Assembly (NCBI GenBank): GCA_030765065.1
Contig: CM060978.1
Span: 218,011,498-218,075,497 of the forward strand
Direction of reading: 5' to 3'
DNA length: 64,000 nt
From: Deroplatys truncata
Taxonomy: Eukaryota > Arthropoda > Insecta > Mantodea > Mantidae
Part shown: positions 1 to 64,000 of the stretch, piece by piece
Numbering within the stretch: position 1 is the stretch's first letter
How the letters are laid out: every line of letters starts with the position of its first letter
Translations under genes and position numbers: made by a program
Notes under the pieces: model-generated
Database searches by the model: none
The model's input: the letters and a program-made list of their open reading frames with translations, nothing else
What the model was told of the DNA's origin: nothing

Positions 1-200
1 GGTATTTATCCGACTTTTCGTTTTTGAGTTATGCTCTACACAGGCACACAGACACACATGGATTTTTTTTCTAAAAATGGCTTTTTGTTTTATTCAGGGG
101 GCCTCAAAACATGTATTTCCGGTGAAATCTCGGTATAGAATTTTTGGATGGAATGCAATACTTCCCCTACTTACTATACGTAGTAGAAGAAAGTAAAAAT
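1..200 (+). mobile_element. Family A repeat, 3' part (copy a)
   Basis: This is the 3' end of the family A repeat, cut by the window edge. It has the short CA-rich stretch, the block GGTGAAATCTCGGTAT, the CTTACTATACGTAGTAG stem-loop and the terminal AGAAAGTAAAAA. The terminal inverted repeat is slightly damaged here (AGTAGAAGAAAGT instead of AGTAGAGAAAGT). No protein domain is recognisable. Confidence 0.85.
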
Positions 201-239
201 ACACGAAATTCATTTAGAATGAAGAAAACTGCATAAAGT

Positions 240-530
240 ATTCACAGACAAATTACATATGTACATGTTATTTGTCACGAAAATACCTTAAATATGCGAT
301 ATTTGAATAAAAAGTTTTAGCTATTTTCGAGAAAAATACCGAAAGATTGTCCATGGAAAGTATTGTTTGGGATGGGGGATTTGCTTCGTGTCGCATCCTT
401 GGAAGATGTTGAGATTAAATGTCTGCCAAGTTTGGTTTTTATCCACCATTTCATTTGGAATTAAGATGTTCATACACGCACCCACATGCACACATTTATT
501 TCTAAAAGCTTAGTTAGGACTTCACCTAGA
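240..530 (+). mobile_element. Diverged family A fragment (copy b)
   Basis: This older family A fragment lies just after copy a. Landmarks still align: a TTTTCGAGAAAA-like segment, a relic of TCCATGTAAAGGG, GATGGGGGATTT, CGTGTCGCATC, CCAAGTTTGG and a degraded CA-rich block near 475-500. The many differences from the other copies suggest greater age. Confidence 0.6.
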
Positions 531-1412
531 CTTTGACTTAGGGACTTTAGGAATACTACTTCACAAGTATTTTCTTCTACTTTCTGCAGGTATAATCGCT
601 ATGAAAATAAAAATTAAAAGGCGACCCTAAAAATAAGCGTATTACATGTTAGAACCTGTCGCTCTTTAAGTTAATTCTATTAATTTCAAGAGTGGTTTAG
701 CATATTAAGTTTCCCTGGTATGAAATAAAAATGAATCACTAAGTCACAGAAAATAATTAAACCTTAAGGATAACAAGCCAGTAGGCTTTTAGAACGAGAG
801 AATAATAAAGTAATGGTGCATGAAACAACGTCAACTTTGCCGGCGGTATAAATATTATGTAACAAGCAATAAAACAACCGCCGCCGTAATAAATATAACA
901 AGATAAACGACCTGAAAGCAATAATTAAATTAAAAGCTGGTGGAGCGTAGGTAGCAAGGGAGTGAGGCAATGAAACCAACGAGACTTCTCCTGTAAACAG
1001 ATATTAACATCCTTCTGCTCTACTGCAACATGGTCTCAAACAGATAACTGATATTTTTATTACAACTGGACTTATGGCACAAAACATTTAGGTGCGGATG
1101 CATTGTAGCCCATAAAACAAGCTTTATGATTACATAAAAGAAAGGTATACACATGTTATGATATTTGCAAACCAAAAGTGAGTGCAGTGCTATACACTGT
1201 TTAGTTTATGTTTTGTTCTGCTAGGTAGGATATAAATGGGTGACAGATTTTCTGATATTACACATGATTACAGTATATAAAAACATTAAAAAGTGGAGCT
1301 ACCCACACATCCACTTGTAGGTGGCTTAGTGCTTCTCAGGACATTGTCATCCCGAAAAGGAAAACGGAACGATTAGTCAATTGGCAAAATGCCTGTTTTT
1401 AGTTTAAAAAAA
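531..1412. other. AT-rich DNA without a recognised gene
   Basis: There is no coherent ORF and no recognised repeat. The 71-codon minus-strand frame at 764-979 shows no domain and looks like chance. Confidence 0.5.
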
Positions 1413-1429
1413 TCTGATGTGTTACATTC

Positions 1430-2302
1430 TGACGCAGTAATTTGTGTCACAAAATGTAAATGTCAGAGTGATTGTAGTGTGAATATGCATTGTTGTGTGA
1501 CATTGATTTGAGATGTTTGTTGATTGTAATCATTGTTGAGAAGTGGGTTTATACGGCCTTACTGAAACTGACAATAATAGCGTGCAATAATGTAGCGAGG
1601 GGGTGAGCTGTTTATCATTATTAGAGACGAGCAAATGACGTCAGAGTGGCGTGTTTTTCTTAGAATTTGCGGGAACATTTTTCCTAGAGCATATGTTTTC
1701 GTTATTTTCATTGGATATAAATATAGACGCTAATGTTGGCGCGTTTTATTAACCAATAGCAGCTCGGTTATAATCTTTAGGCATATTGGGGCGAGGAAGT
1801 ATAAATCCAGTGTCAGGGTCAAGTTTCACGTAGTCCAACAGAAGCATTCGCGTATAATACATCGATGAGTTCATGGAGTATGCGTCGCAAGCAGTTCATC
1901 AAGGTTACGCGTAGCAAATTTATGACAAATCTCTCGTGTCGTAAAGTTAATTACATAAAAAGTTGAAGTACGCGAATTAATAATGGGCAGTAAAGAAGTT
2001 ATTATAGAAGTGTCAAGATTAATAGGTGAAAGTGAATAATGTGTTACGACAATAAAAGTGTGAAACAAATTCTTTTATCAGTGTTATCTTTGGATAAAAA
2101 CTCTTTCCGTTTACACACCCTGTACAAGAGAAGTGCTTGACCGAGAAATCATAGCTAGCCTGAGGGCAGTGAACCCAAAATTAAATACAATAACAGGCGC
2201 TCAGCAAAAGATAACACGAAGTGACCGCGATAAATTGTGTTTTATACGTGCGGCAAATAAACAGTAGCATTTTCAATTACAAACATTAATACTGCCACTG
2301 CA
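1430..2302 (+). mobile_element. Family C LTR-like unit (C1), nested in family A
   Basis: This 873-bp unit begins TGACGCAGTAATTTG and ends CCACTGCA, flanked by ATTC (1426-1429) and ACTC (2303-2306). Intact family A copies carry ACTC here, so the left copy has one substitution. It has promoter-like U3 features, a TATA motif near 1800, AATAAAAG at 2051-2058 and a tRNA-Lys primer-binding-site-like relic near 2240-2270. This layout is that of a solo LTR. There is no gag or pol sequence. Confidence 0.85.
1636..1806 (+). promoter_or_regulatory. U3 promoter block of C1
   Basis: The sequence shows a palindromic CRE/ATF site TGACGTCA (1636-1643), an E2F-like TTGGCGCG (1736-1743), a CCAAT box (1753-1757) and TATAAAT (1800-1806), in order. 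The corresponding region of C3 repeats this layout with TGACGTCA at 40490-40497. Promoter activity is inferred. Confidence 0.55.
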
Positions 2303-3102
2303 ACTCACATGACTTTCCCTACTCTTGTACAAACTATTTCTACAAATGCTTATTCCCCATCTACTTCATGTTAATCGAGATATCGAGATGTTAATCTTAT
2401 TACTAATTTTCTTGTAGGTGCAAGGGGAATATGGTAGACTTTAAGCTATAGTCAAATATATTAAGAGTTGGTTGCTATGTGGAGTATTCCATTCTCTTTG
2501 CATTACCAGGACAAAAACTGAATAACGAATTCGAGAAAAACTATAAGTATTGGAAAAATTAAGGGAATAACAAGCAATATCTCGAAAATGGTTCACTCAA
2601 CAAAAAAAAAAGTATATGACATAAATTCTGTATTTTAACGCGATCTACATTTTTTGCGTAGTAAAAGTTTGTCTATCTCTTATGGTTTACCAGTTATGCA
2701 AAAATCGTTCACAATGAAGAATACCTTTGGAGACATTCCCAGAAAATTCGAGATAAACATTTCATTTGTCATGAAAAGATCTTAAGCATATGGTATTTTA
2801 ATCAAAATCGTTAGAGCCATTTTTGAGAAAATTACAATTTTCGAAAAATGTTGCATGTAAAGGGTAATCTGGGGTGGGGGATTTTCTTGAAAACCTTTGT
2901 GTCGCATCTCTGGAAGATACTGAACCTAAATACCAAGTTTGGTGTTTATCCGACTGTTCGTTTCTGAGTTATGCTGTTCACAGACCCACACACACACAGA
3001 CTCACACACGGACATGTTTCCAAAAATGCTTTTTTTGAATTCAGGGGGTCTCAAAACATGTATTTATGGTGAAATCTCGGAATCGAATACAATCTCTATT
3101 AC

Positions 3103-4619
3103 ATTCCAAAACTGAAAATGTTTCTATTTGTACACCTCCCACCATATCAAGTGCCCATGAACATCGTAGACCAATTCTGCGGACTGTTAAATTATGTTCT
3201 AGTGTAACAGTTCTGATGTTACATCAGTAGAATACCATAGCATTGTGGCGGGCGTCAAACTATTTTCAACCTGCTAGTGATGTTTATATTTAAGTTTTGG
3301 GAAACCAACTAAAGTTCAACTTGCCACTTTGTCATAATTATAGTCCTTGATTAATCATGTTGATACTCCGTTTATTTATTTGTACAGAATTATAATGCTT
3401 GGACATGTTTCTGTTCCTAAAATTTATTTTTATTCTCCAGTCATCTTTATCAATCCATTCCTTCTCATCCAGTCCTTTTACTTCAACCCCTTCCCTATTT
3501 CCTGCATTCAAGTATTTCCGCTTCTCCCAGATGTACACTGTACCCAAACTTTTTTGGGCATTCTTTCCTGTGGCATTCTCCGGCTGTGTCATACAGTTTC
3601 CAAAATTGAAGTTGATACTCTGTTAATACTATATTATCTTAAATATTAACATTTGCTTCTATTAATTATTGTCAGACTAGTTTTTCTTAGCTATTTTATA
3701 TTAATGATGGGCTGAATGGGAGTATTTTCAGTCAGGAGATTTCGTACCTAAAAATGCAAGGTTAAATGGCGAATCCATAACATCTAGGTATTCAGAAGTG
3801 GAATGGGTTATGGGAGTGATTTGAAAAGAGAACAAGAATAACATGAATAATATTATGTGCATTTAATATTGCACATAATATCAATTTTTAATTTATTATA
3901 TTTTGTGTTAATAAAATTCTTATGGTAAGAATATGCTCTTAACCTTAAACTCCTCCATTGGGGGAAAGAAATTAAACGGTCGTTATTTCAATACTGGCAA
4001 AACTGTATTTGTGAATAGTTAGATTGTGAAGCACACTTCTTATGCTAATTCTGTAACTTGATTGGTCTTCTGAAGTTTCGTTACTTTCTAAGCGAGAAAC
4101 TTTTGCAATTTCATGTAAAGTAGGAGGATTTCTGAAGGCAACTACCAAGTGGTTTCGTTGAGAGCAGCGGCGGACTGTCCTAATGCTCAGAGTTCTAAAA
4201 GTTCATTCTTGGCAGTGTTCGGAGGATTAAGTGCTGTCACTGTATTAAAGGTTGCAGCAAATTGAGGATATTCTTGGTACGGATAATCTCACTGTTATGG
4301 TGGTAACCCATATTTCAGCTGATACAACATTGGTGTGTCGCGCAATTAACGACAACTTCCGAACAGAAGGCGTCTTCCCGCATTGATCGCTCTTGACATA
4401 CATTTCTACAAACTGTGACCCCAAAATGCCAGCCTTGCCTGTCGTTTCATCCCATATTGTCAATGTTAACCTCTCTTGACGGGCTTTAAGCGTTCTCTCA
4501 GCGACGCGTGTGTTTTCAGCCATGTGAATTTCATTCTCAAACGTTTATCGATTTGGCGAATTTGTTGCACAAGTTCGTGGAAATACAGACTTTGTGATTC
4601 CCTGCTTTCATAACTTAGC
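3103..4619. other. No recognised gene; two unassigned minus-strand ORFs
   Basis: Minus-strand ORFs at 3338-3592 (84 codons) and 4245-4523 (92 codons, slightly GC-richer than its surroundings) show no motif I recognise. They may be fragments of old mobile elements. Near 3857-3880 there is a palindromic ATATTATGTGCA...TGCACATAATAT segment able to form a hairpin. Confidence 0.35.
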
Positions 4620-5385
4620 CGAGATTTCACCGGAAATACATGTTTTGAGGCCCCTCAATCCAAAAAATCCTTCTTGGAAACATATCCGTGTGTGTGTGTG
4701 TCTGTGTCTGTGAACAACATAACTCAGAAACGAACAGTCGGATAAACACCAAACTTGGTATTTAGGTTCAGTATCTTCCAGAGATGCGACACGAAGGTTT
4801 TCAAGAAAATCCCCCCACCCCAGAGTACCCTTTACATGGAACATTTTTCGAAAATTTGAATTTTCTCAAAAATGGCTCCAACGATTTTGATTAAAATATC
4901 ATATATTTAAGATACTTTCATGACAAATAAAATGTATATCTCGAATTTTCTGAGAATGTCTCCGAAAGTCTCATTGTGAACGACTTTTGCATAACTGGTA
5001 AACCATAAGAGATAGACAAAATTTTACTACACGAAAATGTAGATCGCGTTAAATACACAATTTTTGTCGTATACATTTTTTTTAAGTGACCCATTTTCGA
5101 GATATTGTTTGTTATTCCCTTAATTTTTCCAATGCTTACACTTTTTCTCAAATTCGTTATTCATTTTTTTTGTCCTGGTAATGCAAAGAGAATGGAATAC
5201 TCCACATAGCAACCGGCTCTTAAAATATTTGACTATCGCTTAAAGCCTACCAATTCCCCTTGCATCTACAAGAAAATTAGCAGTAAGATTAACATATCGA
5301 TTAACATAAATCATATGGAGAATAAGCGTCTATAAAAATAGTTTGTACAAGAGTAGAGAAAGTAATGTGAGTGTAACACATCAGA
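4620..5385 (-). mobile_element. Family A repeat (copy d)
   Basis: Minus-strand family A copy. It lacks the extreme 3' stem-loop and starts at GAGATTTCACCGG. It then carries the GT microsatellite (about 4685-4710), the CCAAACTTGGTATTTAGG block, the poly-T segment and the 5' end ending CACATCAGA at 5385. The internal minus-strand ORF 4608-4844 is the repeat-encoded frame shared by other A copies, not a host gene. Confidence 0.9.
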
Positions 5386-6180
5386 ATTTTTTTAAAACTT
5401 CAAACTCAAAACGACATTGTTGTTTTTCATTATGCGACGCTTTCTGATTGCAAACCTCTGCATTTGTACCGGGATGTTAAGTATTTAAATCAGAGAAGAT
5501 TGAAGTTTCTATAAGTTAAAAGCTCAATGTGTATTAATAGGTAAGTTTTATGAACGTAAATTAACTAATTTATGTAGCTCGAAAGTTTGTCCTAAGATGA
5601 TCATCAGTGCTTTGGCCAGCATGCCAACGGAGCTATGTTTGATCTTCCATAAAGTCAAGATATTTTTCTGTCGTAGAAAAACTTCAAGAATGGGTGAATG
5701 TTTACGTTATTTCACTTCCATACTGAGGCAGACAATGCAAAACCGCAGCAAAGTCAGCTTGTGATAGACGTAGTTGCCATCCACGGTCCAGCCTAAGATA
5801 ATCGGACCTTTGTTCCTGCAAAAAAGCGATGGTCGTTATCAGCAATATAGGTAACTTGAAAACAAGTGAATCGAGTGCTACATAATATGAATTAGACATT
5901 TCTTAAGTTTGGCTTTATGGCATATTATTTTATAAGAAATGACATTATTATTGTTGTTATTAGAATTTAAAATAAAATAATAGAAGCAAATCCCATCAGT
6001 ATATTATACTTTCTGAGTTTTATATTGCTATAACCTTTTCAATCAGTACTATGATAGTATAGTATTTTTATTGTGCTAAGAGTTTTACAAATTTGATTGT
6101 CTACTGCATTTTGACCCTGGTCACGTATTCAGTAGACAATCACTACAGTTTATTTACATTTTACAATTTCTTGTCACTAA
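5386..6180. other. No recognised feature
   Basis: AT-rich sequence. I see no gene, tRNA or repeat that recurs elsewhere in the window. Confidence 0.4.
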
Positions 6181-6306
6181 ATTATCTTGCTCTTTCTTCA
6201 GTTTTTTTATGTCCCATTTCCACTTTTTTTTCACTTTTCATTTATTGATTACTTAACCATCACACATTCACTATAGTTTTCCATTCAAAGTAAGATGCAC
6301 TACCTC

Positions 6307-6699
6307 TTACTTTTCTCTTTCCACTGTCCAAAGCCATTTATTTTTTACTTTACACAAAAACTGTCCAGTGCTTCTAGCGTCCTTGCATATCATTTCAATT
6401 ATAAGTGTATTTCTATCCCCCTTCAACCACTTCTTATTAAAAAATTCTTTTCTCCAATTTTCTGTTCCTTGGCACTTAAATACTATGTGTTCAATGTCTT
6501 CATTACCACCACATATCGGACATTGGTTCTGAGGAATACCCTGTCTTAGCCCTTTTAGCCTCCATGCTCCGGTTCTTAACCATGCAATAGATTCTCTCTC
6601 TTCTTTGTTTACTATGTCTATATATTTTTCCCTACCCCATGTATTTTTCATTGGCCTATAATAAACTAATGAGCTCTTTTCGGAAATCTCACTGAACAT
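6307..6699 (-). pseudogene. LINE carboxy-terminal fragment with zinc-knuckle
   Basis: This 130-codon reading frame contains CPICGGNEDIEHIVFKC, a CxxC...HxxxxC knuckle like the C-terminal zinc-binding motif of arthropod non-LTR reverse transcriptases. It is preceded by WLRTGAWRLKGLR and followed by FFNKKWLKG, both typical context for that region. No reverse-transcriptase catalytic motif lies upstream, so this is a 5'-truncated remnant. Its clade cannot be settled from this fragment. Confidence 0.7.
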
Positions 6700-6712
6700 G
6701 TACTATGATACA

Positions 6713-7231
6713 TCAACAATATATTGCAGCAGAAGCAAAAAATTTAACGGTGCGTGGGGAAATTCTAATGCCATCCACAATCAACGGAAACAAAATATGC
6801 AGATGGAAGGGAAAACAACCTTTAGGGAATCGTGTACATTTAAACAAATGTATTAAGATATTGAATATGGAAGTGACTAAAATCAGTAACGCAAAACGAA
6901 GAAAAAAGGAAACAAATCTTCTAATTACATTTTTATATTTATCGTCTGTTAGGTTTTGAGCGAACTCTTTACTCTTGTTCACTATACCAATTAAAACATT
7001 CAACAGATGTAGACATGTCACCGCAAATATCCACAAGCACTCTAAAACGCAGTAGACTTCAAAGTGTTTCAAGACTATATTGTAAACTGACTCGGGAAAG
7101 ACCGACAGTATATATTTTATGAGTTCGCTTGAATATGCACTGCATGTTTTAAAGCAGTTTTGAATTCTGGTCTGAACACGAATTGCGTGTTCGCGTACCC
7201 CAGATGCAGCAGGAAAGTTCAAACAAAGCAA
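6713..7231 (-). CDS. Unassigned ORF with two hydrophobic segments (possible chemoreceptor-like exon)
   Basis: The 172-codon minus-strand frame ends in TGA after AAIYC. It has two strongly hydrophobic stretches of about 20-25 residues, roughly residues 60-85 and 108-132, then a segment with the order FP...FPF...FPL...SP. Insect odorant receptors (7tm_6) often have a similarly proline- and aromatic-rich segment after paired helices, so a chemoreceptor exon is one possibility. The match is weak and I see no diagnostic motif. A true start and splice sites cannot be fixed. It lies directly beside the LINE fragment, so a mobile origin is the main alternative. Confidence 0.2.
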   Translation of the reverse strand: MLCLNFPAASGVREHAIRVQTRIQNCFKTCSAYSSELIKYILSVFPESVYNIVLKHFEVYCVLECLWIFAVTCLHLLNVLIGIVNKSKEFAQNLTDDKYKNVIRRFVSFFLRFALLILVTSIFNILIHLFKCTRFPKGCFPFHLHILFPLIVDGIRISPRTVKFFASAAIYC

Positions 7232-8204
7232 CAGCCATCCAGCTCAGTCTAAGGAATGCAGAACTGCTAATTGTGTGAATGGGGTCGAGTGTTGGTGTTA
7301 TGAGTGAGTGCAAAGTAGATTGTTCAGATGCGAATGAATGCAAATATATGTAATACCAATATGTAATGCCCATAAATGCAAAAGTCGTGCAACACAGTAC
7401 TTCTCTAATGACAAGGCAGATAATTAAAAATATAGAACAAAAGCAGATCGTTGCATATAGTACGCGTGAAGAAGACCATTTTGGCGTATCATAATGTTAT
7501 GATATGTTATGAGTACTATTATATTTTCTATAATCCAGTTTATCTATGCGATAACCAAATGTTTTTGTACCTTACAATATGTGTATCAGAACAATACAAA
7601 GGAATACATAATGAAAACATAATATGTTACAGTTTATTTAGCACAAAAATTTTATATTTATTTAAAATATAGTACAAAAGTGTCAAAGGTTAATATCACA
7701 CAGATGTCAGTATTAAGCACTAGGAGCCATTAGTTACATTTTGTGCTAAAATGTATTTAGTTATATTCCGTAATGCAACCCAAAGTAGGTTACTCTAACA
7801 TTGGGAAAAATATTCTTTACGTGGTGGATAACCAACTATTTTTTAAAGAAAATGATGTAAGAGTATAATAAACTAGATTACAAAAACCAACTCAGCCGCT
7901 ATATCTATCCAAATTTCATTCGGGCGGCCTGCTCCTCACTAAACTGGTACCTGTTTGACCTTCCCTAGGTAACTCTGTGCGGCGAGAAATCCTGTATTTG
8001 TAGAGAAAATCAATGTGGTTTGTTTACTAGTGACATCGCAAGAACTTCTGTCGCTCATATGAGTTTGGTTTTATTTTCTGAATGTATTATTCCCATTACT
8101 ATTGCTCGAGTGGCCCGCATAGTTATTCTTGCAGACACAGTTGTTTACTTTACCCCGCGTAAGTCTACACTTTTACCATAGATAAGCTTTTATTGAAACG
8201 GGTT
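7232..8204. other. No recognised gene
   Basis: Mostly AT-rich. A slightly GC-richer patch around 7915-7990 has no ORF or repeat I can identify. Confidence 0.4.
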
Positions 8205-8488
8205 TAGTTTGAGTTTTATTTATGGACGCTCTTTAACTACTGTTGTCCTTAGCGTCCCATTCTATATTGGGCGTGAAAGACCGGTAATTTTTCTCAGAGG
8301 CCTCTTTATCAGGCTTGAGGTTCTTTTACGTGCCGTAAATCTACGACACGGGACCACCGGCTTTCCTTCCCTTCCGAAGGAAGCCATGCTAAGGATTTTT
8401 ACGCCCGAAAAAATCCACGCCCTCCGCCGGGTTTGAACCCGCGACCTTGGGAACTAGAGGCTAGCATGGTACCACTAGTCCACGAGGA
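8205..8488 (-). mobile_element. tRNA-derived SINE with full head
   Basis: Read on the minus strand, the head has a pol III box A (TGGACTAGTGG) and box B (GGGTTCAAACCC) spaced as in tRNA. A conserved body with CCTTCGGAAGGGAAGGAAAG follows, then a T/A-rich tail. The body recurs at 42475-42690 without the head. The tRNA part does not end as a mature tRNA gene would but runs into the body, so it is a SINE rather than a tRNA gene. Confidence 0.8.
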
Positions 8489-9557
8489 TGTTATAGAAAC
8501 AAACAAAGCAGATGTTGTCGAAAACCTAAGCAGTAGTTCATAATAAAAAGCGCACACAGAAAATGACCAGCTCATGCCTTCTCGAATTCCTCGATTTAAT
8601 TACCACTCACAGGTCGATGAAACCTCCCCTGAAAGCGAGGCATATGTTCTGAAATGGGTTAAAGCGAATAACAGAAGTATCACCAACTTTGATGAAGGTT
8701 GGAAGGTATTATTTTCCTAAGTTTGCTTGTTCTGCAGGACACACTTCGGCATAGTACTCGTATCCATGAATAAATGACTTCGATATTAATCACATGTATA
8801 ATTTCTCATGAATTTCATAGTTCTTCTTTTACATTGCCCATGCATACTAAGATTGGATAAATCGAATCAAATATAAAAACATTTAATACTATTACCGAAC
8901 CTTTAGTCTTTAGCTTTTCATAACGACGCTTCACTCTGAGCTGCCGTCACGAGGTACCAGTTTATTGCATGACTTAATTTCTTTTGAAGTGAGAAATGCC
9001 TTTCATCACTGTCGTTTATTTATACTGATGCGTTAACAGTCATAAAGCCTATCTTGTACTCCACCAGCTTACAGCACCAAAATATATAACACAATAATTA
9101 GGGTATAGGACAATCAGCACAAAAGACGGTAAACAGCCACAGGTATACGAAAGCTTGGTGCATTATATGCAGGTCTCCAACAAGGAAATAGAGAGGATTA
9201 CCGATTCGGGTATAACATAAGCTAAATGATAATGAACATAAATTCATTGGCGGAGGATGGAAACTAGAAATAGGAGAGAATGGCCATTTTTCAGTAACAG
9301 TTTCAATCGTTTAAATCAAGCAAAATATTCTTGCTCCGTTACTGGTTGCCTGACTCGAGCTTTTCTTTCGTATAAAATCGTGAGTCTTCGTTCTATTAGA
9401 CTTTTCTCTTTTCTTATCTCCCTATGATTCTAATTTCAACCAGCACCTGCAAATTCTTAACATATGGCTAACAACAACACATAAGTCGTATTGCATCTAA
9501 TTAGTTTTTGAAAGAATTGGTCTCTTGATTCAGACTAAAGGAATTCCCATCCATCGT
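8489..9557. other. No recognised gene
   Basis: AT-rich unique-looking sequence. No recurrent repeat or coherent ORF was seen. Confidence 0.4.
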
Positions 9558-9593
<36 letters not shown>

Positions 9594-11121
9594 CTAGAGT
9601 AGTAGTCGCAGTAGTAGAGGTATTAGTTGTAGTAGTAGTAGAGTAGTAGTAGCAGTATTAGTAGTAGTAGTAGTAGTAGTTGTAGTAGCAATGGTACTAA
9701 TAGAGTAGTAGTAGTTGCAGTAGCAGTAGTTGCAGTAACAGTAGTAGTAGTAGTAGAATAGTAATTGCAGTAGCAGTAGTAGTAGTAGAGTAGTAGTAGC
9801 AGTAGTAGTAGTAGTATTAGAGTAGTAGTAGAGAGTAGTAGTAGAGTAGTAGTAGTAGAGAGTAGTAGTAGAGTAGTGGTGGCAGCAGTAGTAGTAGTAG
9901 TAGCAGTAGTTGCAGTAGAGTAGTAATTGCAGTAGCAGTAGTAGTAGTAGAGTAGTAGTAGCAGTAGTAGAGTAGTAGTAGGGAGTAGTAGTAGAGTAGT
10001 GGTAGCAGCAGCAGTAGTAGTAGAGTAGTAGAAGTAGAGAGTAGTAGTAGAGTAGTGGTAGCAACAGCAGTAGTAGTAGTAGAGTAGTAGTTGCAGTAGC
10101 AGTAGTAGTATTAGAGTAGTAGTAGCAGTAGTAGTAGTAGAGCAGTGGTAGAGAGTAGTAGTAGAGCAGATTGCAGTAGCAGTAGTAGTAGTAGTAGAGT
10201 AGTAGTAGCAGTAGTAGTAGTAGAGTAGTAGTAGAGAGTAGTAGTAGAGTAGTGGTAGCAGCATCAGTAGTAGTAGAGTAGTAGTAGTTGCAGTAGCAGT
10301 AGTAGTAGTAGAGTAGTAGCAGTAGTAGTAGATTGTAGTAGTAGAGTAGTAGTAGAAAGTAGTAGTAGAGTAGTGGTAGCAGCAGCAGTAGTAGTAGTAG
10401 TAGAGTAGTAGTAGTTGCAGTAGCAGTAGTTGCAGTAACAGTAGTAGTAGTAGAGTAGTAATTGCAGTAGCAGTAGTAGTAGAGTAGTAGTAGCAGTAGT
10501 AGTAGAGTAGTAGTAGAGATTAGTAGTAGAGTAGTGGTAGCAGCAGCAGTAGTAGAGTAGTAGTAGAGAGTAGTAGTAGAGTAGTGGTAGCAGCAGCAGT
10601 AGTAGTAGTAGAGTAGTAGTAGTTGCAGTAGCAGTAGTTGCAGTAACAGTTGTAGTAGTAGAGCAGTAATTGCAGTAGCAGTAGTAGTAGAGTAGTAGTA
10701 GCAGTAGTAGTAGAGAGTAGTAGTAGAGTAGTGGTAGCAGCAGTAGTAGTAGTAGAGTAGTAGTAGAGAGTAGTAGTAGAGTAGTGGTAGCAGCAGCAGT
10801 AGTAGTAGAGTAGTAGTAGCAGTAGAGTAGTAGTAGTAGTAGCAATAGTAGTAATAGAGGAGTAGAAGTTGCAGTTGCAGTAGTAGTAGTAGTAGTAGCA
10901 GCAGTAGTAGTAGAGTAGCAGTAGTTGTAGTAGCAATAGTAGTAGTAGTAGTAGTAGTAGTAGAGTAGTAGTAGCAGTAGTAGTAGTAGAGTAATAGTAT
11001 CAATAGTAGTAGCAGTAGTAGTAGTAGTAGTAGTAGTAGCAATAGTAGTAGTAGCAGCAGTAGTAGTTGTAGAGCATAGTATCAATAGTAGTAGTAGTAG
11101 TAGTAGTAGTAGTAGCAGCAA

Positions 11122-11166
<45 letters not shown>

Positions 11167-11188
11167 TAGTAGTATAAGTAGCAGCAGC

Positions 11189-11220
<32 letters not shown>

Positions 11221-11296
11221 TAGTAGTAGTAGTAGTAGAAGTAGTAGTAGCAGCAGCAGTAGTAGTAGTAGTAGTGGTAGTAGTAGTAGTAGAGTA
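9558..11296. repeat. TAG-trinucleotide array with higher-order structure (about 1.74 kb)
   Basis: This is a near-continuous (TAG)n array with recurring interruptions: TTGCAGTAGCAG, AGAGTAGTAG and GTGGTAGCAGCAGCAG. The GTGGTAGCA variant recurs near 9876, 10001, 10056, 10251, 10371, 10532, 10582, 10730 and 10782, so blocks rather than single triplets were duplicated. The last 250 bp are purer, with TGGTAG variants. Long minus-strand frames (up to 482 codons of Leu/Tyr/Thr) are artefacts of the array. Confidence 0.97.
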
Positions 11297-12246
11297 ACCG
11301 TCTTGTTTCTGTTTACAGAATTGTAAACATTATATAATGTTCCAAAACGCCATCTCCAGCAATTGGCTAAAAGAGAGCATTGCCCTCTGGAGAAACTTAA
11401 AGCAAACAGCTGACACCCAACCCCACTTACGTGTTTGTAACTGTATGATGTAACATAAAATATGTACGGTGAGAGTGTTACGTACTTTTGAACCGCTTAT
11501 AAAATTATTGGAATGATTGCGTTACTGTGGTGTTGGAGGATTATTTTGGAGCCGTGTAACTGGACCTATGTTTATTCTTTGGAATGGTTCCATTTACCTA
11601 TTTCTGATAGAAAATAAGAACATATTCCAGTTTGGGACAGTGAGAGTCGTACAAAGTGAGATGGGGAGTAAACCTAAACGGGTTTATATAAATTTTGAAG
11701 CATTTATCTCCAAAACGAACTCAAAACGGAGCGAATATTTGTATTTTGTATGGAGAATCTAATGGATGGGAGAAAAATTCACATTACATAGCGATATTTC
11801 GGGAGAATGTTCATGCTTTTTTTAAATGTCCTTATATTTAATCTTGTGTTCTAGTGTCTCTCAAATGATTTTAACGTCCTGCTTAACAACAATGTAGATG
11901 TAACCTTATGATGTTGCTGAAAGATTTTTACTGCAAGCAGTTGAACAGCTGACTCACAACAGTCCATTTTATTACTAAAGTCAACTTAAGGGCAACGCAC
12001 GAGATAAAAAATGTAATAAACATTTCTGTTAAAATTGCTCGTTAAAATTGAACCGAGCTATAGTACAACAATGGGTAAATTTATACAATACGAATAAACG
12101 ATAGTTGACATTCTTCTGTCTAATCGATAGTTGGCGTTCTTCTATTAGCATTTCAGTTTATTTCATGAGTTCATATGCACGTTGCTGTTCGCATTCTGGA
12201 AAACTACTTTCTCGATACAGGAAACAATTAAAATTGTGGAAGCAAT
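11297..12246. other. No recognised gene
   Basis: Unique-looking sequence after the TAG array. The 81-codon plus-strand frame at 11517-11762 has no motif that I recognise. Confidence 0.4.
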
Positions 12247-12405
12247 GTGAAAACAGGCTCGATTAACGTACAAGTCCTTGATGTCTTTTCTGCGGAACGA
12301 ACTGTTAGCAAAAATTTGTGGCCACCGCGTTCCCCTGATCTAACAACGTGTGAATTTTATTCCTGTGGGGGATATTTGAAGAGCAAGGTGTACAGGGCCG
12401 TATTT
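12247..12405 (+). pseudogene. Mariner/IS630-type transposase fragment
   Basis: The frame reads LWPPRSPDLTTCEFYSCGGY followed by LKSKVY. This is the region around the third catalytic acidic residue in mariner-type DDD/DDE transposases (family pattern WPxRSPDLTxCDFxxWGYLK). The usual Asp of CDF is Glu here, and there is a two-residue disruption at SCGGY. No other transposase part or terminal repeat is visible nearby. Confidence 0.65.
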
Positions 12406-12409
12406 AGAG

Positions 12410-15400
12410 GGGGAGTTTCTAGGGTTCAATCCCCCCCGAAACTTCTAACAGTTTTATTTATTTAAATTCATTGCATATCCATATGAGAAAATGTCGTTAG
12501 ATAACAGTAGGTCTATTGCTAGTAGCACATTTACAAGAAAAAGGGAAACTTAATGTTATCGCCTTACTTAGGTAAGATGACCATGCATTCCGGTTTTCGA
12601 AGCAGTCTCCATGTTTTGTGCTGTAAGGTGGAATATCCTAGTTATGGGGAGTTTTTCTTGTCTATATAATGTCTCCAAGCAATTTTCTTATCCATGTAAT
12701 GTCTATATACTATGGAGTAGGTACATGGTAACTCTATATGGTACTGTTAAGTTGATCTACTTGTGGAAAACCCTTCCCGAAATTTTTTTCTGGGTACGGG
12801 CATGAAGGTGTATGAAACAAATCCACACACAATACAGAAACTTAAAGAGAACATCAGCCGTGAAATTGCTGCCATGATATTGGAACTTTATGTCGGATGG
12901 ATCTAAATATGGTTAAACATGCAGTATCAATACACGCCTGTGTATTAATGCTGCAATGGGCCACTTTCAACATCTTAAATAAGTGGTGAGTCCATTTCAA
13001 CAATTCGTTTGTTTGTATTTACTCTACACTTCCACGGGCCACTTTTATCTGCGGGAACTATGCAAATATGGATTATTCATAAAATTGACCGTTGTTATAC
13101 TGCAGCTCGATTCAATTTTAATAACTAATGTTAATAGAAATTTATATTAATACAAAACGAAAATATCGCATTTGCAATCAAACGGGAGATGGGCAGTTTT
13201 ATCTGTGCCACCCTATATGCACGAAATTTGGTGTACATATTATACATTAAACCTTATTACTACATAATAATATCTAATAAATGGAACTTAAATTGTGGAT
13301 TTTAGAAATTTCACAGGTAGTTATGCTTAACTTTACTGTTATTGGTCGGAGTTGTAGGTTATACTACACAATGGCTGGATGTCGCCAGGCGTTACGTGTA
13401 CTGACAAATCCTTTTTTATGTAGCGCTTAACGAAAAAACACTGTGAGAAACGACATCCGACAGACGCTTCCCAGACACACGAATTCAGAAAGGCATATTA
13501 TATGACATGCAGTTGCTCATCTTCTATGACGAGTTGTTTGTTTCATGAACGCTGTTGTCCCCCAACGTCTGGAGGGGAATTTCCGAAAGCACTTGAGCGG
13601 GGAAAATAATGGCTTCACTCTTCTTCACGCTCGGAGATGTAATTGTCTTACAAGTGCCAAAGTTGTTGATGCACGACTTGCTCGAAGCAACAGGATTTAT
13701 GAGTGTGTACTTCAGGGTAGGTACCTCACTTAACAATGTTGAGATCATCCCTCACTCAAGCTCGTCTCTTGGGCATTGCACTATTGATCGTTTCGGTCGT
13801 TAAAAACTTCTGGATCGTTCAACCGATATATGAGATCTCTCAGTTTTGAAGAGATTACTACGCATGCGTACTTCTTTTTATTATGATTTTGTTGGACACG
13901 TCCTTCTTTCCATCGTATAGTAGATGGCAGGATTCGTCTATTGCATATTCTAATCAAATTTTTATACTGATCCTTGATACACGTTTTTTCTATGTTTTCG
14001 CCATGTCACCTACGTAGAGGCCAAGGTCGAAATTTCTATTTTTAAAGATAACTTGACATGCTATGAATATAGGTCTATTCCACACTCACCTCTTTATTTC
14101 TTTCTTTCTTATTCTTCTCCTCCACATTTGGCCACTTCTTTTTCAGTTTCGAAGCAGCAGCTCACCTCTTTCAGGGCGTTCCTATAAATCGTCTACCCCG
14201 TAATATATTGTACGAATATTGCAGCAACCCTTAGAGGCAGTTAGCCCGGAGTTCGCTTACAACAGGGGGAAATAGGTTCAGATGGTAGTGCTGGTCGGCA
14301 TCGGGGTGCAAAGCTTCATGAGATTGCTCAGAGAAGGGGGGTTGAATGAGTACCCAAGAATTTTATAAAAACCTAAGGCAGTATTCTCGAATAAATTAGA
14401 GTGATGATGGGGCTGCTTGGAAGTGGGGGTGGGGTCGAGTAAGAATTATGGTACCCACACATGACATACCTGTCGAGCTCTCGGAGAACTTGAAAATAAC
14501 ATAGTGGTAAGGGCTAGCTTATTAGTGCAGGGTTCAGAGCCCTAAACAGGCGTGATCTTTACGAGTTGTGAAGTGAATTGATAGGGTTGACCCACTTTCG
14601 TGGTAAATAAATATGTTTCGCGAGGAACACTTCAGCAACCTGGTGCCCTCAAAGCCGGCTCTTCTACATTACCACACTTTTCGAAACTTAATGCAATCTA
14701 ATGCAACTCTCCGTCCGCAGATCAAACTCAACGACGGAACGCTACAATATGTACTTTATCTCTCACTTGGTTATGTAGCTGACGAAGAATAAGCATGTAC
14801 TGCATTGGACTAAAAATTCGATATAGAGCTTTTATCGGAAATGCCTATACTTACTTCGAATCCTTGAGAAACATACAAAAGATATGTGTATATGTGGGTG
14901 TGAGTTCTAATATAACTCGAAAATGAAAAGTTGGATATACTGTACAACATTTCATACTTAAGATACACGTGTTTTAAAGAAAGTAGATTTTAGTTAAAAG
15001 GGCAACATAACTTAGATGTATATTGTTTTAGAGAGAGCTCTTGTGCTCGTTGTCGTTCATAATTTGAAGTTATTTTTTCAAGTCATGTCGATATATTATT
15101 TAAGGTTCATCGTTCCCAAGAGATTATAACACACCCCACCTGAATGCTCGTGCTTCATTAATCGGTGGTAGTTACTGTAAGTACTTAGTTGTATTTTTAA
15201 ACCACTTGCATGTGTTTTTCAGCATCTTATAATATTAAAAATTCTCCTTGCCATGACATTTTCATGTAAGTGTTATGAAGGGGTATATTCATAGTGAATT
15301 AAGAAGTATTGTATGAATTTGTTTTGTATAAGTCTAAAAAATCCAAGTACATTAAATTTTCTATGCCATGTAATTTAAACAATGAAGAAAGAGCATATGA

Positions 15401-16203
15401 CGATATTTCAGGATATTCTTATATGAATGTCTTAAAAATCTCAAGCTAGATTTCTTATATTGTTGTTAAAAACTGCAAAATTAAATTTTCAATCAGAAAA
15501 GTGATAAAGTGATTCACCGTCTATAAAATTAATAAACATTAGTAGTTTCTCAGGAATCGTTCAACGTAGAGTTACCGCATTTTACGTTGTGTTCTTTACT
15601 ATTATTAGGTAAATTTGAGGTTGATGCATTAATAATTTTATTTTTATTTTAACCTATCAATTTTTCAAGCCGCATTGCTTTAATTCATGGAGAAGTTTTC
15701 CCCACATAAGCACTGGCTTACAAAACCTTGTGTGTCTTTATTTCTTAAAAATGGTTCTAATGATTTAGATAAAAGTAGATGCTTGGGGTAAGGAAATGAT
15801 AAATAAAACTCATAACCAATTTTATGTCCAATCTTTGAATTTCTCTTCCTTCTTTTTTAATGTTATATACTTTTATTGTGTAACCTTAAGGGACAGATAT
15901 AACGTATTGCAGAAAAAATGTAAATCTCTTTAAGATAAATAATTTATATCAACATTTTAATTGGTTTAAGTTTTACCACCTGTTACGTATAGCACTTTGA
16001 AAATCTTAAGTGATTATTCTTTTGTTTTTCATGTATTCAAAAAAACGAGACTTTTGTTTCAGTGCTAGAATATCTAATTGATCTGTTTTTTAAATGGTTA
16101 TGTTAGCTCCGACTACAAATCATGTATTACTGCAGTATCGAGTATTTATCATAATTAATGCGATCTACATAGGAACATTAATGTTTATACGAGTAATTTC
16201 TAA
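12410..16203. other. Long interval without a recognised gene
   Basis: Mostly AT-rich. At 13545-13800 there is a GC-richer patch with overlapping ORFs on both strands and a CAGG|GTAGGT-like donor near 13716, which could be part of an exon, but no domain is recognisable. Around 14490-14545 a GGTTCAGAGCCC box-B-like motif follows TAGTGGTAAGGGC, possibly a worn SINE head. Nothing else can be supported. Confidence 0.35.
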
Positions 16204-16207
16204 AATA

Positions 16208-17237
16208 GGAAGTTGTTTTGTAGTGTATTTTGACTGTTGGGGAGCTCATTTGAAGTTCTTTTTTTAGAATTATTATTACCACGCTTTGGGAGCCAATTTG
16301 AAGTACGTTGTTTATTTTAGGTGTTGTTATTTGCCCCAAATTTTGGGAGCCAATTTGAAGAAGTTTTGTTGCTGCTACTTATGGTAAAAAAGTTTCCGGT
16401 AGCCTTCGCCCCAAATGTACTTTCCGGTGGCCTTTGCCCCCCAAAATGTTTAAAAAGTATTAACTTTGTAATTTTAACTCTTTCTTTAAATATTATATAT
16501 TTATTTTTGCGTCGGCTGCGTCACTATTTATATTTTTTTAGAGACATAAATGTCTTAACAGGGAGTGGTGCGACTGAAGAATGTAGGCTTACACAGATTA
16601 TAATTTGTACTTCATTCCATTTATTAATTCTTTAAACGATTAAAATAACACTTCACTAATATAGAGAGCTGTGAGATTCTTTTATTAAATACTTGCACTT
16701 TTTAACACGTAAACTATTTTCGTCTCACACTGAATACGTATTAAACTTCTCGAGGACGCGTTTCGCGTCTGATTAGTAACACTGTCTGCTAGCAACTGAC
16801 TTGATTTCTACCGCCTAAATTTGTAAATTTCTGTATTTCAAGTCTCTGATTGGCTATTCCTACTCCAATAGAATACTTTTATTTAATTTAAGCTTTTATT
16901 ATTTGTTAATTGGCTATTTTATAAACTGTCTCAAAATTTACATTATAGTTGCTCCAATAATGACTAGTAGCATTATTAAACCTTCTTACTCATAATTGCC
17001 TCAAGGTTACCTCATTGTTAGCAAATTTTGACCTATTTCTCACAGCTCCTACATTATTAAATTATGTAATACATTCACATAACGTTATTACACATATATA
17101 CAATAATATAAACATATACAATGACTGTAATATACACTTTTTATATCTTTTTACATACACATAAGGTGGGCTGTTATTGAGTTTATATATTATATAATTA
17201 GACTGAAATCATTTAAGTGTTAAAAAATACTGCCTCA
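16208..17237 (-). mobile_element. Family B LTR-like unit (B1)
   Basis: This minus-strand unit of 1030 bp ends on the plus strand with CTGCCTCA (17237), the complement of the family start TGAGGCAG. AATA flanks both sides (16204-16207, 17238-17241). The 3' terminal A is mutated, so the plus strand starts GG rather than TG. In element orientation it has CCAAT boxes, TATAAAATAGCCAAT, two AATAAAAG signals, two 28-bp repeats and three primer-binding-site-like modules (16236-16362). There is no internal retrotransposon ORF. Confidence 0.85.
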
Positions 17238-17241
17238 AATA

Positions 17242-18119
17242 GGAATAAAATAAATGTTCTATGTGGTTCTACCTATTTTTCTTTTCTTTCTTTTTGTTCG
17301 GATAAGTTCGGTTACTGATTGCGGATTGATGATCGTATTTTAATCACGTGTGGTTATAGCTACTCTCATAATGATGTAGGTGTATATTATTTTGAAATCA
17401 TTTTCTGCATTTAATTATAATTTAAACGGCTATTTTAAAACTGTGCGCACATAAACTGCTTAAATTTAAACGCACCGTCATTAGCGATCAGAAAGGAAGG
17501 TACTAGTTTTAATGAGTTCCTTTATCCAAGTAAAGACGTTTGGGAAGGGCATACAATTTACAGCAAGTAATGAAGGCAAAAGATCGAAAGCATTGTTTTA
17601 AAAGTAACAAAGGGCAGTTTTAATAGGAAGTAAATTGAATCAGAAAACGAAAAGTAGTTTTAGAAAACAACGAAAGACGGATAAAGGTGTTAGCAAGAAA
17701 GTAGTAGTAGGAACATGCAGAAGCGAAATCAGAGGCTGAACATTAACTGCAAAAGAAAGATGATGTGCAAAAATCGTACTCATTATCAATTATTTAAATA
17801 CCTGTTTTAAAAACCATTCATAAAAATGTTATTTCTCTATCCGCTTCCTGCTAGTCAGAATAACAATAATCGGAAATGGTTTATTTTAGTTAATTCTAGA
17901 ATAATATTTTTTATTCAAAAAGACGTGATGGATTCTAATTATGATATATACTCTTTGCCTGAGCTCATGATAAACTGCATAACAAATAAAACGTAAAGAA
18001 ATTCACACAAATGAGGGATTACTGTGGAAAAGGTTAATGCCGTAAACTATTTTGCTTCAATTAAATTGTACGTATATATATTATCGAGATATACATATGT
18101 TCTTATGTAAGCTTTTGTT
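17242..18119. other. No recognised gene
   Basis: AT-rich, no coherent frame. Confidence 0.4.
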
Positions 18120-18310
18120 ACCTCCCAAGAGGACTTCAAATACTGCTTGCAAAACAATGAAGATTTACATTGTGTTCTACATTCCAGTGTGTAAAATACA
18201 TAAAATCTGAATAGAAATCGTTGAAGGGGTTTTTGAGAAAACAAAAACTAACAAATCGTTGTCCATGCAAAGGATTATTTGGTGCGAAGGAATTTCCCAA
18301 AAATTTTCGA
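18120..18310 (+). mobile_element. Very diverged family A relic
   Basis: The segments GTTTTTGAGAAAAC, TTGTCCATGCAAAGG and ATTATTTGGTGCGAAGG align in order with family A's central segment (TTTTTGAGAAAATT, TGTTCCATGTAAAGGG, AATCTGGGGTGGGGG). Similarity is limited. Confidence 0.35.
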
Positions 18311-18370
18311 TTGGATTTCCTAAAAGGCACTTGACCTTAATTAAAAATATTCTAGCTAATTTTTGGGTTT

Positions 18371-19421
18371 TGATGCAGTAATTTGTATCACAAATTATTT
18401 AAATGTAAAGAGTGATTATAGTATGAATATGCATTTTTGTGTGACATTAATTTGAGATATTTGTTTATTGAAATTATTGTTGAGAAGTAAGTTTTTAATG
18501 CCTTACTGAAACTGACAATAATAGCGTGCAATAATGCAGCGAGGGGGTGAGCTGTTTATCATTATTGGAAACGAGGAAGTTACGTAATGTTGGCGCGTTT
18601 TCCTTTAGAATCTTCTGGAACATTTCCCTAGAGCATATGTATTCATAATTTTCATTGGATATAAAAATAGACGCTAATGTTGGCGCGTTTTATTAGCCAA
18701 TTGCAGCTCAGTTATAATCTTTAGGCATATCGGGGTGTATGAGTATAAAAGAGCTAGGTTAGAGGTAGAGCCCGTCAGTTCATCAAAATTCTTTGTACAT
18801 TACACGTCGCCTTCAGTCCGTCAGTTCGTCGAAAATATTTGTATGATACACGTTGCCTTCAGTCCAGCAGAAATATTACACGTCGGCTATCGATTCGCAA
18901 GTTACGCGTATAAGAGTTATGAAAAATCTCAAGTATGGTAAAGTTAATTATACAAAAGGTTGAAGTACGTGAATTAAAAGTGATCAGTAAAAAGTTGTTA
19001 TAACAGTTTCAGTTTGGGTGTCTAGATCAATGTGTAAATGTGATAGTGAAAGTGTTCGACAATAAAAGTATAAAAGAAATTCTTTCATCAGTGTTATCTT
19101 TGGATAAAAGATTCCTTTCCGTTTACACAACCTGTATAAAGAGAAGTGCTCGACCCAAAAGGATAATAGCTAGCCGGAGGACAGTAAACCAAAATTAAGT
19201 AAAATAACAGTAGCATTCTTTCAAACAAACACTAATACTACCGCAAATTGCTAACACCAGATGGAGCTACAAACCTAACAAAGAATTACGTCACAAAATG
19301 GCATCACCACGTGAAGTAAACACACATACACAAACATTATAAGTAAAACCGTCGCAAATTGGCTACCACAACGTGGGGCTACACAATAATGTTAAATATA
19401 AATAACATTAAAACCACTTCA
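18371..19421 (+). mobile_element. Family C LTR-like unit (C2)
   Basis: This 1051-bp unit begins TGATGCAGTAATTTG and ends ACCACTTCA, flanked by perfect GTTT duplications (18367-18370, 19422-19425). It has two TTGGCGCG motifs, an ATTAGCCAAT box, TATAAAAG near 18742 and AATAAAAG at 19061-19068. Its long 3' part has repeated primer-binding-site-like modules near 19250, 19300 and 19355, the last reading AATTGGCTACCACAACGTGG then GGC. It is longer than the other C units mainly because of these modules. Confidence 0.9.
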
Positions 19422-19425
19422 GTTT

Positions 19426-20193
19426 TTCGTTTATGAAATATGATAATGTGCTATACACGTTAAAGACGCGTAAGAACGAAGCAACCAATTTATAAGCATT
19501 TGGAAATGAAGTATAAAAAGGTTTTAAAAAAGTAAAAAAATACACCATTAACTTTTCAAGCAGTAAAAAGTGCTGAGCCTCCACTTCAGAAATAATTGGT
19601 TGGTGATTTATGATCGATATTTTCAACTCGCAGAACCATGGTTATAAAAATGTAGCGACGTGTTAATATGCTTAACAAAAATCTCTATTATAGATTTGAA
19701 GGCTGTAAGCCCATTAGTTCCTAATATTAACCTTCGTCGTCTCAAAAGTTTAAATTGGCTTACTTGACAATTTTTGGAAATGCTCCCCAGATGTGGACAA
19801 ACAAAATTTATACGGTGTTTTAATGTCTGTGAATGTGCAGTGGAAATCATTTAAAATTTCACTATTATTAGTTTGTTAAAAATATCAATTTTAATTCAGT
19901 GTATGAACTTTTAAAAAGTTCGTGACAGGTAAGAAAGAGGAGAAATTTCAATTCTTGCACTTTCTACTGCACCCTTCAACATTTTAACCTGCTTGGCTAA
20001 AACTGCTACATAAGGGGCATTTTGTACAAATCGGAACACAATGGACAGAGAGAGAAAAGAAATGAAAACCTACTCAGTCTTTTAAACCTGATGTGAATGC
20101 CTTTCAGTGGTTTTTCGGGGAACTTTTAGATGTAGAAGATATAACGCGATCTATTTTACAAATGTAAAAATTTAGAAGTATAATTTTTATCCG
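19426..20193. other. No recognised gene
   Basis: AT-rich. Short frames on the minus strand (19408-19850) have no recognisable motif. Confidence 0.4.
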
Positions 20194-20197
20194 TTAA

Positions 20198-20773
20198 GGG
20201 GAGGCAGCTGTGAAAATTGCTAAAATCCATAGTTTTGGTCATAATGATGTGAAATTTTGTATGTATTTGTGCCAAAGGGTATCTAGTAGATGTACTAAAT
20301 TTCACATGTCTATCTAAGATAGTTTTCCAAAAACAAAATATTTACTGTTTTTTTGCCACAGTTTTAGTGTAGTATAACAAATGCTCCATGCATAACATTA
20401 TTAGTTGTAAATAAACTAAACTCTGACTGTATGTTTCCTTTTTATTATGTCTACAAAACTTGGTATTCTTTTTCAGATATGTCAAATAGTTTTGGAGAAA
20501 AAAATTATTGAATATATATATTACCTTTTTTCAAAATTATTAATAATTTTCAAATTAAAAATGCAATAACAATTAAAATGCTCCATATAGATCATTTAAA
20601 ATACCAAGTTTTATTTAGAAGTTATCTAAAAACATTTGTGCAAACTTTCAAAGAAATCTATTAAAAACTGCATTGCAAGGAGCAGTTTGAACATTAAAAA
20701 ACATAATTTTAAGGCAAAAAACGATAAGTCGGATTTTTCATCATTTTTGCCCCAATTTCACCAATGCCTCTCC
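20198..20773. mobile_element. MITE flanked by TTAA (piggyBac-like target)
   Basis: This 576-bp element lies between two TTAA tetranucleotides (20194-20197, 20774-20777). Its termini are inverted: GGGGAGGCA...GTGAAAATTG at the left and, complemented, GGAGAGGCA...GTGAAATTGG at the right. Interior DNA is AT-rich with no transposase. TTAA duplication is the hallmark of piggyBac-type insertion, so mobilisation by such an enzyme is inferred. Confidence 0.75.
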
Positions 20774-20777
20774 TTAA

Positions 20778-21417
20778 AAGATGACCAGTAAAAGATGGAA
20801 TTGAGGCCGGAACAGGTCGATAGGCCTAATCCTTGAAGGCAGAACAAGAAGAATTTTTATCCGAAACCCTCAAATTTCATCCATGAGCTACCTTAAATAT
20901 AACTTAAATACTTGCTGACATGATAGAGGATTTTGAAGGTGTCACTGAATTTTCATGTAATTTTGGAAAGTAGCATTACAAAATTAATTAGGGAGCGATG
21001 CATTATAACTACTTCGCAATAATAATAACCATAATAATAACACAAAAGTCGTTTACTAAGGATGCCTTTACACTTACACTATTTTAAACTATTCTCAACG
21101 TAACGTTGAGCTGTTTGAAAATGTTTCCATCAGTTTGAGTTGGTTTACAATAGGTTTTCTACAAGTTTGTGTTTCTGTGGAGAAAGAGAAAACATTTCGA
21201 TGCTAGAAAATCTGCATATTGCATTTCAGGAGAGATAATCTTCATGCTTTCATGAACTGCTTTACTACTGCAATGACTAAGCTGGTCTTCCCAAAAAGTT
21301 AACGCTTTAATCGCAGAAATATAAGTGAGAAGATATATTTGGGATCGTAATAACAGGGCATTTCAAAGTCAGTTATGAAGATAGAAACTGTTTTAGTTAA
21401 GTTTTTCTCCAATTTAA
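20778..21417. other. No recognised gene
   Basis: AT-rich flank between the TTAA MITE and the mariner remnant. Confidence 0.4.
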
Positions 21418-22010
21418 TACGAGGTACGTCCAGAAAGTAAGTTCCGTTTGGTAATAAAATTAAATTGTGTACAGATACAGAAAACTTATTTATTGCACAA
21501 AATTCTACAACTCTTAAACTACTTTTCCACATAACTGCCGAAATTTTGCAGACATTTGTCATAGCGTGGCACAAGTTTTTGTATACCTTCTTCATAGAAG
21601 TTTGCCGCCTGTGTCTTCAACCAGTTGGAAACATTTTCTTTCAGCTCTTCTTCATTGTTGAAGTGTTGACCACCAAGGAAAGACTTGAGATGTAAGAACA
21701 GATGAAAGTCGCTAGGAGCGAGGTCAGGGATGTATGGAGGATGGTCAAACACGTCCCAGCCAAATCCCTGTAGGAGGTTTTGCGTCACATTTGCAGTGTG
21801 TGGTCGTACGTTGTCGTGAAGAAAAACAACACCTTTTGACAGCAATCCTCGGCGCTTATTCTGTATTGCGCGGCGCAATTTCCTAAGTGTCTCGCAATAA
21901 ACATCTGCTTTGATTGTGTGACCACGCGGTAAGAAATCAATGAGTAAGATGCCTTTCCAGTCCCAGAACACTGTGCGTATTTCAGAAGTCGAAGATAAAA
22001 GAAAGTGCAA
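21418..22010 (-). pseudogene. 5'-truncated mariner transposon with transposase C-terminal half
   Basis: A mariner-type inverted terminal repeat (ACGAGGTACGTCCAGAAAGT) follows a TA at 21418-21419. The minus-strand frame 21519-22010 is the C-terminal half of a mariner transposase. TVFWDWKG and LRRAIQNKRRG are followed by HDNVRPHTA (second catalytic Asp) and PPYIPDLAPSDFHLF (third catalytic Asp), with a C terminus ending YVEK. The helix-turn-helix region and first catalytic Asp are missing, and homology stops near 21990. No 5' terminal repeat was found, so it is immobile. Confidence 0.93.
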
Positions 22011-22069
22011 TAATTTAAAAACGTAATATAACAGGGGTATGGGAACCTTCGTTTTATCACATCCAACAA

Positions 22070-22720
22070 TTTCTCATGGATCCTTGCTCCTCCTTATACG
22101 TCTCTTGTATACGTTAGTAATAAATCACACATATGACCTTACTTGCAAACCCTGACATTTCCACTTTGAGCAAACTTTCAGGAAATGAAAAAAAAATTGT
22201 TTAATGCATACGCGATTACTAAAGTACTATTTAGAAGGCAAACTAATGTTAAAACCACTTGGATATAGACTACAGTTTTGCAATGTATTAGTTTATTCCA
22301 AGACAAAGAATTTTTTGTCTAGTAAAATGCATTGTTAATTTGGAAATGTAGGCATTTGCATTTTATCAGTAGTAGAATAGTAAGTTGTGGTAGGATCTAA
22401 CGAAATAATTGAAGTAAATATACCATCAATGTTTTTGATATACTTTAATTGCTAGTAATTAATCCCCACATGTGACAACTGTATACACTTATGTAAATAT
22501 TTCACATTTAGCAGTATATTTTGATGTCCTGTGAAACATTTTCATTAATGTTTGTAACGATAATTTGATGTATGTTTACTTGCGTTATAATTACTACTAT
22601 GCAAAATTGATTTACACTTAAACTATCACTTTATAATTATAGAAACAAAAATAGTTGTTGTGTTATTAAGGTTTGCCTTTAAAGTCTGTGATATTAAACA
22701 TAATTATGCGAGTTGCTTAA
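22070..22720. other. No recognised gene
   Basis: AT-rich DNA upstream of the LINE tail. Confidence 0.4.
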
Positions 22721-23060
22721 CGTCTTCTCCTTCTTCTTCTTCTTCTTCTTCTTCTTCCACAAGGTATAACCTGTCGACCTGTTTCGTCCTCAATAATTCC
22801 ATCTTGATCTTCCTACTTCGCAGTATCTTCTAGGTACATAATTTAATAAATTTTTGGATTCGTTTCTCTTTCATGCTTAATATTATATAAGCTGGTACTG
22901 GTTGTTTTTATTTTTGTTGGCCTTTTTATTTAAGTTGTATAATTGTATGTAACTCTTTGCGAATTTCTTCACTTTTTTATTTATTAAAAGTAGCAAATCC
23001 TGCTATAAGTGCTTTTAGAAATCTCATCTCTGCTGTTTGTATTATTTCTCTCTCTGCCCT
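22721..23060 (-). pseudogene. LINE 3' end with (GAA)n tail
   Basis: On the minus strand, a frame around 22955-23050 reads EIIQTAEMRFLKALIAGFA followed by EEIRKEL after one stop. This is the characteristic C-terminal segment of arthropod non-LTR retrotransposon polyproteins (pattern QTAEMRFLR..AG...EEIRKEL). It decays downstream and ends in a (GAA)n microsatellite (22727-22757 on the plus strand as TTC). Stops and frameshifts show that it is dead. Confidence 0.7.
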
Positions 23061-23339
23061 ATTCATTGCCAATTTTCAATTACATATGTTGCCAATGATA
23101 TTATCATTATTTTATAGAATTTCATTTATGTTATTTTACACGTCTTATTGTATAATTTTCTCGTCATTGTTCCGTTCATTTTTTTAATTTGTTTAGTTTT
23201 ATATTCTGATATTCATTTTTATTGTATGATAAATTAAAACCTAGGTAATTACAGTTAGAGACTTGTTCTATTATCTATTTGTTTAAAACTATCTTACATC
23301 TTACGTGAGAATTGTTTCACATTGAGTAAAATTATTTAT

Positions 23340-23860
23340 TCATACTCCTAAGTCCGGATCTTTACCCTATGGTTAGTAGATACATTCATCATCTTCCTCT
23401 TCTTTCTCATACTACAACGCATCATTTATTGCCTCCTGATATAACTGAAGCTCCTTCTACATTCTCCTTTTACAGTCCACATACGAAAGCTTTTCCTTCT
23501 TCATAGAGATCCTTACTGGTAGAATGTCAGGCTTGGTCATATCAGGATTTTTACTTTCTTGAACACAGACTTTTTAAATACAAGATTAGTCTTAAAGAAG
23601 GTCTCACCCCCTGATAACCATGTTATGATCTTTTGATCCAGTTAAAAATCATTCTTTTCAGCTTGTTAAATTTGAAATGCCACTGCCCTGCACTTCTAAA
23701 TAGCTTAGACTTGCTTTTCCAGTCGTGGACTTGTGTATATCTGCCAGCTTGTATTATTGTATCAAATTGTGCAAACACACCTGTGTACTCAGCTGGGCTA
23801 ATAAGTTCTGATTTCTTTTTCACTACCTTTGAATTTGCTCATAAACTCTATCAGCTAGTA
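23340..23860 (-). pseudogene. Degraded ORF of an unidentified, probably mobile, insect gene family
   Basis: The 66-codon minus-strand frame 23623-23823 reads like real protein (PAEYTGVFAQFD, then VHDWKSKSKLF, then GQWHFKFNKLKRMIF). After a stop, the neighbouring frames continue with sensible composition (GGETFFKTNLVFKKSVFKK; then VRISMKKEKLSYVD in 23340-23540), so one longer ORF appears broken by at least two frame changes. The pattern resembles the C-terminal part of a large family of uncharacterised repeat-associated insect proteins. I cannot name the family with certainty. Confidence 0.4.
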
Positions 23861-24595
23861 TGAAAAACAATGTGCCCAGCTCAGGAAAAATGAATTCAAT
23901 CTATTTAATGCAAGGCGCATCTCTTACCCGTTTGGAACACGTTTTATAGGACACATTTTTATTTTGCCCGCCGCACCAACCTCAAAGCAGTCTCACCCTT
24001 TCTACTTCGAGGAGGAGGAAAATGTGTATTTATAAATCGGTGGTAAACAGTAGAAGCAATTTCATTCGATCTATGAATACATGAAAATGCTATCATGAAT
24101 AAGTGATCCTTTGATGATCGTGAAAGGATCATAAAATTGTAAATATACGTACAACTGGCGAGCATAATAATATGCCTGATCTGGTATTTTCGTCATACAC
24201 ATGTTTTGTTTTAAATCATAGCTAAATGCTTGCATACGGGCATCATTCTCTCTCAGCAGGTCATAAAATGCATTTGCCGAAGAGAGTGAACACGTCATTC
24301 ACATATGAGATTGGTAATTTATCAGCGTCAGTTTCTCTTTTAGTTTTTTCGTTCATTTGGAGGCAAACAGAATCTATAACAGTACTTCCGAAGACAATGT
24401 TGTAGTAGGTTGGGAAACTGTTTTAAACAGTTTAAACTTCATGTTTTTCGTTGTATATGTGGCATCAGCTGTCATAAATACTCCACATTTTTCTTACATT
24501 TAGGTATGAATCTAAGTAAAAACGCAGGTTACTTTTTGACCGATAGTAATGCCTCGTGTCGCACTTGAAACCTTCAGTGAATCATTAACTTGGGT
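23861..24595. other. No recognised gene
   Basis: AT-rich; overlapping minus-strand frames at 23959-24298 lack motifs. Confidence 0.4.
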
Positions 24596-24660
24596 ACGTA
24601 AATATATGTCTTGAGACCGCCTTAATCCAAAAAAAGCATTTTTGGAAACATGTCCGGTGT

Positions 24661-24705
<45 letters not shown>

Positions 24706-25401
24706 TGTGTGTGTGTGTGTCTGTGGACAGTATAACTCAGAAACGAACAGTCAAATAAACACCAAACTTGGTATTTAGGTACAGTATCTTCCTGAGATGT
24801 GACACGAAGGTTTTCAAGAAAATCCTCCACCCCAGATTACCTTTTAAATGGAACATTTTTCGAAAATTTTAATTTTCTCAAAAATGCCTCAACAGTTTTG
24901 ATTAAAATATCATATGTTTAAGATATTTTCATGTCAAATGAAATGTATATCTCGAATTTTCTGGGAATGTCTCCAAAAGTGTTCTTCATTGTAAACGACT
25001 TTTGCATAACTGGTAAACCATAAGAGATAGACAAAATGTTACTACACAAAAATGTAGATCGCATTAAAATACACAATTTATGTCATATACGTTTTTGTTG
25101 TTGAGTGAACCATTTTCGAGATATTGCTTGTTATTGCCTTAAATTTTCCAATACTTATACGTTTACTCAAATTCGTTATTCATTTTTTTTGGCCTGGTAA
25201 TACAAAGAGAATGGAATACTCCACATAGTAACCAGCTCTTAAACGCTTAAAGCCTAGCAATTCCCCTTGCATCTACAAGAAAATTAGCAATAAGATTAAC
25301 ATCTCGATATCTTGATTAACATGAAGCATATGGAGAATAACCGTTTGTAAAAATAGTTTGTACAAGGGTAGAGAAAGTCATGTGAGTGTAACACATCAGA
25401 T
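24596..25401 (-). mobile_element. Family A repeat (copy e) with expanded GT tract
   Basis: Near-complete minus-strand copy lacking the 3' stem-loop. The internal CA/GT microsatellite is expanded to about 65 bp (24657-24722), the longest in the window. It ends with the conserved 5' terminus GAGTGTAACACATCAGA next to an A/T run. Confidence 0.9.
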
Positions 25402-25589
25402 TTGTTTTTTAGTTTACTCCAAGAATGTGCCTTTGTACATAGAAATCAACACGTAATACTTTGTGGCAACAGATCAAGGTTTCTTAGTTGAAAAGTACTT
25501 ACTCATGTGTCTTCGGGGGTGTAGCTTCACAATGTTTAAGGAAGGTAAAATATATATTAGCCCTTACGTACTTTAACCCGTTAGGTCAT

Positions 25590-25790
25590 ATCGGACTTGA
25601 ATGAAATGGTTGAAATGATGTTCAAATATGCCCGGGTTCCGCAGATCTTACCCGACATTCATCTTTCACTATAAGTGAAAACCCCGAAAAAAGCGTTATC
25701 CGAGTAACTCACCCTAACCAGGATTCGAATTCAAGACCTCTTGAATATGAGGCAGACACCCCCACACCACAGAGGCGGGGAAGGTAATTT
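25590..25790 (-). mobile_element. tRNA-derived SINE head
   Basis: On the minus strand, CTCTGTGGTGTGGGGG (box A-like) and GAATTCGAATCCTGG (box B) are spaced as in tRNA, with GCCTCATATTCAAGAGGTC between them. A diverged AT-richer body follows. The head does not fold into a clean acceptor stem, so it is read as a SINE. Confidence 0.6.
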
Positions 25791-27104
25791 GTCTTTGGTC
25801 TGACAAAATCTTTACACCCTTTGTTGTTAGCAAATGTCAACAAAAAGCTGAACTTCGTTCGTTGTAAGGGAAACAGTTTAATAGCGCTTCTCAAGAATTC
25901 AAAGTGGCCGACTTTACACAAAACTGAAATACTGCCAACCTAATAATGGGATTTGCTAGTTTCAAGTCAGTTAGTAAATCAAATCTTTTTTTGAAATGAT
26001 ACAAGTTGATTAAATCAACCCCCAGCGCTAAATATCACATGGTATTGCATGTAATGGGAAACTGTGTTTTAAAAACAACAATTAAAACGTGTGGAACCTA
26101 ACGGCTCTTACCTAAACCAGAATTATTTGCTTTGAACTCAACAGTTGACATCTTGCAGAATATGTCTGTACCGCCAACGTAACAGCTGCAATTAACACCA
26201 ACCGTTCGTATATTTATGAACAGTTCCTGGTGTTGTGTCAAATGAACAAACAGAATGTCACTAAATGTAACCAGTGAGCACAACAATGGGATAAATTATC
26301 ACAGATGACTTTTGGTGAATTTCAGTAGCTTGCGTTCTCTATACCTATGGTTGTAAGTAGGATATTCTGGCAATGACGTTACTGAGTAACTGTAAATAAA
26401 GTATTTTCTCTTGTATAATAATCATTTGAATTATAGTAATGCTGGAAAATATTAATTTTGGCTTCCGGATAATAGCATATAATAACAGCTTCACTATAAC
26501 ATAAAGTAAAGAAATTACACCTTCTCGATTTTTCTCTCAATCGCTTCCAATTATCTGGGTTTCATTTTCTTGCACTTGGTGTAACTGAGATAGCAGCAGT
26601 TTCCATCATAATTACCTACTTGATTTCCTGATATAAAACAGGTTGTAGCAGCACACCACTCTCATTGAGGAACTGTGTTTAGCACCTGCGGTAGTTGATT
26701 GGCTGTATGGAAAATATTTCACGAAATGCATCTCGCAGCTACGAGGAATAATTCCTCTTATTCCAATTATTTTCGAAATTTGAATTTCAGTGCGTTTTAG
26801 ATGCCGTTACATCAATAGGAAATGTCGACATATGCATCTTATTTAGCAAATAATCGACAGTTGTATAGGAATATGCTCATTTATCAAAACCTAATTTTTC
26901 GCGAAAAAAGGAAATGTTAGGTTTTCATCAAAGTGCCTCATATAAAGAATACATGTATTGGAAATTCTGCTTCCTCCACTTATAATTTGCTAACAGAAAG
27001 CATACTGTATCTTGAATGTGTTAATATGCTCTCCCCTACACCCACAGTGCCTTATAGTTAACACTAATAGCAATTTACCGCAATGTCTATGTTTCAAACA
27101 TTAA
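25791..27104. other. No recognised gene
   Basis: AT-rich. The minus-strand ORFs 25709-25921 (which starts inside the preceding SINE) and 26098-26286 have no motifs. Confidence 0.4.
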
Positions 27105-27605
27105 CAATAGTTTTACTGAGTGTCTCTGCTAACCTCAAAATTCAGAGGTCCCGGGTACAATTCTCGGTTGGGATGGAAAATTTTCTCAGGGTTATTCTCC
27201 ATCCTCCCTATAGTCTGGAAGTGTGAATTATTGTGTAAATTTAATGTAATAACCCAAAGTTATACCAAAGCGAGTGAACACCAAAGCGAGTTATACCAAA
27301 GCGATGAGCAATTGTTCCTAAGGTAAAAGCCCCCGATATGATCCAAGATGTTAAAGGAAAGGAAGGAAGGAAAAAATATAATTATACTGTGGTCAGTTGC
27401 GAAAACTGGTGAACACTCCGTTGATATTGGTTGAAAAGTGCCATAGGTGTAAATACACCTTAGAATAGAGTGGAGAGTGTGAAAACAGATGTTTTTCCAC
27501 AAAACTGAAGGACAGGGTTCGACAGGAATCCATACCGTAGCACTAAGGGGACCAGCAGAAAAGAAAGAAATAATGAAAGAAAGAAAGAAAGAAAGAAAGA
27601 AAAAA
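27105..27605 (+). mobile_element. tRNA-derived SINE with purine-rich tail
   Basis: The head has TCTGCTAACCTCAAAATTCA followed by a box B (GGGTACAATTCTC). The body contains two GAAGG-rich stretches and an A-rich (GAAA)n tail at about 27565-27602. Box A is worn, so the 5' end may be truncated. Confidence 0.5.
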
Positions 27606-27861
27606 TATATATCTAATGTGTTGTACTCTAATGGCTTTCTCTGTTCGCTCTTCTAAAACCATTCCTATAAAACCTTATCATTCCATCTACTTCTTATTAA
27701 TCCAATAAACTTTCAATTCACATTTCGTTGTAAATACAGTAGGTAATGCGATAGTCACCCTTTTAAAGAGCGTGTGGCGCTGTGGTAGCTTTGAAATTCC
27801 GGGTTCTTTGCATGATCAGGAGATAGAAAGAAAAAAGAACGAATAGCGACTTCTCATTTAA

Positions 27862-28365
27862 GTATTTGAAAATTCAAACCATTAAAAACGAATATCATGG
27901 AAATGGTTATTAACTCCACAAAAAATTTATGACATGAATCGTCTGCTTTGACGAGATCCGCATTTTTGTGTAGTAAGATGGTTTACCGGTTTAAAAGTCA
28001 TTTAGAATGAAGTAGAATTCACCGGCTTTTCCCAGAAAATTCAAGATGTACAGTTCATTTATTATGAAGATATCTTAAACAGATGTATTTTAATAAAAAT
28101 TGTTAGGGCATTTTTAGAAAATCAAAATGTTCCTTGTAAAGGGTAGTTTGGGTTGGGGATTTTCTTGTAAAACTTCGTGTTTCGTCCTTGGAAGAAGTTT
28201 GTTATTTAACCGCCTCTTCATGTTTGAGTTATGCTGTTCAAGAACACATACACGGACTTTTTTTTTCTTTCGAAAAGTGATTTTCTTTTTGTATTGGGGA
28301 GCCTCAAGTAAATATTGAAATTTCGATTTCGAATTTTTGGATGGAACACAATACTTCCTCTAATT
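27862..28365 (+). mobile_element. Diverged family A repeat (copy f)
   Basis: The 3' half of family A in diverged form: GAGATCCGCATTTTTGTGTAG, GGTTTACCGG, TTCCTTGTAAAGGGTAG, TTGGGTTGGGGATTTTC, GAACACATACACGGAC and a terminal ACAATACTTCC. The CA tract is reduced to a few units. The 3' stem-loop is absent. Confidence 0.7.
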
Positions 28366-28374
28366 ACAGGTAAG

Positions 28375-28935
28375 GCTTAAGATTGGATAGCGTAGTGGAG
28401 GGGATTCAGCAGCGAATCCAGGAATTAGGATATTGTACTGACGGCTCACGAGGGGGTACGAAGGGATTGAGGTGAACGGAGACACCGGGCGGCCGGAATC
28501 GGGAGTGATGGCGCAGAAATGACACAGTATCCACAGTTTCCAGATACACACGCCCAGGCAGTTGGACAGGAAGACCGGGAACCTCGCCCCACATTGGGTC
28601 CAACGCCCCTCCCCCCGGAAGCGGTCCTTATAACCTGGCAATCAGCCTTCGACCGAGAGAGCATCCTTTTCCCCTGCCACGCTGCACCGAAACTCCATCG
28701 CCGATACTTCCAATCCTGAAAGAGACCAAACGGGGTGAAGTGTGAATGAAATGATTAATGGAATGAAATGGAGAGACAGGAAATTCGGGGGATGAACGAA
28801 ACCACTTCAACATTCGCCTGATGACCCAGGAAAATTCCGAAAAAACCCATGGAACAGAGTGGACGGTCGCCGGGGATCGATCCCCGGACCTCCCGAATGT
28901 GGGCCATAGACCTAAGCCGTGCCGCTCGGTTACAA
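28375..28935 (-). mobile_element. GC-rich tRNA-derived SINE
   Basis: The minus-strand head GAGCGGCACGGCTTAGG (box A-like) is followed by CATTCGGGAGGTCC and box B GGGGATCGATCCCC. The body begins with GGGTTTTTTCGGAATTTTCC and TCAGGCGAATGTTG, a core shared with the SINEs near 42290 and 47885. A long GC-rich stretch to about 28375 contains several overlapping ORFs that are not genes. The 560-bp length is large for a SINE, so part may be another element. Confidence 0.6.
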
Positions 28936-30597
28936 GTAAGGAGTAGGGAAAGTAATAGAACACAGCTACTTTTGCAAGGAGCTCTAATTTATAGTAAGTC
29001 CACACGAAAGGGACAGCTCTTTCTGGAATGTACTTTATCCACTTAGCCAATAAGAATGCAGCAAATCATTGTCCCCCAATTGTCTAATAAGAGCCGTGGA
29101 TTACCAGACATTAGGGATGGGCAGAAAATAACGTAACGGACACATTGTAACGGTTACTGAAGTAACGATTACAGAGTAGCTAGTTACTCAGTAACGGTTT
29201 CCAAAGTAACGAAGACAACTAGTTATCGCGTTAACGGCTACTGGAGACTGTTACCGAGCCTGGGTGACATCATTGACTGCTGCGCACACAGCCCACTACA
29301 CTACAGGCCTGAGCGCTGATTTCAATATGGCGGCAGTCGAAGGCGGTGAGCAACGAATTCCACAGTTCCAAGCAAAACGACAGAGGAACGTAAAAATAAA
29401 GCTAAGTTAATTTAAAATAATAGCAACTAGACATCACTAGAGCACAAAGATAACATTAAAGAAATAATGACTTTTAAGTATTTGTGCTTATATTGGATTT
29501 GAAAAACCTAAAATAGTGCTATAAGTAATAAACACAGTAGAATGTGTAGCTGTAGTCGTTATGAGCCTATCAAATAATGTAACTTCAGCAGTATTATGGG
29601 TACTTTGTTTTAATAATGATGTTAAATGAAGAAATTAAAACAGAACATAATCACTATGCAGTTAAGTTAAACAGCATTAAGTTATACAGGTGCACATAAA
29701 AGCCAATTCACCTCATTACAAAGAAAGGGGCTCAAAATATGAAATTTTAAATTTAATTATGCTCTGAACATCTGTGTTATGTTTTGGGCCAAAATATTAT
29801 TTTCACTAAACTCCTTACCTTTATATAATCATATGTTTACAAGCTCAGCTTCAAATGGAATTGAAAATAAACAGCTAGATAACACAAATATCAGGCATTG
29901 CAGTTTACTAGGACTTGCCTATCTTTAAACACTATTGTAGGAACTTATTCTCATGCTTTATATATTTCATTACAACAGGAATAGCAACATTAAGGATTGC
30001 ATAGTTGTACAAAGAAGCATTTTTGAGATATGATTATATTTATTCTACTCAAAAGCTGTGAATATACAATAAAAATTAAAATATTCTGCACTAATTTAAT
30101 ACATTGGAGCAATTTTTCTCATTTACCACTGTACAGGTCAATACACACTGACAAACGTTTATAAGATTTCTTTTGCATTTACTGGAAATTAAAGTAAACA
30201 TAAATGCTAACAGTCCATCCACTAAATCTGCTAATGTTACTACTGGTAATATACTAAAGCTTTCCACATACTTATTAGTGTAGTAAAGAGAGTAAAATTA
30301 CTGAAATATATTATGTGAACCCGAAGTTAGATAGTCTCAGTGTGTTCATTATAAAATATATACAATAATTCATATTACAGAAAAAAGTGGCTTTTAATAC
30401 TCACATTATTCCATATAAATATAACAGAAATACTGAAAGTATTGTTTCCTTCCTCATGGCAAACATAAAATGCTCTTATGAATTCACACACTGGTCAGTT
30501 TTTTTCTTTTTCTTTTATCACAAGAGTTTTGTTTCTTATCCTCAGTTACCATTTTGGAGTAACTATTTACAATAATTTTGCAAATAATTGAGCAAAC

Positions 30598-30960
30598 TTA
30601 ACGAAAATAGTCTTCAAATTTATGGTTGCATTGTTTGATGATCGTTTCTCTGGTTTCATCCATAATGTTTACTGTATAGGGACTGCACAAATTCTTCAAC
30701 AAGGCAAGATGATTACTACTTTTAATAAAATCATCATAACACTCTTTAACAGAGCCTTGAAATAGGTGGATACACAACCACGTTACTTTTACACAATATA
30801 TTGTGGGTTTCTTTAGAGAACCTCTACTTAAGGAATCAATCAGTCTTGCTGCACCTTCAAATTCATACTTTAAAGTGTCATTTAAAATAAATAACTCAAC
30901 GCATTTGGGACATATTATACCATTTGCTACCTTGATAGCAGCATAACCTGTAATGTAAAA
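30598..30960 (-). pseudogene. P-element/THAP-like transposase C-terminal fragment
   Basis: The minus-strand frame reads LFYITGYAAIKV then ICPKCVELF and continues about 120 codons. A GY...KV followed by CxxC is typical of the C-terminal part of P-element/THAP9-type transposases. Its upstream part is cut by a family A fragment immediately to the right (from 30962), although a TTTTACATTACAG|G acceptor-like sequence at the junction could also mark an exon start. Not intact. Confidence 0.5.
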
Positions 30961-30961
30961 C

Positions 30962-31089
30962 AATGTTTCCAAAAATGCTTTTTTGGATTCAGGGGTCTCA
31001 AAACATATATTTCCGGTGAAATCTCGGTATCGAATTTTTCGGTGGAGTACAATACTTCCCCTACTTACTATACGTAGTAGAGAAAGTAA
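30962..31089 (+). mobile_element. Family A 3' end (copy g)
   Basis: Only the last 130 bp of family A are present, from TGTTTCCAAAAATGC through GGTGAAATCTCGGTAT to the intact stem-loop ACTATACGTAGTAG and AGAAAGTAAA. A family A-like 5' end in the other orientation follows at about 31140-31165 (GTCATGTGAATGTATCACATC). Confidence 0.85.
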
Positions 31090-31540
31090 ATGAGCTTAGT
31101 AAGAATAATTTGTATACCTACTAATAAACGAAAGAAGTTGAAGAAAGTCATGTGAATGTATCACATCAATTTTGTAATTACTCACCGCTGTTCCCATCTG
31201 CAAGTGCTAAGAGAGGCGCACTTACACACGAATCGCTTAGCTAATAGGGAGAAGGCAGCGTGGAAGAACATGTCTTCGTGAGAAAGAGTCGACACAGCTA
31301 GAGATTAAATTGCATCAAAATAACAAAGTAAGTCTGCATCGAGTTTCTTCATATTAAAACGTAGTTATGCTAATTGTTACTGGTAACCATTTATATAATG
31401 TAACTGCGAACGTGATCATCATGAATACAAATAACTTAATTGTTACTGGTAACCGTTACATGTAACCGTTAACGCACTCTAACTGCGAAAGTTATAACCG
31501 TTACTCGTAAATAACTGTTTGTTACATTACTATCACGCAT

Positions 31541-33872
31541 TGTCATGCTGTAGGCAACCGTAGTTACTTTATGGTTCCACAAATAATCTTGTTGCAATTC
31601 TTTTCGAACCTAATTTAATGCCATCTTTAGATAACTTTGTTAGTTTATGTACTAGATCAGGTTTAGTATTCGTGACAATACACAGTAAATCGGATTATCT
31701 TAATTGGCTCATGCTTCCTACCAGAGATATTCCTTTCATCCATTCATCATATTCCATTCATCCTCTCCAGAAAAAAAGGAAGCTCTAAAGGCACATGAAA
31801 ATCAGAAAATATCTGAAAGAAGTTAAGCAGAATTAATGTTAATAGCCATAGTTCCATGTTGTTAATTGCTCCTCTGCTACACATGTATAAACTGTTGTGC
31901 ATTCACATTTTCAGCGAGGTCTCTGGGGAACTAATAGCGGAATTCTGCATAAACGGACGTTTTAGTCACTTGAGGTTAACCTTCTCTTCGTGGACTAGAC
32001 AGCAGTGGTGACAGCGCGCCAATTAGGAGACGTGATGCAAGGTCTTAACCGTCGAAATGTAGACGGCGCCACCTTTGTCTGCGGAACGACTTAAGGTGAT
32101 CAAAAGGTACAGAACACATGCATATTTATGACTAGCTTGAAACATGTGCTTACCTACCATTCGCTCGGCTGCCAAAGATGCGCTCTAGACTAATGCCCTC
32201 GTGGAGTTTACGTAATTGCATATTAAACTGAATAAAGAGGCCTGAAAGATGCTTCCAGTGAGGTAAAAGCTGCAACTACCAAACATTATTGCAGCTGTTA
32301 TTACTGAACTGCTTTGTTTACACATACCAGCGAATGTTTAAATTCGTGCAAGTACATTTTATTAATTTAACAGGAGACAAAATTACTCTCACTGTTAATA
32401 TTGTGAAATTGAGTACAACTTCTATAATGAAACCTATTCCATCAGCTATGTTCGAACAGTGAGACTAGATGAATTGGTTTCCTTCTACTCTATAATTAGT
32501 AAAATATAGACACACTGACGATGTTCAGAACACAAACAAAATTTCTCTGCAATTAAATCGATCAAGTCAATAAGTGTGCAATGATTTCTTTTCCTTTTCC
32601 CCCTTCGTCCTCCTCCTCTTCTTCTTTTGAAATTTGAAGTATACCATGGTGTCTTTTAAGATGGAGCATGATTCTAAAATAGGAAAAGGTGGAATGAATT
32701 ACTGAAATCTAGTTTAATGTGCATATAAAGGTTTGAAATGCTATCACGCTCGTCCATTCATACGGAAGGGCATACACATAGGCTTTTTTCTGCATTGATC
32801 TTACGTCCTCCAGATGTCTAGGGGTCATAAGGCATCATCCCACCGTAACGGTTACCGGATTAATCTTTCATGGAACCCTTGGCTCCGAGTCCAACTCAAT
32901 CCGATAAGCTGGCATTCAGAAGCATGATGTCATTTAGAAAGAATACTGGTTCTGGTTGGAAGTGTTAAGCACGCAAAATGTGTTTCCTCTTTGTGGTCTT
33001 GACTTATGTGTTTAGATAAATCTAATAGAAGTTACGCAGTTTTGAGACTCAGCTCTGAAGTGATATATTGCATGTTTACGCTGCAGGCGTTTAAGGTTAG
33101 AATGATAATTATAACTTACATAGAAATGCACTTTGGAAAATTTGGCATTTGGAATAAGAACACATGATAGCCACGACTTCGAAATCACGCGAGGTGAATG
33201 CCAAGCGTAGCGCCCTCACTATCCATATAGTTTAATTTAATTTGCGCATGAAACACAGTATTTCGAATATTTTATTATATTTCACACAAATATTTATATA
33301 AACGGCAACAATATGAATTTTAAATTCCGTGTACAATTTTTAAATTCTGCTTAGGACTTAGGTGAGTACTAAATAACCTCGCGGAACGCAGAATATTCTT
33401 TATCTGAAAATTAACCTAAAACATTTAAAATAAAATATACCGTATAACAGTCATGTCATTTGGTAGGTGCTCCACATTCAAAACAAACTAATTTTCTGTC
33501 CATTTAAAGTTAATCACGGCTAAATATCCGCCAGGAAATCACATCAAATTACTCAAACTTTGTTATACGCAGCAGACAGAGACAACACTGAACTGTTATA
33601 TCACAATCGATTTTTATTAGTCATAAACCAATAGTCTGCAGCGTGAATCTGTTTGGTTATAATTATAGCGGGGATTATAAGTAATTTCATGTTTTAATGC
33701 TACATATATACACGAGTAGAAGGCAAATGTTGACGAGATACATAATTGTGCAGAATGTTTTGCACTTTTTGCATATTTGGCATTATATTGCATATTTCAC
33801 ACGATGCTACATAATTTCATATATTCTAACATTATTGCAGAATAATTATAATTTTTCGATTGATTTTAAGTT

Positions 33873-33876
<4 letters not shown>
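31541..33876. other. No recognised gene
   Basis: Around 31990-32100 and 32820-32900 the DNA is somewhat GC-richer but has no ORF or motif I can name. A worn tRNA-like segment on the minus strand near 33175-33225 may be a SINE relic. Confidence 0.35.

Positions 33877-33937
<61 letters not shown>
33877..33937. repeat. (AAT)n microsatellite
   Basis: About twenty perfect AAT units. Short ORFs of Asn or Leu runs across it are artefacts. Confidence 0.98.
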
Positions 33938-33938
<1 letters not shown>

Positions 33939-34125
33939 TATTCAATACCGTGGCAAGAAAGGAAAGTAATTTGGACATTTTATTATTGTGCTGCTCGTAC
34001 ATTGTCGTCAAATCCATACATTTCCGTTACACTCAAAGCAGGAGTTAGGTGCAGACCACAATGACTCGTTTTAAACTTTTCCATTCTGTTCTCAAAACGC
34101 ATTGTAGCAGTCGGTTGCGTTTAAG

Positions 34126-35138
34126 TGAGGCAGTATTTTAATACTTGAATAGTTTCAATTGAATTATATAATATGTAAATTAAATAACAGCCCGCCTTGA
34201 AGCAATATGTATGAAATAAGTTGTAAAAATGTATGTAACAGTCATTGCATATGCTTATTTTTATTCTAAACATGTTCAATAATGTTATGTGAATACATTA
34301 TGTAATTAATAATGCAAGAGCTGTGAGCATAATAAGTTTAACGTTGCTAACATTGAGGTAACAATGAGGTAACCCTGAGGCAATAATGAGTTTGAGAGTT
34401 TAAATACTACTAGTCATGATTAGAGCAACAATAATGTAAATTCTGTGACAGTTTCAAAATAGCCAATCAACAGCCAGAAAAAGCTTTAATAAAATGCAGG
34501 TATTCTATTGGACTAGGATTAGCAATTCAGAGACTTGAAATACAAAGATTTTAATGTTTATACGGTTGATATCTGTTCAGTTGCCTGTAGACCTTGGTAG
34601 TGACCGGAAGGACCGTGTTCTCTAAAGAAATATTACGTATTCGTGTGAATCGTAAATTAAGTATACGCGATAACAAAGTGCAAGTGTTAAAATAAAGAAT
34701 CTCACAGCTCTTAATATCAGTGTAGTGTTATTTAATTTGTGCCAAGGATTAATAAAATGAAGTGAATTTAAACTTAAAATCTGTGTAAGCCTACATTCTT
34801 GTCGCACCACGCCCTGTCTAAGAGATACGTGATTCTAAAACAATACTGAAGCAGCCGAGGCAAACATAAACATAAATACTACCTATAGAAGCAGTTTAAT
34901 AACAAAGTTAATATAATATTTTAAAACTTGGAGCGTAACAAAAAAAAATACATCTTCAAAAATCAGCTTCTCATACGTAGTAGCATATTACGTAACAAAC
35001 AATCTTCTTCAAATTAACGTTCATACATGGAGCTGATTAAATAAATAAACTAAAACACCCACTGCTTCAAGTTGGCTTCCCAAGCGTGTGGCTAACAACA
35101 ACAATAAACTACAACGGTTGAAGAATAATACTACTTCA
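34126..35138 (+). mobile_element. Family B LTR-like unit (B2)
   Basis: This 1013-bp unit begins TGAGGCAGTATTTTAATAC and ends ATACTACTTCA, flanked by perfect TAAG duplications (34122-34125, 35139-35142). It carries AGCCAATCA, AATAAAG and AATAAAATG signals and, near its 3' end, three diverged primer-binding-site-like modules led by ATCTTCA, TTCTTCA and TGCTTCA. The best reads CTTCAAGTTGGCTTCCCAAG. Confidence 0.92.
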
Positions 35139-35603
35139 TAAGTTAACTATGGCACCAGTGACGTCATCGTTGTCAAAGCTGAAAACGCTTTTGACAGTGC
35201 TTTCACAACAGATGGTGAAACAGCCTCTGCCAAACTTGTAATAAACGTATAAGCTGTACGAAGAAATCTCAAAAACAGGCACTACTTACACAGTTGCAGG
35301 GGCTGCCTACATCTTGTAGTAGTGAATTTTACAAAGAAATGTGCATGCTAATGGTTACAGAGAATATACCCTGGAACAAACTTCAGGTACTTAATTTAAA
35401 CACTTCTCACAGAAATGTTGCAACCGCAACATTCCCGGCGACTCAACACTCAGGAGGAATTGCTTGAATTCTTGTTATGTCCACATCTTATAAAAAATCA
35501 GGACTGGCTTAGGCAAATCATCTAAATGGATTTCTGCTAATTAGAGGATGGATGCTGTAGACCGTTTCTACGCGAATCTAATAGTTTTTGAGGCTGCATC
35601 CAA

Positions 35604-35960
35604 ACCTTTCTCCTCCTCCTCCTTCTTCTTCTTCTTCTTCTTCTTCTTCTTCTTCTTCTTCCACTTCATGTATTATAATTAAAAGCCTGTTGGGTCTCCA
35701 AGCTGATCCACCCATCTCTTGGTAGATCTTCCTATGTTTCTCCGACCTCTCAGTTTAAACCTTAACTCTTCATGGATATCTTACTTCTGGCAAGTATTCC
35801 AGTCATTTATTTATAAAACCAACAATTCCTCAAATCTATTAGTTATTCCATGCTGCCAGATTTATATTCATTAAAATACTTAATCGTTTATCCTTTAACC
35901 GTTTCCTATTTATCATATTTTGATCCATCCGCCTTCTTGGTAAATTCGAGTTGTAAAAGT
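35604..35960 (-). pseudogene. LINE 3' end with (GAA)n tail
   Basis: On the minus strand the frame RGRRNIGRSTKRWVDQLGDP is followed by a stop and a (GAA)n tail (35604-35662 on the plus strand as CCT/TTC repeats). Basic GR...KRW..QL just before the stop is typical of the C terminus of arthropod non-LTR retrotransposons. Upstream sequence on the same strand looks like a degraded coding region. Confidence 0.55.
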
Positions 35961-36554
35961 GTCCCCTGAGCAGGTAATCAAACTGAAGCACGGTAAGTCT
36001 GGAAGTGGGACGTGCAGGATTTATGCAACATTTCTTCCTGTAGAGAAGTTGTCTTAACAGGGCTATCGGATCTTCTGTAACCGTCCTTCTTCGCTTTTCA
36101 CCCTGAGCTGAACCCTCAGTACCTATATACCAAAAAGAGTTATTATTAAGTCCTGAGACAGTGGGCTCCTGTTGGTCCGCGGGTCCTTATTACCAAAACT
36201 ATTCGGACCACCCCACCATATCTGGTGGGATCCCTCATCCGCTACCAACGGAATACACCCGATAAGGGTTACAAGGTCCCCCACGGAATCTAAACCCTGT
36301 TTAATTTATTGTAAACCTTTGGAAGCAGCAAGCAGTTCAACAATTGTAAGATTCGTTAATGATAGACTTAAGATACTATGGTAAGATGAGATTAAACAAG
36401 AGAGGATGTTATTAATGTACACAGATGCAGCTGCATATGTGTTGAAAGTAGGCAAATCGCTAAATTTAAATTTTACCCAAGCTTAGTGCGTGTTACTCGC
36501 ATCGCCCACGCATTTCAATGAGTAATAATAACAGACATTAATTCCTGGAAGTAA
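35961..36554. other. No recognised gene; possible repeat at 36150-36310
   Basis: The GC-richer segment 36150-36310 (CACCATATCTGGTGGGATCC and flanks) looks like part of a dispersed repeat. It has no second copy in the window and no pol III boxes. Confidence 0.3.
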
Positions 36555-36558
36555 ATAC

Positions 36559-37536
36559 TGAAGATGTAGTTTGTTGTATTGTTATTTGCCCCAAATTTTT
36601 GGAGCCAATTTGAAGAAGTTTTCTTGCTGCTACGTATGGTAAAAAGTTTCCGGTAGCCTTCGCCCCAAATGTACTTTCCGGTGGCCTTTGCCCCAAATGT
36701 ACTTTCCGGTGGCCTTTGCCCCCCCAAAAGGTTTAAAAAATATTAACTTTGTAATTTTTAACTGTTTCTTTACATATTATAAATTTATGATTGCCTCGGC
36801 TGTGTCAGTATTTATTTTTTTAGAGACATGAATGTCTTAACAAGGCATGGTGCGGCTGAAGAATGTAGGCTTACACAGATTATAATTTCTACTTCACTCC
36901 TTTTATTAATGCTTGACACGATTTAAATAACACTTCACTGATACAGAGAGCTGTGAGATTCTTTTATTAATTACTTGCACTTTTTAACACGTAAACTATT
37001 TTCGTCTCACATTGAATACGTATTAAACTTCTCGAGGATGCGTTTCGCGTCTGATTATTAACACTGTCTGCTAGCAACTGATTTGATTTCTACCGCCTAA
37101 ATTTGTAAATTTCTGTATTTCAAGTCTCTGATTGGCTATTCCTACTCCAATGGAATACTTTCATTTAACTTAAGCTTCTCTGTGGTTCTTGATTGGCTAT
37201 TTTATAAACTGCCTCAAAAATTACATTATTGTTTCCAAGAATGACTAGTAGCATTATTAAACCTTCTTACTCATTATTGCTTCAAGGTTACCTTATTGTT
37301 ACCTCATTGTTAGCAACTTTTGACCTATTTCTCACAGCTCCTACATTATTAAATTATGTAATACATTCACATAACATTATTACACATGTATACAATAATA
37401 TAAACATATACAATGACTGTAATGTACACTTTTTATGTATTGTTACATACACATATTGCTTTAAGGCGGGCTGTTATTGTATTTGTATATCATATAATTA
37501 GACTGAAATCATTTAAGTGTTAAAAATACTGCCTCA
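36559..37536 (-). mobile_element. Family B LTR-like unit (B4)
   Basis: This 978-bp minus-strand unit begins on the plus strand TGAAGATGTAG and ends CTGCCTCA, flanked by perfect ATAC duplications (36555-36558, 37537-37540). It has three tandem 28-bp repeats starting TTTCCGG at 36647, 36675 and 36703, against two in B1, but only one primer-binding-site-like module (36593-36618). The CCAAT boxes, AATAAAAG signals and ACGCGTTTCGCGTC-like palindrome are shared with B1. Confidence 0.92.
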
Positions 37537-37679
37537 ATACACTGTTATCAGCAACAAAAAAGTTTTCTTGAAATGTCCGCATCCTGTACAGTACCACACA
37601 ACAATACAAGCAGCAGCTACCTGATGTGTCTCTCCCTCCGGAGCCTGTGACCACAAGATAAGCACCTTGGACTGTAGCT

Positions 37680-37913
37680 GTGATTCTCTACAGTAAGCAC
37701 TTTGAATCAGTGATGGAGATCTTTTCTTCTGATGCTGCAGTGTCTGTGGGTGAATATTTGTCAGCGTTCAACACTTCTAAAGTGCTCTGTTCAGTTTTAT
37801 ACATCGCAAGTCACTTCAGTAAGCTTCCCGACAGTATCAAGAAACTGGAGACTTCAAGTATGCCTCTCCAAGAAGCTGTGAAAATAAATGTAGGATGCAG
37901 TTCAGAAGGTTAG
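37680..37913 (+). pseudogene. hAT-derived CGGBP1-like protein fragment
   Basis: The frame reads FESVMEIFSSDAAVSVGEYL then LCSVLYIASHFSKLPDSIKK and LETSSMPLQEAVKI. This is the helical C-terminal segment of CGGBP1-like proteins, domesticated or mobile relatives of hAT transposases with the recurring pattern IxxLExxGxPLxEAxxI. The BED zinc finger expected at the N terminus is absent. The fragment starts shortly after the right flank of B4. Confidence 0.5.
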
Positions 37914-38129
37914 TGTTGTACCAGATTAAGTGGGTGGATTGTTATCATGTTTCCACTAAACTTTAATCAGTGCTGGAAAAGAATCCTGATACTGAACTAT
38001 TCCTACTTTGTCTAGTTTATTTAATGGTGAAATTTTAGAATCCCCTGAGAGTGCAATTCCTCTAAATAAGCACTGTTGACTTCTTGCGAAGTTGAGTAAT
38101 CTTTTTGTCTATATAAAAGCATTTCAGCA

Positions 38130-38481
38130 TATAATGACATTTAGAAAATCATAATATTCGAAAAACTTCTATGTAAAAGGTAGTTTGTGATGTGCGGATC
38201 TGTTTTGAAAATCTTCGTGCCACATTTTTGGAAGATACTGGACTTAAATACAAGTTTGGGTGTTATCCGGTGTTTCGTTTTTGAGTTACGTTGTTCATAG
38301 ATACACAGACACGCAAACACATGAATATTTTTCTACTTGAATACTTTTCTACATGTATACCTTTAAGGATTCAGGGGACGTCAAAATATGTATTTAAGGT
38401 GAAATCTCGGTATTCTATTTTTTGGCTGGAATACAATACTTCCTCTACTTAGTGTTAAGTGCGTAGCAGAGAAAGTAAAAA
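38130..38481 (+). mobile_element. Family A 3' half (copy h)
   Basis: A diverged 3' half ends with the stem-loop relic and GAGAAAGTAAAA at 38480, directly next to the 5' end of copy i. Confidence 0.85.
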
Positions 38482-39307
38482 TTTGATGTGTTACACTCAC
38501 ATGACTTTCTCTACTCTTGTATAAACTATTTTTCCAAACGCTTATTTCCATATGCTTCATGTTAATCGAGATGTTAATCTTATTGGTAATTTTCTTGTAG
38601 ATGCAAGGGGAATTGGTAGGCTTTAAGCGATAGTCAAATATTTTATTTATGTGGAGTATTCCATTCTCTTTGCATTACCAGGACAAAAACAAGAATAACG
38701 AATTCCCATTTGAGAACAAGCATAAGTATTGGAAAATTAGAGAGAATAACAAGCAATATCTAGAAAATGGTGCACTCAACAAAAAAATATATATAACATA
38801 AATTGTGTATTTTAACGCGATCTACATTTTTTGTGTAGTAAAATTTTGTGTATCGCTTATGGTTTACCAGTTATGCAAAAGTCGTTCACAATGAAGAATA
38901 CTTTTGGAGACATTCCCAGAAAATTCGAGATATACAATTCATTTGCCATAGAAATGTCTTAAACTTATGGTGTTTTATTCAAAATCGTTGGAAGCATTTT
39001 TGAAAAAATTAAAATTTTCGAAAAATGTTCCATGTAAAGGGTAGTCTGGGATGGGGGTATTTTCTTGAAAACCTTCGTGTCGCATCTCTGGAAGTTACTG
39101 AACCTAGATACCAAGTTTGGTGTTTATCCGACTGTTCGTTTCTGAGTTATGCTGATCACAGACACACACACGGACATGTTTTCAAAAATACTTTATTTGT
39201 ATTCAGGAGGCCTCAAAACATGTATTGCCGGTGAAATCTGGGTTTCGAATTTTTGAGTGCAATACAACACTTCCCCTACTTACTATACGTAGTAGAGAAA
39301 GTAAAAA
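38482..39307 (+). mobile_element. Near-full-length family A repeat (copy i)
   Basis: Complete copy of 826 bp from TTTGATGTGTTACACTCACA to ACGTAGTAGAGAAAGTAAAA. It shows every family feature: inverted ACTTTCTCTACT (38503) and AGTAGAGAAAGT (39291), a short CA tract (39160-39172) and the terminal stem-loop. It abuts copy h with only the A-run between. ORF 39025-39234 is the repeat-encoded frame. Confidence 0.93.
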
Positions 39308-39795
39308 TGGCTAAAAGCAACAGTGCCTACTTTAATTTACAGTGACGTACATGCTACCGTATCCCGTTCTATTCGGCGTGGTGGTAAGAAGATTTAATGC
39401 AGTTTTGTGTATGTGTGCGTGCCTCAGAGGAAGTGAGACGTTGTGGAACAAGAAATGGAGGAAGGCGTCGCGATGGAGCACTCTGTCAACACGCGCTCCT
39501 GATAGTTTCAAAATTAAATTACCTCACCAGCGCTAACACCACCGCAAAGTACTGGTTCAGCTTCTCGAGCATACCGAGAGAACGGAAATTGTACTGAACG
39601 CTCATCGCTGCAGTCTCACGATTGACAGGTAAAGCTTATAGCGAGAGTAAACAACTTTAATGTTGCAATGTGCCTCCTGTAATTTTTCGAACCTCCTTCG
39701 ATATTTGTAAATAGTCTCCTATAAAGGAAGATATACTTTTTATTATAAAATATAAATCCCGGTCGTTCCATTTCAGATTATCTAAATGTTAATGT
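39308..39795. other. GC-richer island, possible exon
   Basis: Between two mobile elements lies a stretch (about 39350-39640) that is clearly GC-richer than its surroundings. It contains two overlapping plus-strand frames (39342-39536 and 39397-39597) and a good donor GACAG|GTAAAG near 39630. No domain is recognisable, so a 5' UTR exon or an unknown element is possible. Confidence 0.25.
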
Positions 39796-41492
39796 TGAGG
39801 CAGTATTTTTAACACGGTAGTATTTTTAACACCTAAATGATTTCAGTCTAATTATATAATATAAAGTATAATAACAGACCGCCTTAAAGCAATATGTGTA
39901 TGTAACAATATATAAATAGTGTATATTACAGTCATTGCATCTGTTTATATTATTGTGTACATGTATAATAATATTATGTGAATGTATTACGTAATTTTAT
40001 AATGTAGGAGGTGTGAGAATAGAGGCTGAAAGTTGCTAACAATGCGGTAACAATGAGATAACCTTGAGGCAATAATGAATTAGATAGTTTAATAATGCTA
40101 CTAGTTATTCTTGGAACAATAATGTAATGTTTAAAACAGTTTATAAATAGCCAATCAATAACCAGAAAATATGAAAGTTAAATAAAAGTATTCTATTGGA
40201 GTAGTATCAGCCAATCAGAGACTTGAAATAGATGAAATTTGCAAATTTAAACGGTGAACGTCAGTCGCTAGAAGGCAACGTTGTGGCAGTAATTTGTATC
40301 ACAATAATGTAAATGCCAGAGTGATTGTAGTGTAAATAAGCATTATTGTATGACATTGATTTGAGATGTTTGTTAATTATATGCATTGTTAGGAAATAAG
40401 TTTACACGGCCTCACTGAAACTGACAATAATAGCGGGCAACAATGTAGCGAGGGGGTGAGTTGTTTATCAATTATTAGCGACAAGCAAATGACGTCAGAT
40501 TGGCGCGTTTTTCTTAGAAATGGCGGGAATTTCTTCCCTAGAGCATATGTTTTCGTAATTTTTGATTGGGTATAAAAATAGACGCTAATGTTGGCGCGTT
40601 TTATTAATCAATAGCAGCTCGGTTATAATCTTTAGGCATATTAGGGTGTGGGAGTATAAAAAGCTAAAGCCAGAGGCAAGTATCGCCCAGTTCAACAAAA
40701 TCATCCACGCGTTACACGTCGCTGAGTCCAACAGAATCATTCAGAAGTTAAAGGTCGCTTAGTTCATCAGAATCGTTCGCGAGTTACACGTCGCAATTCT
40801 ACAGAATCTCTCGCGTCTTAAAGTTTGTTATAAATGTGAAACACGCGAATTAATAATGTGCAGTAAATAAGTGATTATAGTGATATTAGAAAATATAACA
40901 GTTTCAGTCTGGCGGGTATCAAGAGTCAATATGTGAACTTAATTAATTGTGACGGTAATAAAAGTGTAAAAACAAATTCTTTTATCAATGTTATCTTTGA
41001 GTAACAAATCCTTTCCGTTTACACACCCTGTTCAAGAGATGTGCTTGAGCGAGAAACAATAGCTAGCAGGAGGACAATGAACCCAACATTCAAAGTAGTA
41101 AAACAATAACAGGCGCTCAGAAATAAGATAACACGAAGTGACCGCGATAAATTGGCTTACATACGTGGTGCAGATAAACATGAAGCATCTTCCAACTACA
41201 AAAAAATATACCACTTCAACGTACCTGAGCAGTTCGTTCTCTCGGTACGTATTCAGTGTGAGATATAAAATTCATTACTGCGAGAATATTATAAAGTTGA
41301 CGTGTTTAAAAGTGCAATTAATGAATAATCTCACAGCTCTCTATATCAGTGAAGTCCTATTTAATTGTGTGAAGGGTTAATAAAAGGAGTGAAGTAAAAA
41401 TTATAGTTTGTATAAGCCTACATTCCTTAGGCGCATCACCCCCTGTTAAAGATACATGTTTCTACAAATTAATACTGACGCAGCCGAGGCAA

Positions 41493-41530
<38 letters not shown>

Positions 41531-41751
41531 TATTTAAAGAAAAATTAAAATACAAAGCTATTCCTAAACGTTGGGGCGAAGGCAATCAGAAAGTGAACGT
41601 TGGGGCGAAGGCCACCGGAAACTTTGTTCCTAAACGTGGGGCAGTTACTTCATCAAGTTTGAATCCCCAACAGTGGAACTATAATACAATACAACCTTCA
41701 AATTGGCACTTAAAAGTGGTGCTAAAAATAACGTAAATACATTCTATCTCA
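39796..41751 (+). mobile_element. Family B LTR-like unit (B3), split by a family C insertion
   Basis: It begins TGAGGCAGTATTTTTAACAC and ends CATTCTATCTCA, flanked by perfect ATGT duplications (39792-39795, 41752-41755). Removing the nested C3 and one copy of its duplication leaves about 1015 bp, the usual family length. The right part has TTAATAAAAGGAGTG, an (AT)n tract (41503-41526), two 28-bp-type repeats and two primer-binding-site-like modules (41630-41740). Confidence 0.93.
40282..41218 (+). mobile_element. Family C LTR-like unit (C3), nested in B3
   Basis: This 937-bp unit begins TGTGGCAGTAATTTG and ends ACCACTTCA, flanked by perfect ACGT duplications (40278-40281, 41219-41222). It contains TGACGTCA (40490-40497), GGCGCGTTTT twice, TATAAAAAG near 40653, AATAAAAG at 40957-40964, and a primer-binding-site-like module reading AATTGGCTTACATACGTGGT near 41150. 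Confidence 0.95.
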
Positions 41752-41755
41752 ATGT

Positions 41756-42249
41756 TAACATTTGAATCTCAAGTGAAATTTTCTCCTAAAATTACCGAGT
41801 ATTAAAATATTTGTCTACAAGAGTAATTAATGAAATAATTAAAACATTTAACTCGCTAGATACATAAGGAATGTATAACTGCTTCTGGTACTCTTTCTTT
41901 ATTTGACTCTTGATCATCAAAATCTATCATCCCATTTTACATAAAGCCTGCCCTGTGCATATCCATTATTTTATTTCATTTTTTTAAAATTAAGCCTAAA
42001 GCCTAATTTATACTTAATCTATTATACTTAATATATTAAATATACTTAATACTATTATAATTAATGCTTCTTATCCTTCCACAGATTACCCTCGTCGTTG
42101 TAGGAATTACACCCCCAAGGACTTACAAGCCAGTGGCTTGGGTCAGTAGCACGAGGAGCATGCAAACTCTAGATCATAGCAAATCCAGGATGTGTGTAGA
42201 ACCCAGTGCCTGGTATGGTGATGAAGAAGAAGGAAATGCAATGTAGTGG
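41756..42249. other. No recognised gene
   Basis: AT-rich to about 42060. The short plus-strand frame 42064-42246 lies next to a SINE and is probably part of it. Confidence 0.35.
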
Positions 42250-42420
42250 TGAAAGTAATGATAGGAAAATTCCAGATAAAATTATCCAACCCAGCATTCG
42301 CCTCGCGACGAGGAAAACCGCGAAAAAGATCTTCGGTTAGGTTTTACCGCGGAGGCTTGAACCCGGGACTTCCCGAATGCGAGGCGCATGCGTTACCGCG
42401 GTGCCACCTCGCTCCCTTAA
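42250..42420 (-). mobile_element. tRNA-derived SINE
   Basis: The minus-strand head has box A (TGGCACCGCGG) and box B (GGGTTCAAGCC) with GCGCCTCGCATTCGGGAAG between. The body shares the core AGGCGAATGCTGGG with the SINE near 47885 and, less exactly, with the one near 28810. Confidence 0.75.
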
Positions 42421-42474
42421 AGTTGCATGAAATAATAAATTAAGAATACTGTAAACATACCAAAGAATGAAAAG

Positions 42475-42690
42475 CCTCTTTAAAAAAAAAATCCTTAGCA
42501 TGGCTTCCTTCGGAAGGGAAGTAAAGTCGGTGGTCCCATGATTTACGGCACGTAAAAGAACCTCAAGCCTCATGAAGAGGCCTCTGAGCAAAATTACGGA
42601 CTTTCACGCCCAATATATGTAGAATGGGTCGTTAAGGACCACAGCAGCTAAAGAGCGACCATAAATAAAACTCAATTTCAATTTACTGGC
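42475..42690 (+). mobile_element. Headless copy of the 8205-8488 SINE
   Basis: It matches the body of the SINE at 8205-8488 from AAAAATCCTTAGCATGG through CTTCGGAAGGGAAG and GGCCTCTGAG to the CAT-AAATAAAACTCAA tail. The tRNA head is missing, as expected from 5' truncation during target-primed reverse transcription. Confidence 0.85.
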
Positions 42691-44169
42691 TTAAAATGTC
42701 CACATTCTGGATTTTGTACGATGTCATTAAGTTATGACTGTTAAACCAAGCACAGTTATCTGTCGACATAAACTAATTTACGATTGCAAATTCTTGTTCA
42801 ATCAAAACGGTCAACAAAATTCAGCAAGCAGTCTCTTCTATACGAAAGATTCGTTATGATCAGAGATTCGGTTTGAACTACCGCAAAACAAATAAAATTA
42901 AGCCCAGGATGGATTAAATGGAACGGAAAATATTATGTTGGAATGATTAACATAGAATCAAAATGTCATTGAAAAATAATCCACATGTACTCTAGAATGA
43001 CCAACATATACCTAATCTGCTATCTAAAAAAGGGAACCCTTTTAACACAATTGAGGGAGGGGTCAGGGAGGGAGGGGGCAGGGAGGGAGGGAAGCTAACC
43101 GAAAGTAAAAGGTAAACTAAAACGTATAGGTTTCCTATTATCTGTCTACGCCCTGCCGCAAATCAGGTTTTTAAGTGCAGGAACGTCACTGATAACAAAT
43201 TAGAGGTATTCGCAACGTTACTTAATTTGACAGTGTCAATAATTGGAATTTATTACACAATTTAGTAACAGGAGAATGCTCGCTCATGCAAACGCTATGT
43301 TTAATGAAGGTTTTACAGAAATTATATAACTCTATAACAAATTTTATGACATTTCTTCGCCAGTGTGCTATGGTTGTTTCAGCTAAAAGCACTGAAATGC
43401 GGAAGTGCGACGTGAGTGTAAAGAGTTATATGATGGATCAGTCCTTTGACTGGAGCCTTCAGGAACCAGACGGAAAAGCTTTTTGTGAATGAGAACTTGA
43501 ATGAAATTGCTTTACAACTCGGTCTTGTTCTTATTCATGGGTATCACTGTTATCCAGGCACTTATACGTAACCGTTGACACAGTTATTTTTATCGAACAA
43601 AGTACATTTAGACTGTAATACGCCGTTGCTTGATACATGTATAATGAAATGAATAATGGAGAGGGAGAGATAGACGAGATGGGAGTGAGAGAGAGAGAAA
43701 AAATGACAGAAGGAGAGGGAGAGAGAGTTAGTAGAAACGTGCACAATTTTACAGATGTAGGTCAACGTTTGGTGAAAGAAATCAAATCTCAGATGTTTGT
43801 TTTAAAGAAGGATAAGGGATTTTTATTGCCACTTACGGCTATGGAACTTTCCAAAAGTAAAAAGAAAATTTTATACAAATATTATGTAAAGATTTAATGA
43901 GAGACATGCAAATGAAAAAGCAAAATCAGAAACAGACTCATCTTGCTGCCTTGCAGCACTTGAGTAGTATGTAAATAGTTGGAACACTGACAGAAAACTT
44001 TCAAACTAACACCTATTAAAACAAGAACTTAAAGAGCTTAAGCTGGAAGACCTTAGAACCCCCTCCAAGATAGCAGAATTTCGAGCAATCATTAAGTGTG
44101 CAGCATTTCCCTACTGTTCATTAATTTATAACATACAAATTCTTCTTCTTCAAGGGTACTAGGTACTAA
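42691..44169. other. No recognised gene; two purine-rich tracts
   Basis: A G-rich tract with GGGAGGGAGG repeats lies at about 43052-43095. A GA-rich tract (GAGAGAGAGAG and variants) lies at 43655-43735. The 86-codon frame 43637-43897 runs through the second tract and is not supported as a gene. Confidence 0.45.
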
Positions 44170-44173
44170 CATT

Positions 44174-45195
44174 TGAGGCAGTATTTTTAACGCTTAAATG
44201 ATTTCAGTCAAATTATATAATATGTAAATTCAATAACAGCCCGCCTTGAAGCAATATGTGTATGTAATAATTTGTAAAATGTATGTAACAGTCATTGCAT
44301 ATGCTTATACTATTGTATACATGTTCAATAATGTTATATGTATGTATTACGTAATTTAATAATGTAGGAGCTGTGAGAAATAGTCAAAAGTTGCTAACAA
44401 ATAGCTAACAATGAGGTAACATTGAGTCAATAATGAGTAAGAAAGTTTAGCAGTACTACTTGTGATTCTTGGAGTAACAATAATGTAATTTTAGTGACAG
44501 TTTATAAAAATAGCCAATCAACAACCAGAAGAAGCTTTAGTTAAATACATGTATTCTATTGGAGTAGGATTAGCCAATCAGAGACTTGAAATAACGGTTG
44601 AAATCTATTCAGTTGCCTGCAGACAGAGTTACTAACCAGACTCGAGATGTGTCCTCGAGAAATTAATTACGTATTCGTGTGAGACGAAAATAGTATAAGT
44701 GTTAAAAAGTGCAAGTATTAAATAAAAGAATCTCACAGCTCTCTATATCAGTAAAGTACTATTTAATTTGTGTCAAGGATTAATAAAAAGGAGTGAATTA
44801 AAACTTAAAATCTGTGTAAGCCTACATTCTTGTCGCATCACACCCTGCCAAGACTTTCATGTCTCTAACAATAATACTGATGCAGCCGAGGCAAACATAA
44901 ATATATAATATCTAAAGAAACAGTTAAATTACAAAGCTATTATTTTTAAACTTGGGGCAAAGGCCATCTGAAAATACATTTGGGGCGAAGGTTACTATAC
45001 GTGTGGTTGCAACTACTTCAAGTGTTCGGCTCCTCAACAGATGAAATATATTACAGCATCTACAAACTGACTTTCATACGTAGCACCAACTAACTACTTT
45101 AAATTGAACGCCCAAAGCGTGGTGCAAACTCCTACAACAAAATAACTACTTCAAATTGGCGTCCATATGTGGAGCTAAATAAATAAACAACTCCA
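44174..45195 (+). mobile_element. Family B LTR-like unit (B5)
   Basis: This 1022-bp unit begins TGAGGCAGTATTTTTAACGC and ends AACAACTCCA, flanked by perfect CATT duplications (44170-44173, 45196-45199). It shows AGCCAATCA twice, AATAAAAG, two 28-bp-type repeats (GGGGCAAAGG, GGGGCGAAGG), and four primer-binding-site-like modules at about 45012, 45058, 45106 and 45148. The last reads ACTTCAAATTGGCGTCCATA. Confidence 0.93.
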
Positions 45196-45380
45196 CATTT
45201 CTAATTTTACACATTTCAATTAATTTATCTCAAATTTCCAACACGATTTTTTAAAAATAAAATTACAATAAGTTGGCAGCTTTTGAGTCCTATGTACCTC
45301 ATATTACAAGAAAATAATTAAAAAATGAAACTAGAGTTTAGTGAATTGCTCTCCATTATGAAAATATTAATTTAAACTGG

Positions 45381-45712
45381 GGGCCAGGGTAGCGCAGTGG
45401 TTTCTTTTCTGGCTCTCGTACTGAGGGTCCTGGGCTCGATTCCCAGTTCTGGGGTGGTGATTTTAAGTCGGCCCTATCCGCGGTTTTACCTCTTCACTTG
45501 CTCATGTGAGGTATCGCCCCAATGTAGATCGAAGTCCTCGGTAAAAGCTGTAGGTCCTCTCATCCAAACGCCATCTTCATCACCCTACCTTCGGAGGCAA
45601 CGGATTCCACCCGCTGGGTGCCTCCACCTCAGAAATGGGTCCAGTTATCGCCCCGCGGAATGAGGTAAGCCCCGAAACTCATAGGCCGCGTGGGGAGCGT
45701 TAGAAACCACGA
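45381..45712 (+). mobile_element. tRNA-derived SINE
   Basis: The head has GGTAGCGCAGTGG (box A) and GGGCTCGATTCCCAG (box B) in tRNA-like spacing. A GC-rich body with the CGGTTTTACC and GAGGTATCGCCCC segments runs to about 45712. No acceptor-stem pairing is evident. The overlapping 88-codon frame is not a gene. Confidence 0.75.
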
Positions 45713-46690
45713 CATTTTAAACCTTTACATTCTGTATATAACTCCATAAATATGTTCTTTACAATAAAAAAATCAAATTTCGCGTAACATCAGGACTTCT
45801 GCTGGAAAAAATTAAGTAGACAATATCTTAAGTGTTTTAAAATCAATCGTATCTATATCAAATTGTTAAAACCCGAAATAAAAAAAAATATGCTTGATAT
45901 TAAACCTTCAGCGAAAATTTGAACTAAAGTGACCAGAAATTACGTCACGAGGAACATTTTAAAATGGCAAAAAAATTAAAGAAACGTCACTATTTGGGCT
46001 TTAACTAGCCAAAGGGATAAAACTGTAATCGAAATCCTAATTCTACAATTTGTGGCCAGTTTTTATATGAAACAAATGTAAAAAGATATTTTTTTCGGGG
46101 TTTTGTGAACATCTAGTATTAAGTACACTTAAAAATACGTTTTCATTAATGTATTCCTGTCTTTTACACTTGATATTCACATATTAAAATGTATGTAATA
46201 GTATTAAACCCGCAATCTCCGGATTGAAAGAACGAGAATTATGAATCGGGGCAGTTTAATTTGGGATGGGAACACACTGTAATGTGCACTTTGTGTGGTT
46301 TACCTACATGATCCCTGCTAAGTGGCCTGCTGAGGTAAAACAAACACAATTTTGTTCCCTTCATAACCAGGACATATGTAACGCCATCATAGCTTGTTGT
46401 GAGGGTTGTGTGGTGGCGTTTGTTGTTTAAAGTGAAGAGCGCGGGATGTGAAATTACATTTTATAATTGGTTGTAGCTTTTTCACCTATTCAAACGAATC
46501 AGGCTACCTGAATTTTTAGTATTAAAAAAACCGCCGTTTTACAAACTATGAATTGTTTAAGCTCAAAGGCATGCAGAGAGTTTTATGTCCATGAACAAAC
46601 GCAATCACTTTAGTGTAGGGTCAAGCACTTCTGTGCCTCAACAGCTTTTTGTCTGAACAAGGACAACGATTGGATAATTACATTACCTTT
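45713..46690. other. No recognised exon
   Basis: AT-rich. If the heat-shock-type leader on the minus strand is real, this would be the start of its first intron. I looked for a chaperone-like coding start here on the minus strand and saw none. Confidence 0.35.
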
Positions 46691-46692
46691 AC

Positions 46693-47029
46693 CTGTTGGA
46701 CGGCATGCATTGCGAGATAAATACTCTGACTTTCCAGTTTTTCAACTGTCACTTTCCTCAGTTCTCGCTGTCACTGTTTCGTTTTTATGTAGTTCATCTT
46801 CAATGGGAGTTCACTTCACTAATGCCACTTTCCTAAAGTGAACTCGTTCAATTCTCTGTAACTACACTTCCTTTGTGACATAGCCTTTTCACGCCGGACC
46901 GTTCACTTCACTCGGGAGTCGAATACAAGACCTCCCAACCCGTCGCTGCACGTCACAAGAGTCGTCACCAATCGCTCTTAATGTCGCACTAGAGACACAC
47001 TCACTAACTCGCTCGCAACTAACAACTCT
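46693..47029 (-). other. Predicted 5' leader exon of a heat-shock-type gene
   Basis: The minus-strand stretch from the predicted start (47029) to a canonical splice donor CAG|GTAAAG (46693/46692) is about 337 nt. The 12-bp sequence AGTGAAGTGAAC occurs twice (46820-46809 and 46913-46902), with a related AACGAGTTCACTTTAGG between. Two ATGs close to the donor (46710 and 46706) give frames of only a few codons before it, so it is either a non-coding leader or the very N terminus. No downstream exon is visible, so the gene cannot be named. Confidence 0.4.
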
Positions 47030-47123
47030 GACTGTTCTCGCGAGAACTTCGCTTATATAATCAGTGGAATCTTTCTACAAAGTTTTCGAACTTCTAGAAC
47101 GATTTCGACACACTTTCTGGAAG
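47029..47123 (-). promoter_or_regulatory. Heat-shock-type core promoter
   Basis: On the minus strand, in order: TTCCAGAAAG (47122-47113), TTCTAGAAGTTCGAA (47099-47085; TTCnnGAA arrays are heat-shock factor binding units), GTAGAAAGATTCC, then TATATAAG (47059-47052) and an initiator-like GTCAGAG with its A at 47029, 30 bp after the TATA start. The spacing of HSE, TATA and initiator fits an arthropod heat-shock gene. Function is inferred. Confidence 0.5.
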
Positions 47124-47439
47124 AGGGGGTGGGAAGCTATAGTTGTTTACTTCGACCGCCCGGCGCCTACCTCCCCATAACCTTGGACCATAACCGCTGC
47201 GTCACAATACTTATAAGATGAACAATAAATGCCACTTGGGAAGACTAGAATGTGACAGAGGATACCACAGCGGTGTGACTCAATATAGAAATTGTCATTA
47301 ATTAGTTTGGAGATGGATTGCCTAGAAGTCATACGAACGCACTGTATTTCAAAACGGATAGTAATTAGAGTTAAATGTCAAGAAAACTTCAGATTCTGAT
47401 ATATGCATGCGATCTGTGCTGGTCCCTAAAAATGTTAGG
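47124..47439. other. No recognised gene
   Basis: This interval lies upstream of the putative heat-shock promoter. It contains a G-rich run and a GC-rich patch (47150-47210) without a motif I can name. Confidence 0.35.
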
Positions 47440-48005
47440 GTTCATAGGCGCCTCCAGTAATTGGAACACAGCGCCGACCTAGGCCATAATGGGCTCTTTG
47501 TGCTTCCAACGTGACCCCTAGGAGGAAGGGATGAAAGGGATACCCGAAGGGCGAACTAGTTCTGACGACGATGTGCGCCGGCAAGGACAGAGTCGCTAAT
47601 GATTCCAACATGATACTAATCCTGATACCGACTAGCCCTGCCTTAGTCACCCGAAAACTGGGGGTCCCAGGAATAAATGAGACGTTTCCAGGAAGAAAGG
47701 GGCCCTAGCTGTCTCGCTGAGCGCCAGCTAGAAATTTTTTCATGGCGCAAAGTCCACCGCCCTGTCGCAACACACAAACTACCTGGTCCTACAACCATGA
47801 AACAGGTGAGGTGAAATAGATAAAGCAAATGATGGGGACACTAAAATATGATGGACACGAAATTCGTGGTAGAAGGGGAACCAGCCCAGCATTCGCTTAC
47901 CGACCCACAGAAACCCATGATCAGAATGGCCGGCCCGACGTGAATCGAACCTGGGACACAACGAATGGGAACCTCACGTGTTACCGCGTAGCCATCTCGC
48001 TCAGT
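47440..48005 (-). mobile_element. tRNA-derived SINE
   Basis: The minus-strand head has TGGCTACGCGGTAA (box A) and CAGGTTCGATTCACG (box B). The body has the shared core AAGCGAATGCTGGG near 47890. A long GC-rich tail region reaches about 47440 and carries several overlapping ORFs that I do not accept as genes. Tail membership is less sure than the head. Confidence 0.65.
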
Positions 48006-48422
48006 GCGGCAGGTAAAACAACTATTCCTGTCTCCAGTATCCAGTCAGAAAATATGTGAATTAGGGGAATGTGCAGACGATCTAACAACGACAACAGGAG
48101 GATTTCCAGTTTGTCAGAACTTCAACTGCATATCGCAATATATGATTTTATTGTACTGTAGGACATACATATCTGGTTTGTCTTCAAGTGCTTCTCTGTA
48201 AGCCTGTCATTGTTCAAACTGATGTAAGAATACATATCTATTTCAAATTCTAATTGTAACATTAGCAAGTGAATTTTGCATTTCGTTTGTTAAATAAAAG
48301 CCGGTTTTCAGTGTTGCGCGTCCCATATGTTGTTCAGCTTTGAGCTGTACTCCACCAGTGTGCGTGGTGCTTGGAGCGATGAAAGGGAAATTTGGAAATG
48401 GATTTGCTCAACGAGGACATAG

Positions 48423-49210
48423 TGAGACAATATTTTATATCATAACATGCTGTGAATGCCAGAGTGATTATAGTGTAAATTAATATTATTGTATGTACAT
48501 GATTATAGATATTCGTTAGCCATAAGGATTGTTGGGAAATAAGTTTGCACGGCCTAACAGAAACTGACAATAGAAGTGGGTAACAATAAACCGAGGGGGT
48601 GAGTTGTTTGTCACTAAGAAGAGAAAGCCGAAATTGACGTTAGGGCAACGTGCCCTTTTTAGAAATGGAGGGAATATCTTCCCTAGAGCATATATGTTAG
48701 TAGTAGTGATTGGCTGACCAAAACAGACGCTAAAGTTGGCGCAATTTGGTAACCAATAGGAGCTATATTATAATGTTTAGGCAATTCGAGATGAAGGAGT
48801 ATATATTCTCAAACCATAAGGAAGTATCGTACAGTTATGAAGAATCTCTCACGAGGTGCACGTCGCAGAGTTAGTCACAAAAATGTAAAGTACGCGAAGT
48901 AATTAATGCGCGGCAACTAAAACGATTGTAGTTACATTTGGAAATATTACAGTATCAGTCAGGCGTGTATAAAGATTAAATATGTCAATTATTAATTAAG
49001 CGTGACGGCAATAAAAGTGTAGATTAAGATTTTTTTATCGATGTTATCTTTTAGTAACAACTCCTTTCCGTTTACACACCCTGCTTAGAGACACTTGCTC
49101 GACTGAGCTATAATAGCTAGCCGGAGGACAAGGAACCCAAATTTAAAAAGAATAATTAAACAATAAGCGCCCAAAAATAAGATAGTACAAGTCTTCTGAG
49201 AACTACGACA
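48423..49210 (+). mobile_element. Family C LTR-like unit (C4)
   Basis: This 788-bp diverged unit begins TGAGACAATATTTTATATC and ends AACTACGACA, flanked by perfect ATAG duplications (48419-48422, 49211-49214). It keeps GAGGGGGTGAG, TTGACGTTAG in the CRE position, GTTGGCGCAA, AACCAATAGG, TATATATTC near 48800, AATAAAAG at 49010-49017 and CTCCTTTCCGTTTACACACC. The 3' module array is absent or eroded, which explains its short length. Confidence 0.9.
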
Positions 49211-49214
49211 ATAG

Positions 49215-50929
49215 GGAGTTACATTACAAACTTAAACCCATGGATACAGAAGCGTTATCCTCGAAAATAACACCTGTCCCATTTGACATTTGGGAAACAT
49301 TTGCATATCCTTTGTCTGTGTTTAGAAATGACCCATTAGTAACAGCCTATTACAACCTGGTCGTCGTAAATGACATTAAATTTTCACCCTATATAATTAT
49401 TTTGTGCGTTTAGCTTTGTACAAAAAAATAGAATAAAGTGATTACTAATTACATGCCTCGGCCTTTCACGCTTTATCGCCACATTTGCTATATAATACGT
49501 ATTTGGAAAACATGTTTTAAGATGAGTATATTATAGTCGAAGAATGGACTGAAATCCTAGATATATCAGGTGAGTCAGCTATACCTATTTATTTTTGAAT
49601 TTATGCAACGTGCTAAGCGACATATGACTTACGCCTTTCTTGAATGCCTTCTACTGGCTGATTTGCGTAACACTTTATAGAGGAGGGATACATAACTCAG
49701 TGCATAAGTGTTGTACGGGACAGAATGCAATCGCTATGTATGTCGATGCAAAAAACATCCCATACTGACACTGGGAGCTGCAGTACCAATTTTAGTCCAT
49801 TTTACAAACTTTTATTCTTTAGCATACCTCGATGCACCGCTTTGAAAATGCCCCTGAAGGAACAACCTATCACATGCATCGGTTGACAAAACCATTTCAA
49901 AACAAAATGACAGATGTACACAGTGCGACCAATTGGATTTAAACTGTTAGCCAATGTACAGCCTTGTCAAAAACTTCTAAGTGTTATGTAGATAATTTCT
50001 CTTATTTCACAAATTATGGCATATTTCAGATCATACTTGTAATTGTAATGATTGATGCAGTTTATTTGTTTGAATTAAAACTACCAAACCGAGCTCAAAA
50101 CACCGTATGACGGTGCAAAAAGCGTTTAAGGATTCGAGGTGGGGTCTAGTTCTGCTATTACTAATTCGTATAGGAACCTCAGCTCCCAAGGTAGCATTGG
50201 CCGAAGGATATTATTATGGTTGCTTTAACACTGTGCCACTTTAATTCGGGTCCAAATCCTTCGTATGAATGTCAAACTTTTTATTACCTTTTGTTTCATC
50301 TCTTTGGGTCTATAATTTGATATTATGATACAAATAACATTTTTGATAACATTATAAGTGTGTACAAAATAGAATAATCGTCATGTTCCTCACCGAAAAG
50401 AAGAACCGAAAAGCCCAAATCATATACGGGCACACTCATACGTGAAGAATGCAGGCAGATTACACCGCGCATGTTACAGCATGAAAAAAGGTCTCTCCGG
50501 CAACGTACATAAATGTGCATTGATGAAGGGGGTCATAATTTTGAACATTCACTTCCTTGATAAAATTCACGCTTTTTAACAATTTATTATTCTGTTTACC
50601 CGTGAACTTAACACATTTACAACTCCTTTGTCAATAGAAGAAGTGAAACATAAGGTTTAAACATGAAACAAAAACTGTTATATTTACTATCGTCGATATG
50701 CGCCCCAAGAGAATGAAAGCTAACTACGTAACACGGTTCACAACACTAGATACGGTACAGATTGTTAGGATAAACATGATACACAATTATCTGATTGTAA
50801 TTCTTACGTCTTTGACTCACAGTAGAGTCAGTAAAAAAATTAAATAAATTAGTACACTAAAATACAGAAGATAAACACAAGCAGATAGAGAGAAAATAAA
50901 AGAACCAAAACAATTTTATGTTTGTATCA
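49215..50929. other. No recognised gene
   Basis: AT-rich and unique-looking. The minus-strand frame 50323-50520 lacks a motif. Confidence 0.4.
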
Positions 50930-51455
50930 GATTCAGGTTCAGTATCTTCCAGAGATGCGACACCCCAGATTACCCTTTACATGGAACATTTTTCGAAAGT
51001 TTTAATTTTCTCGAAAATGGCTCTAACTTTTTTGATTAAAATATCAAATGTTGAAGATACTTTTATGACAAATAAAATGTATATCTGGAATTTTCTGGGA
51101 ATGTCTCCAAAAGTATTCTTAATTGTGAACAACTTTTGTTTGTTGTTGAATGAACTATTTTCGAGATATTACTTGTTATTCCCTTAAATGTTCCAATACT
51201 TATACTTTTTCTCAAATGGGAATTCGTTATTCATTTTTTTTGTCTTGTTAATGCAAAGGAGAATGGAATACTCCACATAGCAACCAGCTGTTAAAATATT
51301 TGACTATCGCTTAAAGCCTACCAATTCCTGTTGTATCTACAAGAAAATTAGCAATAAGATTACATCTCGATTAGCATGAAGCATATGGAGAATAAGCGTT
51401 TGTAAAAGCAGTTTGTACAAGAGTAGAGAAAGTCATGTGAGTGTAACACACCAGA
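50930..51455 (-). mobile_element. Family A repeat with 3' and internal deletions (copy j)
   Basis: It starts abruptly at TTCAGGTTCAGTATCTTCC and lacks the CA tract and stem-loop. The AACCATAAGAGATAG segment is deleted. It ends with the conserved 5' terminus (GTGTAACACACCAGA) next to a T-run. Confidence 0.85.
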
Positions 51456-51559
51456 TTTTTTAAAGTACTGCTGCTATTCAGTTCTTTTCACGAAATCATG
51501 ACAAGATTTATAATATGGAACTTCAAGGTCAGCATATAGAGACATATGACTATCGACTC

Positions 51560-51745
51560 TCCTTTCTGTTTCCACCTTGTACCTACAGGGTAATGTGTGA
51601 TGAAACTATATCTGCAATTATTTATTTCGATTAATATGAAGTAGGTGGAAAATTAAGGTTTCCTAGGAGGAGTTTGTAATAACCATAAAAAATAAACGAT
51701 AGTGGGAAGAGGAGGTCATGTAAATGTAACACATCGGATGTTTTA
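51560..51745 (-). mobile_element. Family A-related element (subfamily A2), 5' end
   Basis: Read on the minus strand it begins CCGATGTGTTACATTTACAT then GACCTCC and CACTATCGTTTATTTTTTA. Its start matches the family A 5' end, and CCACCTACTTCATATTAATC matches the next A block. The interval between differs. A second copy of this variant begins at 62888 on the plus strand. Confidence 0.55.
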
Positions 51746-52455
51746 AACTCAAAAGATTTTGTACAGCTTGCCGTTGATATTTCCTTAAAACTAGAGTGAC
51801 AATGCTGGACACTACCCTACTTCATTCGTCCCGTCCCCGATTTAAGTCACGGCGCGTGTTGGTGCGGTAGGATTTATGGAAGATAGAGCAGTAGTGCTTT
51901 GAAGCGAGGTGAATCTATACGAGAGAGTGCAGCGGAGAAAAAGCATACTACAAAAAGCTTTCTCAAACTGGTAATATTCAAACATTATGCTAATATACAC
52001 AGTAGGATGCAGAACTGGAAACGACTTGGCATTTATGTAGTTAAATTTTCTACCAGAAAGTCTCCAGGTCGTGTTCAAATATTCTAGGAGTTGTTTGTTT
52101 CTTGCTGTCGAGAGAGAGGACGGCATACACTATCCAGACATCCCTGATGCAGTGATAGTAAGATCTGGAAACGAATATTCCTAATGGATAGATAACTTGC
52201 ATGCTTGAATCTACACTTGAGTTGTTTTACGAGAATATCATGAATGTAATGCAAACAACGTTCTTAAAACTGCGAAAGGGATTCTTAAGAGCTATTGAGC
52301 AAGGATCTAGAAATCATGTGACTGATGCTAGTAGCAGATGATGTGTGTTTTGCAAACTATGGTAATCTGGGTTGTCAAAAGTGTTACGTGGGCATATGAG
52401 AAGGCACTTACATGAAGCCAAATGCATTTGCAAGAACGATCCGCTGACTTATATT
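51746..52455. other. No recognised gene
   Basis: AT-rich sequence upstream of the Tc1 element. The 94-codon minus-strand frame 51842-52126 has no recognisable domain. Confidence 0.35.
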
Positions 52456-53602
52456 CACTATGTGATCAAAAGTATCCCGACACCCCCACAAACGTACGTT
52501 TTTCATCTTAAGTGCATTCTGCTGCCACCTACTGCCTGGTACTCATTATCCACGACCTCAGTAGTGATTAGACGTCGTGAAACAGCAGAATGGGACGATC
52601 CGTGGAACTCACGGACTTCGAACGTGGTCAGGTGTTTGGGTGTCACTTGTGTCAGAAGTCTGTACGCGAGATTTCCACACTCCTAAACATCCCTAGATCA
52701 ACTGTTTCTGATGTGATAGTGAAGTGAAAACGTGAAGGGACATGTACAGGCCGACCTCGTCTGTTGACTGACAAAGTTCACCGACATTTGAAGAGGGTCA
52801 TATAGAGTAATAGGTAGACATCTATGCAGACCATCACACAGGAATTCCAAGCTGCATCGGGAACCCCTCCAAGTACTATGACGCCTCACTTGGTGTAAGG
52901 AGCGTCAAAATTACACGATTGAACAGTGGCAAAACATTGCGTGGAGTCACAAATCACGGTATACAATGTGGCAATCCGATGGCAGGGTGTGGGTATGGCG
53001 AATGCCCGGTGAACGTCATCTGCCAGCGTGTGTAGTACCAACAGTGAAATTCGGAAGTGGTGGTGTTATGATGTGGTCGTGTTTTTCCTGGAGGGGGCTT
53101 GCACTCCTTGTTGTTTTGCGTGGCACGATCACAGCGCAGACCTACACTGATATTTTAAGCACCTTCTTGCTTCCCACTGTTGAAGAGCAATTCGGGGATG
53201 GCGATTGCATCTTTCAACACGATCGAGCACCTGCTCATACTGCACGGGCTGTGTCGGAGTGGTTACACGACAATAACATCCCTGTAATGGACTGGCCTGC
53301 ACAGAGTCCTGACTTGAATCCTATAGAACACCTTTGTGATGTTTTGGAATGCCGACTTCGTGCCAGACCTCACCGACCTACATCGATACCCCTCCTCAGT
53401 TCCGCACTCCGTGAAGAATGGCTATCATTCCCCAAGAAACCTTCCAGCACCTGATTGAAAGTATGCCTGCGAGAGTGAACGGTGACATCAAGGCTAAGGG
53501 TGGGCCAACACCATATTGACTTCTAAGCATTACCGATTGAGAGCGCCACGAACTTGTACGTCATTTTCAGCCAGGTGTCCGGATACTTTTGATCACGTAG
53601 TG
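52456..53602 (+). mobile_element. Tc1-like transposon, 1147 bp
   Basis: The termini are inverted repeats: CACTATGTGATCAAAAGTAT then CCCGACACC at the left, and the complement of GGTGTCCGGATACTTTTGAT then CACGTAGTG at the right. A TA follows the right end, and TT (a likely mutated TA) precedes the left. It encloses a single degraded transposase. Length and ends are typical of Tc1-type elements. A second copy starts at 63850. Confidence 0.92.
52589..53520 (+). pseudogene. Tc1-family transposase, inactivated
   Basis: The frame starts MGRSVELTDFERGQV with an N-terminal helix-turn-helix (VREISTLLNIPRSTVSDVIV). Stops follow (TGA after VIVK, TAG after KRVI). A deletion of about 20 residues precedes WCKERQNYTIEQWQN, before the catalytic region. 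The first catalytic Asp is replaced by His (SHKSRY for the family SDESRF). FQHDRAPAHTA (second Asp) and WPAQSPDLNPIEHL (third acidic Glu) are intact. A one-base frameshift near 53437 precedes the C-terminal ETFQHLIESMP...KGGPTPY. Confidence 0.93.
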
Positions 53603-53604
53603 TA

Positions 53605-54047
53605 GATGTTACTGTTAAGTTGCTTACGTAAAGTTCTCATTAATATCAAATTGAACATGTATTTTGTGTCACAGCATGAATCCTCCGCATGTAAATACTC
53701 TTGCTGTAAGATTGCAGCGAAAATGACTACTATTTTACATCATTGTTTCATTTATATAACTTTTAAACTTTTTATCAATAACAAGACTGAACATATTGTT
53801 TTTTCTTACATCATGATGCTTTGTTTTCTATTCTTTCTTAATTAGTTTATTGTTAAATATTAGAGCATGTTTTAAAATTTTTACAAAGCAATGCGAGGCT
53901 ACACTTGTCTTTCCTTGTTCATCAACACTTTTGTATACAACGTTCCTTCTGTACGATAGGAACAATGGCTGACCCCCTGCCAACATTTATCCGAGAGTGC
54001 AATCTGTTAATTTCGTTACTGATCCATGGCACTCTGTATCTCTTTGC
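53605..54047. other. No recognised gene
   Basis: AT-rich spacer between the Tc1 element and B6. Confidence 0.4.
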
Positions 54048-54051
54048 ACAG

Positions 54052-55009
54052 TGTAGTAGGTGGTTTGTTACGTTATTTGCTTCACGCTTTGAGTGTCAAT
54101 TTGAAGTAGTTTGTATTGAAGGAGTTGTATTATATTTCAACTGTTGGGGAGCGAAACTTGAAGTAGTTGCAACCGCACGTATGGTACCCAATAGCCTTCG
54201 TTAAAAAAAATATAAACTTTGTAATTTGACTGTTTCTTTAAGAATTAAATATTTGTGTTTGCCTCGGCTGCGTCAGTATTATTGTTAGAGACACGTTTCT
54301 CTTAGCAGGGTTGTGGTGTGACTAAGGATGTAGGCTTACACAGATTATAATTTTACTTCACTCCTTTTATTAATGCTTGATACGATTTAAATAACACTTC
54401 ACTGATATAGAGAGCTGTGAGATTCTTTAATTAATTACTTGCACTTATTAACACGTAAACTATTTTCGTCTCACACGAATACGTTTTATACTTCTCGAGG
54501 ACGTGTCTCGCGCCTGGTTAAGAACACTGTTTGCAGGCATTTGAATTTCTTTCAACCGCCTAAACTTGTAAATTTCTGTATTTCAAATCTCTGATTGGGT
54601 ATTCCTAATCCAATAGAATACCTTCATTTAACTAAAGTTTTTTCTGATTGTTGATTGGCTATTTTTATAAAATGTCACTAAAATCACATTATTACTTCCA
54701 AGAATCACAAGTAGTACTGTTAAACTCTCAAACTCATTATTGCCTCAAGGTTGCCTCATTGTTAGCAACTTTTAACTTATTATTCTCACAGCCCCTACAT
54801 TATTAAATTACGTAATACATTCACATAACATTATTAAACAGTATACAATAGTATACAATAATATAAACAAATACAATGACTGTAATATACACTTTTTATA
54901 TATTGTTAAATACACATATTGCTTTAAGGCGGGCTGTTACTGAATATATATATATATATATATATTATATTTAGACTGAAATCATTTAAGTATCAAAAAT
55001 ACTGCCTCA
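54052..55009 (-). mobile_element. Family B LTR-like unit (B6)
   Basis: This minus-strand unit of about 958 bp ends on the plus strand with CTGCCTCA. Its other end fits TGTAGTAGG (54052), matching the family terminus CTACTTCA with one change. The flanks ACAG (54048-54051) and ATGG (55010-55013) differ at two sites, so the duplication is not proven. It has two primer-binding-site-like modules (54084-54150), a shared CTCGAGGACGTGTCTCGCGC palindrome region, and a (TA)n tract at 54948-54964. Confidence 0.85.
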
Positions 55010-55013
55010 ATGG

Positions 55014-56355
55014 GGTGCGATGCATGCTCCTCGTGTACCTAGGGCATACAGAGTTACGAAATATTGCACTGTAAATAATTTAATTTTAGACAAATGCTTG
55101 GGGATGGACCAAAGTATCCAGGGATCTTTGCTCTTTTCAGAGATCTATTTGAAGTTTATAGGCAACATCTATATTCTTTTCATCTTATATAATAACGTAA
55201 TAATTGCGATGCAATATTTTGAGTTTGAAAATCATGCTTATAAAATGAAGGAAAAAAACACAAATTCAAATATTCTATAAAGCAGAAACAAGAGTTGCAT
55301 TCCGTAATTAGTAGGGAACAATTAAGATAAATTTACTTACGCACGCAGTAATACTACTGGTAACTAACAGTAGGTTAAGCTGTGCTTGTTAATGGCGTTT
55401 TAAAAATTGCTTTCAAACGCGCCCAAAGCCATTGGAACTTTAGATAAACTCTATACTTAACCTCGACATCGGCCATTCTTCATTCTTAATGCATGTTTAT
55501 TGATGTTCAGTAGAAAGGAAGAAGTTGGCACGTTGTTTGACGGTTGGTTGTCCAGCAACAAGGCGGGTATTCATCCCATTGAGCTAACCACGCATGGCCT
55601 CAAACAATTATAGAATGCTTGAGATAATTCTGTAAACAGTGACGGAGGTTAGGTTCGGGAGAATGCTCTTGCTTGATTTTTTCTGACATACCTCTTGGGC
55701 AAGGTGCAATGGCCATTATTTCATAAATACAAAGTCATAACATTTACAAAAGCACTCAGTTTGGTTTCAAAGGTATTATTATTAAGCTTAAAGGCTGGGT
55801 ACGAACAAGAAGGAAACCGTTTCTTTCTCCTTTCTGAGAACGTCATACACATGGGAAGAAGGGTTCTAATATAAAAGAAATTACCTCTTTAGTGCCACGT
55901 GATGAGGGAGTTATTAAAATATTTAGTTGTGTATCAATTCTTAAAGTGTTTACAATTTTAAAGGACATCTGCTAAGATTAATATTCAAACTAGTCCATTC
56001 CTTGCAAAATAATTGTGTGGCTGAAAACCTCACGATAGGATATTATAACTAATGCTTACAATTTCTTCTTATTATTATTTCATGACAGATCGACTACTTA
56101 ACCACAAAAAGCCTTTTCTGAACTCCTATTAAACAATACATCTGTATATCAAGCTGATTTAAACAAATCTACGAAAACGTAACGTCTTGAAGCTTTTGGC
56201 AGCGTTCACGCAACTTTTCATCATTGCTGCTAGCTAGACACAAAAGCAGTTTAGCGATTAGAAAAACATGGCTACAAAATGTATTATTGCACGACGAAAG
56301 GGTCGATGTTGTCAAGCAAAACTATAATCTGCGGGTTGCATAGATACGAAACAAA
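55014..56355. other. No recognised gene; worn tRNA-like head near 55560-55605
   Basis: On the minus strand, GTGGTTAGCTCAATGGGATG (box A-like) appears at 55595-55575 without a convincing box B, possibly a SINE relic. The rest is AT-rich. Confidence 0.35.
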
Positions 56356-57267
56356 TCTGATGTGTTACACCTACATGACTTTCTCTACTCTTGTACAAAC
56401 TATTTTTACAAACTCTTATTCTCCATCTATTTCATACTAATCGAGATAAACATTTGCAGAAACGATCTTTTGACATGCAAAGAGAATTATATTTTACACA
56501 TAGCGACCAGTTCTAAAAATATTTCACTATCGCTTAAGGCCTAGTATGTTCCCCTTGTTTTGTAATTGCAATTGCAATATAAGCACAGACATATCTCTTA
56601 ATAGCTGGTTGCTATGTGCAGCACCATGCTCTTTGCCACAGATTAATCCTCTTTGCATATCCAAGACAAAAAATGAAAACGAATTCCCATTTGAGAAAAT
56701 AAGTATTGAAAAACTGCAATATCTCGAAAATGGTTCAATCAACAAAAAATGTTATTTTAACGCGATCTACATTTTTTGTGTAGTAAAATTTTTCTATCTC
56801 TTATGGTTTACCAGTTATGCAAAAGTCGTTCATAATGAAGAATACTTTTGGAGACATTCCCAGAAAATTCAAGATATACATTTTATTTGTTATGAAAATA
56901 TCTTAAACATATGATATTTTAATCAAAATCGTTAGAGCCACTTTTTGAGAAAATTAAAATTTTCGAAAAAATTTCCATGTAAAGGGTAATCTGGGGTGGG
57001 GGGAGTTTCTTGAAAACCTTCGTGTCGCATCTCTGGAAGATACTGAACCTAAATACCAAGTTTGGTGTTTATCCGACTGTTCGTTTCTGAGTTATGCTGT
57101 TCACAGACACAGACACACAGGCACACTCACGGACATGTTCGCAAAAATGCTTTTTTTTGGATTCAGGGGGTCTAAAAACATATATTTCCGGTAAAATTTC
57201 GGTATCGAATTTTTGGGTGGAATACAATACTTACCCTACTTACTATATGTAGTAGAGAAAGTAAAAA
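56356..57267 (+). mobile_element. Full-length family A repeat (copy l), variant middle
   Basis: It runs 912 bp from TCTGATGTGTTACACCTACA to AGTAGAGAAAGTAAAA. The region 56440-56680 differs from copy i and resembles copy p (CATTTGCAGA, AGCACCATGCTCTTTGCCAC), defining a second subfamily. CA tract at 57107-57130. The 3' stem-loop reads ACTATATGTAGTAG. Confidence 0.93.
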
Positions 57268-58686
57268 TAGGATAGGTCGATTTACCCGTATGTACCGAAA
57301 AAATCAAAATGTCTTCTGGAATTACTTTACACAAACGATGTAAGCATAGAAGGAAGACAGAACCAGGACGTCTAAAAAGATGTCATATTTTATAGGTCGC
57401 GTGGATTTTAACCTTCAAATTACGATGTTATAAGCCTCGCAGACAATGGGGAAATTAGAGTGGTTTTTTTTTACTGTAGTGTGTTTTCTCTTCAATTCAA
57501 TATTTTAGTTGATTTTGGTTACTAACCTAAAACGTCAGCGTTATTTGCTATTAACACTGGAGTCACTTTCACACAACACCTTCAGTCTTATGTAGCACAA
57601 GTGCTATTAGAACACTAAAGCTATATGCTAGTCTATCTTTTATAACGGAGAAAATGAATAGGCTTATATACTTGGCATTTAACACAAGCATTGACATGGA
57701 GAGTTGTCAAGAAATCATACAGAGGTTTTCAGCGGCATAGAATCCTTTCATTAGGGGTGGAAATGTGCTCTGCAGACCCCTGAAGAAATAAATAAGAAAT
57801 GAAGTGGTTTATGCGGTATTGTATAGTACGGAATTTGTCTTGCGATGGCGTGAGGAAACACGCTTGTAAGCAGTTGAAACGCGAGAGATCAAGAGAAAAA
57901 CGGAAAGAATAGAAGTGGGTGGGCTTGATAAGGAACGCTATTTATGCAGAAAGCTTTAATTCATTGTTGCTTGATGAGCGTTTTAATAAGAGTCGTAAAG
58001 AAACGCACGAAGAGATTAAACGGATTGTATTTTACACCCTGTATGTGGATGACAAAAGTCGATGAACGCAGTAATCTTTGCGTGGTGGAAGGAACGGCAA
58101 ACAAAAGTTAAGCTGGCCTGACACACTTGGAAGTTTGCACTAAGGTGACCCTCTGTCGCCCCCGTTCTTCCGTGGGTCGCCCGGTAATGTATTGATCAAG
58201 AGCAGTGGTAGGGGGAACTGTGTTTTCTCTTGAAATGCTCTGTTCCCTAGCACTATTGCTCTTCCCTGGAAAACAATTAGAATGCCATTCTGACCTTTGC
58301 CTAGTTCTCAGTATTCAACTATTTGTTGCTTCGGGAAATTTCATATTATTATGCAAAACTATGTTTAGAAATTTCAAACGAACTGCTGCAAATACGCAGA
58401 AGTTTAAAAAGCACTGCTATCATGTCGCTATTCGCACGGATGCAGTTTCGGCCATAAGACTCTAAATCGGATGTAGTCAAGTCGTCTAATCCTTGGTCTC
58501 CCTATATTCCTATACCCTTTACTATGTGTGACCCAATATTATTGTTGGCTACAAAACGATCTTCAGGCGTTTTATTCACATTTAGCTTCCTATTCGTTGA
58601 TCTTTCCTGTTAGCTTCATAGTATTTAGATCCCACATATTACCATGATTTTCTGTGTTCTAAAATGCGCCAATGCTTCTTAAAAAA
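57268..58686. other. No recognised gene
   Basis: Around 58080-58470 the DNA is GC-richer and has an 86-codon plus-strand frame (58205-58465) with two hydrophobic stretches but no family I recognise. Confidence 0.35.
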
Positions 58687-59024
58687 TCCGATGTGTTTCT
58701 CTACTCTTGTACAAACTAGTTTAACAAACGCTTATTCTCCATATGCTGCATGTTAATCGAGATATCGAGATGTTAATCTTATTGCTAATTTTCTTGTGGA
58801 TGCAAGGGGCATTGGTTAAGCGATAGTCAAATATTTTAAGAGCTGGTTGCTATGTGAAGTATTCTATTCTCTTTGCATTACCAGGACAAAAAATGAATAA
58901 CGAATTCCCATTTGAGAAAAAGTATAACTATTGGAATATTTAAGGGAATAACAAGCAATATCTCGAAAATGGTTCACTCAACAACAAAAATGTATATTAC
59001 ATAATTTGGGTATTTTAACGCGAT
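58687..59024 (+). mobile_element. Family A 5' third (copy m)
   Basis: It starts TCCGATGTG, jumps directly to TTTCTCTACTCTTGTACAAA (a 14-bp deletion removing TTACACTCACATGA) and stops at TTTTAACGCGATA, after which there is no similarity to A. Confidence 0.88.
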
Positions 59025-59455
59025 AGCATTGAATTCAGAAGTGGCTTAAGACACCCGAAGCGTAAATGCCTAAATGTTTAGGGAAGAAGAAGAAGACTAA
59101 GAAACAGATTTTTGGACACTGTATCTGCAGAATAAAGGATTCGCGGTGTTTTCATAATTTTGGGTTATTATACTTCTGAATTATTTTTCATCAGGGTCCA
59201 GATTTTAATCGTTTAATTGTTGCATCATAAGCATTGTTAATGTGTACATAAATCCTTACTATGGGTCTCAGATTATGAAAATACAAATTTATAGGTCATT
59301 GTAGGTATTTTGTTCAACTTTTCGGTTTTAAGGCGTCTTTTAGATTCTGTGTTTACTATTTTATATCATTATGGTTTTTGTGTCTTTATTTAGTAATTTT
59401 CCTACATTTAGAATGAGTGTGAAATAGTTTCATATTATTGACATTTTACCTTAGG
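59025..59455. other. No recognised gene
   Basis: AT-rich spacer between copies m and n of family A. Confidence 0.4.
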
Positions 59456-60260
59456 ATTTCTCTACTCTTGTACAAACTATTTTTACAAACGCTTATTCTC
59501 CATATGCTTCATGTTAATCGAGATGTTAATCTTACTGCTAATTTTCTTGTAGATGCAGGGGGAATTGGTAGGCTTTAAGCGATAGTCAAATATTTTAAGA
59601 GCTGGTTGCTATGTGCAGTATTCCATTCTCTTTCCATGTCCAGGACATAAAAAAATGAATAACGAATACCCATTTGAGAAAAAGTATAACTATTGGAAAA
59701 TGTAAAGGAATAACAAGCAATATCTCGAATATGGTTCACTCAACAAAAAAAATGTATTTGACATAAATTGTATATTTTAACGTGACCTACATTGTTTGTG
59801 TAGTAAAATTTTGTCTATCCCTTATGGTTTACCAGTTTACAATGAAGAATACTTTTGGAGACATTCCCAGAAAATTCGAGATACATATTTCATTTGTCAT
59901 GAAAATATCTTAAACATATGATATTTTAATTAAACTCGTTAGAGCCATTTTTGAGAAAATTAAAATTTACGAAAAATGTTCCATGTAAAGGGTAATCTGG
60001 GGTGGGGGGATTTTCTTGTAAACCTTCGTGTCGCATCTCTGGAACATACTGAACCTAAATACCACGTTTGGTGTTTATCCGACTGTTCGTTTCTGAGTTA
60101 TGCTGTTCACAGACACACACACGGACATGTTTCCAAAAATGCTTTTTTTTTGGATTCAGGGTGTCTCAAAACATGTATTTCCGGTGAAATCTCGGTATCG
60201 AATTTTTGGGCGGAATACAATACTTCCCCTACTTACTATACGTAGTAGAGAAAGTAAAAA
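59456..60260 (+). mobile_element. Near-full-length family A repeat (copy n)
   Basis: It lacks only the outermost 5' bases, starting at TTTCTCTACTCTTGTACAAA, and ends ACGTAGTAGAGAAAGTAAAA. A 15-bp deletion removes GTTATGCAAAAGTC near 59833. The short CA tract is ACACACACACGG (60112). ORF 59976-60245 is the family frame. Confidence 0.93.
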
Positions 60261-60638
60261 TTCCTACTTACGCTTAGTCTGGAAACGTTTACTTGTGGGT
60301 GTGTGAGTGTTGGGTTGGCTATTGTCGGGGGTATCATTACAGTTATGAATTCATGTTCAAAACTAGGAATGGCATATGTCAGTTTTTCCTTTTTAGCGTT
60401 AATGAGTTATTCAAGCCGCATTGCTTTTGTCCTTACGTCGTGTCATAGCTGTGAAGCCCTCTTCATCTGCAATGAATGTTGTATAGTCTGACAACTCAAA
60501 AGAGTTAGTGCTACTTTTTGTTAGACCTGCTTCAAAAACAAATTTTATTCCTTTCTCAGATTCTTTCAACAACAATATGAAACAAATATATCTTTAAATT
60601 AATTTTCTAAATTAATTTATTATTATCTTATACCTAAT
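60261..60638. other. No recognised gene
   Basis: AT-rich spacer. The 62-codon plus-strand frame 60303-60491 has two hydrophobic stretches and no recognisable domain. Confidence 0.3.
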
Positions 60639-60639
60639 T

Positions 60640-62434
60640 TTTATTTTCTCTACTACGTATAGTAAGTAGGGGAAGTATTGCATTCCACCCAAAAATTCGA
60701 TACCAAGATTTCACCGGAAATACATGTTTTATGAGCCCCTGAATAAAAAAAACATTTTTGGAAACATGTCTGTGTGTGTGTGTGTCTCAGTGTGTGTCCG
60801 TGAACAGCATAGCTCAGAAACAAACAGTTGGATAAACACCAAACTTGGTATTTATGTTCAATAGCTTCCAGAGATGCGACACGAAGGTTTTCAAGAAAAT
60901 TCCACAAACCCAGATTACCCTTTACATGGAAAGTTTTTCAAAAATTTTTATTTTCTCAAAAACGGCTCCAACGATTTGATTAAAGTATCATATGTTTAAG
61001 ACATTTTTAATTCAAATAAAATGTATAGCTTGAATTTTCTGGGAATGTCTGCAAACGTATTCGTCATTGTGAAGGACTTTTGCATAACTGGTTTACCGTA
61101 AGAGAAAGACAAAATTTTACTACATAAAAAATGTAGATCGCGTTAAAATACACAATTTATGTCATATACATTTTTACTTTCTCTACTACGTATAGTAAGT
61201 AGGGGAAGTATTGTATTCCAGCCAAAAATTCGACACCGACATTTCACCGGAAATACATGATTTGAGACCCCCTGAATCCAAAAAAAAGCATTTTTGGAAA
61301 CATGTCCGTGTGTGTGTCTGTGTATCTGTGTGTGTGTGTCTGTCTGTCTGTGTGTCTGTGAACAGCATAACTCATAAATGAATAGTCGGATAAACACCAA
61401 ACTTGGTATTTAGGTTCAGTATCTTCCAGAGATGCGACGCGAAGGTTTTCAAGAAAATCCTCCCACCCCAGATTACCCTTTACATGGAACATTTTTCGAA
61501 AATTTTAATTTTCTCAAAAATGCTATAACAATTTTAATTAAAATATCATATGTTTAAGATATTTTCATGACAAATAAAATGTATATCTTGAATTTTTTGG
61601 GAATGTCTCCAAAAGTATTCTTCATTGTGAACGACTTTTGCATAACTGGTAAACCATAAGGATAGACAAAATTTTACTACACAAAAATGTAGATGGCGTT
61701 AAAATACACAATTTATGTCATATACATTTTTTGTTGAGTGAACCATTTTCGAGATATTGCTTGTTATTCCCTAAAATTTTTCGATACTTATTTTCTCAAA
61801 TGGGAATTCGTTTCATTTTTTGTCTTGGATATGCAAAGAGTATTAATCTGTGGCAAAGAGAATGGTGCTGCACCTAGCAGCCAGCTATTAAGAGATATGT
61901 GTATGCTGAAAGGCTACTGTATTTCTATATTGCCCTTGTATCCCCTTACATCTACAAGAAAATTAGCAATAAGGCAGAGTCTGCAAATGCTTGTCTCGAT
62001 TAAGATGAAGTAGATGGAAAATAAGCGTTTGTAAAAATAGTTTGTACACGAGTAGAGAAAGTCATGTGAGTGTAACACATAGATTTTTTTGTAAAGTGAA
62101 CCATTTTCGAGATATTGCTTGTAATTCCCTTAAATGTTCCGACACATACACACATACAAGACATTCACACGGACATGTTTCCAAAAATGCTTTAATTTTT
62201 TTTATGTCCTGGACGTGGAAAGAGAATGGAATACTCCACATAGCAACCAGCGCTTAAAATATTTGATTATCGCTTAAAGCCTACCATATTTGCCTTACAC
62301 CTACAAGAAAATTAGCAATAAGATAGAGTCTGCAAATGTTTATCTCGTTTAACATGAAGTAGATGGAAAATAAGCGTTTGTAAAAATAGTTTGTACAAGA
62401 GTAGAGAAAGTCATGTGAGTGTAACACATCAGAT
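60640..62434 (-). mobile_element. Family A repeat (copy o), split by copy p
   Basis: The minus-strand copy starts TTATTTTCTCTACTACGTAT and runs to the poly-T at about 61170. It resumes at 62085 (TTTTTTGTAAAGTGAACCAT) and ends GTGTAACACATCAGAT at 62434. Within the right part, about 62140-62200 is in the opposite orientation (CACACGGACATGTTTCCAAA). Confidence 0.88.
61171..62084 (-). mobile_element. Full-length family A repeat (copy p), nested in copy o
   Basis: Complete 914-bp minus-strand copy. It begins after a T-run with ACTTTCTCTACTACGTATAG and ends GTGTAACACATAGAT before another T-run. Its GT tract is at 61309-61366. The middle matches the copy l subfamily (GTGGCAAAGAGAATGGTGCT). The host sequence on both sides aligns with family A, so this is an insertion rather than a tandem array. 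Confidence 0.9.
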
Positions 62435-63849
62435 TTTTCTACTTACATAGCTTCAACATTATAAACTAATTTATAACATTCTGTATACTGATTGTAATTA
62501 ATTAAATAAATCACAATTTTATTTAATTTATTGCAATTATTACGTCATGTTTTAAAGATTTAGAGTCATTTTATAGTAAATTTTTAAACTATTTATCATT
62601 AGTTGTTTTCTATTCTACTGGTGTTACAGCCGACGTTTTACGAAATATGAATGCAATAAATTAATATTTAATGTCAATGTATTGTGTATCTCAGTCTAAT
62701 AGGAGACGAAAATTGCAGGATTTTTTGGTTTGTGAATTTTACTTCCTCTGTTAACATGGTAGAATGGCTTATGCTGGAGATTGTATGATATCGGAAGGCA
62801 CATTTCAAATTTAGCAGCTGAAAATCAGCTATGCCACGAATACTAATAGATGACTAATAGAAAAAATATAATACTAATAGATAAAATACCTGATGTGTTA
62901 CATTGACATTACTTTTCCACCCTCTATCGTTTGATAGTGGGTATAAAATCTATTCTTATAAAAGTTTATTTTTCTACCTACTGCATTTCGTTGTAGACAA
63001 ATCGTTGCATAAATAGTTTGCGTCGTTATCCGTCTCGTCGGTTGTGATTTAATTCTTATTAATTATGCGCATTAGTGGTGAAGGATAAACAGGCGACATA
63101 TTTGCTCGACATGTGAACCGTTACTGTGCTGAGTCGGCTCGAAGTGATATAATAGTAATTACTGGTTGAGTCGGCTACTTACGTGGGCGTGTCTCCATAT
63201 TTTAGTTGCTGCATTTGAAGTTCTCGGTACTTCAGCTGCGTCGGCTGATGATGGTTATTATTGAGCATGAGATTGGATATGGATACTTTAAGGGCGTGCC
63301 TCATAAGAAGGCTTGCTGAACTTGAAGACACTGGTTAAGCTTGAATTTGTAGTACTTATTTTAGCTAAGTTTCAAGTGTAAATGTTTAGATTAATAACAA
63401 TAGGACTTTACAAGGATTACTAGTGATGATTCACGCACTTCCACTGTATTATAGAAATGCGTCAACAGAAGTGAGAACATGATTTCAACAGAAGACTGAA
63501 TTTGCTTCCCGGACCTTGGGATATATAGAAGTATGACGGCCCGAAATTTACTTTCAATTTTTTATTGGTTGCCAAGCAGCACAATTACTAAAAATTTAAG
63601 AAATCTGAGGGGTTTTAGTTCCTTCCTACTGGCTCCTCCAAAGTCACACAATTTAGGGCAATGGTGAAATCCCTGGTTTGTGAATTTGTGGGTGTTCCCC
63701 TAGTGTCATTAACTTGTGCCTTTCTAGCGTGTATAGTTTACAAAAGGTCTTTGGAATTGGTCGAAAGTTTCTCCTCGTCTTTCTGAGACGAACTTTCGCT
63801 AGTAACATTCATGTCCAGTGGAAATGTTTTGCGTCTTTACAAGAAAATA
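62435..63849. other. No recognised gene; A2 5' end near 62888
   Basis: At 62888-63000, CTGATGTGTTACATTGACAT and CACCCTCTATCGTTTGATAG repeat the A2 variant seen at 51560-51745. The rest is AT-rich, with three scattered GTCGGCT motifs at 63130-63245. Confidence 0.4.
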
Positions 63850-64000
63850 CACTACGTGAACAAAAGTATCCGGACACCTGGCAAAACATGACGTACAAGT
63901 TCGTGGTGCCCTCTATCGGTAATGTTGGAAGTCAATATGGTGTTGGCCCACCCTTAGCCTTGATGACAGTGTTCACTCTGGCAGGCACACTTTCAATCAG
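63850..64000 (-). mobile_element. Start of a second Tc1-like transposon copy
   Basis: After a TA at 63848-63849, the sequence CACTACGTGAACAAAAGTAT then CCGGACACC matches the terminal repeat of the 52456-53602 element. The next 120 bp match the complement of that element's 3' end, including the KGGPTPY codons and ESMPA...VN region. The transposase frame is on the minus strand and runs off the window. Confidence 0.9.

Follow-up and report, generated by a model that had tools for sequence, protein, structure and literature searches.

An LTR edge that appears to shift among tandem tRNA-Lys primer sites in retrotransposons of the mantis Deroplatys truncata

The site at which the tRNA primes determines where a long terminal repeat (LTR) ends; in ordinary LTR elements there is a single such site, and the end does not vary. 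The Ty3/gypsy elements primed by tRNA-Lys are the closest match to the elements considered here. In both, reverse transcriptase (RT) and RNase H precede integrase (as seen in one mantid element), the primer site lies behind an LTR ending in CA, and the target duplications are of 4 bp. However, ordinary Ty3/gypsy elements have a single site and a fixed end, whereas the mantid elements have an array of sites and an end that varies between relatives. Two primer-binding sites (PBSs) have been combined in retroviral vectors, for which Voronin and Pathak reportedly described frequent dual initiation in 2004, to judge from the title of their paper. As far as that title goes, dual initiation is also the key step of the floating-boundary model set out below. 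These vectors, on the other hand, are laboratory constructs; we know of no natural array of this type, and of no lasting change in LTR length associated with them.

Among natural elements, the Copia-like Cluster-149 of Anopheles gambiae has been described with two PBSs, one for a valine and one for a methionine tRNA. It has 168-base LTRs and groups with Copia with non-significant support; in the available part of its description neither a tandem array nor a moving LTR end is mentioned (PMC3212995). Helenus and Ajax are non-autonomous LTR retrotransposons which, like most of the elements studied here, are small. Animal Helenus elements make 4-bp duplications and have primer sites resembling those of Gypsy elements, tRNA-Lys among them. 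Their LTRs differ from those of the mantid in carrying tRNA-like or 5S-like sequence with no complementarity to the primer site, whereas the mantid LTRs carry the primer site itself, in tandem (PMC10886601). Among the papers listed by our literature searches (some of them broad, with few subscription papers and no preprints) we found no description of natural tandem primer sites that span an LTR end.

The best reading of the units described below is that they are LTRs of Ty3/gypsy-like retrotransposons primed by the host tRNA-Lys(CUU), and that the modules near their ends are alternative or former primer sites. Where the repeat ends appears to depend on the choice of primer-site copy.

Primer-site-like modules in the window

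The window, by which we mean the whole stretch of 64,000 nt that was analysed, comes from contig C4 of a genome of 4.29 Gb. Ten unit heads occur in it, six of family B, three of the related family C and one variant (table 1). Most of the units are solo LTRs flanked by 4-bp matches and measure 788–1051 bases where both ends could be placed (the nested C copy being excluded from its host). A full-length B or C copy was not found in the window. A TG start, a CA end and a short duplication of fixed length mark the window units as LTRs, and likewise the 12 full-length relatives described below. The earlier note had the units end in ACTTCA or a close variant, followed by the target duplication. Seven of the ten heads pair with an end in CA followed by the same four bases that precede the head. 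At the eighth (17237) the flank matches but the unit ends in TTCC, and two heads, 55009 and 1430, have no assigned end. Heads 39796 and 44174 each have two candidate ends of the CA-plus-flank form. The region 44995–45195 is the 3′ end of the family B unit that begins at 44174. Since CATT occurs twice here, after ..CTCCA (end 45195) and, 16 bases downstream, after ..TTTACA, we took CAACTCCA followed by CATT as the end on account of its likeness to the ACTTCA of other units.

Do these units carry primer sites? At their 3′ ends lie degenerate tandem modules that resemble CA followed by AATTGGCGCCCAACGTGGGGC. We searched with a template of 17 fixed positions and 0–3 free extra central bases, and used 10 Markov sequences as the control. 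At up to four mismatches the window gave nine matches, all nine of them inside B or C units (17% of the window), against a control mean of 0.1 and a largest control value of 1. At five mismatches there were 19 matches, 13 inside units and six outside, with 6.1 expected in all; those outside were no more than chance would give. A looser pattern gave 26 matches, most of them outside units, against 11.6 expected and 20 in the largest shuffle. Tandem primer-site-like modules near the 3′ ends of B and C units, as the earlier note had described them, are thus real. The copies are degenerate, however, and units 48423 and 1430 have none at the threshold of the caller, although a weak copy in 1430 can be seen by eye. 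Unit 44174 has two further, weaker modules near 45015 and 45060, visible by eye only. In the window modules, again by eye, 7–8 bases separate GGC from CGTGG, where the tRNA complement has six. At 36647–36722, and in the tails of several B units, another tandem repeat (28 bases, GTACATTTGGGGCAAAGGCCACCGGAAA on the strand of the unit) lies just upstream of the modules.

Table 1. Family B and C units of the window and the modules reported within unit 44174.
Feature	Position	Strand	4-base flank	Remarks
Family B solo LTR with the reported modules	44174..45195	+	CATT	Basis: head and flank match, alignment with five other B units
Degenerate primer-site module	45105..45125	+		4–5 mismatches, 2–3 extra central bases
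Degenerate primer-site module	45156..45175	+		3 mismatches, 1 extra central base; LTR end about 20 bases later
Family B solo LTR	16208..17237	-	TATT	Ends in TTCC; two modules by caller, third by eye
Family B solo LTR	36559..37536	-	GTAT	Ends after first module
Family B solo LTR	34126..35138	+	TAAG	Modules at -125 (weak) and -67 from the end
Family B solo LTR	39796..41751	+	ATGT	Two candidate ends; interrupted by nested family C solo LTR
Family C solo LTR nested in B	40282..41218	+	ACGT	One module
Family C solo LTR	18371..19421	+	GTTT	One clear module, two weaker by eye
Family C solo LTR	48423..49210	+	ATAG	Ends before any detectable module
Family B unit	54030..55009	-		Both modules weak (5 mismatches); neither 3′ end nor duplication assigned
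Family C unit	1430..2304	+		Adjoins family A repeat; end not assigned

The units do not all stop at the same point. The B units 36559–37536 and 16208–17237, each with its own flanks, share 90% identity across the first 750 bases, and their ends differ: the former stops after module one, while the latter goes on with a second and a third. Of the C units, 48423 stops short of any detectable module, 40282 includes a single one, and 18371 includes a clear module and two weaker ones. From the different ends of the B pair and of the C units we conclude that the LTR boundary differs among related units of the window in steps of about one module.

The window has other repeats as well. A dispersed repeat of about 800 bases, family A, is present at 2303–3088, 4619–5396, 24597–25407, 38477–39309, 59457–60262 and elsewhere; one copy adjoins the family C unit 1430, and TTACATTC stands on both sides of the pair. 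A GTA/TAC trinucleotide array of 1.7 kb occupies 9558–11296. By eye, the reading frames 21519–22073, 52882–53454 and 30598–31095 resemble transposases of the mariner and Tc1 types and a P-element/THAP9-like fragment.

The tRNA match and LTR ends in full-length relatives

Which tRNA would pair with the modules? The host gene L072 is called as tRNA-Lys(CTT) by ARAGORN and ends in CCCCACGTTGGGCG; with CCA added, the complement expected of the primer site is TGGCGCCCAACGTGGGGC. The exact 15-base core, CGCCCAACGTGGGGC, is complementary to this gene, in keeping with the attribution of the site to tRNA-Lys(CUU) in the earlier note. Counted on both strands, the core occurs at 5,795 places genome-wide, the tRNA-Lys genes on the opposite strand included, and its reversed control at none. 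The wider module pattern occurs at 25,306 places, against 0 for its control. Among about 100 listed places of the exact core, 11 groups have two or three exact sites on one strand, 57–134 bases apart. Eight loci with exact sites, of which L007 and L008 overlap, and a further twenty hold between one and seven modules each, and most of these modules are preceded by an LTR-end-like ..CA and then AA or TA. The module core, GCCCA..TGGGGC, is nearly palindromic.

The degenerate sites, in about 100 listed of the 25,306 matches, are mostly of a few recurring forms (CTCCCATACG, CTCCCAAACG, CACCCAGAACG); since so few forms recur, they look inherited rather than freshly decayed. The listed coordinates by themselves suggest that some full-length copies have no exact site at all, for example C1:14424117-14427431. 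Another tRNA-Lys gene was considered as the source of the extra one or two central bases and rejected, since the places listed for the tRNA pattern (about 100 of 152) are all without them. Among the matches listed, the tRNA-Lys pattern forms a run at C9:191136768-191180491, with spacings that are mostly multiples of about 144 bases; L072 is one member of this run. Viral contigs contained neither the exact site nor the B-unit motif, and phages no B unit, the host not being expected there.

To what class do the elements belong? Twelve full-length relatives with 4-bp target duplications were recovered, 11 of them from 21 locus pairs, the twelfth being L002/L003. All 12 were found through the exact 15-mer site, and the two LTRs of each are 97.6–100% identical. 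The order RT and RNase H, then integrase, with an RT close to that of Ty3, was found in one element, L002/L003, whose exact sites lie 7.4 kb apart. Its interior (L030) matches RVT_1 (3.7e-26), RT_RNaseH_2 (8.9e-21) and Integrase_H2C2 (6e-12), together with rve at 7.1e-7 and 29.9 bits, below the Pfam cut-off of 32.6. The best solved-structure matches of its RT are 4ol8 (RT/RNase H by name) and 7q5b, the Gag-Pol of Ty3-G (5e-32). The other full-length elements measure 2.7–3.5 kb from LTR end to LTR end and, by size alone, are probably non-autonomous. A purine-rich stretch like ttctagtggggcata precedes most 3′ LTRs. There are signs of tandem multimers with shared LTRs at L001/L029, where the period is about 3,409 bases, and at L005/L006/L032, where it is about 2,726 bases and the outer flanks are AGTT.

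The window units belong to these element families, as judged from two likenesses: C 18371 is about 93% like L001 and L004 over 742–750 bases, and B 44174 is 83% like L023. The LTR of L002/L003 is 73–77% like three B units over 78–431 bases. No other full-length relative has a B-like head, and L002/L003 itself resembles B units in part.

Where do the LTRs of the full-length relatives end? The counts that follow cover the 11 elements in which the end was placed. The duplication admits two placements in L006 and four in L002/L003, one of them behind ..CTATTTCA. L010 stands outside the verified set, its downstream partner being 87% similar over 276 bases with no matching duplication, and L001 and eight other loci (given as L020-L026) have no usable downstream LTR. 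In all 11 elements the LTR stops two bases before a TTGG module. Modules lie on both sides of this boundary: eight of the 11 have between one and six inside the LTR (15 in total), and seven have one or two more in the leader behind it (nine in total). A looser module caller adds one more inside the LTR of L009. Three elements, L013, L017 and L028, with LTRs that are 99.9–100% identical, have no extra module in LTR or leader.

An exact primer site directly behind the LTR, complementary to the last 18 bases of the tRNA, as expected of priming by tRNA-Lys(CUU), was found in nine of the 11 elements of a sample chosen by the exact 15-mer, whereas an incidental element, described below, has a non-exact one. 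The site is exact in only one of the 15 modules inside LTRs and in three of the nine in leaders; between LTR-end and in-LTR modules the difference gives a Fisher P of 0.00016. As the sample was selected by the exact 15-mer, the fair test is within arrays. There, in the eight multi-module elements, the LTR end coincides with an exact site in six, against 2.7 expected (P 0.016). When the octamer preceding each of the 24 other modules in these eight elements is compared with the LTR end of its element, 5.4 of the 8 positions agree, against 1.95 for random sequence; CA stands in phase before 21 of the 24, against 7%. Non-exact sites mark the LTR ends of L011 and L014, the exact site of L014 being inside its LTR. 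The incidental element, one split by the insertion of L013, breaks the pattern: its LTR end precedes a non-exact site with one extra base, and its leader holds another site with two. Its 3′ LTR matches at 99% over 203 bases, and its duplication could not be checked.

The checks that the earlier note had proposed thus turned out in its favour: a primer site does follow the LTR end in full-length relatives, a host tRNA-Lys gene fits it, and the number of modules varies between relatives, in window units and full-length elements alike. The central proposal of the earlier note, that an LTR end together with its primer site has repeatedly been taken into the LTR, is supported.

Shared spacers and a boundary that may float

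How might modules be gained? Five pairs of modules have letter-identical spacers, and in three of the five a degenerate site upstream is paired with an exact one downstream. The identity is 38/38 in L004, 45/45 in L010 and 26/26 in L014, up to 45 bases being compared. Of the two copies in L004, the upstream one lies within the LTR and the downstream one forms the site at its end; the pair in L010, whose LTR end is outside the verified set, resembles it; in L014 both copies are inside the LTR. The other two pairs (modules 3 and 5 of L014; modules 0 and 4 of L065) have no exact site, and their sites are the same or one base apart. All 17 duplicate pairs comprise five that run from degenerate to exact, three from exact to degenerate, one with both exact and eight without an exact site, three of the 17 being wrong-strand reads of the palindromic site.

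Might all this reflect chromosomal tandem duplication, by slippage or unequal crossing-over, of an AT-rich LTR and leader segment, with the LTR end merely falling somewhere in the array? The head-to-tail units with near-identical spacers, the two pairs whose sites agree to within one base and the whole-element multimers would all suit such an origin. Yet it does not lead one to expect that the LTR end is the start of a module in every one of the 11 elements. Nor does plain duplication produce three pairs that differ in the site, with the downstream one exact: it would copy the site too, and the difference is explained if the site was copied from the tRNA. The solo LTRs B 37536 and B 17237, moreover, are separate insertions with their own flanks, and they end at different module boundaries. 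We therefore think duplication in the chromosome an improbable source of the arrays.

The same spacer can lie inside the LTR of one element and outside that of another. At the LTR end of L007 stands an exact module with spacer AGTTAAAG.., whose counterpart in L009 is degenerate and lies inside the LTR (spacers 56/60). The LTR of L009 in turn ends at an exact module with spacer TAACTATAAG.., whose counterpart in L006 is degenerate and again inside the LTR (60/60). We conclude that modules cross the LTR boundary. In four of six spacer comparisons the spacers are 100% identical over 38–60 bases, of which about 16 served to find them, against 90–93% for the LTR bodies; in the other two they are 88% and 93% identical against 83% and 91%. 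These values hint at an exchange of modules between lineages. In L002/L003, which is flanked by TACA and whose LTRs are 97.6% identical, the 3′ LTR has a 77-base tandem block beside the exact site, and the 5′ LTR is without it. The degenerate-to-exact pairs, the modules that cross the boundary and this block fit alternative priming combined with in-register or out-of-register second-strand transfer.

We consider it probable that the LTR boundary floats among tandem primer sites by means of alternative priming and out-of-register second-strand transfer, a mechanism read from end products in the genome, among which no reverse-transcription intermediate was seen. The 5′ region carries a tandem array of an LTR-end-like ..CA, then AA or TA, a primer site and an AT-rich spacer of about 25–110 bases. 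In any one copy the tRNA would prime at one module, and the module so primed would set U5 and the LTR end, placing its upstream neighbours inside the LTR and leaving those downstream in the leader. The new end should still be integrable, since most modules open with sequence that resembles an LTR end and finishes in CA. Modules would be gained when plus-strand strong-stop DNA, which ends in the exact site copied from the tRNA, anneals to a neighbouring minus-strand site, so that a spacer is duplicated and the junction carries an exact site; modules would be deleted if it annealed further downstream. We infer this order of events, the strand transfer itself and the use of degenerate sites as primers. 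If degenerate sites did prime, they should be overwritten within a few cycles by copying of the tRNA. Their persistence might mean frequent loss of the rewritten strand, a role as landing sites instead of primers, or restoration by exchange.

What if the array instead owes its maintenance to a role in the leader or U5, such as tRNA recruitment, RNA structure or transcription, the overlap with the LTR end being a by-product? The recurrence of a few degenerate forms among the matches listed, as if they were maintained, and the nearly palindromic core would agree with this. On the other hand, the number of modules inside the LTR ranges from 0 to 6 across the 11 elements, and L013, L017 and L028 do without any extra module. 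As a substitute for the floating boundary we regard such a function as quite unlikely, but the two are not exclusive.

At three further places of the tRNA pattern, tRNA-Lys-like stretches of about 31, about 45 and 76 bases lie, by eye, beside LTR-like ends: C4:85748310 (L069), C6:70246412 (L070) and C9:158659480 (L071). The last has its CCA encoded and is called tRNA-Met(CAT) by ARAGORN. We take the three for captured tRNA copies, as if the primer had been copied through and integrated. Since they look like tRNA copied past the usual 18 bases, overshoot of the LTR/primer-site boundary by reverse transcriptase may happen here, but we give very little credence to the earlier note's explanation that fixed overshoots made the LTR grow in one direction: overshoot would add tRNA sequence, yet the modules examined run into an AT-rich spacer ending in a fresh ..CA, and in seven of 11 elements the array continues into the leader beyond the LTR end. 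Read-through is not needed for LTR growth. Alternative-site priming with out-of-register transfer would account for growth, shrinkage and the exact sites at junctions, and the one-way, stepwise growth that had been envisaged is not borne out.

What a floating boundary would mean

The floating boundary may be part of something larger, which we put forward tentatively and with rather more doubt than belief. In a large radiation of Ty3/gypsy elements, a standing array of exact and bulged sites would replace the fixed boundary. In each round a site would be chosen and stamped by the tRNA and the LTR redrawn; modules would be exchanged between lineages at primer sites, and the array would be a record of use.

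LTR ends are treated as fixed, and both LTR dating and the definition of families rest on that. An LTR end that moves stepwise among relatives preserves, in nature, a record of the starting points of reverse transcription and of the landing points of second-strand transfer, events otherwise known, to our knowledge, from laboratory vectors. A floating boundary would explain how LTRs lengthen, and also why tools that place LTR ends and primer sites may err in such genomes.
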